Shown here in pieces: positions 1-64,000 of a stretch of DNA of 64,000 bases (positions are counted from its first letter, which is position 1; each line of letters opens with the position of its first letter). The DNA is taken from assembly GCA_021521415.1 (NCBI GenBank), contig JAIQDT010000672.1, positions 310,001 through 374,000 of the forward strand, read 5' to 3'. The stretch comes from Bidens hawaiensis (lineage: Eukaryota > Streptophyta > Magnoliopsida > Asterales > Asteraceae). The notes beneath the pieces are model-generated. The model was given only the letters and a program-made list of their open reading frames with translations. It ran no database searches and was not told the origin of the DNA. The position numbers were made by a program, and so were the translations under genes.

Positions 1-224
1 AATATATATTTTTTTTACTATTTACGAGCCATAATTAAAATACCTTGATTCGCAGTTTTTTATATGTGTAGTTAGATTTTAAAGAAAAAAAGTTAAATAC
101 TACAAGTAATAAAAGAAAAAGTAAATTATATATTAAATAAATTTAGAAAAATAAAAAGAAAAAAAGAAAAAAAGAAAGAAAAAGAAATTGAAGATGTTGA
201 GTTTTCTCCCTCTCTAACCGAATT
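1..224. other. AT-rich flank at left edge, no gene seen
   Basis: This is AT-rich sequence with A-rich runs and no recognisable exon on either strand. It lies downstream of anthocyanidin synthase exon 1, on the side where exon 2 is expected, so it is probably intron 1 sequence. I could not find exon 2 here. Confidence 0.4.
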
Positions 225-234
225 AACGAAATAT

Positions 235-1412
235 GGGTTAGGTACAAATAACAAGTTTGATTTTTCTAAAAAGGTTAGGAAGGACTGTAGGAGATGAGTG
301 AAGATGTAAGTGGGTTTTATGTAACTGGGTTTTTGAAATTAATTTAAGTGGGTTTTGAGATTAAAGTAAGTGAGTTTTGATATAAAAGTGAAACAAAAAT
401 ACCCTCCTTCCTAGCCTTCTTAGAAAAATCTAACTTTTTATTTGAACCTAACCCATTATAAATAATATCTTTTTCTTTTTAAATTGGATATTAAATTTTA
501 GTATATCCATATTAAATTTTGATATTAAATTTTAAAAATAACACTTTAGTATCAAAACTCATTTACTTTAATCTCAAAACCCACTTATATTAATTTCAAA
601 AACCCAGTTACATAAAACTCACTTACATCTTCACTCATCTCCTACAACCACCACCACTCCACCGCCCACCGCCACCACAACCGTCACCCACCACCACCAC
701 CTCGTCGGAAAGTTCACCGGAAAAGTCGTCGGAAAGTCACCGAAAACAATCCCCGAGAAATTTCGCCGGAAAAATCGTCGAAAAATTCACCGAAAAATCG
801 CCGAAAAAAATCACCGAAAAACAGCTGTCGAAAAAAACACAATGAAAAACACTATGAAAAACACAATTTAAAAAACACTATGTAAAACACAATGAAAAAA
901 AACACAATGATAAAAACATAATAAAAACCACAATTATATGGCAAAATATAAAAAACACAATAAAAAACAAAATTGTATGGCACAATATAAAAACACAATG
1001 GAAAAAAAACACTATGAGAAAAAAAACACAATGATAAATACAATTGTATAACACAATTTTGTATAAACACAATTTTGGTAAATCACAATACGTAAAAAAT
1101 CCACTAATTTTTTGTAATTTTTATAAAACAATATGGTACTCATATAAAATATAAAAAGACACTCGTTATTATGGTGAATTTGTTTTTCAATAAAAACATC
1201 GGATGGACGTTTTAAAATTATGGGAGAATTTAGCATGTGTCTTACATGTACAGAGAAAAAGTCAACAAATATGTCATTCTTTTTATGCTCTTACGTTTAT
1301 TTTCACACATGATTTCCACCTAAACTAATCTCAACCCTTTATGTTTAAAATCAATGGACAAGGTTATTTCTATCCTTCCTACAAAAACTATACTTCCTGT
1401 ATATCCTAACCC
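235..1412. mobile_element. Complete non-autonomous DNA transposon (MULE-like) in ANS intron 1
   Basis: The ends are degenerate terminal inverted repeats of about 50 bp. The left end starts GGGTTAGGTA and the right end finishes TCCTAACCC. The element is flanked by a perfect 10-bp target duplication AACGAAATAT at 225-234 and 1413-1422. It has no transposase. The interior has a CCACCACC/CGCCGGAAAA-type segment (about 650-800) and an array of AAAACACAATG-like repeats (about 830-1080). A second copy of the family lies inverted at 42095-42781. A 9-11 bp target duplication with long inverted repeats suggests the Mutator-like group (inference). The copy is internally rearranged: 235-289 is inverted relative to 395-457, and 290-380 relative to about 540-650. 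Confidence 0.8.
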
Positions 1413-1493
1413 AACGAAATATATAAAAACCGTAATAGAAACTCTTATTAATTTCTTATATCACAAATAATAAATTTCTATGCACTTGTCTTA

Positions 1494-2154
<661 letters not shown>

Positions 2155-4297
2155 GAAAGTTGACTAGCTAAAATCAATTATTTGTGTTTGTTTATCTAGT
2201 TACCTGAATTCATTATTATTATTTTTATTTTTATTTTTAAGATGCATATGGGTTACCAGTTCGTGTTGAATCTGCTTTGAGTTAAAAGCAAATTCGGGTT
2301 CCAACTCATTTTTTTAGGAGGAAATCCTGACTCTATCCAAACTGGTTCATGTGGGTTGTATTGGAGTAAGGTCGACTTAAACCGGTTTGTAAGCTGGTTT
2401 TAGTTTACAAAATTGTTTTTTTTTTTTATAAATTATAGAGAAAAAATTTCTCAAAATAATAAATAAACATAAAAAACACAAATTTTGAAACTGAATAAAA
2501 AAAATCAATTAATTTGGAAAGAAAAAAAAAAGAAATTGCAATATTCACTAGATAAGCTTAAGTTTTTCTTACTTGTGATCGTTGTTGTTGTTTGGCATTT
2601 GTTTGTCGTCAAGGTTTTTTTTAGATCTTTTTGGTAAGGAGTTCTTGCACGATAAGTAGATCCGCATTCCCATCACTATCTCTTACTCATGTATATATAT
2701 ATATATATTTTCTTCTCTCTCCGTAAGTTCGTCTTCAAAAGGTATGAACAATGTCGTATCAATTCCACACCCATCCAGATGATTGCCCAAACAAATTCAT
2801 CCTTCCACTATTGTGATGCTCTTTGTTGTTCTTAGAGATATAACTTGGTCACTAAAAGGGAAAAAAAAGAAGGCAAATTTCAAAGCCACCAAATTCCGCT
2901 TTTCAAATTAATAAAAGATATTAATCTAGAAATAAATATATTTTAAATATTTTATTAGGTGACCGGGCCAATCATAAGACCAAGATTTCATAACAAGGTT
3001 AAGTGGTAAAGCAAGTTGTTTATGTCCGACTTGGTAGGATGTAGAGGTGTATAAAAAAACCGGTTTGAGACCGATTCATGGCAAACCAACTCAAACCGGT
3101 TTCATCCAATCCGTCGTTTTTTGTATCGGTTCTCCTTTTAAACAACCGAACCAATTTTAAAACCGAACCGGTTTGAGGAAAACCAGTTAAAACTGGTTTT
3201 AACCGGTTCTAAACCGAACTGACATGAACCAGGTCGACTTCTCTAACTCCTAAACCGGTTTATAAACCAAACTTGTTTGGGTCAAACCGGTTCGGTTGGA
3301 GAAAAAAACCGGTTTTGTACACCTCTAGTGTGGGATGTGTACCAACAACCAAGTTACCAACGGCATACAAAAATGCAAGCTGGGCCTGCCTGGTGGAATG
3401 AGCTTAGGCCTGTTTAATACCATACCAATACCCTGCCGACCGGGAAAGTTTTTACCCATCGACGCTGAATTCCGGCGAACGGTGTTTTGCCTTAAACCAG
3501 TTCCGCCTTCTGGTAAGGTAAGTTTTGTTATGTTGGAATTTTGCTTCCAATAATAAATCCACTGTTTGAGCTTGGAACCAAAGTGTTATTAGTCAATTGC
3601 TTGAACCTAATTTATTATCATTATTATTATTATTATTGTGTTATTATGTAATAACTAGGATTTTGATATTCTTCAAACTCCCATTGGAAATTATTCATTC
3701 TTTTATTTTGGCCAAACAAATAAAATATACTCCGACTGATCCACCGCCATAAATCGTAAAACCTAGAGCTCCTGCTGCTGCCTGGTGGAGGATAACCCCG
3801 AGCTTGATCTTGAAGTTAAACGAGCCTAAGATCAAGCCAACGGGCCAGCCATGACCCGAGCCAAGCTTGGTCAAGCTCAGCTCAGTTACAAAAAATGAGC
3901 CAGCTCGGCTCAAGTTGTATCAAATCAAGTTTTTTTAGCTAGTTTTATTCCAAGCCGCGAGCTTTTTGAACAGCCTATATGTATCTTAGTAAAACCGCAA
4001 GCAATGGGCAAAAAAACACACACACGAAAAAAACGAATTAAAATGGGTAAATACTCGATTTTAAAATTTAGTTACGTTAAGGGTATAATAGTCATTATAT
4101 AAACTATTTCTAATAAAATAAATCAAAACGGGTAAATTTGCCATTTTTAAAGTTAGGGAGGGGGAAATATGCAATTGTCCCTTTAAAATTTTGCTGTCAA
4201 AATCCATGTGAACTTATACAGAGATTCATTGCTAAAATGTTTACGACTCGTTGTTATTGTACTTAAGGCTATCTTTTGTATACAAATTTCAAAAGTT
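2155..4297. other. Intergenic region between ANS and the TFIIIC gene
   Basis: No gene is recognised. It holds a TA microsatellite (about 2692-2708), an ATT microsatellite (about 3614-3638), a MITE at 3042-3327, and the remnant of a 'GAGCTCGGCTCG' repeat family near 3780-3985 that ends in AGCTTTTTGAACAGCCTAT. The rest is AT-rich. Confidence 0.5.
3042..3327. mobile_element. hAT-like MITE with AACCGGTTT-rich interior
   Basis: The terminal inverted repeats are TAGAGGTGTATAAAA on the left and TTTTGTACACCTCTA on the right, enclosing many repeats of AACCGGTTT and its variants. The left flank GTAGGATG and the right flank GTGTGGGATG are similar but not an exact 8-bp duplication. A relative with the same TAGAGGTG ends occupies the thioredoxin intron (34835-35480). 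Assignment to hAT is inferred from the end sequence. Confidence 0.65.
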
Positions 4298-5022
4298 ATG
4301 GCGACATCCGATGAGCAAGTGGAAGGTGAAGAAGCTGAATATGTTATTATGGACTTGGATGCAGTTTCTGAGCAAATTCACATTCCGCCTAATGCGCCTT
4401 ACGTTCTCTCTGTACGTATGTTAGACTTTCTAAATTAGTAAATGTTAAAATGTCTCATGTCAGTTAGTTTCTGTATGCACGAGATTTCTGTATTGATGAC
4501 TTGTTTTGTTTTGAATGCAGGGCCTGGACACATTGAACCCGATTCTTATTATTGATGACAAAATAAAGCTGGTAAATCACTTAATATGCACATGTTTTTG
4601 AGTCAGTTAGACGTATTATACTTTACATGTTTTTGGATTATGGATTTTGCAGATTGGCGAGTACGAGGAAACTGTCGGGACATGTATTGTTTTAAGTGAA
4701 AATGGTTAGTTGAAGCCTTGAAAGAAGCTATAAACCTATGTGTCACTTATGGTTTTGAATCATACATTGAACCTGTTGACTTTATGTTTTTTGAAATGTA
4801 ATTGATTAAATGCCGGTTGCAGATGCCCCTGCTGAGGTCCATGAAGAAGTGGGACCATCTGGTGCAAATCTTATTTCTGGGAAGCCTATAATCAATCCAA
4901 ATCAGGTTCCTAAGAAGCAAGTCAAACCTGTTTGTCAACTTCAAAAGATTCTTAGGTTTAAGTTGTTATCAGAGAGTCAAACCGAGTCAACAGTTGAACA
5001 GAGTAGCATGGAACCCTTGTAG
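4298..5022 (+). CDS. TFIIIC tau55-related protein (GTF3C6-like)
   Basis: This is probably a small subunit of TFIIIC, the factor that recognises internal promoters of tRNA genes for RNA polymerase III. There are four exons: 4298-4411, 4521-4571, 4653-4704 and 4823-5022, all with GT-AG borders and matching phases, giving 138 residues. The TFIIIC sub6/tau55 core is clear: EYVIMDLDAV near the N-terminus, then IPPNAPYVLS, SGLDTLNPIL and IGEYEETVGTCIVL (about residues 15-72), which should form the small beta-barrel that binds the TFIIIC partner. The C-terminal half is Lys/Pro/Ser-rich and poorly conserved, as usual. The ATG at 4298 gives the acidic leader typical of the family. Confidence 0.85.
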
Positions 5023-6231
5023 TCCAAGCAACAAAAGGTTCTAGTCGTGTCAGTCTTTGTTTATCTTATTAGAGCTGACAATTTAATCTGTTTTATACGA
5101 TAGAGGTTGACGCGGGCTATATTTTATCATCGATTAGATGCAATATTAACACTTAGTTGAGAGAAACAAATGAAACTTGTTTTCTTCCCCTGCACTTGTT
5201 TTAGAGGGTATGATGGCAATGTTGTAAGTTTTATCTATCATTTGCTAGTGATACCAAAGATAGAGCCAAATGGAAATATAAGTTTGGTGAACAGCTAGTG
5301 TCCAGTGGGTTGTGTTTCGGGTTATTAGGGCTTTTCGAGTTCAACTTTTTTAGGTGGCATAGAATAGAACTGATTTAGTTGAAACTTAAATACAAAGTCA
5401 AGGCCTAAATTCAACTTTTTTCGACTCCAAACGTAATCTAGAACCAACATCCATAAGCGAACCAAATCAAACCCATACATAAAACCGACACCAATCAGTT
5501 TCATGAAAGCGAAAAACCCAAATGTGTAGTTTGGCACAGTTAGTCCAAACTGATTCAGATTGACTTGTACACACCCCTATTTCTAGAGGCCAACTAAGCT
5601 AGCTCATCAGGACAAATCTCTTAATATTATTATTATGGATAAGACGAGTAGAGTTTGTTTAGATATTTAATTATTAACATATCCATCACCTTTATAAAAT
5701 AAATTAAGTATTTAACTATTTTTATGCTAAATTATGACTAAAACATATAACATGACAAATACACTTTTGGATTTATTCATACAAATTATTATGTCTTAAT
5801 AAAGTTAATGTGACACTTTTGATAAAGTTAGCACTATTATTGGTCTTAATAGTTGTTTCTTTTTTTGTTTATTAAATGTTATATGAATTAAGTGTCCTTC
5901 CTATAAATAAATGTTAATTATCTTTTACAAATTTTTTTAAAGTGGGTATCCTGTCACTCAAAGCATACATGACACAAAGAGGGTGATCACCGAATCGATT
6001 GGCGATCACTTTGATCCAATATAGATGTTGGCGTGCCATATGCACAAGGTTCTACTGATCGTCAATTGGTTTGACGATCAGTTTATAAAAAAATGTTCAC
6101 ATGTAACACGAGATTGTGCGATTGCGACTTAGGATAAGATGATAGATTTTTCACGTGAAATGGTCCTCTTGTTGCCCCACAATATATAAAAATACATGCA
6201 TACCATCAATTAGACAATCATTCACCAGCCA
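5023..6231. other. Intergenic region, no gene seen
   Basis: This is AT-rich spacer. A degenerate repeat rich in AACCAA/TTGGTT occupies about 5290-5580 and ends in TTGTACACACCCCTA, probably another old hAT-like MITE. No exon signature is visible. The last 300 bases should contain the phospholipase promoter. Confidence 0.4.
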
Positions 6232-7909
6232 ATGGAATCCACAACTCCATGGCTAGAGATCCTCGGAAGCAAGAACTGGGAAGGCCTTCTTGACCCATTA
6301 GACAACACTCTCCGGACACTCATCCTCCGCTGCGGCGACTTCTGCCAAGCCACCTATGACGCCTTCAACAACGACAAGAACTCCAAGTACGCGGGCAGCA
6401 GCCGCTATGGCAAGAAGTCATTCTTCCACAAAGTCATGCTGCAGCCATCCCCTTCGGATTACCAAGTCACCTCCTTTATCTACGCCACAGCTAAAATGTC
6501 GGTTCCCGAAGCCTTCTTCCTTCACTCCCTGTCCCGTGAGTCATGGGATCGGGAGAGTAACTGGATTGGGTACATAGCGACCACAACCGATGAGGTTAGT
6601 AAAGCGTTGGGTCGACGAGAGATTTACATCGTGTGGAGGGGAACTAGTCGGGATTTGGAGTGGATTGATGTGTTGGGAGCTGATGCCGAGTCTGCAGGAC
6701 CACTGTTACAACAGAAAGCGTATACTAAGGGTGAGTATGGGTTAGTTCCCCGAAACCATATAGTCAATTCGGTTAATAGGTTATTGGCAGTTAATTCGGT
6801 TTGATTGGTTAACCGCTAAAGCAAAACTTTTGATATGAGCTATACTTTTTGACTAGATATCAAACCCAAATGAACCAGAAAAAATATTAAAACTACATTA
6901 GATTATATATAATTAGTTCAGTTAATTCGGTTATATATATATATATATATCATAAATGAACCACAATTTTCGGTTAATCAGTTATGACTTAACCGAACAA
7001 TCGGTTAATTGTTCAGTTCACTTAAATCGGTTAGTTTAGTCATATGCTCTAACCTAAATCTATACTCGAACAGCTACTGATACTGGCGATGCCGGTAGCA
7101 GCAGCAGCGATAGCGACGACGAAGATACACCAAAAGTTATGCGCGGTTGGTTAACGATCTACGTTTCAGACGATCCAAACTCGTCTTTCACTAAAGTAAG
7201 CGCGAGAACACAAGTTTTAACAACTATCAGACAGTTGGTGAGCAAGTACGAAACCGAAGAAGTCAGTATAATCATCACCGGGCACAGCCTGGGTGCGAGT
7301 TTATCGATTGTATCCGCCTTTGATCTAGCCGAAAACGGCATCACAGTACCCATTGCAGCTTTTGTTTTCGGGTCGCCACAAGTAGGCAACAAAGCATTCA
7401 ATGACAGTTTAAACCAATTCCCCAATGTCAAGATCCTACACATCAGAAACAAGATAGACCTCATTCCGTTGTATCCGAGCCGGTTGTTAGGGTACGTGGA
7501 CACCGGGGTACAGTTTGAAATTGATACGAGGAAATCGGACAGTTTAAAGAACTCGACGAACCCGGGCGACTGGCATAACTTGCAGGGAATGCTGCATGTT
7601 GTGGCGGGGTGGAACGGGGCGGACGGGGAGTTCGAGTTGAAGGTGCCGAGGAGTTTGGCGTTGGTTAATAAGTCGAGCGAGTTTTTGAAGGATGAGTATT
7701 TGGTACCGGGTTCATGGTGGATTGAAAAGAACAAAGGTATGGTTCTGAAGGCAAATGGGGAGTGGGTTTTGGACCCACCTGATGAGGAAGACGTTCCGGT
7801 TCCAGAACCAGATGAACTAGATATTCCGGTTCTGGAACCGGAAGTAGTCCTTCCGGTTACAGAAGTTACAGTTGTAAATCGTCCTAACCGTTGGTGTTCA
7901 ATTTTGTAA
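6232..7909 (+). CDS. Phospholipase A1-II (class III lipase, DAD1-like)
   Basis: This predicted cytosolic acylhydrolase removes the sn-1 acyl chain from glycerolipids. Exon 1 is 6232-6730 and exon 2 is 7074-7909, with a phase-1 GT-AG intron, giving 444 residues. The alpha/beta-hydrolase signature GHSLGAS places the nucleophile at about Ser238. The other triad members are Asp295 (NKIDLIP) and His334 (GDWHNLQ). IVWRGTS, FVFGSPQVGN, WNGADGEFELKV and LVNKSSEFLKDE are hallmarks of the PLA1-II clade, and no plastid transit peptide is present. Two things are odd: a Ser/Asp-rich insert after the intron, and a C-terminal extension of Pro/Glu/Val repeats ending in CSIL, which resembles a CaaL prenylation box. 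The intron holds a TA microsatellite and AACCGAATT-type repeats. Confidence 0.9.
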
Positions 7910-9765
7910 TTTGATTTCTGTTTTGTGGTATGATTTGTAGTTTGTTGTGCAATAAGCAATATGTTTTGTAGCAAACATGTTTGATGTTGTGATGGTCACC
8001 CACCATTTGTGGTGTAAACGAGTCAAGCTGAATTGTTGGTGAGCTACTTGTAACGTACCAAATGTTTGATGATCGTTGATACTTGTTTTGTGCTTGAACG
8101 GTTGAGTTTACCGGCTATATCATGTTCTTACATAGACGACCTCAACAATCTGTAAAGTGTATTTGTGTCTAGGTGTGTTTACACGCCGAGTGCACCACTA
8201 GCCGGGAGCTCAGGTCGCTCAGTTTTTGAAGGTCATATATACAAATGCTTTAACTTTTATTGTTAGCATTTTGCACATTCAGTTTTTTGAAGGTCTAATT
8301 AAATTAATGACAAACAAGTCTGATAGTTTATTGTTTATTTTAAAATTGTTGTAAAAACTATAGTACAACGACGGTGTATTAACAATGTTTGGTATGTTTA
8401 TTGTTAATTTTATGTCGATTATTTATTAAATATTGTATTTTTATTAATTACCCGTGCTATACACGAGACTCAAACTAGTATATATGATTGTTAGCCCGCG
8501 GCCACGTAGCCTTTGACTATTTAGGCTGAACAGTTTTGTTTGGATCCAGACACTTGTGTAATCGGTCTGAGTTGTTTATTCTCTAATTTGTATTATAACG
8601 TTTTAGAGATCACGTAATCTCATGTAAATATTTGAATGACTCTATAAGACAAACAACCTGTCTATCTTATAGAGTATAAATATGTTTTGATTGTTTATAA
8701 AGGTTTAACGTATTCACCTGTACCGTCGGTGTGACTGATTGATAAACCTTCTTGATTGTGAATGATAAATAACCTATAAATTAATAGGTTTTGAATGAAT
8801 ACCATGATGGTGTTTCTTGATTAGACTACAGACCTTAAGTCTGGTTTTAACCTTGATTAGGTTTGTGAATGTTTGAAATCATGATTGTATTTGTGTGACG
8901 TTTGATATAACATGCTTTGGCTTAATAGGTTATACCACGTTGGTAAACTTCTCCAGGTAAGTAAACGGGTCCCGCGGTTGATTGGGATTTATACGAATTA
9001 CTTACCTTAGGCAATAATAGTCTGCTAATGATATCCCCCTTACAGTTACTACATGCCCGTCAAAATATAATTTTGTGTAACATTATCCTTACAGAGACAA
9101 TGTTGATTGAAAACCTTTTGTGAATGCTTTGAAAATCTTTGCAAGGTTAAAGGTCATAGCCTTGACTAAGTCTAAGCTATTTATAATATGATTGAAATAA
9201 CTTAAACTTAGATCCTACCTTAGTGAGTACTCAGTCGGGAATGCTAATACTAAGGCAGAGTGATTGCTTGATTGGCAAAACCTTGCTCCTAACTTGCTTA
9301 ATCGATCTACAGGGTGTCAGAACTCCAATTCTTGCATGAATCTCGAGAAAACAGGGTCTTGGAATGTCACGGCTATTGGGCACGCTTCCCAATGCTAAGT
9401 GTGTGAAAGTAATGGTGTTTTTGGGATGCTTTGGCTTTAAACCCGTAGCTCCCCTTTTATATGCACGATTTGGCTCCCATCACGTAGCGCGATGGAGCTT
9501 CATCGGTGGCCGTCGCGTATCGCGACGCCGCAATTCATAAAATCTTGCCACGTGTTGACACGTGGTTGGACACGTAGATTCGATTACTTAATGTGGTCTT
9601 CGCGTAGCGCGATGATCCAATTTGTTTGGCCATCACGTAGCGCGACGCCCCCTTTTTTCTTGAATTTGATGAATTACTTTGTGTAGCGCGATGAATGCTA
9701 TTGTCTTCCCGTCGCGTAGCGCGAAGAGTGTAGAAAACCAGAATTTTTATTGTGTATCCTCTAAG
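7910..9765. other. Intergenic region with possible LTR remnants
   Basis: No gene is recognised. From about 8487 (TGTTAGCCCGCGG) the composition changes. A TATA-like GAGTATAAATATG lies near 8670, and the stretch to about 9750 reads like transposon-derived, LTR-like sequence. I found neither paired ends nor a coding domain, so it stays unassigned. A cluster of GCGTAGCGCGA motifs ends the stretch and is listed separately. Confidence 0.3.
9484..9727. repeat. Six dispersed near-palindromic CGCGTAGCGCGA motifs
   Basis: Variants of (T/C)(A/G)CGTAGCGCGA recur near 9484, 9511, 9601, 9632, 9682 and 9712 with irregular spacing of about 27-90 bases. They are CpG-rich in an AT-rich setting, and the cores resemble palindromes (TCGCG...CGCGA). 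No coding explanation was found. Confidence 0.6.
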
Positions 9766-10131
9766 TTATAGAATTGTGATTTTTAGCTCAAATTTAAATA
9801 GGGTATTCCTAAGATGGATGTTACATGGGGTGTCTTTTGATTCTTCTATGGCACTGACTACATGGTCCCAACGAGGAGGAAGACTTGTCAATACTTTCTC
9901 CACCGCCAACTGATCCGATACATCCTCACCATAAGCTCTCTTATGGTTCACATTTTTCATTACTTTTGACAAGAACCCAGCAATACCTTCATTTGTAGGG
10001 TTTCGAATCTCCCTGGTATTCGGTCTGGAGAAGAGTCCAAGCCTAACGTGATGTTGAGGCAGCAGCAATACCTCATCATGAAGACTCAATGAGAGTGCCT
10101 TCGCATCATCTCTCTTTCTGTTTTCCTTCAA
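9766..10131 (-). pseudogene. Ty1/copia gag fragment (UBN2-type), degraded
   Basis: The minus-strand reading shows KENRKRDDAKALSLSL at the N-terminus, then VMKNVNHKRAYGEDVSDQ, VEKVLTSLPPRWDHVV and SAIEESKD. These are the conserved blocks of copia gag polypeptides. The stretch between the two halves does not match the family and is probably frameshifted, and the fragment ends abruptly with no protease or polymerase beyond it. Together with the primer-binding site and LTR at 10236-10529 it is the 5' end of a truncated minus-strand element. Confidence 0.8.
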
Positions 10132-10235
10132 TCGTTAAACCCACTGCTAACAGAATCCCACAGAGATTAACAGTGTCTTCATCCTTATGCTCCAGAACTT
10201 GAGAACTGAGTATTCAACCAGCAAGAGTCTTTAGG

Positions 10236-10256
10236 CTGAACCACCTCTGATACCAC
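10236..10256 (-). other. Retrotransposon primer-binding site (initiator tRNA-Met)
   Basis: On the minus strand, TGGTATCAGAGG follows the LTR end CCAACA after a few bases. This is the classic complement of the initiator methionine tRNA 3' end used by plant copia elements. It fixes the orientation of the fragment. Confidence 0.8.
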
Positions 10257-10258
10257 TT

Positions 10259-10529
10259 TGTTGGATCAGATAACACAATGTGATAGAGATAATTATGAAT
10301 TGTGATTAAGTAAAAGAGAAGAGATAAGCCAAATGTTTTATTCATTGAATCAAATAGCCTTTAAATAGCCAAACTTACAACGTAGATAAATAGGAACTGA
10401 ACAACTAGAAAAAAGATAACGATAACAAAATCAAAGAACCGGTCATCCCAAGGACTAGGTTTTATTATTTAATAAAATAAACCCACATGCAAATCCATAT
10501 GAACTGAACTTTGAATTACTCCACCAACA
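10259..10529 (-). repeat. Copia LTR (single, 271 bp)
   Basis: On the minus strand the repeat begins TGTTGGTGGAG and ends GATCCAACA, with TGTTGG...CCAACA inverted ends, and is followed directly by the primer-binding site. I found no second LTR in the window, so the element is truncated on its 3' side. Confidence 0.75.
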
Positions 10530-11957
10530 CAAACTAATTGCGCTATAGCGTCCGTGACATCTTTTTCTTTTCTAGTAACTAGGTTGTTTTAGGACTACCT
10601 TGTGACATTATATGACATAACCGGGGATGACATAACAACGTGAAAACATTGGTGTGAGGTCCCCGTTCCGAGCGCTTCACACCGATTGTACTTACAGATA
10701 AACATAGTTAAAATCAAAAACTTAGGGATTGTAGCGGAATAATTATCTTAAAACATTCAAAAAAACCAGTGACGGATACATAATTTTTTTACAGGGGGTT
10801 TACTGTCCGGAAGGTTCCCTTGAACCTCCTACTTACACCCTGACATCAATATTCCCAAGACTCAAGTTTGCGAAATGATTATATAATGTGTGCGCTATAG
10901 CCAATGCAGGGATCGATAAAAGGTGCATGTTAGCTACTAATTAGTATAAAGAAATAACATATTAATAACAAGAAACATATTGTCCATAACATGCGCGTAC
11001 ATGTGCACCATTGATAACTCGAACACATTTGACATGTGATCGTTGACCTGAGACAATAAAAATATTTTTAAAAAATGGTCGAAACTCATTTTACTGGGCA
11101 TGTTGACCTAAACCAAATCTACTATGGTATTCATAGTTATTTGGGAAGTCTTTTGAAACTTTCATAAACGACCAAAGATTTAATGTCCATCCCGAGCCAA
11201 AATTGATATTTTCTTTAAATGATCCAAATTCATTTTGCATACAATTGTTTTGACGCAAACTAAAACCTAAATTTTTTTAAAGATGACTCGAACTCATTAT
11301 GCTCATAATATGTTCTAACCAGAACCAAAGTTCACAGTTTTTTTAAATGACCCGAACTCATTTTACTTATTACGTGTTTTGACATGAACAAAACTTTAAA
11401 CTTTTTTTATAATGACCTAAATATATTTTTTCTGACCAACGATCATTAATATATTTTTTCTGGCCAACGATTTGGCTTACATCCCATTATAACTCGAATG
11501 CATTTCGACCTGCCAAAGTCCTCAATCGTTGGCCAGAAAAAATAAAACTATATAAAAAAAGAATCGAACCTCATTTTGCTGAGCATTTTGACCAGAACCA
11601 AATCTACTATGGTATTCACGGTTATTTAGGAAGTCTTTTGACACCTTCATAAATGACCAAAGATTTAACGTTCACCCAGAGCCAAAATTCATAGGCTTAG
11701 TTCATTCACGCGTCTAACCATAACCGCTTCAGCTAATCTTAATTTGTAACAATAATGCAAACATGATATGCTAATCAAATCATAAACTGGTCAAGAGAAT
11801 AAGGCTTCAGACAGACACCATTCACATTACATAAGTACCAAAAATCAGCCAAACATTAAGTTTTAACATTACATTCAAAATCAAAAGAAATAATACAAAC
11901 ACATACAACACACACCATCACACCCCTAGAATCTATTTCAAAAAATATGTTTTAATG
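10530..11957. other. Intergenic region downstream of the LRR gene
   Basis: No gene is recognised. The main content is the degenerate tandem array at 11040-11700. The remainder is AT-rich and should include the 3' UTR of the LRR gene just below 11958. Confidence 0.5.
11040..11700. repeat. Degenerate tandem repeat array
   Basis: Units of roughly 80 bases share a consensus of the form (A)nTGACC-GAACTCATTTTGCT-TTTTGACC-AACCAAA. In addition, about 130 bases at 11079-11208 recur at 11562-11692 with the shared core ATCTACTATGGTATTCA and GACCAAAGATTTAA, so part of the array was duplicated as a block. Confidence 0.6.
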
Positions 11958-14900
11958 CTAGTAGGGTATTTTATCCTTCAAATACATTAATATAGCTTTG
12001 GTTCCACGATCAAGAATCGTCCTTCGGATACTGCAAAAACAGTAAAAAGTAAAGATAGCTGTTCTTCGTATGCTGCAAAACCAGTACAAAGTTGGCAATT
12101 TTACCAATCAAGCAGAGATATATAAGATCATACCTTCTCAAAGGATTCCCGTCAAGTTGCAGCACGTGAAGAGTAGGTTCTAGTAAACCCTGCATAAACC
12201 AACTTCCAACATTAGTATACGTCTGCTAAAAATCCAACGAATTTTGTGCACAGATTGTAAATCTCTAAACCAGAAAAGAGTGTCATAACTCATAATGAGA
12301 CAACCAGATATAATTTTGTGCACAAATAAAAAATTAAGGTTTAAGAACCTTGAAAAACAAATAAGGTTCTGTACACACCAGTTCAGGAGGAAGCGTGCTG
12401 ATGTTGTTGTCTGAAAGGCGAAGCTCCTGAAGAGATGTAGCATTTTTGAAACCCTGCAACAAATATTAATTAATAGCATACTCTAAATTAAACAAATCTG
12501 GCTCGCAACTTTAACCAGGAAGAATGTTACCCCAGGGACCAACTGAAGGGAATTTTGACACATATCAAGAATCCTTAATTTAGGCAAACTTAATATATCC
12601 ACTCTGATCTCAGAAATCCGCATCCTCCTGTTCAATAAAAGTAAAGGTTAATGAGTTACAAAGTCATTCTGACCAAAGAGCTTTTTTTTTGTTTAACAAA
12701 ATCACCTTAAATATAGTTCCTGCAACTGGATCAAAGAAGAAAACGCAGGATTTTCTGGTAAACAGCCTGCATTGCCACTTAGATCCAGAATCTGAAGCTT
12801 GGAAGCAGCTTGAAATCCATCTAATGGAATCTGAAAATGATGAATATTATAATCACATACTGTTTGCTTAATATTCTTTAATAACAGCAATATAAAAATC
12901 TAAATTTATTTACCTTTCTAAGTGGATTATTGTCAAGCTTCAAACACACAAGCTTATGAAGTGACTCCAATATTGCACTTGGCCATTCTTTAATCTTGTT
13001 TCTTGATAAAATCAAAGTCTGCAAGAAGTTAGAACTTAGAACTGTGACCATGAAAATATTACCAATATTTTTTAAATATAACCTCAATGGAAGCACAAGA
13101 AGAAAGTTGAATGGGCAACTCTTCAATCGAGTTGTTTGAAAGATCAAGTTTTGTAATATCACTTGTCTCCCATACTTGTGGTGGAACAACACTCAAACCA
13201 TGTCCTACTAAACAAAGTTCCTAACAAGTAAACATAGTAACATATAATTACCAATTCAACACAGTTATCAATTCAATCAATATAGTAAGAAAGGTTAAAC
13301 CTTTGAACCAAGAGATAACCGAGAGGCTGTAGCAATGACTTGTTCTTTACTCTCGGATGTTCCACTCTCTGCATCATAATATTATTTCAGCTCACTCGAA
13401 CATTTAAATGAAATATTTGCATCAACAATGCGTACCTTCTTCAGCTGGAAGTCTACTTCTAAGAAACCTTAATAATGCAGGAGTGGGTCCCGTCACCAGT
13501 GAGCTGATAAAAGACATGAAACTTGTTAAATTTAGCTTCCTTCATAAACATAGCAAACAAACAAGAGACATGGTTCAATTGTTCAAACCTTCTAAGAGTC
13601 CGTATAGGATTGCCAGTGAGCACAAGCTTCCTCAAAGTTGTCATCAAGCCTAGGTAATAATAACATTTGGAAACGTTATAACTGAATATAATGTTTATAT
13701 AATGAATAATGTTTGTATATGAATAATATGCTAACCTTACCGATCTCAGGGGGAAGCCCAGATAATGAATTATTGGATAAATCCAAAACTGAAAGCTTTA
13801 ATTTACATGCCTCCACTGGATACTCTTTTAACTATAACAGAGGCTCAAAAAGAAAAACATTGAACACTGGATAACTCATTGATTAAAAAAGAAATTGACT
13901 TTGATGTTTCTACCTTGTTTGAATGAAGATCAAACGACCCTAGATTTATAAGTTCTCCAATTTCTGTTGGTAATGACGTCAGTAAGTTATTCCTACATAT
14001 TTAAAGAATGTCAAATGCAAGTATAAACATCAGAAGAAACAAGTTTTTAACCTTTTATTCACAAGAATAGAAAAATACCCCATATAGAATTCTGCCAATA
14101 AAGTGCAACCCTTAATTGATGATGGAATCGATGCAATTTCTGCACCAGAATGACATGGAAAATGTATCACAAAATATAGATATAAGATCAAAGTATAAAA
14201 ATTTAAGGCAAAAAGGAACTTAAAATACTTACTGTTTTGATGCAAGTCGAGGCAAATGAGACGTGAAAGACTTCCAATACTCTCTGGGATGCCACCAAGT
14301 GCATTTTTTGCTGCATCATTAAAGACATGATTACAGATTAAAGGATTATTAAGTTCAGTGAGAAAAGTATGTGACTTGCCTGCATTAAGTTCAGTGAGAA
14401 AAGTCCACGATGCAACCAGTTTCTCAGATAGCATTGTCAGCTTATTTCCCTATAAGAACAAGTGTTTTATGCCCAAACGAACACAAAATATGAAGAATCA
14501 AAATCAACAGTTTGAGATACCTCTACATCCAACTTTGACATTTTTGAGCAATTGGATAGATCTTCTGGCAAACTGGTGAGGCGGTTGTTTGCTGCCTATA
14601 AGAAACCACCAACTTGCAGCATAATATACATGAATCATAATTCATAATCACAAATCTTAAAACTATTGCATTAAACAGCCAAACAAACCTTGAGATCTGA
14701 TAAATCTACACAGTTTCCAAGAGAGAAAGGAAGATCCTTAATTTGGTTACCGGAACAATCAAACCTATAAAATCACATGTTCATGAAAACATTCAACCAG
14801 TATTCATAATTTCATGCAAATTTACAATCAAAAGTAACTAAAAGAAACCTACTTTATCAAAGCAGTCACGGATCCAACTTCTTCAGGTATTTCGCATAAC

Positions 14901-16235
14901 AAATTATTAGAAACATCTAATGCCTTAAGTGCTTTGAGCCTGTCGATGAATACAATAAATAAGATGCACTATAACCAAATAAAGATAAACGATTTAAACT
15001 AATAGGCTTTAAACAACTTAAAATATCTTACTCTCCTATAGCAGTGGGAAGATGAGAAAGCTTATTGTGACTAACATTCAGCACTGACAACAAACGTAAG
15101 TTTCTTATGTCTTCCTTTAGCAATTGAATCTCATTATGAGCTAATATCAGCTTTTGCAACTCAACCGCCTCCCACCAGTTTTCACCTTCACCAACTGCAT
15201 CCAAACTTTTGTACACCTCATCTGGCACATCCCTGATACAGAAAACATGTCATGCAATTTGGGCTGTAAACCAACCGAGCTTTTGGTGGGAGGTTCATTT
15301 ACGTTCGTCCGTTTAATAAACGAACCCCTTGAACAAGGAATTTTGTTCGATTAACTAAGTGAACGAACACAAGCAGAGCCATGTACCTTCATTAGTGTTC
15401 ATGAATGTTCATTAGCGTTTGTTTATTTGTTTATATGTTTGTTCATTAACGGCTTTTAATATTTTTAATGACTTTTCTAATCTTACCATTTATATTTAAT
15501 CAGAATTATTAACTACTATAACATTATATATATACCAAATTTTGCATATAAAATTTTCAATTTTGACCAACTTTGACCAAATAACGATTAATCAGCGACT
15601 AGTTGGTGGAGTACCGACTAGCAATTAATCAGCGCAATTTTTACAACCATGACTATAAAACAAAAATACCGATAAGTATTACGAGATTAATTTATATGTA
15701 AATCAACATATGAATGTTATAAAAAACACCAACACAAACTTGGTAGCTAGACTGAACCACTGACACACGGATCAATCTCGGTTAGCCAGATCAAATAAAA
15801 ATAAAGCATTGTTTGTGTTCGTTCGTTCAGAAACAAGTTCATTTTTTAATGAAGGTGAACAAGGCCTTGTTCCGTTCAGTTGGGTTACATGCACGCAATC
15901 GATCAAAGATTTGAAAGAATTACAATGACCTAACTAACGGCAGCAGCTAAAATAAGCTGGTAATAAATGAATGTAATAGATCTTGGGAAATAAATCAGTG
16001 TGTGTTAAAAATGTGAATTCCAAATAATTAAATAATAAAACCGAGTATTATATATATATATATATATATATATTACTGAGCTGATTTCTTCAACAGAATA
16101 GAATAGAATATGATTATTATAGAAGTAATTGAAATCGAAGGAGAAGGAGAGTGGTTAAATTATTAATTACTTGAGAGATCGATTTGAAAGATTGAGAGAG
16201 CCAGACGCTCTGGCGGCCTTTAGCATTCGATCCAT
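11958..16235 (-). CDS. LRRC40-like leucine-rich repeat protein, 20 exons
   Basis: This is an intracellular leucine-rich repeat protein of the LRRC40 family (plant role unknown). The exons, high to low, are 16171-16235, 15032-15232, 14853-14939, 14689-14764, 14521-14595, 14380-14449, 14233-14310, 14079-14139, 13914-13992, 13741-13831, 13589-13649, 13436-13503, 13301-13368, 13083-13220, 12914-13018, 12706-12830, 12531-12627, 12379-12453, 12134-12189 and 11958-12030. All phases join to an open frame of 582 residues, close to the length I recall for the Arabidopsis homologue. It opens [20 protein letters not shown] and continues [15 protein letters not shown]. Repeats carry LxxLxLxxNxIxxLP spacing throughout, for example [27 protein letters not shown] and [13 protein letters not shown]. 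The end is [16 protein letters not shown]. There is no signal peptide or membrane segment. Intron 6 has a GC donor instead of GT. Confidence 0.92.
14345..14400 (-). repeat. Exon 6 end duplicated into intron 6
   Basis: The 21-base string ATTAAGTTCAGTGAGAAAAGT (plus strand, written here only as first and last parts: ATTAAGTTCAG...GAGAAAAGT) occurs at about 14348 and again at about 14384. The second copy is coding (exon 6, FLTELN) and the first is inside intron 6, just past the GC splice donor at 14379-14378. Confidence 0.7.
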
Positions 16236-16347
16236 TGATCTTGATCTCTTCTCTACTCCGATCAGAATAATATTATTATTATCAACATCGATTGAAGATG
16301 ATGCATTGATTGTGAGAGTTGATAATCAAAGATTGCCCAAACACTGG

Positions 16348-17537
16348 GTGTGTGTTTGGCCTAGTTGTTTTTTTTCTCAATAAAGCTTATAACTTTTTGT
16401 AATTTTTTTTTATAAAATAAGCTTAATTTGAAGTTTGGTTTTGTTTTTTTTTAAGTTTATGCTTATTAGTTTTATAGGCTAATTTGAATAAGTTTATTTG
16501 AATATGGTTTTTAGCTTATTTGTGTAAGGGTGTAAGTTACTCATTTACCCTCAAATGATTGTGGATTAATAATTATTGAAGCATCTTATTACTGTAAAAA
16601 ATTAAAAAATGATGGATTTAACAACTTATTAAGACGTGTAATTAATATAAGAGGCAACTTATTACTATAACAATTTATTGATGCATAACTGGTAAAGAGA
16701 CAAATGGAGGATTTTTGGATAAGAGGCAAGTTATCGGATATCCAAATACTAGAGGTTATCTAGCTCCATATAAAGAAACCAACATTTGTTATCATATACC
16801 AGATTTTCGTTGTGGAAAAACGGTTGCTAGTCGTGCTCCTAGAGGACCTAAAGAGATATTTAACTATCATCATTCATCATTGAGAAATGTCATTGAACGA
16901 ATTTTTGGAGTACGGAAGGCTAGATGGGAGATATTATTATAACATATGCATGTCAATTACACCTAATAGACACAAGTGAAGATCGTGATAGCATCAATGA
17001 CAATTCATAATTATATTAGAAGAAAAGATACATGTGATGAAGGATTTAACAAGGCGCAACAAGAATCTTACACTCCAAATAATGGTATTAACGGTCGAGG
17101 ATCTAGTGACATTAATGAAATAGACGAAGACACAAGTACATAATGCAGAATATATGATTTATTGAGATATGATTGCATGATATCTAACCAAACCACGATG
17201 AATGTTTATTGAATATTAATGTATTTTTGTAGAAGTTTTACGTCATCCTCGATATAAATTTATCAAAAAATGATGGTATAACTCATAAAAACAAAGTAGA
17301 TACATATAAAATATAAGTTATGTGATAATATGTAACAATGCCCTTTTTGGTCATTTTACTAACATAAGCTAAATAAAAAAAGCTAACATAAATACTTAAA
17401 AAGAACTTATTAACTTGTAGAATATAAGCTAATACAAACACTTAAAAAGAACTTATCAAATAATAAAAAATAAGCTACATGTTACTTTAAAATATAAGCA
17501 TGAGCCAATAAATAAAAGTCAGGCCAAACACCCCCTT
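16348..17537 (+). mobile_element. PIF/Harbinger element remnant with terminal inverted repeats
   Basis: The left end GTGTGTGTTTGGCCT (from about 16348) pairs with the right end AGGCCAAACACCCCC (to about 17537), and both sub-terminal regions are rich in AAGCTTAT/ATAAGCTT. The enclosed pseudogene encodes a Harbinger-type nuclease. I could not define an exact 3-bp target duplication. It starts about 110 bases upstream of the LRR gene start codon. Confidence 0.65.
16710..17143 (+). pseudogene. Harbinger transposase (DDE_Tnp_4) C-terminal remnant
   Basis: The frame reads GYPNTRGYLAPYKE, APRGPKEIFNYHHSSLRN and VIERIFGVRKARWEILL, the end of the DDE nuclease domain. After in-frame stops at 16940 and nearby it continues in the same frame with KIVIASMTIHNYIRRKD and an acidic tail. 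The catalytic N-terminal half is missing, so this copy cannot be functional. Confidence 0.85.
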
Positions 17538-18151
17538 GGTACATATGAACCTATTTTCCTATTTGTGTAATCTATATTTATATATATTTTTATTATTTTA
17601 CTTTCTACATAGCTTTGTTGTGAGTCAAGCCAATTCGGCATGGGTTCTGGCTTACATGAGTTGGTTTGGTTTGGCATGGCTCGTTAATTTTTAACAAGGC
17701 GATATTTTAGTTTTAACATGGTTTGTAAAAAGCTCAAGCCAACTTGTGACTTGACGAACCAACCATCTTTAACTTAAGATTTAATATTGATATAAATGTT
17801 AATATTACAGGAACCTCTAATGCACTCGCTAATTATATTATGTGAGATCATTTATAAATAAATCAATTATAACTTATAAAAATTAAAACTTGAGAATTAA
17901 CTTAAATGAAACAAACAAGGGGGCCAACGAGCGAGCTTATTACATTTACTAAAGCTCAACTCTTTTATAAACCAAGTTAGCTTAACTCGATTCATTTATA
18001 AAAGAAGTGATTTTAAGGTTAGGTATCTATTAAAAGTACAGGGACTGTTTCTGTAATTTACAACAGAATAATATCCCAAGAATAAAACCCTAGAAGTAGA
18101 AAGCCTAAACAACCATCAGCTGCTGCTTACCGAACTGCAGGCTTCGTAAAA

Positions 18152-21100
18152 ATGGTGAAGAAGACGAAAGAGAAGTCTGTGAACGTGTCAGGTAAGCCGA
18201 AGCATTCTCTAGACGTCAACCGGAATGCCGCCGGAAACAAAAACAAAAGCGGCCGTACCTCCGCCACCGTGCGGCGTCTTAAGATGTACAATACAAAGCC
18301 GAAACGTGACGCCAAAGGAAACATTCTAAAACATGATCTGCAGTCAAAGGAGCTGCCGTCTACTCGTATTCAGCCTGATCGCCGCTGGTTTGGTACGTGA
18401 TGTTTTAATTTATGTTAGATTGTAGATTATTGTGTTGGTTAGGTTTATAGTTAGTTAAGACTGATGGATGAGTTCATTATGTTATACTGTATATTTTCCT
18501 TCGGTTATATTAACCAATCGATTGGGTTAATTTGGCTAGTTTTCGGTTTCGTTAATTTTGGTTGATCAAAGTACATGAAGTGGAGGTATAAATACATGAA
18601 ATTGAGGCATTAATACATGAAATTGAGGCATAAATACATGAAATTGAGACATAAATACATGAACTTCAGGCATAAATACATGAAATAGAGATATAAAAGC
18701 TAGAAATATATGAATGGTTTGTTTCAGTTAATTTCAGCTAACCGAGGGTACAAAAAAATCTGTAACCAGTTTTTGGTTTCGGTTAACAGTTCGGTTATTG
18801 CTCACCCCTAATATTTTCTGTTAGTTATTTTAGACTGGGTATTTTCTGTAAGACTGTAGACGGTGTTAATTAAGACTGATGGATGAGTTATTGAAACATG
18901 AGATGAAGCTGATCTTACATTGTCTTATTAAATATTCTTCTGGTTAACACTATAGGTAACACTAGGGTTGTAAATCAGAAAGAGCTTGAGTTCTTTCGAG
19001 AAGAGTTGCAAACTCGGCTATCAAATAATTATAATGTGATTATAAAAGAGAGAAAGTTGCCTATGTCACTTTTGAATGATCATCAGAAGGTAAGTCAGAT
19101 TTGAGATGCTTTAGGATGTGATCATATATTTAGTGCAATTTTGATGTTTTTTTATATAATTTGAAGCAAGCAAGAGTTCACCTTCTTGACACTGAGTCAT
19201 TTGCTGATGCATTTGGGCCAAAAGGGAAGAGGAAACGTCCAAAACTAATGGTGTCTGATTATGAATCATTAGTAAAGAGGGCTGATGGTTTTCATGGTAA
19301 TTTAGTTTTGTCTAGTTTTGAGAGTTCAATTGTTGTTTTTGCTATAACTGTCTCTAGTGAATCACTGAATCGCTAATTGTTTAAATCTTGTATTAATATG
19401 TGTGCCAACTTTGTAGATGCATTTGAAGAAAAAATTGGTGGTGTTGATCCGACAGATGAAAATGTGGATGGATTTAGGGATCTAGTTCGCCACACAATGT
19501 TTGAAAAGGGTCAAAGTAAACGTATATGGGGTGAGCTTTACAAAGTCATCGACTCTTCAGATGTTGTTATCCAGGTTAGTGGTGTGCCAACTCCTTTTAT
19601 GTTACAGTCAAATGCTTATGTAATTATCTTTGATTCTTTTCTTTATATGCATAATGTTTTTGAGGGAATGAATTGATAAGTGGTACACATGTTTCTGATT
19701 ACAGGTGTTGGATGCTAGGGATCCTCAAGGTACTAGATGTTATCATCTTGAGAAGCATTTAAAAGAACATTGCAAACACAAACACATGATTTTACTGTTA
19801 AACAAGGTAACTGTGATCTATTTCTGTAACTAAGGTCTTTTTAACAAGGTAACCATGATCATTAAATTTTTTACTCGCATTTGTGCAGTGTGATTTGACC
19901 CCACCATGGGTCACCAAAGGATGGCTTAGGGTACTGTCTAAAGAATATCCTACTCTCGCGTTTCATGCCAGCATTACTAAGTCTTATGGCAAGGTATGCT
20001 AATTGTTATTAGTTACTCATATGTATATGCATGATTTCTGCCATTTTAGTTTCTGTTTGATGATCTTTTGTTAAATTGCTTACAGAATTCCCTTCTATCG
20101 GTGTTGAGACAATTTTCACGCTTAAAAAGTGACAAGCAAGCTATATCGGTTGGATTTGTTGGGTACCCAAATGTTGGAAAGTCGTCAGTAATTAACACGT
20201 TGCGTACGAAAAATGTAAGTTCATTATTTCTTTTTTTCTAAGCACGTGGAGGTCTTAACCGAACTTGATTATATTTTTTTGTTTTCTTTTATGAAGGTCT
20301 GTAAGGTTGCTCCAATTCCTGGAGAGACGAAAGTTTGGCAATATATAACACTTACAAAAAAGATATTCTTGATCGATTGTCCTGGTGTTGTTTATGGAAG
20401 CAGTGATACAGAAACTGATATTGTTTTAAAGGGCGTGGTATGTGAATTTTAACTTTTATCATAATAACAATTCACTTTCATTTCAAAGATTTTGCTTATG
20501 CTTAGTGTGTTATATTTGCAGGTTCGAGTCACGAATTTGCATGATGCCACAGAACACATTGGTGAAGTGTTGAACCGTGTCAAGAAAGAACACCTTGAAA
20601 GAGCATACAAGATAAAACAGTGGTATGCCTTATTTTTCTGATGTATTTGTCTCATAAAGAAGTATTAGTATTTTTAGAATTGCAAATTCAATTTAAATTT
20701 TATCTGATTTTATGTCACAGGGAAGATGAGAATGACTTTCTGGTTCAGTTATGCAAATTAACAGGCAAACTTCTAAGGGTAACTTTTTCTCTCTATTCTC
20801 CAATGGGTTAAACATGTGAAAGTAATTTGCTTTATTCAAAATGAGTATTGTGATATATGTTTTATGTTTGAATATACAGGGAGGTGAACCTGATTTGATG
20901 ACTGCAGCAAAAATGGTTTTACATGATTGGCAGAGGGGTAAGATACCCTTTTTTGTTCCACCTCCAAAGCAAGACGGACCAGAAGAAGCTGATGTGGCGA
21001 AGGAAGATGTGGTGGTTGACGAGGACAAAGATTTAGCAGCAAAAAGAAGCATTGAAGACATTGTTTCCTCACAGCAGCTAAAAGATGTTCCTTTTCAAGA

Positions 21101-21152
21101 GGATCTGTTTACTGAGAATGAGCTAAAGGGGGATGCTGCAAATGAAGTGTGA
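18152..21152 (+). CDS. NUG2: Nuclear/nucleolar GTPase 2 (NUG2/NOG2), 60S ribosome assembly
   Basis: This circularly permuted GTPase of the YlqF/YawG family acts in late 60S pre-ribosome maturation in the nucleolus and nucleus. There are eleven exons: 18152-18392, 18956-19089, 19167-19296, 19417-19574, 19705-19806, 19889-19993, 20086-20214, 20297-20437, 20522-20622, 20721-20778 and 20880-21152. All phases match, giving 523 residues. The basic N-terminus ([19 protein letters not shown]) is the NGP1NT region. VLDARDP precedes the G4 motif NKCD (about 254-257), then the P-loop GYPNVGKS (316-323), PIPGETK (G2) and DCPG (G3, 360-363). G4 before G1 is the permuted order of the family. The acidic C-terminal tail is typical. 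Intron 1 contains a 21-bp minisatellite. Confidence 0.95.
18573..18699. repeat. 21-bp minisatellite, about six copies, in NUG2 intron 1
   Basis: The unit is approximately ATGAAATTGAGGCATAAATAC, repeated about six times with one to four changes per unit. It is flanked by TTCGGTT/AACCGA repeats, and CTCACCCCTA at about 18803 suggests it sits inside an old hAT-like insertion. Confidence 0.75.
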
Positions 21153-21965
21153 TCATAGGTTTCGGTTTTCTTGCATAGGTTTTTTTGGTAATTTTATCTG
21201 GTTTTAATGATCTGTTTTACTTTTTGGGCTATTTATGCACTGGCTGTTGTAACCAATTTATGCACCTTTGAGAGTGATACTTGACTAAAATTTTGTTTTA
21301 TGTGTTAGAACAAGTTTATATTCAATTGAACTGTAACAAACAAATGCTCCTGAATAGTTTGATTATAAATTATTATTATAGAAGGATTTGTGGAATTAAG
21401 GGACTGTGCTATACAGGCGTTTAATGTACATGTTTTTCCTGTCACATAAGTTGTTTCACTTGTATACGGGTGTTTAAAGTTGAGTATTTCTATGCAAATG
21501 GGCGTGATGATTCCCTTGTAAATGAGCGTTCGTCCTTGCTTGTCCTGGTAATAATAAAGTTGGTTCCTTCTAGCCTCACCCATAAAAAACATATAGAATA
21601 AACATAGAATAAATGTATGACAACGTTGTCTCGCTATATTAAAAGCTCCACTATTGTCCATATTCAATTTTTTTGAAACGGCTACCTAACTTAACAGAAT
21701 CAATATATCAAGATGCCTCAAGATTCCATGTGGAGGGACTGCTACTCATTTCTAGAAAAACAATCGCTCATTCGCTCTTCATTCATAGTTTATTTGAATT
21801 CAAGTAATGGATACTATGAGTTTTTGTCTGCAGAATCTGTTCTGGATTATAGTGGGTGTACTGGACTGGAGTCACTTCATCTATTAAGCCATCCTATGTG
21901 CTTGTTATGCTGATAGATCGACGAATGTTCTTGAATCTTAGAGAGCACATAACTTGTTAGACTAA
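21153..21965. other. Spacer between NUG2 and the MLO gene
   Basis: It contains the NUG2 3' UTR and the MLO upstream region. A minus-strand open stretch at 21305-21667 has no recognisable domain or codon pattern and is not called. No repeats with clear ends were found. Confidence 0.4.
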
Positions 21966-24900
21966 ATGCCTTCAGAGGATGCCAAAGACGAATCAAGATC
22001 TTTAGCTTTAACTCCAACATGGGCCGTTGCTATAGTTTTGACAGTTTTAGTCATTGTCTCTTTGACAGTGGAGCGATCAATTCATCATTTGGTCAAGGTA
22101 AGTTCATTCATCGGTCATCCTGCTTTCTTACTCCTCAAATGAAAGCATCTTCATGACATAATAGTTAATATGCTCTTCTGCGTGCCAGTGGTTAAAGAAA
22201 GTGAACCGCAAACCACTGCTTGCTGCTGTGGAGAAAATGAAATAAGGTAATTGGTATATTAATCTTACTCAAGATAATCGAGCGTACCATTATCGTTAGG
22301 GCTGTAATCGAGCCGAGCCGGGGGGGGGGTCGGACTCGTCTTGTTTACAAACCGAGCCAAGCATTTATCTTGACGAGATGAAATGTTGAGCTTGGGCTCG
22401 GCTCGTCAAAAGCTTGATCCAGCTCATTTAATTGTAAAAAAATGAATTCTTTTATATTTTACACTTAAATGCAGAATTTGTAAACTACAAAAGTCATAGA
22501 AATTGTATACAATGAAACCAAATCAATGTTAAAATATCACAGAATTAATATACATATAATGCAGAATTTATAAACTACAGAAGTTGTAAAACCTAATAAA
22601 TGTTAAAAATCGGATATAATGAACGAAATTAAACATAATATACTTGTTCCATAACGAACGCATATTGATAACATGATAAATACCATAAATAACCACCCGT
22701 AAAAATGACTCAACTACCCTTTTAGCAAAAATTTGAAAACTGCCATGTGTCAACCTAATATGGCTTCCTAGGGCTTTTTTTTACACCAAATGGCCTTTTT
22801 AGCCTGAATTTGGGATTTAATTTAAACGAGCCAAGAGCTGAGCCGACCTTGGCTCAGGCTCGACTAGTATACAGACAAAATCAGCTCGGTTTAGCTTGTT
22901 TTTAAACAAGCTGATTTCGGGTGAGCCGTGAGCTTTTTGAACAAGTCTAATATATTAATTAATAGGTTGATCATTGATGGTTGATTGTTTGCAGAGTTGA
23001 TGCTTCTTGGCTTCATATCACTCCTTCTTGCAGCCACTTCTAATGGTATATCCAACATTTGCATCCCTTCGAAGTTCTACAATGGTGGTTTTCATCCATG
23101 CAGCAAGCTTGATAACAATCCACATATTGAGGATAGTAAACGTAGGCTTTTAAGCGAATCAAATAGAAATATCTGTAAAAAGGTGAGCCCGTTATTTAAA
23201 TAATCACTATGGTTTTCCTAGCTTCTATCTTACTGATTTATGTTAACATTAAATCTACAGAACCATGAGCCATTTGTATCATATGAAGGACTCGAGCAAC
23301 TGCATCGTTTTATTTTTGTCATGGCAATTACACATGTAACGTATAGCTGCTTAACCATGCTTCTGGCAATAATGAAGGTTTTATTCTTTTTCTTTCTATT
23401 ATTCATTGATTATCTAGCTAATTTTAATTATACAACCAGATTCACAGTTGGAGGAAATGGGAGGATAATGCTCAAATGGACCGACATGGTGTGCTAAGTG
23501 GTATGATATGGTCATTTCTAGTAAAGTTAATCGATTGTTATTAATTGAGTTGTTTTAAGGTTATTTTTGTGTGCAGAAATATCAAGAAATGAGATAATGA
23601 GGAGGCAATCATCCATCTTAAAATTCAACATGTCTAGTCCCTTAGTTAGGAATGGCTTCTTCACTTGGATGGTAGATACACTATCTCTATTAAACTGCTA
23701 AATGTTATTTAATAAATCTTATATACTTTTCTTTTGTGCTAATTTCCAGGTTTGTTTCTTTTGGCAATTCGGGAGTTCAGTTGTTCGTGCTGATTACTTT
23801 ATGTTACGTGAAGCCTTCATCATGGTATGTACTATGAACCCCAAGCTCGTTTTATTAATTACTAATTTATAAAAACATTTTTGAACAGTTTATACTTTTA
23901 TATTGACATTCACCTTTTTTTGTGTTTCTTATTCTGCAGAACCACAACCTTACCTCAACATATGATTTCCACAAATACATGATTCGCTCTATGGAAGAAG
24001 AATTTCAGATGATAGTTGGCTTATGGTAAAAAATAAATAAATAAATTATATTCTCAGATTTGATAAAGTGTAGGGATATTATGGATTTATTGCAGTATTC
24101 ATTCATTTGGTCTGCTCCTATAAGAATAATAAATAAGATTAATAAATGGGAAAAAAAAATTCTTTTAGGGTACATTTGTTGGTTTTATAATTATTATTCC
24201 AGATAAAATCTGCTGAATTTCTGTTATTTCTTGCAGCGGCTCGCTCTGGGGATTGGTGGTGGCTTTTATGCTGTTTAATGTGAAAGGTGACTTCTTTTTA
24301 TTGCTGGTGCCACATAGAAATCATTGAAAGACAAGGAAGCTTAAAACAAAATTTTAATTGGATTTTAAACCTCTTTTGTAGTATCTAATCTTTATTTCTG
24401 GATTGCTTTAATTCCTGTTGCTGTAAGTACTAAATTCTGTTAAATTAATATCTGATCATCCTATAACTCTATAAGCTTTAAATTTTAATAGTTCCAAAAC
24501 AACTTTATTGTTTTCACAAAGCGCGTCTATACTCATCTTTTTTCCAAATATCATGACTAATATCACCACGGCCCACTTTCCTCGTATACTAAGAAAAACT
24601 TTGTATGTAAATATGATGCCAGCTTTGCTTGTACATCTTATTTCCAAAATTGTTTGCATTTAGGGTTCTGCACCAATTTTTTGTTTTTTTCATATAAATT
24701 CTAATAAGTATAATCATCATAGACATATTTTCTTGTTCTACTCTTGGGGGCAAAACTGCAACATGTGATAGCTACTTTGGCACTGGAGAGTGCTGCAATC
24801 ACCGGGTATTTTACAAAAGCCAGGTTAAAGCCTCGAGACGAGCTTTTTTGGTTTAAAAAGCCAGAACTATTGTTGTCACTAGTTCATTTTATTCTTTTTC

Positions 24901-25608
24901 AGGTGAGTTGTGTTATATCTCAGTTACTGAAACATCCATTCCTTTTTATTGCTTATGTTATCAATTTAAACTTTTCTGTAACCAACATTTTAATACTTGT
25001 TTCAGAATGCATTCGAGCTGGCTTCCTTCTTTTGGTTGTGGGTAATTTCATTTTTTTTTTCTTGATTGCACTACTAATGTGATTGAACATAAGGGAGCTT
25101 TGAATTTTGATGTGCTTATTATTGTGTTTTACTTTTATTGCAGTGGCAATTTGGATACAAGTCTTGCTTCCTAAAGCAACACCTGATGGTGTATATCAGA
25201 CTGATTTTAGGGTTACCATCGAAATGCCATATATTTAAACTAGGCTTTGTAGACCTATTGTACTAAATAAATCTGTTATTAGGTTTGGTGCTCAGTTCCT
25301 CTGCAGCTATAGCACTTTACCATTGTATGCCCTAGTTACTCAGGTATGATTTTTAAAAAACAATGAAAACTTCATTTGCCTTATTTATATAGAAGTTATG
25401 GTTCTATATATCAAAAGAGATTACTTTGCAGATGGGTACAAATCACAAGGCAGCATTAATTCCACAAAGAATAAGAGAAACAATCCAATGTTGGAGAAAA
25501 GAAGCAAAGAGGAGAAGAAAGTTGGGAATATATAGTGATTATTCAACCGTCCACAAAGAAACCAGCTGTGGTATCTGTAGAATATTTTGGCCACCAAGAG
25601 CTTCATAG
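21966..25608 (+). pseudogene. MLO-like seven-transmembrane protein with a nonsense codon
   Basis: MLO proteins are plant plasma-membrane calmodulin-binding proteins, and some members are powdery mildew susceptibility factors. There are fifteen exons: 21966-22097, 22189-22246, 22995-23182, 23261-23377, 23440-23500, 23577-23671, 23750-23824, 23940-24025, 24237-24286, 24382-24422, 24723-24902, 25006-25041, 25144-25211, 25283-25343 and 25432-25608. Family blocks are SLALTPTWAVA, RKPLLAAVEKMK, ELMLLGFISLLL, CFFWQFGSSV, KLQHVIATLAL, ELASFFWLWWQFGYKSC and CSYSTLPLYALVTQMG. A calmodulin-binding-like helix follows (IRETIQCWRKEAKRRRKLG). Codon 63, normally Glu in the KMKEELMLL motif, is TAA (22243-22245). 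The 3' end may also carry a one-base shift near 25572. Every other exon is open and every splice site intact, so inactivation looks recent. The clade is not assigned. Confidence 0.88.
22297..22949. mobile_element. hAT-like insertion in MLO intron 2 (GAGCCGAGCC family)
   Basis: The left end TAGGGCTGTAATCGAGCC and the right end GAGCTTTTTGAACAAGTCTA correspond to the TAGGGCTGTTCAAAAAGCTC type of inverted terminus. The ends are rich in GAGCCGAGC and GGCTCGGCTC, with an AT-rich interior and a run of ten G near 22320. No exact target duplication was found. It accounts for most of the 748-bp intron 2. Confidence 0.55.
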
Positions 25609-25963
25609 TCCTCCAACAGAGGTGACACCTGGCGATGATTTGGCAGTTGAACTACAACCACCTACCTCATGACACCTGGTGCCCCTCGTCTTCGACCATC
25701 GGTTTCTGTTTGTTCTTCAGTTTCACCAAGCTTTATGCTTGAAACTGTTACCAGATCATTCTCATTGCCTACCCGAAAACAATAATGAAATCAATATCTT
25801 AAACTCATCCTTATTGCATTGCCACACACAAGATATAAATTCAATCATGAGAACAAAACTATAAAAGTTACTCATTAACATGCAGCCAGCCGTCAAAACC
25901 AGAAACTATTCTCGTTTAACGCATGTAAAACCTAAAAACCATTAATAGCTTCAGATAGAACGT
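25609..25963. other. Short convergent spacer between the MLO and SCI1 genes
   Basis: The two genes converge here, and the spacer must hold both 3' ends. It includes one copy of a 42-bp sequence (25788-25829) that is repeated exactly in SCI1 intron 7. The frame shifted by one from MLO exon 15 stays open to a TGA near 25673. Confidence 0.5.
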
Positions 25964-26098
25964 TCACATAGGAAGATCAGGATCCAGTCGTCTTTGAATA
26001 GCAGTAGCCGCCTGTAATTCAACAATAAGATGAAGTAATCGGCACACAATATAATAAAATCAATATCTTAAACTCATCCTTATTGCATTGCCACACAC
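25788..26098. repeat. Exact 42-bp direct repeat (25788-25829 and 26057-26098)
   Basis: Both copies start AAATCAATATCTTAAAC and end TTGCATTGCCACACAC. The second copy includes the GTGTGTGG splice donor of SCI1 intron 7, read on the minus strand. The first lies beyond the SCI1 stop codon, between the two convergent genes. Confidence 0.85.
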
Positions 26099-28197
26099 CT
26101 CAACATTGCCAATTTTGAACAAATAGTTCATCTCTTCTCTCAGTATAGCTTGTTCTTTCATTGCTTGTGCCTAAAAAATCAAAAGGATAAATAGTTCAGG
26201 TTTTAAACAAATAATAAGACAAATAGGATTTTCAAAATTACCATTCCACTTTGCATAGAGTGTTTCAATGCTTCTACTTCAGCTTCCTTCTGTTTCTCTC
26301 GTTCTCTCTGCAATTCTAGTCTGAAAAAAGAGCATGGCCAATATTATTCAAATGGCAACACAAGTTTGCAACCAAATGATATTTGTTAGTAAAAACAGAG
26401 AGAAGCGTACCTTCGTTGCTCTTCATCGTTAAACACAACACGTTCCGATTTTGTCGCTTTCATGGAGCCCTTTTTCATGGCCTTCTCCATTTGCCTTTGG
26501 TGATAAGCATCAAGATTATAGTATCTGCAACCAAAGATGTGAGCTTTAACAACCTCCTAGCACAACTTTGACTTGTAATGACCAAAATTAATTGAAAAAA
26601 TGGGTCTTTTGCTTACTTTTTAGAAGGAAATGTAGCTGTGTTATGGTCCTCCATAAACCTGCACAGATACTGAAGTCAGAACTCTTTTTTGCATTTCCAA
26701 TAGTTACTTAGCATATTCAAGTTTTTAAACGATGACTACTAAGAGGAAAACGTACTGTTTGAACATCTGCTTTTCTTCCCAATTTGGCAGACTTTCAAGG
26801 TTCACCTGATAAATAAAGATGAAAATAATATTTTCAAATTAGCATATGCTGATATGCAAAACCTTCATACTCTTAATAAAAAGATGTACATAGCAATCAC
26901 CTGTTTCACTTCTAACAGCCATGCGGTGAACTCTGGCCGCTTGTTCCTGCAAAAAATATAGAAAATCATGAAATAAAGATCAGAACCCAGTCAAATAAAC
27001 TTTCTGTGTAACAAATTGAATGTATATGATTTAAGTGTTTGAACAATTTAGCTATGTTGTCTGAAAAGCTCTATCAGGGCAGGTAGTGTTACTAACTTAT
27101 AAAACAGTCTATGCTATGCATCTTGCTTAACTCAGGCACTTACTTCTTAAGCGCCCAGACCCAAGGCTCACCCGTCGCGCCTTTGACAACTATGACTACA
27201 AAAGAAACCAAAAGCAGAAGTAGCCACCTAAAGTGCTTAACTTACCTAAATGGCTAAAACTGAGTGTATATCAGATTTCTAAGAGGGTACTTTATCCCAC
27301 AAGATACATAGCCTGACTGACATTGAAGTTGATTGCAATGGTTGACTAAGGAGATAGCAAAAATCTATGCTTTATAACACTGAGTATATAAAAATGCGCT
27401 TGAAGAAAAGGAGAAACGTCAAAAAATTCGTAGAAACCCATTTAAGTTAAACTTTGAGGTAGCAAGCACCTTTTATACTTAATGTTGTCAAGAATCATAG
27501 ATTCATGAATTATGATTATGATATTGCTACTAAAAATCATTGAAAAAGAGTCCAATTCCAGTGAGGTTCTGGCCAAATCATGAAAATGCTGACAAAATTC
27601 TGGGCAAACTGGTCCGAAACATACAAAAATGGCAAGGAAGCAGCCTAAAACATGTGTAAAACCACAAAGAGTAAAAATTGCAAACTTATCAAACAGAGAG
27701 AATGATAATATTATTATTAAGTTATGAAAGAGAAGCAAGGAAGTTACTAACCACATATCAGTCTCCCTAATAATCCCATACTTGCCCCAGGTATCAGTAA
27801 CTGCACCCTTCTTCACCTTATCTTTCTTCTTCTTCTTCTTATCTTTTTTCTTCTTCCTCTTCTGTTTTAACTTATCTTCTTCATCATCTCTTTCTTTCCT
27901 CCTCTTCTTCTCTCTCCTCTTTCTTCTTTCTCTCTCTTCCTTCCTCTTCCTCCGCCGTCGCTCATCCTCACTCTCCTCCGACGAGTACTCTGAGCTCCCT
28001 GTCTCCGATTCCGAATCGGAATCAGATGGATCGTGTGATTTTGACCTAGAACGACGCCAGCTGCTCTTCCTCCGACTACCTCCCTGATCGGAATCAGATG
28101 AGATATCGGATTCGGTGTCTTCGGATTTCCTCTTCGATTTATTATTATTGTTGTGTTTATATGAAGCTCTGCGGTCGTCGTCTCGGTCCTTCGCCAT
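25964..28197 (-). CDS. SCI1: SCI1-like nuclear protein (stigma/style cell-cycle inhibitor 1)
   Basis: SCI1 is a nuclear protein described in tobacco as limiting cell proliferation in stigma and style (established knowledge; the role here is inferred). There are eight exons: 27752-28197, 26901-26946, 26756-26805, 26617-26658, 26411-26524, 26242-26320, 26099-26170 and 25964-26011. Phases match, giving 298 residues. The first 130 residues are Ser/Asp, then Arg/Glu, then Lys-rich (a run of DKKKKKKDK), like splicing-associated proteins and presumably nuclear. The conserved part runs GKYGIIRETDMW, NKRPEFTAWLLEVKQ, NLESLPNWEEKQMFK, FMEDHNTATFPSKKYY, SMQSGMAQAMKEQ and ends AIQRRLDPDLPM. The ATG at 28197 starts the MAKDRDDDR leader. 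Confidence 0.88.
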
Positions 28198-29350
28198 CGT
28201 CGGTTAGCTGCTTGTGAAACCGAAAGAAAAGAAGACCTAAAACAAAAAGAAGTCCTCATTTTATACTCCTTCGTTACCGGGACCGGAGGGTTCTTTCTTT
28301 TTTTTTTTTTTTTGAAAAACTAAACTTTCGGGTTAGGTTCGGCTATCTATTTTATTTTTAGAAAACCAGAACCGAACCGATTGATGGTGATGAAGATAAT
28401 GAAAACTGTGACTAAACTTTAAACGTGAATAAAATGATAAATGAAGATTGAGACTAACTTTTAAGGATTGCTTGATAGTCTCATAGCATTCATTAAGGGG
28501 CTAACTCTTAATGACTCATAACCCTCGAAGGTTATGAGTTAAGTCTGAATGATTAAGAGGTAACCATTAAGAGGTGGCCTCTTAACCATTTAGACTTAAG
28601 GTTACCTCTTAATCTTAACCAGTAATAGACTATGGACTATTAAGAGGTGAGCTTAATTATTATTAAGAAGCTATCAAACAACCCCTAATAGTGTGCTTTG
28701 ATTAAACTTTGTTAAATTTTAAACTCTACTAATCTAACAACTTTGTATTTGTATGGTTCCATATAACACGCGTCTATTTTTGTTTTTTGAAATTCAATAT
28801 ATATGTGATGCTTTAATACATTCTTACAAGCTTAAAATCATCATTTTTTTTTCATTTTAAGATTTTTTTTACAATGTCTATACAGAATTGAAAAAAAAAC
28901 GACTATGACTGAACCGAAAAACCAAAAACCGAGCGGTTTGTATATTCAAAAAACCGATGACTTCGGTTTTGTTTCGCCTAATAACCGAACCAAATCGAAC
29001 CGTGCTCAGACCTAGTTCCTTCCGTTGTTATCATCATCATCATCATCATCATCATCTTGGATGAAAATTTCTCACCTTTTTAAGACTTTTAACACATTGC
29101 AATAAGTTTTCGGTCCAATGGCATTTGAAAGACTCGCTGATAGGTTTTTTTTATTGCGGTGTTTATGAGTGAGTAAGAGCATTCTCATCCCTTTTCCTAT
29201 TTTCAAATCCAAAATTACACTAAAAAGCGCTATATGTTTACTCTCTTTTCAATTAAATAATATTTTTTCATACTTTGATCATTACATTTTCTCTATCATT
29301 CATTCATAGCCACTTTCAACAAATATTAAAAAAATTATAGGAGGTGAACA
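28198..29350. other. Intergenic region upstream of SCI1
   Basis: It holds the SCI1 promoter side, a poly-T tract near 28297, a MITE at about 28463-28690, an AACCGAA-type repeat remnant (28890-29000) and a CAT/ATC trinucleotide microsatellite (about 29029-29056). No other gene was found. The left border of the large duplication is at 29350/29351. Confidence 0.5.
28463..28690. mobile_element. Small MITE with TTAAGAGGT repeats
   Basis: The left end GGATTGCTTGATAGTC pairs with the right end AGCTATCAAACAACCCC. The interior is made of short palindromic pieces such as AACCTTCGAGGGTT-like and CTTAATCATTAAGAGG strings. No transposase and no clear target duplication were found. Confidence 0.55.
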
Positions 29351-30179
29351 GTAGCTTTTCAAATTTACAGAAAAATCACTGTATTTCTCTCTCCTCTACT
29401 CACAATACCCTAAACTACTCTCTATATTATAAAAACACCACTCGCTTAATATGGTGGACATGGTGTAATGCTCTAAGACCTCAAGTGTCAACATCAGTAT
29501 GAACGGTTATCCCGTCTCAGAAAAGTTATGCTAAAAAAACCTGAATTCAAACGTAAGTTTAATTTTATGTCAGGTTTACAATTTCAGTAAAATACATAAA
29601 TAAATCTATATCATAAAGAAAATTGTGTAAGGTGATATCGTAAGACCGGGTCTCATATAATTAGCCTCTAGTGTGATAATAAGGATGGTTTATATGTAAA
29701 AAGTCATCAGGCAACGTAGGAGAGAGAGTGTGTGTCAAGTTGAATGTGTTACCTTCGGCGAACTAGTGGGGTATTTATAGTGGTCATGGTCTTTAAGCCT
29801 TGCCCAAAGCAGACATGTTTTCCTGCTACATTAACACTGGTCTCTACAACTACTCTGCATTGGTGTAACTTATTAACGTTGGTGGTTTGAAACAGGAGAT
29901 GGGGTACTAATCACCCATGCTTCTCCTTTCTGCAAGTGCTAGACTTAGTCTTTATTATAGCGTTTGTCCTATTTCACATAGGCTCTTCTCGTTTTCTCAG
30001 GTTATACCAATCTATCAAACGACAATGATTTCTGAGGCGTTGTATGGGTTATCCTTGGCTCCTGTGATGCCCTTTTTACATGATGACTTCGTTAACTCCT
30101 TTCATTTCCCTTTAGGCGCAATATGCTTGTTGTGGGGGAAGGTATGAGGTCTACCCTCATGTATTCATGATCCATAGTC

Positions 30180-30608
30180 ACTTGAATAATACCAATTCAC
30201 CAAACAATTTTAAAAAGTAGGGAGGAGAGAGGGAGTCAGTCAATCAGACAGTGATGACAAGGACAATGTCATTTCCCTCTCCCGCTAAAATGGTCTAATA
30301 TATATATATATATATCTAACACTCAAGTGATACCAATTCACCGAACAATTTAAAAAACGAGAGAAGGGGCCGATCAATCAAGATAGTGGTGATGTAGACA
30401 AGCCCGTTCCTCCTCTCGCTAAAAATGGTCTTATATATGTATGTAGCACTCGAGTGACCATTCATCGAATATTTTAAAAGGTAGGGAGGAGAGAGTGAGT
30501 CGGTCAATCAAATAGCGCTAGCATGGACATGCTCATTCCCCCTCCCGCTAAAGATGGTCTTATATATATGTATCTAACACTTAAGTTACACCAATTCACT
30601 AAACATTT
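30180..30608. repeat. Tandem repeat, about 130-bp unit, 3.3 copies
   Basis: Units begin near 30180, 30321, 30448 and 30577 and share ACCAATTCACC, TTTTAAAAAGTAGGGAGG, CAATCA and CTCCCGCTAAA-ATGGTCT followed by TATATATA. The TA run in the first unit differs in length from copy 2 of the large duplication (about 59747-60178). Confidence 0.8.
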
Positions 30609-31033
30609 TTTAAATTAACACCGGTAAAATAATCTCAAATCCACTGCTACATAACGATGTGGCAACCAAAAATGAGGATATCAAGACAAGAAGTTTTATA
30701 CGAGTGAAAAATGGTTTAAGGTTAGGAGCTTTGTCTTGAACACAATGGTGTAATTTCAACTATAAAAATTTGTTTAGGTGATGAACTAAGTTCATATGTT
30801 CCAGGAATTTGCTACAAGCTTATCATTAATCATTATATATCTCATTGAAACCAACCAAAAAGGTAACACAAACATTTAAAAAAAGGCATTTATTTATATT
30901 TACTCTATTAACCAAACCCATACAGATAAAGTTATCATCACAACATTAATGTGAATCCTACAAGAGAACCTCATCATGTGCATGCATGTATTTCCTTCAC
31001 AAACCCATGGAATCCAATCCAAGCTATACAAAC

Positions 31034-31729
31034 TCAAAACAATAAAAGACACAACATGAAACAACAAAACAGAAAAATCGTCAACCGGTTTAGCGACTTC
31101 TCAACTTGCATCACTTGTCTTCTCACCCTTGGGTTATCACCCGAAACCTGATACGAGTTATGGTACGACCCATAAGGATAAGCGCCCAAAAAACCCGAAT
31201 CAGAGCTCCTGAATATCATACCACACACCATCTCACCAACCATCCCCACAATCGCATTTGAAAATCCGGTTGGGCTCACGGGCCCAACTATGTTACCCGG
31301 TCCAAACGCATAGCTTCCAAACGGGTTCGGTTGAGGCTGAGCCTGAAAAGGGACCGGATGGACCTGCTGGTTCATATGCAAAACCGAACCACCAGGCGCT
31401 GATGGTCTGTTGGGTATGACTAGTTCTGATTGATGTGCCCGTTTCAATTTGGGTTCGGGCCCGTTTGATGGTGGGGAATTGCCACGCCCGTATAGAGGAA
31501 TTAATGATGAGTCAGAAATGTGTGCTTTACAAACAGGGCAATTGGGCTTGTTGTCTGTTGGGATATGGAGCCATTTGTATATGCAGGCCCAACAGTACAG
31601 GTGGCCACATAGGGTCACCACCGGGTCTCGTGCTGAATCCAAACAAATGTTGCACTCGCAAAAGCCCGTTGACGTTTCAGAAACTGATTTCGAGGAGGGA
31701 TCAAACAATGGTGTTCGTTGGAAATCCAT
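31034..31729 (-). CDS. RMA-type RING membrane-anchor E3 ubiquitin ligase, copy 1
   Basis: This predicted endoplasmic-reticulum E3 ubiquitin ligase has 231 residues in a single coding exon. The C3HC4 RING has Cys26, Cys29, Cys41, His43, Cys46, Cys49, Cys64 and Cys67 ([21 protein letters not shown]...NCPVC). A Pro/Gly/Asn-rich linker follows ([15 protein letters not shown]). The end is a hydrophobic tail anchor, [16 protein letters not shown]. This is the RMA1/RMA1H1 layout. I start at the ATG at 31729 (MDFQRTPLF); the reading frame is open further upstream, but TTGTGCAG just before the ATG looks like the acceptor of a 5' UTR intron. A TTCAAG/GTTCGT donor near 32705 is a candidate partner (inference). 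Confidence 0.9.
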
Positions 31730-32249
31730 TAACACTGCACAACAAGAAGAAAATTTTAAAATATAAATACACACATATATTATATATAGTTATAGTTATA
31801 TGTATGTGACAAAAGAACATACACAATTAACAAGGTGCCTTAAATAGATCAATCATAGCCTGCAACATATAAAAAGATTACGTGGGATACTTAAGGATCA
31901 TGAGCCGGTGACTCTTCCTATTATTAACTTAATTAATTTATTAGTGACTTCAGACCCCTATGATTAACTTAATTAATTTACTTATTTTATTAGTGATTGG
32001 AGAGTGTTTGGATGCATGTTTTGAAACTGATTATTGAGTTGACTGATCATGATCAGCTACAATAAGTCTAGCCCATACGGGAATTTCATGCAAAAATGAG
32101 TCGGCCACACCTAATCATGGTGTTGCTTTGTTTGGAAAGACTCCAGAGGTGCCCGACAGCCCAGCCTAGGCGGACAAGGCTAGAGAGGTGCCATGAAGGA
32201 TTGTCGAGTACCTATGGTATGGAGTCTTGGCAGCCAACAGCCAAGTTAA

Positions 32250-32353
32250 GGCACCGGTGTAGCCCTTTTATTCATGTTTAGGCCAGTTGAGAAACAAGTG
32301 TTGCCAACTAATTCTTGCATGACATGACATTCTAGCTGGGCTACACCGGTGCC
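32250..32353. repeat. Perfect 16-bp inverted repeat, 72-bp loop
   Basis: GGCACCGGTGTAGCCC at 32250-32265 is the exact reverse complement of GGGCTACACCGGTGCC at 32338-32353. The arms are GC-rich in an AT-rich setting and contain an inner palindrome ACCGGT. It recurs at 61820-61923 in the second copy of the duplication. It may be the end of an old transposon. Confidence 0.8.
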
Positions 32354-33017
32354 TAGTGGTGTCCAAGGGGGTTGGTCAACATGCCTGTTTTTGTTTTTTT
32401 TTCCTTCTATATAGAAACATAGATAAAATTTGTACACAAAGTCAAAGAAACCTTAAAGTTTCCACTTTCAGTAGCGTTTGCCAAAATTGATTGATTCTGA
32501 TGTTTTGGAACAGATAACAGGATGTGGAAAAGTAATCTAATAATACCTAAAAGTTGGCATCCAAACAGTCCCTAATTACAAGAACCCTAAACACTGAAAT
32601 CAAAACTGACCCAAACTTTCAAATAGCGATCTGAACAAGCAAGCATTAACGAAGCATAATTTGTATATGAAATATACAAATTCTCAGGATGAAAAAGGAC
32701 GAACCTTGAATTGTTTTGTTTTAAGATGAATCTTGTATGAAGCCTACATAAGATATAATGTTGGTTGCAAATGGGATTCAGTCAGGAGGGAATTTAATTT
32801 GTATAGTGATCAGATGCATTTAAAGAGGAGGGTGGGTACATGTGTTGTTCATTGACAGCTATTTGGAAGCACCAGTTTCTCCGGCAATCATCCAATTAGG
32901 TTTCTTTTGTTTTTAGTTAGTTGTTGTGTTGTGTTGGGTGTAATGTTCGTTAAAGCTTTCACAAAACTAACTTTACTTTTTCATTTGGGTCCCCTGTATG
33001 TCAGGCTATACGGAGTC

Positions 33018-33087
33018 TATACGTCTCGTATAGTGCTATAAGAGGGGGGCGTATAAGGCTCCCACATAGTCCTATACGAGACGTATA
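33018..33087. repeat. Perfect 16-bp inverted repeat with GC-rich loop
   Basis: TATACGTCTCGTATAG at 33018-33033 is the exact reverse complement of CTATACGAGACGTATA at 33072-33087. The 38-base loop includes GAGGGGGGCG. It recurs at 62588-62657 in copy 2. Further TATACG/CGTATA motifs surround it. Confidence 0.8.
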
Positions 33088-34407
33088 TGGAGATGTTTGG
33101 TGTCTCTAGAAAACCCCTTTTCATTTTCCTAATTAAATTTGAAGTAACTCCATTGATTGATCTGACATTGAATGGAAAATAAAGATTCATGATAGCTGTA
33201 AGGTCTCAAATTCAAATCCGATTCTAACTAGAAGTGAGTTTTTTGACAAAAGATTTTTCCTGAAATAGAAGATGGTGGTGGACTTAGGCTACACAGCTTA
33301 TGGGGAGATTTTCAAAAAGGTGTATGGCATTAGTATTTGTCTATTCATATAAAACTAGGGAAATTTTCAAATCAAAATCACAAATATTTATTTGTGTTCA
33401 TTACTTTAAACGTGATACATTACATGGTTGTGTTTCTACTTATGTTTTTCTCTCTCATGGCCTCTAATTGCTTGCATGCACTACGTATTGTGATTCTTGC
33501 AATTTTCAACATAAATCTGGTTATAGAAAGATTGTGTACTTATAAACTGATCGGTATTATTTTAAACACATATTGCATCATAGTCAATAAAAATATTCTA
33601 AAATTTGTGGTTGACGTGCCAATTTTCTTCCACTGGCTTTTGAGTCACACGACATTTGACGTACACCAATAGAATTTCTTGCCCTGCTAGACACACAATT
33701 TGAAAATCCTATGCTCATTGATGTAAAAGTATGAGGAATAGTATATTTTGATTGAACAGATTTGCCTAAAAAGTAACCAAAAAAAATAAAAAATCAAAAG
33801 CCATATATTCATCAGACAGTTTTTTTTTGGTTAAGCTAATATAAATTTGTTGTGATACAATTTTTTTATTATAGTAATTTATAAATCTTAATGTATTGTA
33901 TTATTAAAACACAGTTAACTTGATTCAAATAAGAAACAAAACATGGTCGACTTAAATCATTAATATAATAAATTTAGAGAAAAATCTTTTGTGAGATTGA
34001 TGGACCTAATAAATGTTTGTCAAATTAATAATTGATTCTTATAATATTTTTGACAATTTGGCCCGTATCACCAAATGGCAAATACTCGTATTTACACACA
34101 TGCATAGATTACATATCCACGTTGTGATGTCTATCTCACCTGCTAATCATTGGTCCTGATGCTATTAAGTTTAGACAAGATTAACTAAGATTAATCAAAT
34201 ACATATAAAATTAACAAGATTAACCGACAGTTTGGCGTACCGACAGTAAAACATTGGCCAATCTTGGCTATATACCTGGAACATTTAAAAATTTGGATAG
34301 TAAGATACAATACAGATATTATTAGAGCCTGAAGCATCTGTACCAGTGGTGATATCAAAATATAATAAAACTAAATACGTGTATTTATATATATACACAT
34401 AATACCT

Positions 34408-35971
34408 CTAAAAGAACTTCTCAATGCAGGTAGATAAGGTTGATTTGGGAACTGCACCAATAACTGCATCTTTCCTCTCTCCATCTTTGAATATAATGAC
34501 AGTTGGGATGCTTTTGATACCATATCGGCTTGCAATCGCAGGACTCTCATCAGTATTAACCTTGTAACAATTGAGTTTCCCTGTGTACTCCTTCGCAAGT
34601 TCATCAATCACAGGGTGGATCATGCGACAGGGCCCGCACCATGGGGCCCAGAATTCAACCATCACAGGGAGACTAGACTCCAACACAAGTGACTGCCATG
34701 TTGCATCAGTCACAGGAAGAACTGCAATTTGCCAGTTTGGAGATTGCAAAGTTAGAAGCTGAGAAATTGTGTATGGATAAAAAGAGATAGTGATGTATGA
34801 GATGATAAATTGACAAATCATATATCGTTCACATTAGAGGTGCAAATACCGGTTAACTGGTTTTTGGAATATTGGTTACTAACCGTAATCTATTATTGGC
34901 CAAACGGTCAAAACCAGTTATTGCCAATAACCGGTTACAGTTCATAACCGGTTTTTGAGTTGAAAATCGCTACCAATGTAGCCAGTTTGGTTCGATTATT
35001 AACCGGATTGGTGTTAAATAGCGAGAACCACACATAAGCAAAGGGGTCTAAAACCTAAGCGCAAAAGCGCACCGATTTTCGTACAGGAGGCACAAGGTTT
35101 TTATATAACTTTTTTTATATATCTCATAGGTTTTTAGCATCCCATATACCCATTCCATTCCCAACGTTTGGCTAAAAATAAGCTTTATATAGGATTTAGT
35201 ATATAAATTACCTATATGTACAACCTAAAAAGGCACGTGGCACAAAATTCTGAAGAATAAAAGTGAGCTGTGTACAAAAGGCTAAAGCTCCCCTTGTCAC
35301 TTTGAGCTTTGGTGCGCTTACTGCGTGCTTTTTAAAACCAAGTTAACCGGTTAACTGATAATATCTTACTGATGTTAGCCTTATCGACATTAACCGTATT
35401 AGCCTATGCTCAGTTAACCAGTTTCTATGTGAAATCCCTAACCGTCGGTTAGTAACCGGTTTTGGCGATTTGCACCTCTAGTAAAAATGCAACATTTTAA
35501 TTCTCTAATAACTAAAATGCAAATCAATTTTGCTTTTGAAATTAGGTTTAGTAAATTAATTCACCATATACGAATAATATGCTACTAAAAGCACAATATC
35601 GTCATCATCTACAAAACCGTACAGAAAAATCTCCTGATAAAATTAGGTCAAAATCATCACGGAAAATTAAACACTACTTATGCAAATTCATCACCGATTT
35701 CAAGTTCTAATAGCACATCAATTGAATAATTATAGACCGATAACAAATTATTATTACGACTATTCAAACCTTGAACGGCTTCTTGAGCCTGACACGCAAT
35801 ACGTGTTCCACGTCGACCTGATTTAGACCTCAAGCTCACCGATCCAGACCGGATGTTTGATTTCGACAAATTCAAAGAGTTCCGGCGACCGGAGACGGAG
35901 GAAGAGGCGATCGGAGACAATGGAAAGCCGGAGGTACGGAGAACTGCGAGAGTTTCAAGCACACCAGCCAT
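34408..35971 (-). CDS. Thioredoxin m, chloroplast
   Basis: This chloroplast thioredoxin reduces stromal enzyme disulfides using electrons from ferredoxin-thioredoxin reductase. Exon 1 is 35770-35971 and exon 2 is 34408-34721, a phase-1 GT-AG join that gives 171 residues. Residues 1 to about 60 are Ser/Arg-rich with few acids, as in a stromal transit peptide, probably ending near RIACQAQEA. The mature part runs [31 protein letters not shown] (active site WCGPC at about 95-99), [28 protein letters not shown] and ends CIEKFF. The m-type is recognised by the [12 protein letters not shown] and RYGIKSIPT blocks. The 1048-bp intron holds a MITE. It is divergent from the DUF2921 gene, about 790 bp between start codons. 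Confidence 0.92.
34835..35480. mobile_element. hAT-like MITE in the thioredoxin m intron
   Basis: The ends are TAGAGGTGCAAATACCGG and CGATTTGCACCTCTA, with repeated ACCGGTTA and TAACCGGTT units. The left flank GTTCACAT and right flank GTAAAAAT agree at five of eight positions, an eroded target duplication at best. It is the same end type as 3042-3327 and fills about 60% of the intron. Confidence 0.7.
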
Positions 35972-36061
35972 TAAATTAAGACGAAGAATATAAAAATGGA
36001 GAGTGTGTGTGTGGTGGTTTTGGTTTCTGTTACAGGATTAAGTGAGTGGATGGATGGGTAT

Positions 36062-36067
36062 CACGTG
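36062..36067. promoter_or_regulatory. G-box upstream of thioredoxin m
   Basis: A CACGTG palindrome lies about 91 bases upstream of the thioredoxin m start codon, on the divergent promoter side shared with the DUF2921 gene. G-boxes are frequent in light-regulated plastid-protein promoters (established knowledge); its use here is inference. Confidence 0.4.
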
Positions 36068-36764
36068 CTTTGCACACCTTTTGTCTACTTCTTGGGCTGG
36101 ATCATAGGTGTTTCTTCTTTAGATGTTATTGGACCACTAGTTTAGATAAAAAGGTACTGTTATTGGAACTCTACTACAAACAAATATTGTAATATAATGA
36201 TAATCTGTATATATGAATTGGTATTGCAAAATATGTAAGATGGTATGGGACAGATTAGCGAGAAGTTAGCGAAACAAACACGCCACGAATAACAAGCAGT
36301 GGACGTAAGATGCTTTAGGCAACACAATCTTTGTGTTTCATGTGTTCACTATTCTTTCATTTCAAAGTTTTGAACATACTCCTCTAGATCTTTACAATTA
36401 TTTTTTGTATCTGATCTAGTGATCTTATATAATAAGGATTTGTTGGTCAGATATCATTGTTATGCCTCGATAACGGTTATTAAAAAATGAAGTAAAATAA
36501 ACAGATTTAGAAAAGCAAGTGGTTAATGCAAAATTATAATAGTAATCAAAGCTTTGCAAGACTTTCTAATAGAATTAAATAATTAATACAACTCATTTAA
36601 ATATGTTTAATTAGTTGTATGACTATTACAGCCTCACTTCATAGGAATCATCTTAGTTTCTTGGAAGGTGGCAAGCTATACATTGACCAATGAAACTCAA
36701 ATTATTATAAATATCACATGATAATATCAACCAAGTCAACCATCAAACATCTTTGATTGCAGCC

Positions 36765-39431
36765 ATGAATCCTTCACTCTTGTTCCATATCTTTTTCATC
36801 TTCTTCACTGTCTTCACTTCAAAAGCCTTATCTTCATCTGCTTCAGTCTCCAACTATGATCACTGCAACTCTTATGCTCCTGAAGCCACTCCTACTAGTA
36901 AAATGTTCACCAGATTCCCGTTTCTCGAACCTGTAACGAGCCATTACACAGGCGGTCAAAACATTCTTGATCAAGATCCCCAATCGCAACGGTCCATACT
37001 CTTTAAAGCCACCCGTAACATATTCAGGACAAACGTTGTTGACACGTTCAAAATCCAGGCCCGGTTAAGTTTCTTTTCATCATATATGTATGATCCTGAC
37101 CCCCCTTCCAACTTCACTAATATCAAGTCCAATTATTCACGGGAGCATCCGCATACTTTGGTGTTTGATTTAGATGGGTTCTGGTCAGTGTCTACAAGTA
37201 AGCTTTGTATGGTTGGATCGGCTCATTGGTCAACAAAAGAAGGTAAACAACTTAAACTAAATGCTGTTCTTAAGCTTAAATTCACTCGGTTCATAAACTT
37301 AAATAACAGTTTAGTAAGTGGAATGCTGGAGAGTTTAGCTTCTCCTAATGATATTGACTACTTTGACCCGATTTCAATGCTGGGATTCCCTCGAGTGGCT
37401 ACGTTCAAATACAAATATACATTGGTATCTAATGAAGAGTGTGATGTAACTAAAACCATGCAAGATTCGGTAATTAGTATGAAATCTCTAGATGCGTGTT
37501 CGATTTTCATGCAAAGATTCACAACTTACAAGTTGGAGTATCCAAGTAATTGCAAGAATTGTTCTTTATTTGGTCAAGATCATATTGGTGGTGACTTGCC
37601 TGCTTTCATGTCATTGTACGGGATTCAGTGTTCTAGGGAAGATAATAAAATTCGTGTTCTGGTCGAATTTCAAGACAGAAGATTTACTCCATATGATAGA
37701 TCTTTCCAACCTGACATATCATTAATTGGAGAAGGAACATGGAATGGGATAAAAGATGAGATGTGCATTGTTGCGTGTCGTATCTTGAACCAAAGTGATC
37801 CTCTGGGCAGTGCCCGTGTTGGAGATTGCTCGGTTAGGTTGAGTTTGTGGTTCCCAGCGGTTCGGTCAATCACAAAAACGCATAACACTGAGGGTCAGAT
37901 TTGGAGCACCAATTTGAAAGATGATTTGGGGTCGTTTAAAATGGTTAAGTTTAAAAGCTTTGATCATAGCCGGGAGAATTACGGGATGAAGTATGAATAT
38001 ACACAAATGGAGAGAGTAAGACGGATTTGCCCGAAAAAGAAAAACGCAGGAAACAAGTATCAAAGGGACGGGTATCAATCAGGGTATCATAGCTTTGACA
38101 TGTATGTGAAACATAAGAACATGGTTTCGACTGGTTTTGCAGTCGCTATGTTTGTGGGAAGCCGGGGATTTAACGATTACACAATTGAGGCGGTATCCCC
38201 AGCAGCAGATATTTCAACCCCCACCTACAGCGGTCCAGTGAACATCAGCTTTGAGATCAGTTTTATGTTGAACATTAGTTCCGTTTCAAGAAGCGGGATT
38301 TCCTCACTAAATCTATCCTCTACTGATGATCATAGAGTGGAAATATCTGCAGAAGGGGTTCACGATGATGAAACGGGACAAGTTTGTATGGTTGGGTGTA
38401 GAAACTTGATAAAAAACTCTTCTTTTGATTGTGACATACTGGTGAAATTCCAATTCCCGCGAGGCAAGGAAAGTTTAATAAAGGGAAACATCGAGAGTCT
38501 ACGTGCAAAAACTGATGCTTTGTACTTCGAGAGTCTCGATATCGTTTCATTCACGCTTACGGAGACTGAAGCAAGAGAATCAATATGGAGAATGGATTTA
38601 GAAATCATCATGGTCTTGATTTCAGACACACTTATGTGTGTGTTTATAGGAAGACAGCTACTTCATTTGAAGAAGAGGCCTGAAATGGTTGATTCCATTT
38701 CGGTTTTGATGATGTGGATTCTTACTCTCGGGCATATGGTTCCTCTAGTTCTAAACTATGAGGCAACATTCTCTAGCACTAGGAATCAGCAAAATGTACT
38801 AATTAGGAATAATGGATTGCTTGAAGTGAATGAGGTGATTGTGAGGATAGTGACTATGGTGGCTTTCATTTTGCAATCCCGTCTTCTTCAGTTAACATGG
38901 ATTGCAAAAAAGAATCATTGGATTCATGAGGCACGCATGCTTTTAATCTGTTTACCTGTGTATATTATTAGCGGGTTGGTAATGTTGCTAGCAAACTGGA
39001 ACAACAATAGTTACACTATTTCAAGTCAAAGTCAACATTCTAGCTTGGGATTATTGAGGTCTTATGCTGGATTAACACTTGATTGGTTCCTATTCCCACA
39101 ACTAATACTCAATATATTCCAGATTTCAAAAGGAAATGCTTTGAGTCATACGTTTTATATAGGGACTACATTCGTGCGATCACTGCCTCATGCGTATGAT
39201 CTTTGCAGGGGTCAGAATTATATAAGTCATCAGTTTGACAGGTTATATCTTTATGCAAATCCGAGAGCAGATTTCTACTCACCTTCTTGGGATATTGTCA
39301 TTGTTTGTGGAGGCTTGGTGTTAGCAGTGATTGTTTTCTTGCAGCAATGTTTTGGTGGTCGGTTTATGTTTCCAAAGAGATTCCAGGAGCATGTCGAGTA
39401 TGAAATGGTACCTGTAACAAGCAATGAGTAA
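36765..39431 (+). CDS. DUF2921 membrane protein, intronless
   Basis: This is a plant-specific protein of 888 residues in one exon. I use the ATG at 36765 (MNPSLLFHIFF...) because the frame further upstream has no ATG. A hydrophobic signal peptide covers about residues 1-24. A long luminal or extracellular part follows, with duplicated DUF2921 modules. Each module has a FxLxGxW-like core, CMVGS/CIVAC/CMVGC motifs and several N-glycosylation sequons (NFT, NIS, NLS). At the C-terminus are about six or seven membrane helices, for example IIMVLISDTLMCVFIG, LMMWILTLGHMVPLVLN and IVIVCGGLVLAVIVF. Arabidopsis FLYING SAUCER1 has this layout plus a RING domain (from memory); no RING is visible here, as the protein ends EYEMVPVTSNE. 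Molecular function is not established. Confidence 0.88.
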   Translation: MNPSLLFHIFFIFFTVFTSKALSSSASVSNYDHCNSYAPEATPTSKMFTRFPFLEPVTSHYTGGQNILDQDPQSQRSILFKATRNIFRTNVVDTFKIQARLSFFSSYMYDPDPPSNFTNIKSNYSREHPHTLVFDLDGFWSVSTSKLCMVGSAHWSTKEGKQLKLNAVLKLKFTRFINLNNSLVSGMLESLASPNDIDYFDPISMLGFPRVATFKYKYTLVSNEECDVTKTMQDSVISMKSLDACSIFMQRFTTYKLEYPSNCKNCSLFGQDHIGGDLPAFMSLYGIQCSREDNKIRVLVEFQDRRFTPYDRSFQPDISLIGEGTWNGIKDEMCIVACRILNQSDPLGSARVGDCSVRLSLWFPAVRSITKTHNTEGQIWSTNLKDDLGSFKMVKFKSFDHSRENYGMKYEYTQMERVRRICPKKKNAGNKYQRDGYQSGYHSFDMYVKHKNMVSTGFAVAMFVGSRGFNDYTIEAVSPAADISTPTYSGPVNISFEISFMLNISSVSRSGISSLNLSSTDDHRVEISAEGVHDDETGQVCMVGCRNLIKNSSFDCDILVKFQFPRGKESLIKGNIESLRAKTDALYFESLDIVSFTLTETEARESIWRMDLEIIMVLISDTLMCVFIGRQLLHLKKRPEMVDSISVLMMWILTLGHMVPLVLNYEATFSSTRNQQNVLIRNNGLLEVNEVIVRIVTMVAFILQSRLLQLTWIAKKNHWIHEARMLLICLPVYIISGLVMLLANWNNNSYTISSQSQHSSLGLLRSYAGLTLDWFLFPQLILNIFQISKGNALSHTFYIGTTFVRSLPHAYDLCRGQNYISHQFDRLYLYANPRADFYSPSWDIVIVCGGLVLAVIVFLQQCFGGRFMFPKRFQEHVEYEMVPVTSNE

Positions 39432-40619
39432 TCTTTCTGAGGTTGTAATACGCATGATGTCATGATGTAATTGCAAATTTACATAAAACAAGAGATCTTG
39501 GTAAAATAACAGATGAGCCACACAAAAGGAAGCCAGATTCATCAACAGATAATATCAAAGTCAAAATTAGTATGTTCTTGCTTTGTCTGCCTACTTGATA
39601 ATCAATAATTCATGCACCATTCTTATCTAAAATCAACTATAGATTAAAAGCCATCACCATCTCAAGTTTAAGGACATTAGCCGTCCATGTTATATATCTG
39701 ATAATCAATTTGTAAGGGTTAAACAATCAGTTTTAAGCCCTGGCACAATGGCTGGGGCGGGTAACAGGTCAGAATAGGTTATGGTCAAAATGGGTTCGGG
39801 TCAAAATGGGCAGATTTTAAACTGGATCAGTTTGTTCCGCGTCAAAATGGATTCTGAACAACATAGGTTTGGGTCAAAACTGGTTGATTTAAAAAATTAA
39901 AAAAATGACCAAACAAAATAGTAATAATAATAATAATAATAATAAAAATAATAATAAAATAATAATAATAATAATAATCAGAAACTGTGGAGCGTGTTAT
40001 CCAGAAAATATCTCACTAAAGTTTCAGATGAAAATGGAACATTTACCATGTCGTTGAACTGCAAACTAGCAAAACATGAACTGAGCTTAATAATGTTAGC
40101 AGAAAGTCAAGATTAAAACTTTCTTAGTTAACAGGCTAACAGCAATCAAGCATCATGAATACATGCATACTAATCATTAAAACCTTCTGAGAACAACCTT
40201 AAATTTTAAAATAAAAACAGTAACAATGTTCAAAACCACCTCGACACTCTCAAAAACACACATGAGTAAGTCATTTCAATGCTGCAAACACAGCTTCATT
40301 TTTATTCCTAATTACTAAAAAAAAGTATAACTGCATCATGGCAGTACATTGACAGCCAAAAATCAAGTTATTTTGTTCAGACATTTCATCAAGCAGTTGG
40401 TATGCATAAACGTCAAAGATTGATCACATAAACTTCAAAATCACAATGCTTAATAAGTGAGAAACAAAGAATCATAACGGATTAAAGGTAACTGAAACTG
40501 ACATTAATAATTTGATCCAAGTGATCAAAGAGTAAACTAGGGTGTGATCAAAACAATTATTAGATTAATCCTGAGAAGGGGATTATAGTATTACCTGACT
40601 ACTTGAGATAAAAATGATA

Positions 40620-41260
40620 AAAAGCTATAAACCAGCGGAGCTTTATCAAGTTTTAGTCGAGTCCGAGCCTTAAATAAAATCCATTTAGCTATAAAGCCTT
40701 AGCTCGAGCCTTAACGAACCTTACACATTTGATGTTTTTAAGTTTTAATTTAACTCCTTTGGGACTTATGTGCATTAAATATCCAACTAAGCTTTGGCTC
40801 GTTTAAGGTTTATCACAAACTAGTTTGAGTCAAGTCAAACCAAGCCTAGCCTAGCCTCTTCTGTATATATATGAACTGAGCTCGAGCACAAATTAGTTAA
40901 GACAGGATTGAGAAAAAGCTCGAAACGAACTGAGATCGAGTTTGAGTTGATCCCGAGCCTCAGATAAAGTTCGTTTAGTTATCGAGCCTGAGCTCGAGCC
41001 TTGTATAGGAAGATCGTTTTGGCTTGGGGAGTCATGCATTTTTAAGTTTTGATTTAACTCTTTTGGGACTTGCATGCATTAAATATCCAGGCGAGTTTTG
41101 GCTTGTTTAAGGCGCCACACGCGAGCTCAAGCCGAGCTCTGGCTCGTTAAAGGTTCTTCTCATATTAGCTTGAGTTTGAGTCAAAAAAACATAAGCTCGA
41201 ATCAAGCCGAGTTGGCGAGTTCGATGCTCAGACTTGGCTTGTTTGCGCCCCTCGTTTTTA
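40620..41260. repeat. Two tandem copies of a roughly 305-bp CGAGCC-rich repeat
   Basis: Both copies carry a CCGAGCC element, then TTTAAGTTTT-ATTTAACTC, TTTGGGACTT, GCATTAAATATCCA and TTTTGGCT(C/T)GTTTAAGG in the same order. The first is at about 40640-40830 and the second at about 40946-41115. It probably derives from the same GAGCTCGGCTC family seen at 22297-22949. Confidence 0.65.
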
Positions 41261-41479
41261 AATGTGCCCGTTTAGACCCCCTTGAAAATAATGCGTTACC
41301 AAAAACCGCCTACGGTCTAATGTTAAAAGTCCAAATTAACCCAATTTTAATTGTTTGGGCCGGAATTGCCAGGGCTAGTTTTAAATAATGATTTTGGTTG
41401 AAGTAAATAACAATAAAACAAATTAATCAAAGTGTCTGGCGCGTTGTGTCGGACAAGTCGGTAAAATCCGTACGATAGT

Positions 41480-41980
41480 AAAATCCATACGTTGATGCGG
41501 TAAGTCGAAGAGAATTCGGTTGGTTTCGATTATATGTGTTATTATACCTGATTTAAGACAAAAAATAATAAAAATTGGGGTGGACCAACGGTGTGACGTA
41601 GACCATCAAAAACTCGATCATTCGTAAAACCCAACCGTTATCGATCCCAAACGTTGAGGCGGTGAACCTAAGCAAATTCGGCCGGTTTTTGTCATGTATT
41701 TACGGTACCGAAACTAAAAAAAATTATAAAATCAGCATTCGGTCACTTTTCGTTACGGTACTGGAAGTAAAACAAAACGCGGCGAGCCTACTCGAATTTG
41801 GTCGGCTACCGTCTCGCTCGTCACGATACCATAACTAAAACAAAATAATAAAATAGATAAAAAAAACAAAATTGACTGAATGTCAATTTTCGTTACGTTC
41901 AATACAGGTCGAAACTTAAAAAAACAAAACAAAACAAAACAAAAATCATCGGTCAACACGATGCCGCCAAGTGGCTCAAT
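41480..41980. repeat. Degenerate repeat, three copies
   Basis: The shared pattern is ACG(T)TGA(T/G)GCGG(T)...AATTCGG(T/C)(T/C)GGTTT, followed by a tract of ACTAAAA/AATAATAAAA. Copies lie near 41483, 41650 and 41775. The function is unknown; it may be derived from a transposon end. Confidence 0.4.
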
Positions 41981-42094
41981 CAGCACTTAGCGGCACCAAA
42001 CTTAATTACTTGCATAAACAATGAGAATTTCGCAAACAACAAGCTGATTATTCATGATCACTATAAAGAAGAAATGCTGAGGTTTTAAAACATG

Positions 42095-42781
42095 GGGTTA
42101 GGTTATAATAGAAAGTATAGTTTTTGTAGGAAGGATAGGAAGTAATCTTGTTCACTGATTTTTAACATGGAGGATTGAGATTAGTTTAGGGGGAAATCAA
42201 GTGTGAACATAAGGGGAAGGACATATAAGGAATAACACATTTGTTGTCTTTCTCTCTCCACATGCAAGACACATGCCAAATTCCTCTATCATTTTTAAAC
42301 GTCCATAACTTTTTTTTACTACGTTTTTATTGAAAAACAAATTCACCATAATAACGAGTGTCTTTTTATCTTTAATATGAGTACCATATTGTAATATAAA
42401 AATAAAAAAAAATTAGTGGGTTTTTTAAAATTGTGTTTTACCAAATTGTGTTTTACAAAATTGTGTTATACAATAGTATTTTTCATTGTGTTTTTTACAT
42501 TGTGTCATACAATTGTGTTTTTTATTGTGTTTTTATCATTGTGTTTTTTTCCATTGTGTTTTTCATAGTGTTTTCCGTTGTGTTTTTTCGGACTTTTCCG
42601 GCGAGGTGGTGGCGGTGGGTGACGGATGTGGTGGAGTGGTAGTGGATGTAGAAGATGAGTGAAAATGTAAGTGGGTTTTTGAAATGAATGTAAGTGAGTT
42701 TTGATATAAAAGTGTTAAGACAAAAATACCCTCCTTCCTAGCATTCTTAGAAAATTCAAACTTCTTATTTAAACTTAACCC
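42095..42781. mobile_element. MULE-like element, second copy (inverted)
   Basis: The left end GGGTTAGGTTATAATAG and the right end AAACTTAACCC are the same inverted termini as at 235-1412. The interior is the reverse complement of that copy, with the TTGTGTTTT array and GGTGGCGGTGGGTGACGG. The flanks TTAAAACATG and TTAAAGAACATG look like a target duplication with a 2-base indel. This copy lacks the internal inverted segment of the first. Confidence 0.75.
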
Positions 42782-43588
42782 TTAAAGAACATGATTTATG
42801 ATTAAAGTGACGGCAAAACAAGTTAAACAAAGTGTGGTTGCTTTCACGTTATCGGTTGCTTCCATAAATGAATAGAATTTCGTCAACGCGATAAGTTGAC
42901 TATGCATGATCAATTCTCGTCTTGTTCCCCTAAATAATCTTATAAATCCGAGATATTTTCACGACAATAAGCATATTATCAAACAACTCCACACATTCAC
43001 CAATGTATATCTATATGGAAATTATTAAATGGCTGAATGTTGAGGGCATAATTATATAAACTAAACCTTTTTTTTTTCGTTTTAAGTTTCATAACTCCTT
43101 CAACCCTAAATGGAAGTTTAACTTTGAAATTCTATATGTCTCGATTTGAAGTTCACGTTACTCTGCTTCATCGCAATCGAGCCATCAAAGCTTGGAGATT
43201 TATATTTATTGCTCTGACCGTAAAAAGATAAGTCGCGCAAGATAAAATGGAAATATCACATATGTAATTAACATATTATTTGCATACCCAAAGCATGACT
43301 CGGTAACTCAGTTAGCTTCGTTATCTACGTTAGGTATCAGGATAATGTGTAACAATTATCTTGTCTCAACATATTTGCTGATTAATATGATATTTCTCGA
43401 TGACTTTATCAAGTTCCTTTCTACACATTAATGCGTATCGTTTCGTTTCGGTCAATACAATGTAATAAACTTGAAACCCAAATAGTCGATAATTCTCATA
43501 CACCTAAAAAAAACATTAATTATTAGTGTATTTGAGTTATTGCATTCCGCGAACGTGTACTCCATGAATTTTAGTGAAAGGATTGTGA
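42782..43588. other. AT-rich intergenic stretch, nothing recognised
   Basis: I see no open reading frame with codon structure, no repeat with clear ends and no RNA gene signature. Confidence 0.4.
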
Positions 43589-43596
43589 CATCTCGT

Positions 43597-44455
43597 TAGG
43601 GCCGGCCCGTTAGAGTTACAAACTAAGGCCAGTGCTTTGGGCAGTTTGGGCCCATAATTTTTGAGGCCCCAAATTAAAAAAAATGTATATGTGATTAATA
43701 TAAAAAATCGATAGTTTGGTTCTGAAAAGAAACAAACATCTCTACTTTGTTGGTAAACTAAAACCTTTATTATAGATTAGATGGTAAGACACTGACCAGT
43801 GTTCGAACTCCATTTCGATCACTATTTTATATTTTTTGATATATTTTACTCATAAGAGAGAAACAGGTATGCGTCTTATGAATCCAAACAAGAAATCAAT
43901 ATTTTCATCTTTTCTTTTCACAATAAAGATCAACTCAATACCTTTTTTCTTGTACTTCAACTAATAATTTTTTTAGAACAAAATTTAATTCAACAATTTA
44001 AGCGTATGTTGCAGTTTCCAAAGGGCAAAACTGTTTCAAGTTTAGAAGATTAAATTATATTAATTATAATACTCATTTTCTTTAAAATAAAGATGACATG
44101 GACGTTATAATCGTAAATGTCCATGTTCAAACTGCCCAAATGTGTTTGGTGTTGTCCTTAAGATGTTTTTCATTATCCTCCAATTAACTTGTTTTCATGT
44201 TGTATTTCAACATATTCACGTTTGGTTGGTTTCTTTTAAAAACAAATCTAACATTGTCTTCTACTAACTTACATTACAAAATATATTGTCTAGAGAAATG
44301 AAACTACTTTGATATATTTTTTTAACTTATTCAGTTGATTAAATGCGAAGCAGAATGAATAAAAATTTGAAAACTACGAACTCAACCTTTTTGTAATAAA
44401 AAGGCCTCGTATTTTTTGTTCGCTTTAGGCCACCAAAATGGTTGGGCCGACCCAG
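43597..44455. mobile_element. Complete non-autonomous hAT element, 859 bp
   Basis: A perfect 8-bp target duplication CATCTCGT lies at 43589-43596 and 44456-44463. The ends are TAGGGCCGGCCC on the left and GGGCCGACCCAG on the right, inverted with a few mismatches. Just inside are GCCCATAATTTTTGAGGCCCC on one side (shown in part) and GGCCTCGTA on the other. No transposase is encoded. Confidence 0.85.
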
Positions 44456-44463
44456 CATCTCGT

Positions 44464-45080
44464 CAAATATTATGTCAACTTATAAACTTTATTAGTTAAC
44501 AATAAAATTTAATTGCTTAAAAGGTTATTAGATTATTATTATTATTATTAATATGCCAGCCACTTAGAAATAATACAATGTTGTAAAGTATTTGTTAAAC
44601 TTAAAGAAAGGGCAAGGTTTTGTTATAAGTTGGGGGAAGAAGGGTCAAGAAAAGCGCCTGAAGTGACGGGACGGTCGGCTGTTTGCAACCATGCGATTCT
44701 CGTGTAAACGAACGTAGATTGAATTTGTTGAATGTTGAATGGACCCGACCTTTGTCAACCACCATTAATTCACAAGAATTTCATATTTGTTTAATTCGTA
44801 TTGTTTTTTAAAACTGGACCAATATGGTCATGTCCATAGACTATTAAATAATTATTTATATATAGAGTTGCAAATATAGATTTAAGAATAGAAAGCAATT
44901 TATTATAAAGATACGCATGTTCACAAGGAGGATAGGCAGGTGAAGAAACACGAGGTCAACCATAGTCAAACAGGTATTGTCACAGGTACAGCCAGTCGAG
45001 AATCTTGTATCCGAGGAAGTTGCGTGATGAGATCTACAACCACAAAGATGTAAAGAAAACAAAAGTTGTACAGATACTAC
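44464..45080. other. Intergenic stretch, no gene called
   Basis: It has an ATT microsatellite near 44533 and a less AT-rich patch at 44640-44760. A short minus-strand open stretch at 44856-45062 has no recognisable domain. Confidence 0.35.
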
Positions 45081-45619
45081 TAGGGCTGTTCAATAAAATC
45101 CGAATCCATATTTGTATCCAGTATATCAGAAAATCCGAATCCGAATTATCCGAAAATTTGGATGTCCGAAATTTCGGATTCGGATTTGGATAGTGATTTT
45201 GAAAACTTTCGGATAGTTTGGATATCCGAAATATTTTTTTTATTATTAAATAATAAATATAATTAATAAATTTCGGATAATTTTTCGAATATTTTGGATA
45301 ATTTTCGGATAATTTTTTGGATATTTAAGATGCTTTTAAGATATTTCTGATACTTTTTCAGATTTTTGGGACAATTTTTGGATACTTCGGATAAATTTTT
45401 GGATATTTCGAACAATTTTTCGGATATTTCGGATATCCAAAATATTTTTAAAAGTAGTTCTTAAATTTTTTTTATAACTATTATTTTTTCGGATATTTCG
45501 GATATCCAATTCGCCATCTGGTCAGATATCCAAAATTTCGGACTCCAAGGATAGCGAACTCCACTATCCGAAAGTTTCGGATATCTGAAGTTCGGGTATC
45601 CCGACTTTGAACATCCTTA
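45081..45619. mobile_element. hAT-like MITE with TTCGGATA repeats
   Basis: The left end TAGGGCTGTTCAA pairs with the right end TTTGAACATCCTTA. The flanks GATACTAC and GGTACTAT agree at six of eight positions. The interior is dominated by TTTCGGATATCC and AATCCGAA-type short repeats that could fold on themselves. Confidence 0.65.
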
Positions 45620-45771
45620 GGTACTATCATGTTGGGGTTTTTTTCCACACATCTCTGGTACTGATAATGATCCTGACTGTACCTCCCTCTGCGCAACATC
45701 TTGGACACATCCATCTAGGTGTGCGCCTAAGGGTGTGTTCCTTCTTGGCATTTTTCCAGTTATGTCGCATT

Positions 45772-45985
45772 CGATGGCGAAGCTTAGTTAGGGCGGGGTC
45801 CCCCCCCCCCCCGGGTTTTTCGCGTAGTGGTGTAAATTTACCCGTTTTCGTCCGAAATTTTTTATGCGTAGTGTAAATTTAGGCGTTTTTGGCAAAAAAT
45901 TTGAGTCCGGCCCCCATCGTTTGTGAATTTTAGTATACATTTTGAGTCCGGCCCCCCCGGTGTCTTAGTCCAAGCTTCGCCACTG
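45772..45985. mobile_element. 214-bp MITE with 8-bp target duplication and poly-C tract
   Basis: A perfect GTCGCATT duplication lies at 45764-45771 and 45986-45993. The ends are CGATGGCGAAGCTTAG and CCAAGCTTCGCCACTG, inverted with two mismatches. Inside are a run of about 14 C residues near 45800 and repeats of GTGTAAATTTA and GAGTCCGGCCCCC. Confidence 0.8.
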
Positions 45986-45993
45986 GTCGCATT

Positions 45994-46974
45994 GGTTGTT
46001 TGTTAGGATTAGACTCGAATCCGATTTAGATCTAGGACCCTACTCTTCAGTAGGCATGTATTTTCACTTGTTACAGTTATACCATATAAGTGTATATCTC
46101 TTTAGTGGGCATGTAGGATTAAGATGAATTAAAGTATTTTCATATATTATACAGCTATACGATATAAGTATATGACGCAGGTGATATAAAATAAAATACA
46201 CAACATGAATCAAACATATTTCAACTTAAATTTGATTGTTCAGTCATATTCTAAACAAGTACTATTATAAAAAGTTAACTTAAATTCTTGATTTTCATGA
46301 AAAAATTGTTCAACTTAATCTCCATATACTAAATCAAGTCAATAAACATCTAACAAAATTAAGATCCCCAAATCAATTATGCTAAAGTATAAACTATGAA
46401 ATTATTAAAAATATTTAAAATAATGGCTTGCTACTCTAAATAATTTTACCCTGAGTTATTTTAAATATAGCATTTACATTTTAATGTTTTAACTTCAAGG
46501 ATTTTAATATAGTAAAATTGGATTGAGATAATTTCCATCTTCTTTCCGTTTTCAGTTTAGAAACTTTTTAAACTAAGATGCTGTAAGATGGTCCAAATTT
46601 ATCTACTCATTAACCAAGTATTTGAAAATATTAAAACAATTGTATGATGGATGATTAATGATATTCTTTCCTCTCATCATAAAATAACCTTTTTTGTCCG
46701 ACTAAATTTATCTATTAAATTATCATAAATTGATAACATATAATTTCACTATATTATCTATTAAATTAAATTATCATAAATTGATAAACATATCATTTCA
46801 CATATTAAATTATCAAATTTCTTTGTTGTACGTAGACAATCCTTTCACTTCACTATCATAGCGGTCAAAGCTTTGTTCCAACGACTCCTCTTTCTCTCTC
46901 TCACCCAATTCAGACTGCCCACCGTAACATTCAACTTCATCTGCCGTGTGACCAACTTTCAAACCAACTCTCTC
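45994..46974. other. AT-rich upstream region of the dynein light chain gene
   Basis: No other gene is recognised. There is a local repeat of AAATTATCATAAATTGATAA at about 46720-46800. The last 150 bases are pyrimidine-rich (CTCTTTCTCTCTCTC near 46887), as in a plant 5' UTR. Confidence 0.4.
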
Positions 46975-47269
46975 ATGGAGAACACCGGCGGAGAGTGGGC
47001 CAAGAAGCAGGTAATCAAATACCACTCCCCACCTGACCTCAAATCTCCACCCGAAGAATTAAAGCTGGCTGCAATCGCTGCCAGCCTCAACGTACGGTTG
47101 CGATCAGCCGACATGCCGTTCACGATGCAAGAGCGTGCTCTGCGTCTCACCAGATCGTTCCTCGACTCGTCTACGTCTCGGCGCCCTAATCTCACGCTTC
47201 TAGCTCGTTCCATTAAAAAGGTAATATAAAAGTAAACCGTAAGCTGTTATATTGTCTGCTTTGCTCTAC

Positions 47270-47760
47270 TTATCCTGAGTTTTGTTTTTACGTAATGAAT
47301 AGCAAAACAAAACCGTGAGTTTATCCGGATAAAGCAGACAATATAATACAGGAACTCATGGTTTTGTTTTTGCGCGGCGAATTCTTGTCAGAGGCAAAAC
47401 AAAACCTATATTGTTTGCTTTGCTCTTTACATATAGGAACTCACGGTTTTGTTTTTACGTGATGAATGGCAAAACAAAATCGTAAGTTTATCCGGACAAA
47501 GCGGACAATATGATACATGAACTCATGGTTTAACTCACGGTTTTGTTTTTACGCGATGAATGGCAAAACAAAACCATGAGTTAACCGTGAGTTTATCCAG
47601 ACAAAGCGGACAATATGACTCAAACTCACGGTTTTGTTTTGATGCGATGAATTTCTCGCCTAGGCAAAACAACTTATATTGTCCGCTCTGTCCTTCATAT
47701 CGAGCAACTCACGGTTTTGTTTTCATCTGACGGTTGGCAAAACAAAACCGTGAGGTTCTA
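47270..47760. repeat. Palindromic minisatellite filling the dynein light chain intron
   Basis: Six occurrences of GGTTTTGTTTT or a close variant (about 47277, 47359, 47444, 47539, 47628 and 47712) are followed at about 22-35 bases by GCAAAACAAAA. Each unit can thus form a hairpin with loop ACGCGATGAAT. Between them repeats a CCGGACAAAGCGGACAATAT segment. Unit length is roughly 85-95 bases. Confidence 0.8.
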
Positions 47761-47928
47761 TAAGGGGGCAAAGTGGAGAATACGATAAGGTTATGCTGAA
47801 ATTGAATTATGAATGTTATAGGAGTTTGATCGGTGTTACGGACTCGCATGGCACTGTGTAACCGGAAAGAGCTTCGGCTCGTTCGTGACGTATTCACCGG
47901 GAGGATTTGTTTACTTTACTGTGGACTC

Positions 47929-49034
47929 TGAAGAGGTAGGTCCCAGCAGAGCCCAGTTGGACCCGCAAGACTCACCTTGAACAGGGACGTCTGCGCGGTT
48001 GGACCCGCAAGACTCACCTTAAACAGGGACGTCTGCACAGTTGGACCCGCAAGACTCACCTCGAAGAGAGACGTCTGCGCAGTTGAACTCGCAAGACACC
48101 TTAAAGAGGGACGTCTGCGCAAAGACCAACTGGATCCGCAGGACCAACCATGCTCAGAGACGCGACGTCCTTACGCGCAGTACGCAAGCTGTTCCCGCAG
48201 GAAAAGCCTCCCAATAGTGACGTACTCCGCCTGTTCCCGCAGCCACGGATACTAGCCATCAGGGAAGGCTACCCGCACAGCAAGGCTACACGCACAAGAC
48301 ACTAACTCTCAAATAATTCAGTAATGTCACCTGAAGAGGGAATGAGCAAGCCGGGAATACTCCCGCCCAAAGCCGGGAATTCTCCCGCCCAAATGAGCCA
48401 GTCCGTACGCTATTGGAGGACCCTTTGTACTATACCTGCCAAGGTATGGACAAAATATCTTACCAAAGCTGCGACAGCTCACTGACAACAGTGCGACGAG
48501 CAGCACGCTCTAGTACTTAATGTCACTATCAGCCGCTGCCTACTCACCAACCCTTGTCGTGGCACGTGCATAGCCTGCAGTTGGTGGAAAAGGAATAGTA
48601 CACAGCCGGCCATGTCACTATCAGCCGCTGCCTACCCACCAACCACCAGCACGGCACGTGCGTAGCCCACAGTTGGTAGAAAAGGAATACTATTCAACCG
48701 GCTGTACCTGCTTGGAAACCAACATTCGGCTATAAATACTCTAACACCTTGGAACGGTATGATTATCTTATATCTTCATATATTATCTGATATCTTCTCT
48801 CTAGCTATTTCTCTTAATATACACTTATATTCAAGAGCAATCTAGTCTGATTCTCACACCTGAGGGTGGTCACAAGGAGGTACCCCCCCCCCCTTCTCAG
48901 TGACGAGCTCACGGTGTCTGTTTTGCAGGTCATTAGAAGAACAACCATCTTTGCCGGAACTAACCCTCGTGGGAAACATCTATATAACCCCCAGATTATC
49001 CGTAATCTGCCCGGGGTCAATTAGTGTTTCTTCA
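47929..49034 (+). repeat. 5' LTR
   Basis: It begins TGAAGAGGTAGG and ends GTGTTTCTTCA. It contains four tandem 42-bp units (47956-48122) with TTGGACCCGCAAGACTCACC and GGGACGTCTGCGC. It also has a direct repeat around CACTATCAGCCGCTGCCTAC and a run of eleven C near 48885, six in the 3' LTR. Confidence 0.95.
48731..48739 (+). promoter_or_regulatory. LTR promoter TATA box
   Basis: GGCTATAAATACT at about 48728-48740 matches a plant TATA box and is conserved in the 3' LTR (57024-57032). Transcription should start about 30 bases downstream and define the R region (inference). Confidence 0.65.
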
Positions 49035-49035
49035 T

Positions 49036-49050
49036 TGGCGCCATCCGTGC
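49036..49050 (+). other. Retrotransposon primer-binding site
   Basis: TGGCGCCATCCGTGC begins two bases after the 5' LTR end. The TGGCGCC start is seen in Tat-lineage and related gypsy elements. I do not name the tRNA with confidence. Confidence 0.7.
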
Positions 49051-49100
49051 ATAAAAGCTAGAACTTATTCTTTTTCAGTTTTTTCAAAACTTCTGGAAAG

Positions 49101-50633
49101 ATGGTTAACGTTACTCCGGTCCCAAAGCCCGCGAGTGACCAAGAAACCCCGGTAATCACAACCCCAGCTACTGGGAGGAACACCGGTGAGTACACAAATT
49201 TTACAAACACTACCCCGGTTACTCAAGCCGGGGCAAGTGCAGTAAATTTTACGAACACTACCCCGGTTACCAGAGCCGGGGCAAGTGCAGTAAACAATCC
49301 TTCACTGGGATTCACCGATACCCAGTTGGAGAGACAACAGGCGAGGCTCCCCCGCCAAACACTCGATCTAGTTAAAGCGTGGGCCGAAGCACGTCAGAAG
49401 GAATTCCAAGCTTAGTTGGATGAACGCTTGCGTTCACTCCGACAGGCTGACGAATTCGGAAGCACTCAACAGCTCAACATGAGCAGTGAGTGCAAGTACT
49501 CGGACGACGATCGGGAGGAATCCGACACCGACGCAAACCCTCGCCATAGGGCAAAAGGGAAGCGTAAGGAAACGGACTTCCAACCGAGAAGGAATTTCGG
49601 AGAAACCTTCAAACCAAGGAGCGCGGGGGGAAACCAACGTGACTTCTCCAAAACCTTGAGACCAACTGCTGCAAATGCGGGAACGTCCAAGTTTGCAAGG
49701 GACATTGCGGAAGCAATCGCCCCGAGAAGTGCCAAACAAATGTCCAACATCGGCACTTATGATGGTATATCTGACCCAGACGATCATTTGAACAGATTCA
49801 TAGCGGGGGCAACCGTCAGCAATTGGACGGAACCCACGTGGTGTTACATGTTCCAAATGACGCTGGTTGGGGCAGCCAGAGCGTGGTTCGACCGTCTACC
49901 GGTCCACCACATCTACGATTGGGCAGACTTCCAGCAGAAGTTCAGCCAACACTTCAGTCAGCAAAGAAAGTACACCGAAGAGCAATGGACGATCCTCAAC
50001 TGCATCCGAGAGGAAGATGAATCTTTGCTAGACTTCATCACTCGCTTCAACTCAAAGAAGCTGAGTCTGGGCACTATTAGCGAAGATCTTGTTCGCGCTG
50101 CTTTCATCCAGGGCACGAAAGATCCAGAGCTCATCCGCACCTTAACGGGTAAAGACGGCATGCCATCCACATGGGATGCCATCATGACAGCAGCTAAACG
50201 CTTCGCGGAAACGGATAAGCAACTGGGAAGAGATCTTCCCCAGAGCACAAACCTCTACACCCAGAAAACAAGAGAAAACAACGTCCTTACCGCCCGACTG
50301 AACAAAAAGAGGAAGCTAGGTATTTGGCAGTCAAGGATAAACTTTGACACCTCATCCGGCTCGCACCCTCGGTTAGGCGGAAAGGATAATATGCAGTCGT
50401 CGAATCGGAACTCCAGATGGACGCCACTCACCAAAAGCGTCACCGAGATATTCGCCACAGAGAGGCTCCCATGGCCAGAGTCTCCAATTATCCGACAGCG
50501 TCCAAACGCTGATCAAAGCAAATTCTGTGACTTCCACAAGACAAGAGGCCACACCACCGAGGAATGCTTAGACTTGAAGGACGTCGTCGAAGCATTTGTC
50601 AGAGATGGGACGCTCACGCACCTCGTGGCGTAA
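49101..50633 (+). pseudogene. gag: Retrotransposon gag with one internal stop
   Basis: The frame runs from MVNVTPVPKPASDQ to a TAA after TLTHLVA, about 510 codons, and is broken only by TAG at 49413-49415 (after KEFQA; it continues LDERLRS in the same frame). The N-terminus has a 48-bp in-frame duplication (NFTNTTPVT-AGASAV twice). A Retrotrans_gag domain follows: MSNIGTYDGISDPDDHLNRF, WCYMFQMTLVGAARAWFDRL, YDWADFQQKFSQHF and ESLLDFITRFN. A C-terminal zinc-binding motif CDFHKTRGHTTEEC has CxxH-xxxGHxTxxC spacing, typical of Tat-type gag. It ends without a protease. Confidence 0.9.
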
Positions 50634-50937
50634 TGAACGCTGAGCAGGCTAATGCGGGTAGAACCCCAGTTGGGGAAAACACGAATAAAACTGCAGCTTC
50701 AATATTGGAGACTACATACTGCGTAAACAACGAGATTCCGAACCAGGTGCATGTCGGCTCGAAAGGCTCGATGACACCCCCATCCCAAGAACAGGGTAGG
50801 GAGCTTAATTACACAGGTTGCATGTAGATCAATTCCAAACTTGTAAAGAAAAGGCCCAGAGCCACTTCTAATGGAAATGATTCTCCTTATCACATTGACG
50901 CTGATGGTCTTACATTTATACTTATGAACTTTCCACA

Positions 50938-51672
50938 CTGATATGCCGGTATTCACCGCATATATAAGTGTAAAAAGAAGGTCGTTGCGTGTGGACGGCG
51001 GCAAAACCCGCATAAACACAAAAACGGCAAAAATCTAAGATGAGAAACACCTTCACGCAGGTCAGTTATGGGTAAAGTTTGGTCATCCCACTAAATGAAA
51101 GTGACTGTCCTACCCGCACAATCATGATAGAGGAAACTGAACGTTAACCTATTGACAACCGCGCGTCGAACGGTTAACTTATTCAAAACACTGATATGGG
51201 TTTTCAACGCATAAATAAGTGGGGAAGTAAGTCGTTGCGTGTGGACGGCGGCAAAACCCGCATAAGCACAAAAAACGATAAAAATTTCTAACAGATAAGG
51301 ACAACCTTCACCCAGGTCAGTTATAGGTGAAGTTCGGTCGTCCCACTAAATGAAAGTGCCGGTCCTACCCGCACAATCATGATAGAGGAAACTGAACATT
51401 AACCTATTGACAACCGCGCGTCGAAAGGTTTAACTTATTCAAAACACTGATGCCGGTTTTCACCGCATAAATGTGAAAAGAAGTCGTTGCGTGTGGACGG
51501 CGGCAAAACCCGCATAAACACAAAACGCAAACCTTCACGCTGGTCAGTTATAGGTGAAGATTGGTCATCCCACTAAATGAAAGTGACGGTCCTACCCGCA
51601 CAATCATGATAGAGGAAACTGAACACTAACCTATTGACTACCGCGCGTCGAACGGTTAATTTATTCAAAACA
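50938..51672. repeat. Three tandem repeats of about 253 bp between gag and the antisense gene
   Basis: Units start at 50938, 51191 and 51446 with CTGATATG(C/G)GG or CTGATGCCGG, and each contains GTCGTTGCGTGTGGACGGCG, CACGC(A/T)GGTCAGTTAT, CCCACTAAATGAAAGTG and GACAACCGCGCGTCGAA. A partial fourth piece follows at about 51790 (CAGTGAAAGTGGCAGTCC). They occupy the place where pol would be expected. Confidence 0.9.
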
Positions 51673-51935
51673 CTTGGAAAATTGCTAAGTTAAACTAAAG
51701 TATGCACGAGCGAATCATATATTGTTTATGCGGCAAAACAAGTGCCAAATTAACCTATAATATGCATGAGCAATTCATATAACGTTTATAAAGCAAGTCA
51801 TCCAGTGAAAGTGGCAGTCCTACCCGCACAAACATTTATATTTCGTAAAAAATTCAAACATTACAAGAATGGCCGGGTATCTACCCGCCTACAGAAATAT
51901 AAATCTATCCTAACGGTGGGAAGGGATCTCAAGGT

Positions 51936-54900
51936 TCAAACTTCAGGACCACTCCCTCCAAACCCACTTGTACCCGCACCATCAGTTGGCTGTGGCGGTT
52001 CAAGGAAAGTCTTGAGAATGGTTAGCCCATCATCAGCAGCAGCAATTTCGTTCACCTTCTCCACCACCGGATGTGGGAAGGCAGCATACTGGTTCACTGC
52101 TTGGTCATAGGCAGCTTCAGTGTCTACGTCATAAAGAGGGAAGTTGGAAGGCGGGATGCCCTTCTCAACAAACCCCAGACTAAGCAAGAAACCAGCCTTT
52201 TCCCCATCCTCATGGGAAGCGTTGAGGGCTGCGCTCATGGCATCGTCATAAGATGTGTTCGTGAAGATCCGATGCACAACCTACAACAAGAAAAAATACA
52301 AAGTATCAAAACCTTAAGTACAAAGAAAAGCGTAAAGATATTATGAAGCTACGCATACCTGCGACAACGCTTCTCGTAGAAGCCATTCCTTGGTGATCAG
52401 AGCCTCCTGGAGGGCAGCTTGAGCTTGGTTACGGGCGCGTTCGGCTTCATTTTTGTTAAGGTTGGCAAGCAACACTTCCTTAGCAGCAGCCTCTTCAACG
52501 CCCTTTAGCTTACGCTCAGTGTGGTCAAGCATACCCCTCTGATCCAAGATCTCTTGGAGCTTCTTGGCGTCTTCCATAGCCAAAGCATCATGAGCCTGCA
52601 GAAGCCTCTCTAGTTTGGCTTTAAGCTCCTCATTTTCGGTGCGCAGAGGTTCAGCAACGGCTTCAGCCTTGGTGGCCTTCTCGGTCGCGTACCGCGCAGT
52701 TTCCTTAGCCAACCGAAGCTGTTCGTTAACAGCTTGGGTAGCCTTGGAACGGGCCTCGAGCTGGGCCTGCACTTCAACCTCGAGGGCCTTGAAGGCCTTT
52801 TCCTTCTCCGCAGCAATTGCGGAAAGTCTCCTGTTCTCCACCCGGATAGCCCGCGCCTGAGCCACTTCTTGGATACGCGCAGCCTTTAACTTGTCGTTTT
52901 CACGACAAAGCAACTCGACGCGCGGCTGCATCCGGGCAAGGAGAATCCGAAGCTCATTTGTCAGCCTACCCTCCTGGTAGCTAGACATGGCTTCCCCCAA
53001 CGCGCCACTTGGGGCCGCGTGACGCGCCCACTCGAAGCAGTCCACAGCCGTCCGAAGGGTTGTTCCCCGGCGGATGTTCCACCATGGAACATACACATCA
53101 TTCGAATCCGACACTGCAAAAACAAAAAGCAGTTAGGAAAAGATGATAAAAATATAAAAAGGCCAAAATAACCCTACGCACCTGTAGGGTCGACAACAGG
53201 CCGGTAGCCGCCAAACCCATCACCCGAACCTAACGGATAACCATCCAAGAGGTCAGGCAGATGGGAAGGAGGCAGAGATTGGCTAGAAGCCCCGAACATA
53301 CCTGCTAAACCGGCCGGGGACGAGGTAGTTGCCGGTGCCGGAGGCACGGTTGAAGCCGCCGCGGTAGAGACCATCGGAGGTGAACTCACAACCGTGGCCG
53401 CCGCTTCGGAGGAGCCCGCGGAAACAATCACCGCCGGCTCAGTGAAGGATTCCGTGAAGATCGCACTGACAGCCGGCGGGGATGATGTTACAGTTGGAAC
53501 AGTTGCCTCAACAGAATGAGCAACTGAACCAATACTGCAAACAGGCGTAGCCGCCTGGGTCATCGCCTCGGGTAGGTTGACCAAACCTACCGTCATGGGT
53601 CCAGAACTGCTCCTCCCCGCATCACTTTGGAATGCAGTAGCATCCACGCCTGCATGAAGACAAGATATTAAAAACAATGGCGGAAAGAATTGCGGGTAAG
53701 ATTAATTTACACTTACGAGTTTTCTTGAGCTTGAAGGTTCTGACAGGCGGGGACGAACCCGAGGGAGCCGGCCTTTTCACGCCAGTCACCGTTGTCGTAC
53801 TGGGCGGATCGGAGGTGACAGCTGTCTCAACATCCGAGACAGTTGTCTCACCACCACCAGGGTTCCCCGCCGCCTCCTCACTTTCGGTCTCCGACTCAGA
53901 CCGGTTCCCCTGATCGGCAGTGGAGGCAACCTTCGCCTTGCCCTTCACGCCGGCAGCTTTCTTCTTCCTCACGAAGAAAGGACCATCTGTGGATTCCTCA
54001 TCAGATGACAAAATTAGAGGAATTCCAGCAGAGGTTTGAGCATTGAGAGGGCGAGGGTTAAAGAGTCCCTTACCTGGCCGCCTGGCGCTCAGAATCTCGT
54101 GGCCCGGCGGGTAGACCTCCACAAACCGATCCGCCGTTTGCTCCAAGATGGGCAACTCGTTCTCGTCGAGAGCACGTGTACCCAGCCGAGCGGGACCACC
54201 GCTCTCACGCGGTTGCAGAAGCGACTGCAAATTGTTCCCCTCTGAAAATAAACAGCAGTTAGAAGAAAAACCCTAAATCAGCAAAAAGATATGAAGCATA
54301 CTGTAAGGGATAGAGTTCAAACCGTATTCGAGGACGATGGGAATCTGTGGCGCCTCTGCCCCAGCATCCTTCCATACCCGGCTCATCCCAATCATCACCA
54401 TCCCAGACTCCGCAAAGCGGTAAACCGGAGTCTGGATCTGGGAGATCTTGGCGAACCATTCCGCCTCTTGGTAATTGGAGGCGTGAAGGCTAGGGAGCGC
54501 CCTCCCGTTCTTAAACGTCATCGCAATGGGGACGACGCGAGCGGAGACATAGAAAAACTCACGCTTCCAAGAACGAAGACTCGCTCGGTAGCGCAGATCT
54601 TCAAACCCTTGATCCGATTGACTAAGGTATACCAGCCCTGGATGCACCTCCAAGAGTAGAAGGTCATCAGGCGGTCGACGCGGGGCTCAACGCCCAGAAT
54701 ATGGCACACCCATTCAAAATGGCGAACCTTTGCGATCGCCATCGGGTGCACCTCCGTTAGGTGTACACCGTGTTTCTCCAAAACACGGTATACAAACTTC
54801 GTCAATGGGAACCTCAGATTCCCATAGACGAAAAATGCAGCATACACCCCTATCTTGCCCTTGGAGGCATCATACACCGTCTGGTGAGACTCAGGAAACT

Positions 54901-55078
54901 CAGGCTCGAAAGGCTCGAGCATGAACTTCTTGACGATGTACTGATATAGGTCGACGGAAAGAGCACACTGGCACTCGCCAGCAGTACTCTTATCATCCTT
55001 ATCAGACGCGGACATCGGATTCTCGGTGTATACTTCGGACTCCTCGGCAATAGCCTCAGGATCACGAATGGAAGACAT
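51936..55078 (-). CDS. Antisense five-exon gene inside the retrotransposon (PF04195-like)
   Basis: Exons, high to low: 54323-55078, 53717-54241, 53182-53649, 52359-53113 and 51936-52280. All four introns (46-90 bp) have GT-AG borders and phases that join, giving roughly 949 codons. Exon 1 starts MSSIRDPEAIAEE and carries the 'putative gypsy type transposon' domain (PF04195-like): VYAAFFVYGNLRFPLTKFV, HGVHLTEVHPMAIAKVRHFE, GWYTLVNR, SWKREFFYV. Exon 2 is Ser/Glu- and Lys-rich (VRKKKAAGVKGKAKV, possible nuclear signal). Exon 3 is Ala/Ser/Thr/Pro-rich. Exon 4 (VYVPWWNIRRGTTL) is a long Ala/Glu/Lys coiled coil. Exon 5 ends GTSGFGGSGPEV. A one-base shift is needed in exon 1 near 54560-54610, so this copy may be mutated. 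The role is unknown; similar antisense ORFs occur in Tat-lineage elements. Confidence 0.78.
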
Positions 55079-55194
55079 GTTTTGGAAGATGGAAAGAACG
55101 ATTTCAGGAGAATGCTCGACAAAAGTTAGAGTATTCGCCGGAAATCGCTTAGAAGAAGAAGTGAAACTGTGAGTTGAGATGCATCCTCTCCTCC

Positions 55195-55204
55195 CTTTAT
55201 ATAC
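55195..55204 (-). promoter_or_regulatory. TATA box for the antisense gene
   Basis: Minus-strand TATATAAAGG lies about 117-126 bases upstream of the antisense start codon at 55078, which leaves room for a leader of about 90 bases. This suggests the antisense gene has its own promoter, independent of the LTR. Confidence 0.6.
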
Positions 55205-55555
55205 TCATCGCAATGAATGCGATGAATTTAATGCGGGAGAGACGGAAAAGCGCAGGTGCAATGAAACTATGACACGTGGAATATGCAAGCTGGCAACAAC
55301 TGTCGACAGGACGCGCGCCGTAAACTTCGCGGCCACGCGCCCGAAAACTCGCGCCCACGCGCCTGAAAAAGCGTCTGGAATGACCATATACTGTCACGTC
55401 GCTATAACTTTATGCACGTCCTGAAACTGTCAGAAGAAACCGTCAGACCACGCTGACGTCCCTTCAACAGTTGGACTGTTCTTATCCTTTCACCAACTCT
55501 TCGAATTTCAAAAAGATTCAAAAAGATTCAAAAGTAAGCGGGACTTTACCCCCTT

Positions 55556-55840
55556 ACCTCGGCAACCAAGTAACTATAAGACAGGTGCGGGTACAGTGTC
55601 AAGGCAAAACCCTTCACATACTTAGCACCTGCAGGGAATTGAAGCCAAGAATACCTCGGCAACCAAGTAACTATAAGACGGGTGCGGGTACAGTGTCAAG
55701 GCAAAACCCTTCACATACTTAGCACCTGCAGGGAATTGACGCCAGGAATACCTTGGAAGTAACTATAAGACGAGTGCGGGTACAGTGTCAAGGCAAAACC
55801 CTTCACATACTTAGCACTCCGCAGGGAATTGAAACCAAGA
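55556..55840. repeat. Three tandem repeats of 97 bp upstream of the antisense promoter
   Basis: Units start near 55556, 55653 and 55750 (ACCTCGGCAACCAAGTAACT; the third is shortened). Each contains GTGCGGGTACAGTGTCAAGG, AAACCCTTCACATACTTAGC and GCAGGGAATTGA. They lie about 360-640 bases upstream of the antisense TATA box. Confidence 0.9.
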
Positions 55841-56221
55841 AGGATCTTCTGGGCCATGCTTGCGGAAACGGAAATAACATCCCCGCATAGCGGGAACGTT
55901 GAGAACTAGATTGTTTGAAGCTCCAAGATGGAATTGGTTGTTTAACATAATTGATCACTATGTTTAAAACTACCAAAACCTCATGGAGAATCTACACGTG
56001 GAACTCAAGGCTCCTGACTTGCGAGGAGGTTACAGACCTACCCGCATCATACCCAAAGATCAAGCAGAAAAGTCGGGAATTTCTGCACGTGACATTAGGA
56101 CTTCCGCGGGAAGAATCCCCATGGAAAACCTTAAAACTAAACCCTTTTCAAAACCCCTTGCTTAAGTCCAAAAGTTCACCTCATTAACAATTCATGAGAA
56201 GAACATTGGACTTGGGGGACT

Positions 56222-57322
56222 TGAAGAGGTAGGTCCCAGCAGAGCCCAGTTGGACCCGCAAGACTCACCTTGAACAGGGACGTCTGCGCGGTTGGACCCG
56301 CAAGACTCACCTTAAACAGGGACGTCTGCGCAGTTGGACCCTCAAGACTTACCTCGAAGAGAGACATCTGCGCAGTTGAACTCGCAAGACACCTTAAAGA
56401 GGGACGTCTGCGTAAAGACCAACTGGATCCGCAGGACCAACCATGCTCAGAGACGCGACGTCCTTACGCGCAGTACGCAAGCTGTTCCCGCAGGAAAAGC
56501 CTCCCAATGGTGACGTACTCCGCCTGTTCCCGCAGCTACGGATACTAGCCATCAGGGAAGGCTACCCGCACAGCAAGGCTACACGCACAAGGCACTAACT
56601 CTCAAATAATTCAGTAATGTCACCTGAAGAGGGAATGAGCAAGCCGGGAATACTCCCGCCCAAAGCCGGGAATTCTCCCGCCCAAATGAGCCAGTCCGTA
56701 CGCTACTGGAGGACCTTTTGTACTATACCTGCCAAGGTATGGACAAAAGATCTGACCAAAGCTGTGACAGCTCACTGACAACAGTACGACGAGCAGCACG
56801 CTCTAGTACTTAATGTCACTACCAGCCGCTGCCTACTCACCAACCCTTGTCGTGGCACGTGCATAGCCTGCAATTGGTGGAAAAGGAATAGTACACAGCC
56901 GGCCATGTCACTATCAGCCGCTGCCTACCCACCAACCACCAGCACGGCACGTGCGTAGCCCACAGTTGGTAGAAAAGGAATACTATTCAGCCGGCTGTAC
57001 CTGCTTGGAAACCTACCTTCGGCTATAAATACTCCAACACCTTGGAACGGTATGATTATCTTATATCTTCATATATTATCTGATATCTTCTCTCTAGCTA
57101 TTTCTCTTAATATACACTTATATTCAAGAGCAATCTAGTCTGATTCTCACGCCGGAGGGTGGTCACAAGGAGGTACCCCCCTTCTCAGTGACGAGCTCAC
57201 GGTGTCTGTTTTGCAGGTTATTAGAAGAACAACCATCTTTGCCGGAACTAACCCTTGTGGGAAACATCTATTTAACCCCCAGATTATCCGTAATCTGTCC
57301 GGGGTTAATTAGTGTTTCTTCA
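56222..57322 (+). repeat. 3' LTR
   Basis: It begins TGAAGAGGTAGG right after a weak purine-rich tract (TTGGACTTGGGGGACT, to 56221) and ends TTTCTTCA. At 1101 bp against 1106 bp for the 5' LTR, the length difference comes mainly from the poly-C tract. The 42-bp units are at 56249-56415. Confidence 0.95.
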
Positions 57323-57981
57323 GACTCGTACTCTATTCTTTTGTTCAAAACAGAGGTTTAGTTGATCTCCGACGAGTCTACGCCGCCGTGCCGTCGTTGA
57401 ATTTGTGGGTTTTCCGATTACTTAATATGATGATACACGTCAAATTGACTGATTGATTACCAAAACACTTTTATGGGAATTGTGGTTGTAATTAATTGTC
57501 ATAGAGTTGTGTGATTGATGTTGAACTAAAGTTTGCGCGCAGATGTTAGAAATTGATATTGAAAATGGTGAATTGGGTGATGTCGGTGGGTGGATGATTG
57601 TCGGTGTAGTTGGTGGCCGTTCGTATTTTCCGTCGAGTTGTTTATGGCCGGGTGGTGATTGGTGAAGCCTACGACTTGATTTCTGAATTATTTATTTATT
57701 TGGATTTTTGTTGTGAAACACTAAAATGGTAAAAAAACTAAAATTATTTGCTAAATACTTAAATAGTCCCCAATTAATTTACGAGCTCTTTCAAATTTGG
57801 AGATGTATTTTTATGTTTACCGGGGAAAATTACCTTAATTGTTAACCGGACTGAACTTTTTAATAAAAATACACCGAGTAAAGAAGCATTCGGCTCTGAA
57901 AGTGTCAAGTATCAATTTATAGGTTACAACGATACCTAAGCGTATTTTATATTTGTACGAGTCACGGAGTCAGTGTATTTA

Positions 57982-58156
57982 GTGGGTGTTTGGGTGAGCT
58001 TTTAAAACTTGCTTGTTAAAAAGTAAAATGTGTTTGACAAGGCTCATCCAAGCTTCAAATTAAAGCTTTTCAAAAGTTGTTTTGAGAGCAAATCAGTAAA
58101 AAAACAATTTTAAAAGCTTATTCAACCCCCCCCCCCCCCAAACAACAACACCCCCC
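57982..58156. mobile_element. Harbinger-like MITE, 175 bp, TTA target duplication
   Basis: TTA flanks both ends (57979-57981 and 58157-58159). The ends GTGGGTGTTTGGGTGAGC and its approximate inverse CAACAACACCCCCC enclose inner arms GCTTTTAAAA and TTTTAAAAGC. It contains a run of about 14 C near 58126. Confidence 0.65.
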
Positions 58157-58413
58157 TTAGACTCCGTAAGTGCTTAAATATCAACGTACCGACTATAATG
58201 GTGCCTAAATATGTTTCAAGGTTGTATGTGGCGGTATGCCTAGAGTAGACTTAAGAGCTACCTGGTGATTATTATATATAAACGCATAGATTTCTCTATT
58301 TTGTATGACTATTTTTCTTTACCTGCTTTTGTAAAAAAATTCTTTCGCTTATCTAAATGTTCACGAAGCATTCAATTTGGGCGCTAAAAAAAACAAGGCT
58401 CTTTATGAGGTAG

Positions 58414-58560
58414 GGCTGTCACTTGTACCCAAAACCCAACCTGAAAAAACCCGTGCCCGAACCCGAACTAACCTGACCCGAAAAACCCAAACCTAAGAAA
58501 GACTAACCTGAACCCGAACCGAAGTAATTCAGGTTGGTTCTCGGGTTTGATTTATAAGTT
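58414..58560. repeat. ACCCGAACC-rich repeat remnant
   Basis: It starts TAGGGCTGTCACTTG and is filled with ACCCGAACC/AACCTGAA units, followed by the inverse TTCGGGTTAACCTG. It probably belongs to the same group of hAT-like MITEs. The right end was not defined. Confidence 0.45.
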
Positions 58561-59746
58561 TCGGGTTAACCTGAATAAACTTTTAGTTTTGAAATTAAAT
58601 ATACTTTAAGGTATAATAGGCTTAGTCTTATTTACTAAAGTTATCAAAATCTGAGCCTAATTGACTGTTGTCATTCCAACTATTATGGATCGACTGTTTA
58701 TTGTTAATTTATGTTTTCCGTTTATTACTAATATTAATAGCAACCGTAATCGAACAACCAAATCACACCTGGTTGAAGACGATTACGGTTCAAGTTAGTT
58801 ACTTAGTTTTATATTTCTTTTGAATTGTTTTATAACTTTATCAAGTTATATTGGTTTATTATTTGATTATTTGCGTTACAAGCAAAGAAAATTATGTTGT
58901 TTTAATTTTAGCATCAAGTAGCTTTTCAAATTTACAGAAAAATCACTGTATTTCTCTCTCCTCTACTCACAATACCCTAAACTACTCTCTATATTATAAA
59001 AACACCACTCACTTAATATGGTGGACATGATGTAATGCTCTAAGACCTCAAGTGTCAACATCAGTATGAACGGTTATCCCGTCTCAGAAAAGTTATGCTA
59101 AAAAAACCTGAATTCAAACGTAAGTTTAATTTTATGTCAGGTTTACAATTTCAGTAAAATACATAAATAAATCTATATCATAAAGAAAATTGTGTAAGGT
59201 GATATCGTAAGACCGGGTCTCATATAATTAGCCTCTAGTGTGATAATAAGGATGGTTTATATGTAAAAAGTCATCAGGCAACGTAGAAGAGAGAGTGTGT
59301 GTCAAGTTGAATGTGTTACCTTCGGCGAACTAGTGGGGTATTTATAGTGGTCATGGTCTTTAAGCCTTGCCCAAAGCAGACATGTTTTCTTGCTACATTA
59401 ACACTGGTCTCTACAACTACTCTGCATTGGTGTAACTTATTAACGTTGGTGGTTTGAAACAGGAGATGGGGTACTAATCACCCATGCTTCTCCTTTCTGC
59501 AAGTGCTAGACTTAGTCTTTATTATAGCGTTTGTCCTATTTCACATAGGCTCTTCTCGTTTTCTCAGGTTATACCAATCTATCAAACGACAATGATTTCT
59601 GAGGCGTTGTATGGGTTATCCTTGGCTCCTGTGATGCCCTTTTTACATGATGACTTCGTTAACACCTTTCATTTCCCTTTAGGCGCAATATGCTTGTTGT
59701 GGGGGAAGGTATGAGGTCTACCCTCATGTATTCATGATCCATAGTC

Positions 59747-60178
59747 ACTTGAATAACACCAATTCACCAAACAATTTTAAAAAGTAGGGAGGAGAGAGGG
59801 AGTCAATCAATCAGACAGTGATGACAAGGACAATGTCATTTCCCTCTCCCGCTAAAATGGTCTAATATATATATATATATATATCTAACACTCAAGTGAT
59901 ACCAATTCACCGAACAATTTAAAAAACGAGAGAAGGGGCCGATCAATCAAGATAGTGGTGATGTAGACAAGCCCGTTCCTCCTCTCGCTAAAAATGGTCT
60001 TATATATGTATGTAGCACTCTGAGTGACCATTCATCGAATATTTTAAAAGGTAGGGAGGAGAGAGTGAGTCGGTCAATCAAATAGCGCTAGCATGGACAT
60101 GCTCATTCCCCCTCCCGCTAAAGATGGTCTTATATATATGTATCTAACACTTAAGTTACACCAATTCACTAAACATTT
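59747..60178. repeat. Tandem repeat of about 130 bp (copy 2)
   Basis: This is the counterpart of 30180-30608, with a longer TA run (about 59866-59883) and one extra base near 60021. Confidence 0.8.
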
Positions 60179-60603
60179 TTTAAATTAACACCGGTAAAAT
60201 AATCTCAAATCCACTGCTACATAACGATGTGGCAACCAAAAATGAGGATATCAAGACAAGAAGTTTTATACGAGTGAAAAATGGTTTAAGGTTAGGAGCT
60301 TTGTCTTGAACACAATGGTGTAATTTCAACTATAAAAATTTGTTTAGGTGATGAACTAAGTTCATATGTTCCAGGAATTTGCTACAAGCTTATCATTAAT
60401 CATTATATATCTCATTGAAACCAACCAAAAAGGTAACACAAACATTTATAAAAAGGCATTTATTTATATTTACTCTATTAACCAAACCCATACAGATAAA
60501 GTTATCATCACAACATTAATGTGAATCCTACAAGAGAACCTCATCATGTGAATGCATGTATTTCCTTCACAAACCCATGGAATCCAATCCAAGCTATACA
60601 AAC

Positions 60604-61299
60604 TCAAAACAATAAAAGACACAACATGAAACAACAAAACAGAAAAATCGTCAACCGGTTTAGCGACTTCTCAACTTGCATCACTTGTCTTCTCACCCTT
60701 GGGTTATCACCCGAAACCTGATACGAGTTATGGTACGACCCATAAGGATAAGCGCCCAAAAAACCCGAATCAGAGCTCCTGAATATCATACCACACACCA
60801 TCTCACCAACCATCCCCACAATCGCATTTGAAAATCCGGTTGGGCTCACGGGCCCAACTATGTTACCCGGTCCAAACGCATAGCTTCCAAACGGGTTCGG
60901 TTGAGGCTGAGCCTGAAAAGGGACCGGATGGACCTGCTGGTTCATATGCAAAACCGAACCAACAGGCGCTGATGGTCTGTTGGGTATGACTAGTTCTGAT
61001 TGATGTGCCCGTTTCAATTTGGGTTCGGGCCCGTTTGATGGTGGGGAATTGCCACGCCCGTATAGAGGAATTAATGATGAGTCAGAAATGTGTGCTTTAC
61101 AAACAGGGCAATTGGGCTTGTTGTCTGTTGGGATATGGAGCCATTTGTATATGCAGGCCCAACAGTACAGGTGGCCACATAGGGTCACCACCGGGTCTCG
61201 TGCTGAATCCAAACAAATGTTGCACTCGCAAAAGCCCGTTGACGTTTCAGAAACTGATTTCGAGGAGGGATCAAACAATGGTGTTCGTTGGAAATCCAT
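60604..61299 (-). CDS. RMA-type RING membrane-anchor E3 ubiquitin ligase, copy 2
   Basis: This is a second complete copy of the gene at 31034-31729, 231 residues with the same C3HC4 RING and C-terminal anchor. I see one amino-acid change: Gly to Val in the linker (RPSAPGGSV to RPSAPVGSV), caused by C at 31392 against A at 60962 on the plus strand. The start codon, the likely 5' UTR intron acceptor and the upstream region are retained, so it should be expressible if the duplication is real. Confidence 0.9.
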
Positions 61300-61369
61300 T
61301 AACACTGCACAACAAGAAGAAAATTTTAAAATATAAATACACACATATATTATATATAGTTATAGTTAT

Positions 61370-63977
61370 ATGTATGTGACAAAAGAACATACACAATTAA
61401 CAAGGTGCCTTAAATAGATCAATCATAGCCTGCAACATATAAAAAGATTACGTGGGATACTTAAGGATCATGAGCCGGTGACTCTTCCTATTATTAACTT
61501 AATTAATTTATTAGTGACTTCAGACCCCTATGATTAACTTAATTAATTTACTTATTTTATTAGTGATTGGAGAGTGTTTGGATGCATGTTTTGAAACTGA
61601 TTATTGAGTTGACTGATCATGATCAGCTACAATAAGTCTAGCCCATACGGGAATTTCATGCAAAAATGAGTCGGCCACACCTAATCATGGTGTTGCTTTG
61701 TTTGGAAAGACTCCAGAGGTGCCCGACAGCCCAGCCTAGGCGGACAAGGCTAGAGAGGTGCCATGAAGGATTGTCGAGTACCTATGGTATGGAGTCTTGG
61801 CAGCCAACAGCCAAGTTAAGGCACCGGTGTAGCCCTTTTATTCATGTTTAGGCCAGTTGAGAAACAAGTGTTGCCAACTAATTCTTGCATGACATGACAT
61901 TCTAGCTGGGCTACACCGGTGCCTAGTGGTGTCCAAGGGGGTTGGTCAACATGCCTGTTTTTGTTTTTTTTTCCTTCTATATAGAAACATAGATAAAATT
62001 TGTACACAAAGTCAAAGAAACCTTAAAGTTTCCACTTTCAGTAGCGTTTGCCAAAATTGATTGATTCTGATGTTTTGGAACAGATAACAGGATGTGGAAA
62101 AGTAATCTAATAATACCTAAAAGTTGGCATCCAAACAGTCCCTAATTACAAGAACCCTAAACACTGAAATCAAAACTGACCCAAACTTTCAAATAGCGAT
62201 CTGAACAAGCAAGCATTAACGAAGCATAATTTGTATATGAAATATACAAATTCTCAGGATGAAAAAGGACGAACCTTGAATTGTTTTGTTTTAAGATGAA
62301 TCTTGTATGAAGCCTACATAAGATATAATGTTGGTTGCAAATGGGATTCAGTCAGGAGGGAATTTAATTTGTATAGTGATCAGATGCATTTAAAGAGGAG
62401 GGTGGGTACATGTGTTGTTCATTGACAGCTATTTGGAAGCACCAGTTTCTCCGGCAATCATCCAATTAGGTTTCTTTTGTTTTTAGTTAGTTGTTGTGTT
62501 GTGTTGGGTGTAATGTTCGTTAAAGCTTTCACAAAACTAACTTTACTTTTTCATTTGGGTCCCCTGTATGTCAGGCTATACGGAGTCTATACGTCTCGTA
62601 TAGTGCTATAAGAGGGGGGCGTATAAGGCTCCCACATAGTCCTATACGAGACGTATATGGAGATGTTTGGTGTCTCTAGAAAACCCCTTTTCATTTTCCT
62701 AATTAAATTTGAAGTAACTCCATTGATTGATCTGACATTGAATGGAAAATAAAGATTCATGATAGCTGTAAGGTCTCAAATTCAAATCCGATTCTAACTA
62801 GAAGTGAGTTTTTTGACAAAAGATTTTTCCTGAAATAGAAGATGGTGGTGGACTTAGGCTACACAGCTTATGGGGAGATTTTCAAAAAGGTGTATGGCAT
62901 TAGTATTTGTCTATTCATATAAAACTAGGGAAATTTTCAAATCAAAATCACAAATATTTATTTGTGTTCATTACTTTAAACGTGATACATTACATGGTTG
63001 TGTTTCTACTTATGTTTTTCTCTCTCATGGCCTCTAATTGCTTGCATGCACTACGTATTGTGATTCTTGCAATTTTCAACATAAATCTGGTTATAGAAAG
63101 ATTGTGTACTTATAAACTGATCGGTATTATTTTAAACACATATTGCATCATAGTCAATAAAAATATTCTAAAATTTGTGGTTGACGTGCCAATTTTCTTC
63201 CACTGGCTTTTGAGTCACACGACATTTGACGTACACCAATAGAATTTCTTGCCCTGCTAGACACACAATTTGAAAATCCTATGCTCATTGATGTAAAAGT
63301 ATGAGGAATAGTATATTTTGATTGAACAGATTTGCCTAAAAAGTAACCAAAAAAAATAAAAAATCAAAAGCCATATATTCATCAGACAGTTTTTTTTTGG
63401 TTAAGCTAATATAAATTTGTTGTGATACAATTTTTTTATTATAGTAATTTATAAATCTTAATGTATTGTATTATTAAAACACAGTTAACTTGATTCAAAT
63501 AAGAAACAAAACATGGTCGACTTAAATCATTAATATAATAAATTTAGAGAAAAATCTTTTGTGAGATTGATGGACCTAATAAATGTTTGTCAAATTAATA
63601 ATTGATTCTTATAATATTTTTGACAATTTGGCCCGTATCACCAAATGGCAAATACTCGTATTTACACACATGCATAGATTACATATCCACGTTGTGATGT
63701 CTATCTCACCTGCTAATCATTGGTCCTGATGCTATTAAGTTTAGACAAGATTAACTAAGATTAATCAAATACATATAAAATTAACAAGATTAACCGACAG
63801 TTTGGCGTACCGACAGTAAAACATTGGCCAATCTTGGCTATATACCTGGAACATTTAAAAATTTGGATAGTAAGATACAATACAGATATTATTAGAGCCT
63901 GAAGCATCTGTACCAGTGGTGATATCAAAATATAATAAAACTAAATACGTGTATTTATATATATACACATAATACCT
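61370..63977. other. Intergenic region of copy 2
   Basis: This is the same as 31800-34407, including the inverted repeats at 61820-61923 and 62588-62657. No additional gene was found. Confidence 0.5.
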
Positions 63978-64000
63978 CTAAAAGAACTTCTCAATGCAGG
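63978..64000 (-). CDS. Thioredoxin m, copy 2, last codons only
   Basis: The last 23 bases of the window match the end of the thioredoxin m coding sequence (TAG stop, EKFF). The duplication therefore extends into, and perhaps through, a second thioredoxin m gene outside the window. Confidence 0.7.

Follow-up and report, generated by a model that had tools for sequence, protein, structure and literature searches.

A five-exon antisense gene in a pol-less, apparently Retand-like LTR retrotransposon family of Bidens hawaiensis

The element described here lies in a 64,000-nucleotide stretch of the Bidens hawaiensis genome (contig JAIQDT010000672.1), hereafter the window. It is probably a decayed member of a non-autonomous, high-copy family, Retand-like and TR-GAG-like—LTRs and gag, no pol—that keeps its lineage's five-exon antisense accessory gene and would receive pol in trans. 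The exon–intron structure of that gene, frame-specific selection, pol-less amplification, and the retention of intron 1 are directly evident in the copies compared. Antisense TRP28 genes and gag-only TR-GAG elements are already known as such; a literature search of limited reach found no description of conserved introns in antisense TRP28 genes, or of an antisense TRP28 gene kept under selection after the loss of pol.

Structure of the element and its antisense gene

The features of the element, in window coordinates, are as follows.

47929..57322, plus strand: whole LTR element, 9394 bp, delimited by LTR comparison and a 5-bp target site duplication
47929..49034, plus strand: 5' LTR, TG...CA, 97.0% identical to the 3' LTR (K2P 0.025)
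49035..49052, plus strand: putative primer-binding site, starting TTGGCGCC and adjoining the end of the 5' LTR
49101..50633, plus strand: gag reading frame (PF03732), with an in-frame stop at 49413-49415 in the window copy
50634..51935, no strand: spacer with ~250-bp direct repeats at 51049-51674; pol domain absent
51936..52280, minus strand: exon 5, containing the stop codon
52281..52358, minus strand: intron 4, phase 0, 78 nt in the window
52359..53113, minus strand: exon 4, a long Ala/Glu/Leu/Lys/Arg-rich probable coiled coil
53114..53181, minus strand: intron 3, phase 1, 68 nt
53182..53649, minus strand: exon 3, a linker rich in Ser/Thr/Pro/Ala
53650..53716, minus strand: intron 2, phase 1, 67 nt
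53717..54241, minus strand: exon 2, with basic stretches RKKKAAGVKGKAK and, at its end, KLKKTR (last codon split by intron 2)
54242..54301, minus strand: intron 1, phase 1, 60 nt in the window; most pol-less copies (20 of 23) have 65 nt
54302..55078, minus strand: exon 1, with PF04195 (TRP28) at codons 82-143 and, in the window copy, a one-base frameshift near 54580-54592
55196..55203, minus strand: TATATAAA, 125 nt upstream of the antisense ATG, a candidate internal antisense promoter
55555..55841, no strand: tandem array of a 97-bp unit, three copies long, separating the antisense gene from the 3' LTR
56205..56221, plus strand: putative polypurine tract ending TTGGGGGACT and adjoining the 3' LTR, assigned by position and composition only
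56222..57322, plus strand: 3' LTR, assigned by LTR comparison

The LTRs (1106 and 1101 bp), their TG...CA ends, and an intact target site duplication (GACTC, at 47924-47928 and 57323-57327) identify an LTR retrotransposon; the stretch adjoining the 5' LTR is presumably the primer-binding site. About 5.6 kb, including the 97-bp tandem array and the ~250-bp repeats, separate the end of gag from the 3' LTR. In a search for pol, none of the 19 remaining open segments (55 amino acids or longer) in the internal region matched a Pfam profile above cut-off, the best sub-threshold match being zf-POGZ (E 0.0013).

The first-pass annotation of this DNA had proposed five open minus-strand segments joined by four introns of agreeing phase, and the introns stand. 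An unguided search chose the same four from seven candidates, yielding an open spliced frame of 2475 nt, as compared with a mean of 405 and a maximum of 735 nt in dinucleotide shuffles of the region (n = 160). All four introns are GT-AG, with a GC content of 0.30-0.34 versus 0.52-0.59 in the exons, and their phases (1, 1, 1, 0; worked out by hand) are mutually compatible. Intron 4 is GT-AG, and 75-81 nt long, in all eight sequences compared. It is the first of the five segments that fails, being broken in this copy. The predicted PF04195 domain (TRP28, Transposase_28) was recovered by profile search on residues 82-143 of the exon-1 ORF, at 30.5 bits against a curated cut-off of 26.2. A TATA box had also been proposed upstream; TATATAAA does lie there, but it is weak as lone promoter evidence because TATAWAW occurs four times on the minus strand in 7.2 kb.

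The predicted product, of some 950 residues, would consist of a TRP28 N-domain, a basic linker, a Pro/Ser-rich spacer, a long probable coiled coil, and a conserved C-terminus. The basic stretches of exon 2 (RKKKAAGVKGKAK and KLKKTR) look like nuclear localisation signals, and exon 4 has a periodicity of 3.5 residues, which 44 of 1000 shuffles equalled. An AlphaFold model built from a two-row alignment was uninformative (mean pLDDT 31.8), and a PDB sequence search with alignment A1 gave no match at E <= 0.1.

Other copies, selection, and intron retention

The window copy itself is not intact. From the ATG, the frame of exon 1 stops at 54518, and a different frame reaches intron 1. Among 30 genome copies, exon 1 is 778 nt long in 26, 777 nt in the window and two others, and 779 nt in one; because 778 nt is the prevailing length, and because the Bidens relative P0001 is open through the place where the window exon breaks, we conclude that the window copy lost one base near 54580-54592. 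That loss, together with the in-frame gag stop, marks the copy as dead. The antisense gene, called complete-looking at first pass, does look complete in some other copies but is incomplete in this one; a gag segment of 524 amino acids is open in another genome copy.

Genome copies were picked by their likeness to exon 1. A gag–spacer junction without pol is common to 22 of the 28 other copies examined in the same genome; the lack of pol is therefore a family trait and not a single deletion, and the first-pass reading of a gag-only element with a spliced antisense gene is supported. Six copies lack the full junction, and none of them showed pol joined to the family spacer: two are gag-deleted members, one has unidentified sequence upstream of the spacer, and three leave the family within the antisense gene and run on into unrelated DNA, which in one of the three includes RT and RNase H. 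In copy L034, an RNase H-type pol piece is fused to mid-gag of the pol-less family.

Frame-specific constraint extends across the antisense gene. For exons 1-3 in 23 pol-less copies, dN/dS is 0.32 in the spliced frame (codon bootstrap 0.25-0.41) versus 0.99 and 1.27 in the shifted frames; for part of exon 4 with exon 5 (eight sequences; L036, which contains no family sequence, was left out), it is 0.17 versus 1.06 and 1.87. Gag, in 20 sequences, gives 0.19 versus 1.23 and 2.55. The spliced frame has the lowest value in every exon taken singly, the weakest contrast being that of the first part of exon 4 (0.53 vs. 0.71 and 1.89). Taken alone, the 0.44 obtained over all 29 copies does not stand out, because a non-coding control (0.995, 0.724, and 0.443 in its three frames) reaches as low; what does stand out is the contrast with the shifted exon frames. 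Copy L008, in which a deletion runs from within intron 1 into intron 3, was left out of this 29-copy comparison, and also out of the 5'-side test, lying too near a contig end.

Shared and private variants differ in their distribution between codon positions 1+2 and position 3 (Fisher p = 0.003). Where copies depart from the commonest length, the difference is divisible by three in 16 of 25 instances for exons 2-3, versus 4 of 19 for introns 1-3. The comparison of exon and intron rates proposed at first pass had a divided outcome: the exons show clear frame-specific constraint, but introns 1-2, with many private variants, have almost no shared ones (1 of 126 sites), fewer than the exons. The selection signal could partly be inherited, through recombination with a putative autonomous relative.

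The exon 1–intron 1 junction has 1,229 genome-wide matches at up to three mismatches (reversed controls: 0), and the spliced exon 1–exon 2 junction has none at the same tolerance; there is no sign of intron 1 loss across copies. For this intron, then, the first-pass argument that introns antisense to the genomic RNA survive retrotransposition is upheld. Two observations on intron 1 were set aside. A length difference between Bidens and the family was dropped, 65 nt being usual in the family and 60 nt found only in the window among 23; a gapped intron comparison (30/31 positions) was over-fitted, the ungapped figure being 17-19/32 among the 20 copies whose intron is 65 nt long.

P0001, also from Bidens hawaiensis, was the only relative found, and by the exon-1 ORF search alone. 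Its annotated model reads through intron 1, and the annotated tail, in a shifted frame, agrees with 36 of 40 positions of exon 2, against a null maximum of 0.64; its TRP28 domain scores 22.1 bits (E 1.8e-4), below the curated cut-off of 26.2. A full-length protein search (957 aa, with X over the break) returned nothing at E <= 0.001, and no relatives came from viral contigs scanned with exon 1 and gag, genome contigs scanned with alignment A1, a plasmid search with exon 4 DNA, or a phage search with the gag protein.

Proposed mechanism and alternative explanations

A minus-strand promoter of its own, near 55200, would drive transcription of the antisense gene, and the host would splice the transcript. 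In the LTR-driven genomic RNA, being the opposite strand, the splice signals would be present only as their complement, and new copies would therefore inherit the introns. A related autonomous element would supply pol in trans, but gag and the TRP28 protein would have to be self-supplied or act preferentially on their own element, which would explain why both are under purifying selection after pol was shed. The product is most likely a nuclear DNA- or chromatin-binding regulator of element expression or integration; it may be a nuclear accessory factor favouring its own element, and could, as suggested at first pass, act in trans on replication or silencing. A bolder version, which we put forward only tentatively, treats the pol-less family as a natural deletion experiment in which pol proved dispensable and gag and TRP28 did not. 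TRP28 would then be a cis-preferring factor that the element requires in order to spread, acting, for instance, by marking the element's chromatin or lifting its repression, and opposite-strand introns could be carried indefinitely, perhaps protecting the mRNA from small-RNA silencing. Introns can offer an mRNA protection of this kind.

It is also conceivable, though we think it unlikely, that the gene is under selection solely in an autonomous relative with pol, and that recombination repeatedly feeds it to pol-less copies for which it is useless. L034 indicates that recombination or rearrangement with pol-bearing elements does happen, and TRP28 loci are numerous in the genome: a first look gave 19,592 candidates, of which 150 were scored. 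However, a single gag–spacer junction in most copies points to pol-less parents that replicate, shared variants with a third-position excess segregate among the pol-less copies and place the gene itself under constraint, and the six copies lacking the full junction supplied no pol joined to the family spacer. A different objection, that it is the antisense RNA that matters, with dsRNA or siRNA tuning the element and the reading frame a relic, has been raised as a possibility for antisense ORFs in a review (PMC7264820), and the near absence of shared variants in introns 1-2 would suit it. Frame-specific constraint in exons 1-3 and in part of exon 4 with exon 5 is unexpected for a pure RNA function, however, as are the length differences in multiples of three and the TRP28 domain that P0001 keeps, albeit below the curated cut-off; we judge this account improbable.

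More doubtful still is the view that the introns are retained, and that the protein is TRP28 exon 1 plus a short tail, the remainder being separate ORFs as in published surveys. Kept in place, window intron 1 has an internal stop, but in the spliced frame the constraint on exons 2-5 is close to that on exon 1, and composition, splice sites, and length variation all suit introns; the read-through model of P0001, and the separate listing of antisense ORFs in a survey whose text lacks the word "intron" (PMC11963269), speak for the simpler protein. Capture of a host gene in antisense orientation (transduction) would account for introns, which host genes normally have. But TRP28 is reported to lack similarity outside transposable elements and to be found in most Retand clusters (PMC11963269), and the genome contains at least 150 PF04195 matches above cut-off, so a recent capture is not indicated; we give this explanation very little credence.

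Relation to known elements and other TRP28 loci

Antisense TRP28 ORFs occur in 97% of surveyed Retand clusters (Vicient 2025, PMC11963269), where their role is given as unknown; that survey used ORF Finder on elements selected by RT. Retand elements (Ty3/gypsy, Tat group) resemble the window element in having a PF04195 gene in antisense orientation after the sense genes and before the 3' LTR, tandem repeats in the same part, a long internal region, and further antisense coiled-coil (Smc-like) ORFs (PMC11963269). The window element differs in lacking pol, and in that its TRP28 and coiled-coil parts are exons of one four-intron gene. Having no RT for an RT phylogeny, it appears Retand- or Tat-like by its antisense TRP28 gene. 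A long 3' region with tandem arrays, which the window element also has, is common in the Retand lineage, not universal.

The LTRs around gag and the absence of a pol domain recall TR-GAG elements, which are mobilised without a pol of their own; as described in PMC9784723, however, these have one ORF between the LTRs, and the window family adds a spliced antisense gene that is also under selection. Maize Grande gene23 (Gomez-Orte 2013, via PMC7264820) is alike by description only, in what the review relates of it: an accessory gene that lies antisense in the 3' internal region, has a promoter of its own, and encodes a nuclear product. Ogre and EVADE are plant LTR elements that likewise bear functional spliceosomal introns, but those lie on the sense strand and serve subgenomic RNA (PMC12786077), whereas the window introns are antisense, and genomic RNA should keep them. 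The family offers a clear natural case of retroelement introns that persist because they face away from the genomic RNA.

HBZ of HTLV-1 is spliced and is a bZIP protein. It is also antisense and nuclear (PMC11963269), and its likeness to the predicted product—a basic region followed by a coiled coil—is one of layout, with no homology claimed.

One spliced, selected gene here would correct annotation, since TRP28 and Smc-like ORFs listed separately may be one protein, and exact junction coordinates are now available for an RNA search. A pol-less family that keeps its TRP28 gene also narrows the function to something that the element needs for itself.

Similar introns may exist beyond this family. 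Among 30 other TRP28 loci from the PF04195 search, a candidate intron of some kind was seen in 12. Once L068 (A-rich), L075, L077, and L088 (early, no gain) are excluded, eight remain, each with a T-rich, phase-1 GTATGC stretch that resembles an intron and has roughly the same position. In three of the eight, the stretch is 74 nt long, and the shared downstream protein is therefore in frame only once it is removed, although these could alternatively be one-base losses; in the other five, it is 75 nt and open, and read-through would therefore work. Between-locus conservation in this other TRP28 lineage is 0.81 in the intron-like stretch versus 0.82 in the sequence that follows.

The element and its antisense gene

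The window holds a Retand/Tat-like LTR retrotransposon whose two LTRs (1106 and 1101 bp) are 97.0% identical (K2P 0.025). Plant substitution rates run at 1.0-1.3e-8 per site and year, and the insertion is therefore dated to about 1-1.25 million years.

47929-57322, LTR element, TSD GACTC on both sides
49101-50633, plus strand, gag (PF03732, 38.8 bits)
51936-55078, minus strand, antisense gene with TRP28 domain (PF04195): exons 1-5 of 777, 525, 468, 755 and 345 nt, introns 1-4 of 60, 67, 68 and 78 nt (window copy)

Outside gag and the antisense gene, 19 further stop-to-stop segments reach 55 aa or more; none has a Pfam match over the cut-off, and so no pol is detectable in the window element. 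Repeats of ~250 bp lie between the two genes (51049-51674), in an array that varies from copy to copy.

The four introns fall where the first-pass annotation placed them: a search by dynamic programming, which knew only generic donor and acceptor rules and sought the longest spliced frame free of stops, opened 2475 nt by choosing exactly these four out of 7 candidates. The longest spliced frame in 160 dinucleotide shuffles did not exceed 735 nt. When the rest of the window was scored in 60 overlapping tiles, just one did better than the antisense gene (2718 nt); it covers a single-ORF gene at 36753-39431. GC content is 0.30-0.34 in the introns (42-54% T) against 0.52-0.59 in the exons. The exon-1 ORF scores above the curated cut-off of PF04195, as had been anticipated. 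The exon-4 product is a probable coiled coil, being rich in Ala, Glu, Leu, Lys and Arg, with a 3.5-residue periodicity equalled by 44 of 1000 shuffles.

The first-pass annotation also described the antisense gene as complete-looking, which in the window copy it is not. The ATG frame of exon 1 ends at 54518, and a different frame reaches intron 1. Because P0001, a protein of the same species (Bidens hawaiensis, Asteraceae), is open across this break, and because exon 1 measures 778 nt in 26 of 30 genomic copies (777 in three, the window included, and 779 in one), comparison indicates that the window copy lost one base near 54580-54592, a loss that the earlier annotation missed. As gag also has an in-frame stop (49413-49415), both genes are dead in the window copy.

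The protein database yielded no relative other than P0001, which is 79% identical across 90% of the query. Its annotated tail continues into a T-rich stretch, after which, with the frame shifted by two, 36 of 40 positions match the exon-2 protein (maximum 0.64 in 500 shuffles). On this sequence fit, the public gene model reads through intron 1, and the exon-2 frame beyond is conserved. Over unambiguous positions, P0001 agrees with exon 1 at 409/448 (260/284 + 149/164) and with exon 2 at 46/64; for intron 1, compared without gaps in those 20 copies where it is 65 nt long, agreement is 17-19/32.

A pol-less family and selection on its reading frames

The same 3.47-Gb genome yielded 6251 first-look candidate copies; 40 were scored, and 30 loci, one of them the window, were retained. 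Copies were picked by their similarity to exon 1, a choice that reduces diversity around that exon. Of the 30, 23 have GT-AG ends at each of introns 1-3, and in five the spliced frame runs without a stop from the ATG to within exon 4. Part of the 5' side was examined in 28 other copies (L008 lies too near a contig end), and 22 of these share one gag-to-spacer junction and lack pol there. This common junction indicates that the pol-less form is a family and not an accident of the window copy; the gag-only state first remarked in one element thus extends to its relatives. Among the six copies without the full junction, two (L037, L047) are family members with gag deletions, one (L038) has no identified sequence upstream of the spacer, and three (L036, L046, L053) break off within the antisense gene, where the sequence changes to something unrelated. 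Past the break, L036 carries a copia-type gag (L036:854-2902) and L053 a sense-oriented RT and RNase H frame (L053:260-1402), both probably nested elements; nothing was recognised beyond the break in L046. The L053 RT was considered as a pol partner and rejected: the break in that copy falls in exon 3 (window position 53390) with the RT on its far side, so the RT was read as part of another element. Separately, L034:3196-3999 (minus strand of the locus) joins an RNase H-type (RVT_3) pol piece to mid-gag of the family, and may have arisen by recombination with a Tat-type relative that carries pol.

Across 23 pol-less copies, the window included, the spliced frame of exons 1-3 has a dN/dS of 0.32 (codon bootstrap 0.25-0.41), against 0.99 and 1.27 in the two wrong frames. 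For gag the values are 0.19 against 1.23 and 2.55 (20 sequences: the window and the 19 of 28 copies with at least 500 bases of gag). In every segment taken singly, the spliced value falls below both wrong-frame values.

dN/dS by segment, spliced frame vs. two wrong frames
Exon 1, first part: 0.37 vs. 0.71/0.81
Exon 1, second part: 0.27 vs. 0.94/1.00
Exon 2: 0.35 vs. 0.88/1.33
Exon 3: 0.31 vs. 1.46/1.53
Exon 4, first part: 0.53 vs. 0.71/1.89
Remainder of exon 4, with exon 5: 0.17 vs. 1.06/1.87 (window and seven copies, five with the full pol-less junction)

In the last set, intron 4 is GT-AG in 8/8 sequences (75-81 nt), and exon 5 is 345 nt in 6/8. Such ratios should not be used simply: over 29 copies (L008 dropped) dN/dS is 0.44, with 0.75 for the opening part of exon 4, and the three frames of a non-coding control stand at 0.995, 0.724 and 0.443. 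Variants common to at least two copies are richer in third positions than private ones (57:74 vs. 170:116, Fisher p = 0.003). Where a length departs from the usual one, the difference is divisible by three in 16/25 cases in exons 2-3 vs. 4/19 in introns 1-3, and in none of the four cases in exon 1.

The difference in rate between exons and introns that the first-pass annotation anticipated was found in part: the exons are constrained in the spliced frame, but introns 1-2 (54242-54301, 53650-53716) are not simply faster. Private variants occupy 29/126 of their sites, proportionally more than in exons, and shared variants just 1/126. Introns 1-2 look as if constrained beyond their splice sites.

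Retention and age of intron 1

The proposal that antisense introns are carried through retrotransposition is borne out for intron 1. A 32-base pattern allowing up to 3 mismatches matched the exon 1-intron 1 junction 1,229 times genome-wide (602 + 627; reversed control 0), and the corresponding pattern for a spliced exon 1-exon 2 junction 0 times, which fits a genomic RNA on whose strand the introns would go unrecognised.

A genome search with PF04195 scored 150 loci, all those listed being above the cut-off, and 30 were kept. Twelve carry some candidate intron under strict rules; nine were examined (L075, L077 and L088, early and without gain, were left out), and eight are alike in having a phase-1, T-rich (53-57% T) GTATGC stretch of 74-75 nt. 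It sits 502-517 nt past the domain start (intron 1 lies at 535 in three family positive controls), and by eye it appears to correspond in place to intron 1, from the preceding protein (LGISKLW vs. LGMSRVW). In three loci the stretch is 74 nt, and nothing but its removal brings the downstream protein that the loci share (VMSALDFLKSDD...) into frame; this gains 177-597 nt, reached by 0/40 shuffles each. In the other five of this separate TRP28 lineage (L072, L078, L080, L083, L087) it is 75 nt, open and uninformative for removal; spliced and read-through proteins are both possible. With a similar stretch in 8/30 loci and none in the ~1.5 kb available at 22/30, intron 1 is probably older than the family, support that extends to these loci and not to TRP28 genes at large.

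Published elements, a proposed mechanism and other repeats

Antisense TRP28-coding ORFs are reported in 97% of Retand clusters (Vicient 2025, PMC11963269), as are tandem repeats, non-autonomous clusters and no known TRP28 role. That survey used ORF Finder on elements selected by RT, and the term "intron" is absent from its text. Other sources call for study of antisense and spliced transcripts (2020 review, PMC7264820), describe plant LTR elements as generally intron-less, with Ogre and EVADE as exceptions (2025 review, PMC12786077), and describe TR-GAG elements (PMC9784723). No spliced antisense gene of such elements was recognised in titles and abstract beginnings, and older papers may mention introns.

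Four points have direct support at the level of sequence: the structure of the gene, selection on its protein, amplification without pol and the retention of intron 1. The antisense gene may be transcribed from its own promoter near 55200 and its transcript spliced by the host, with pol provided in trans. The TRP28 protein would be a nuclear regulator with a preference for its own element, a preference suggested mainly by the retention of gag and TRP28 after pol loss.

Elsewhere in the window, 29350-34430 and 58917-64000 are direct copies of a 5.1-kb segment, 29.6 kb apart and 99.7% identical, either a recent tandem duplication or an assembly artefact. Each copy holds a RING-finger-like ORF (31034-31774 and 60604-61344). 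An inverted pair of ~480 bp, 81% identical (952-1412 and 42095-42574), is probably a dispersed repeat.
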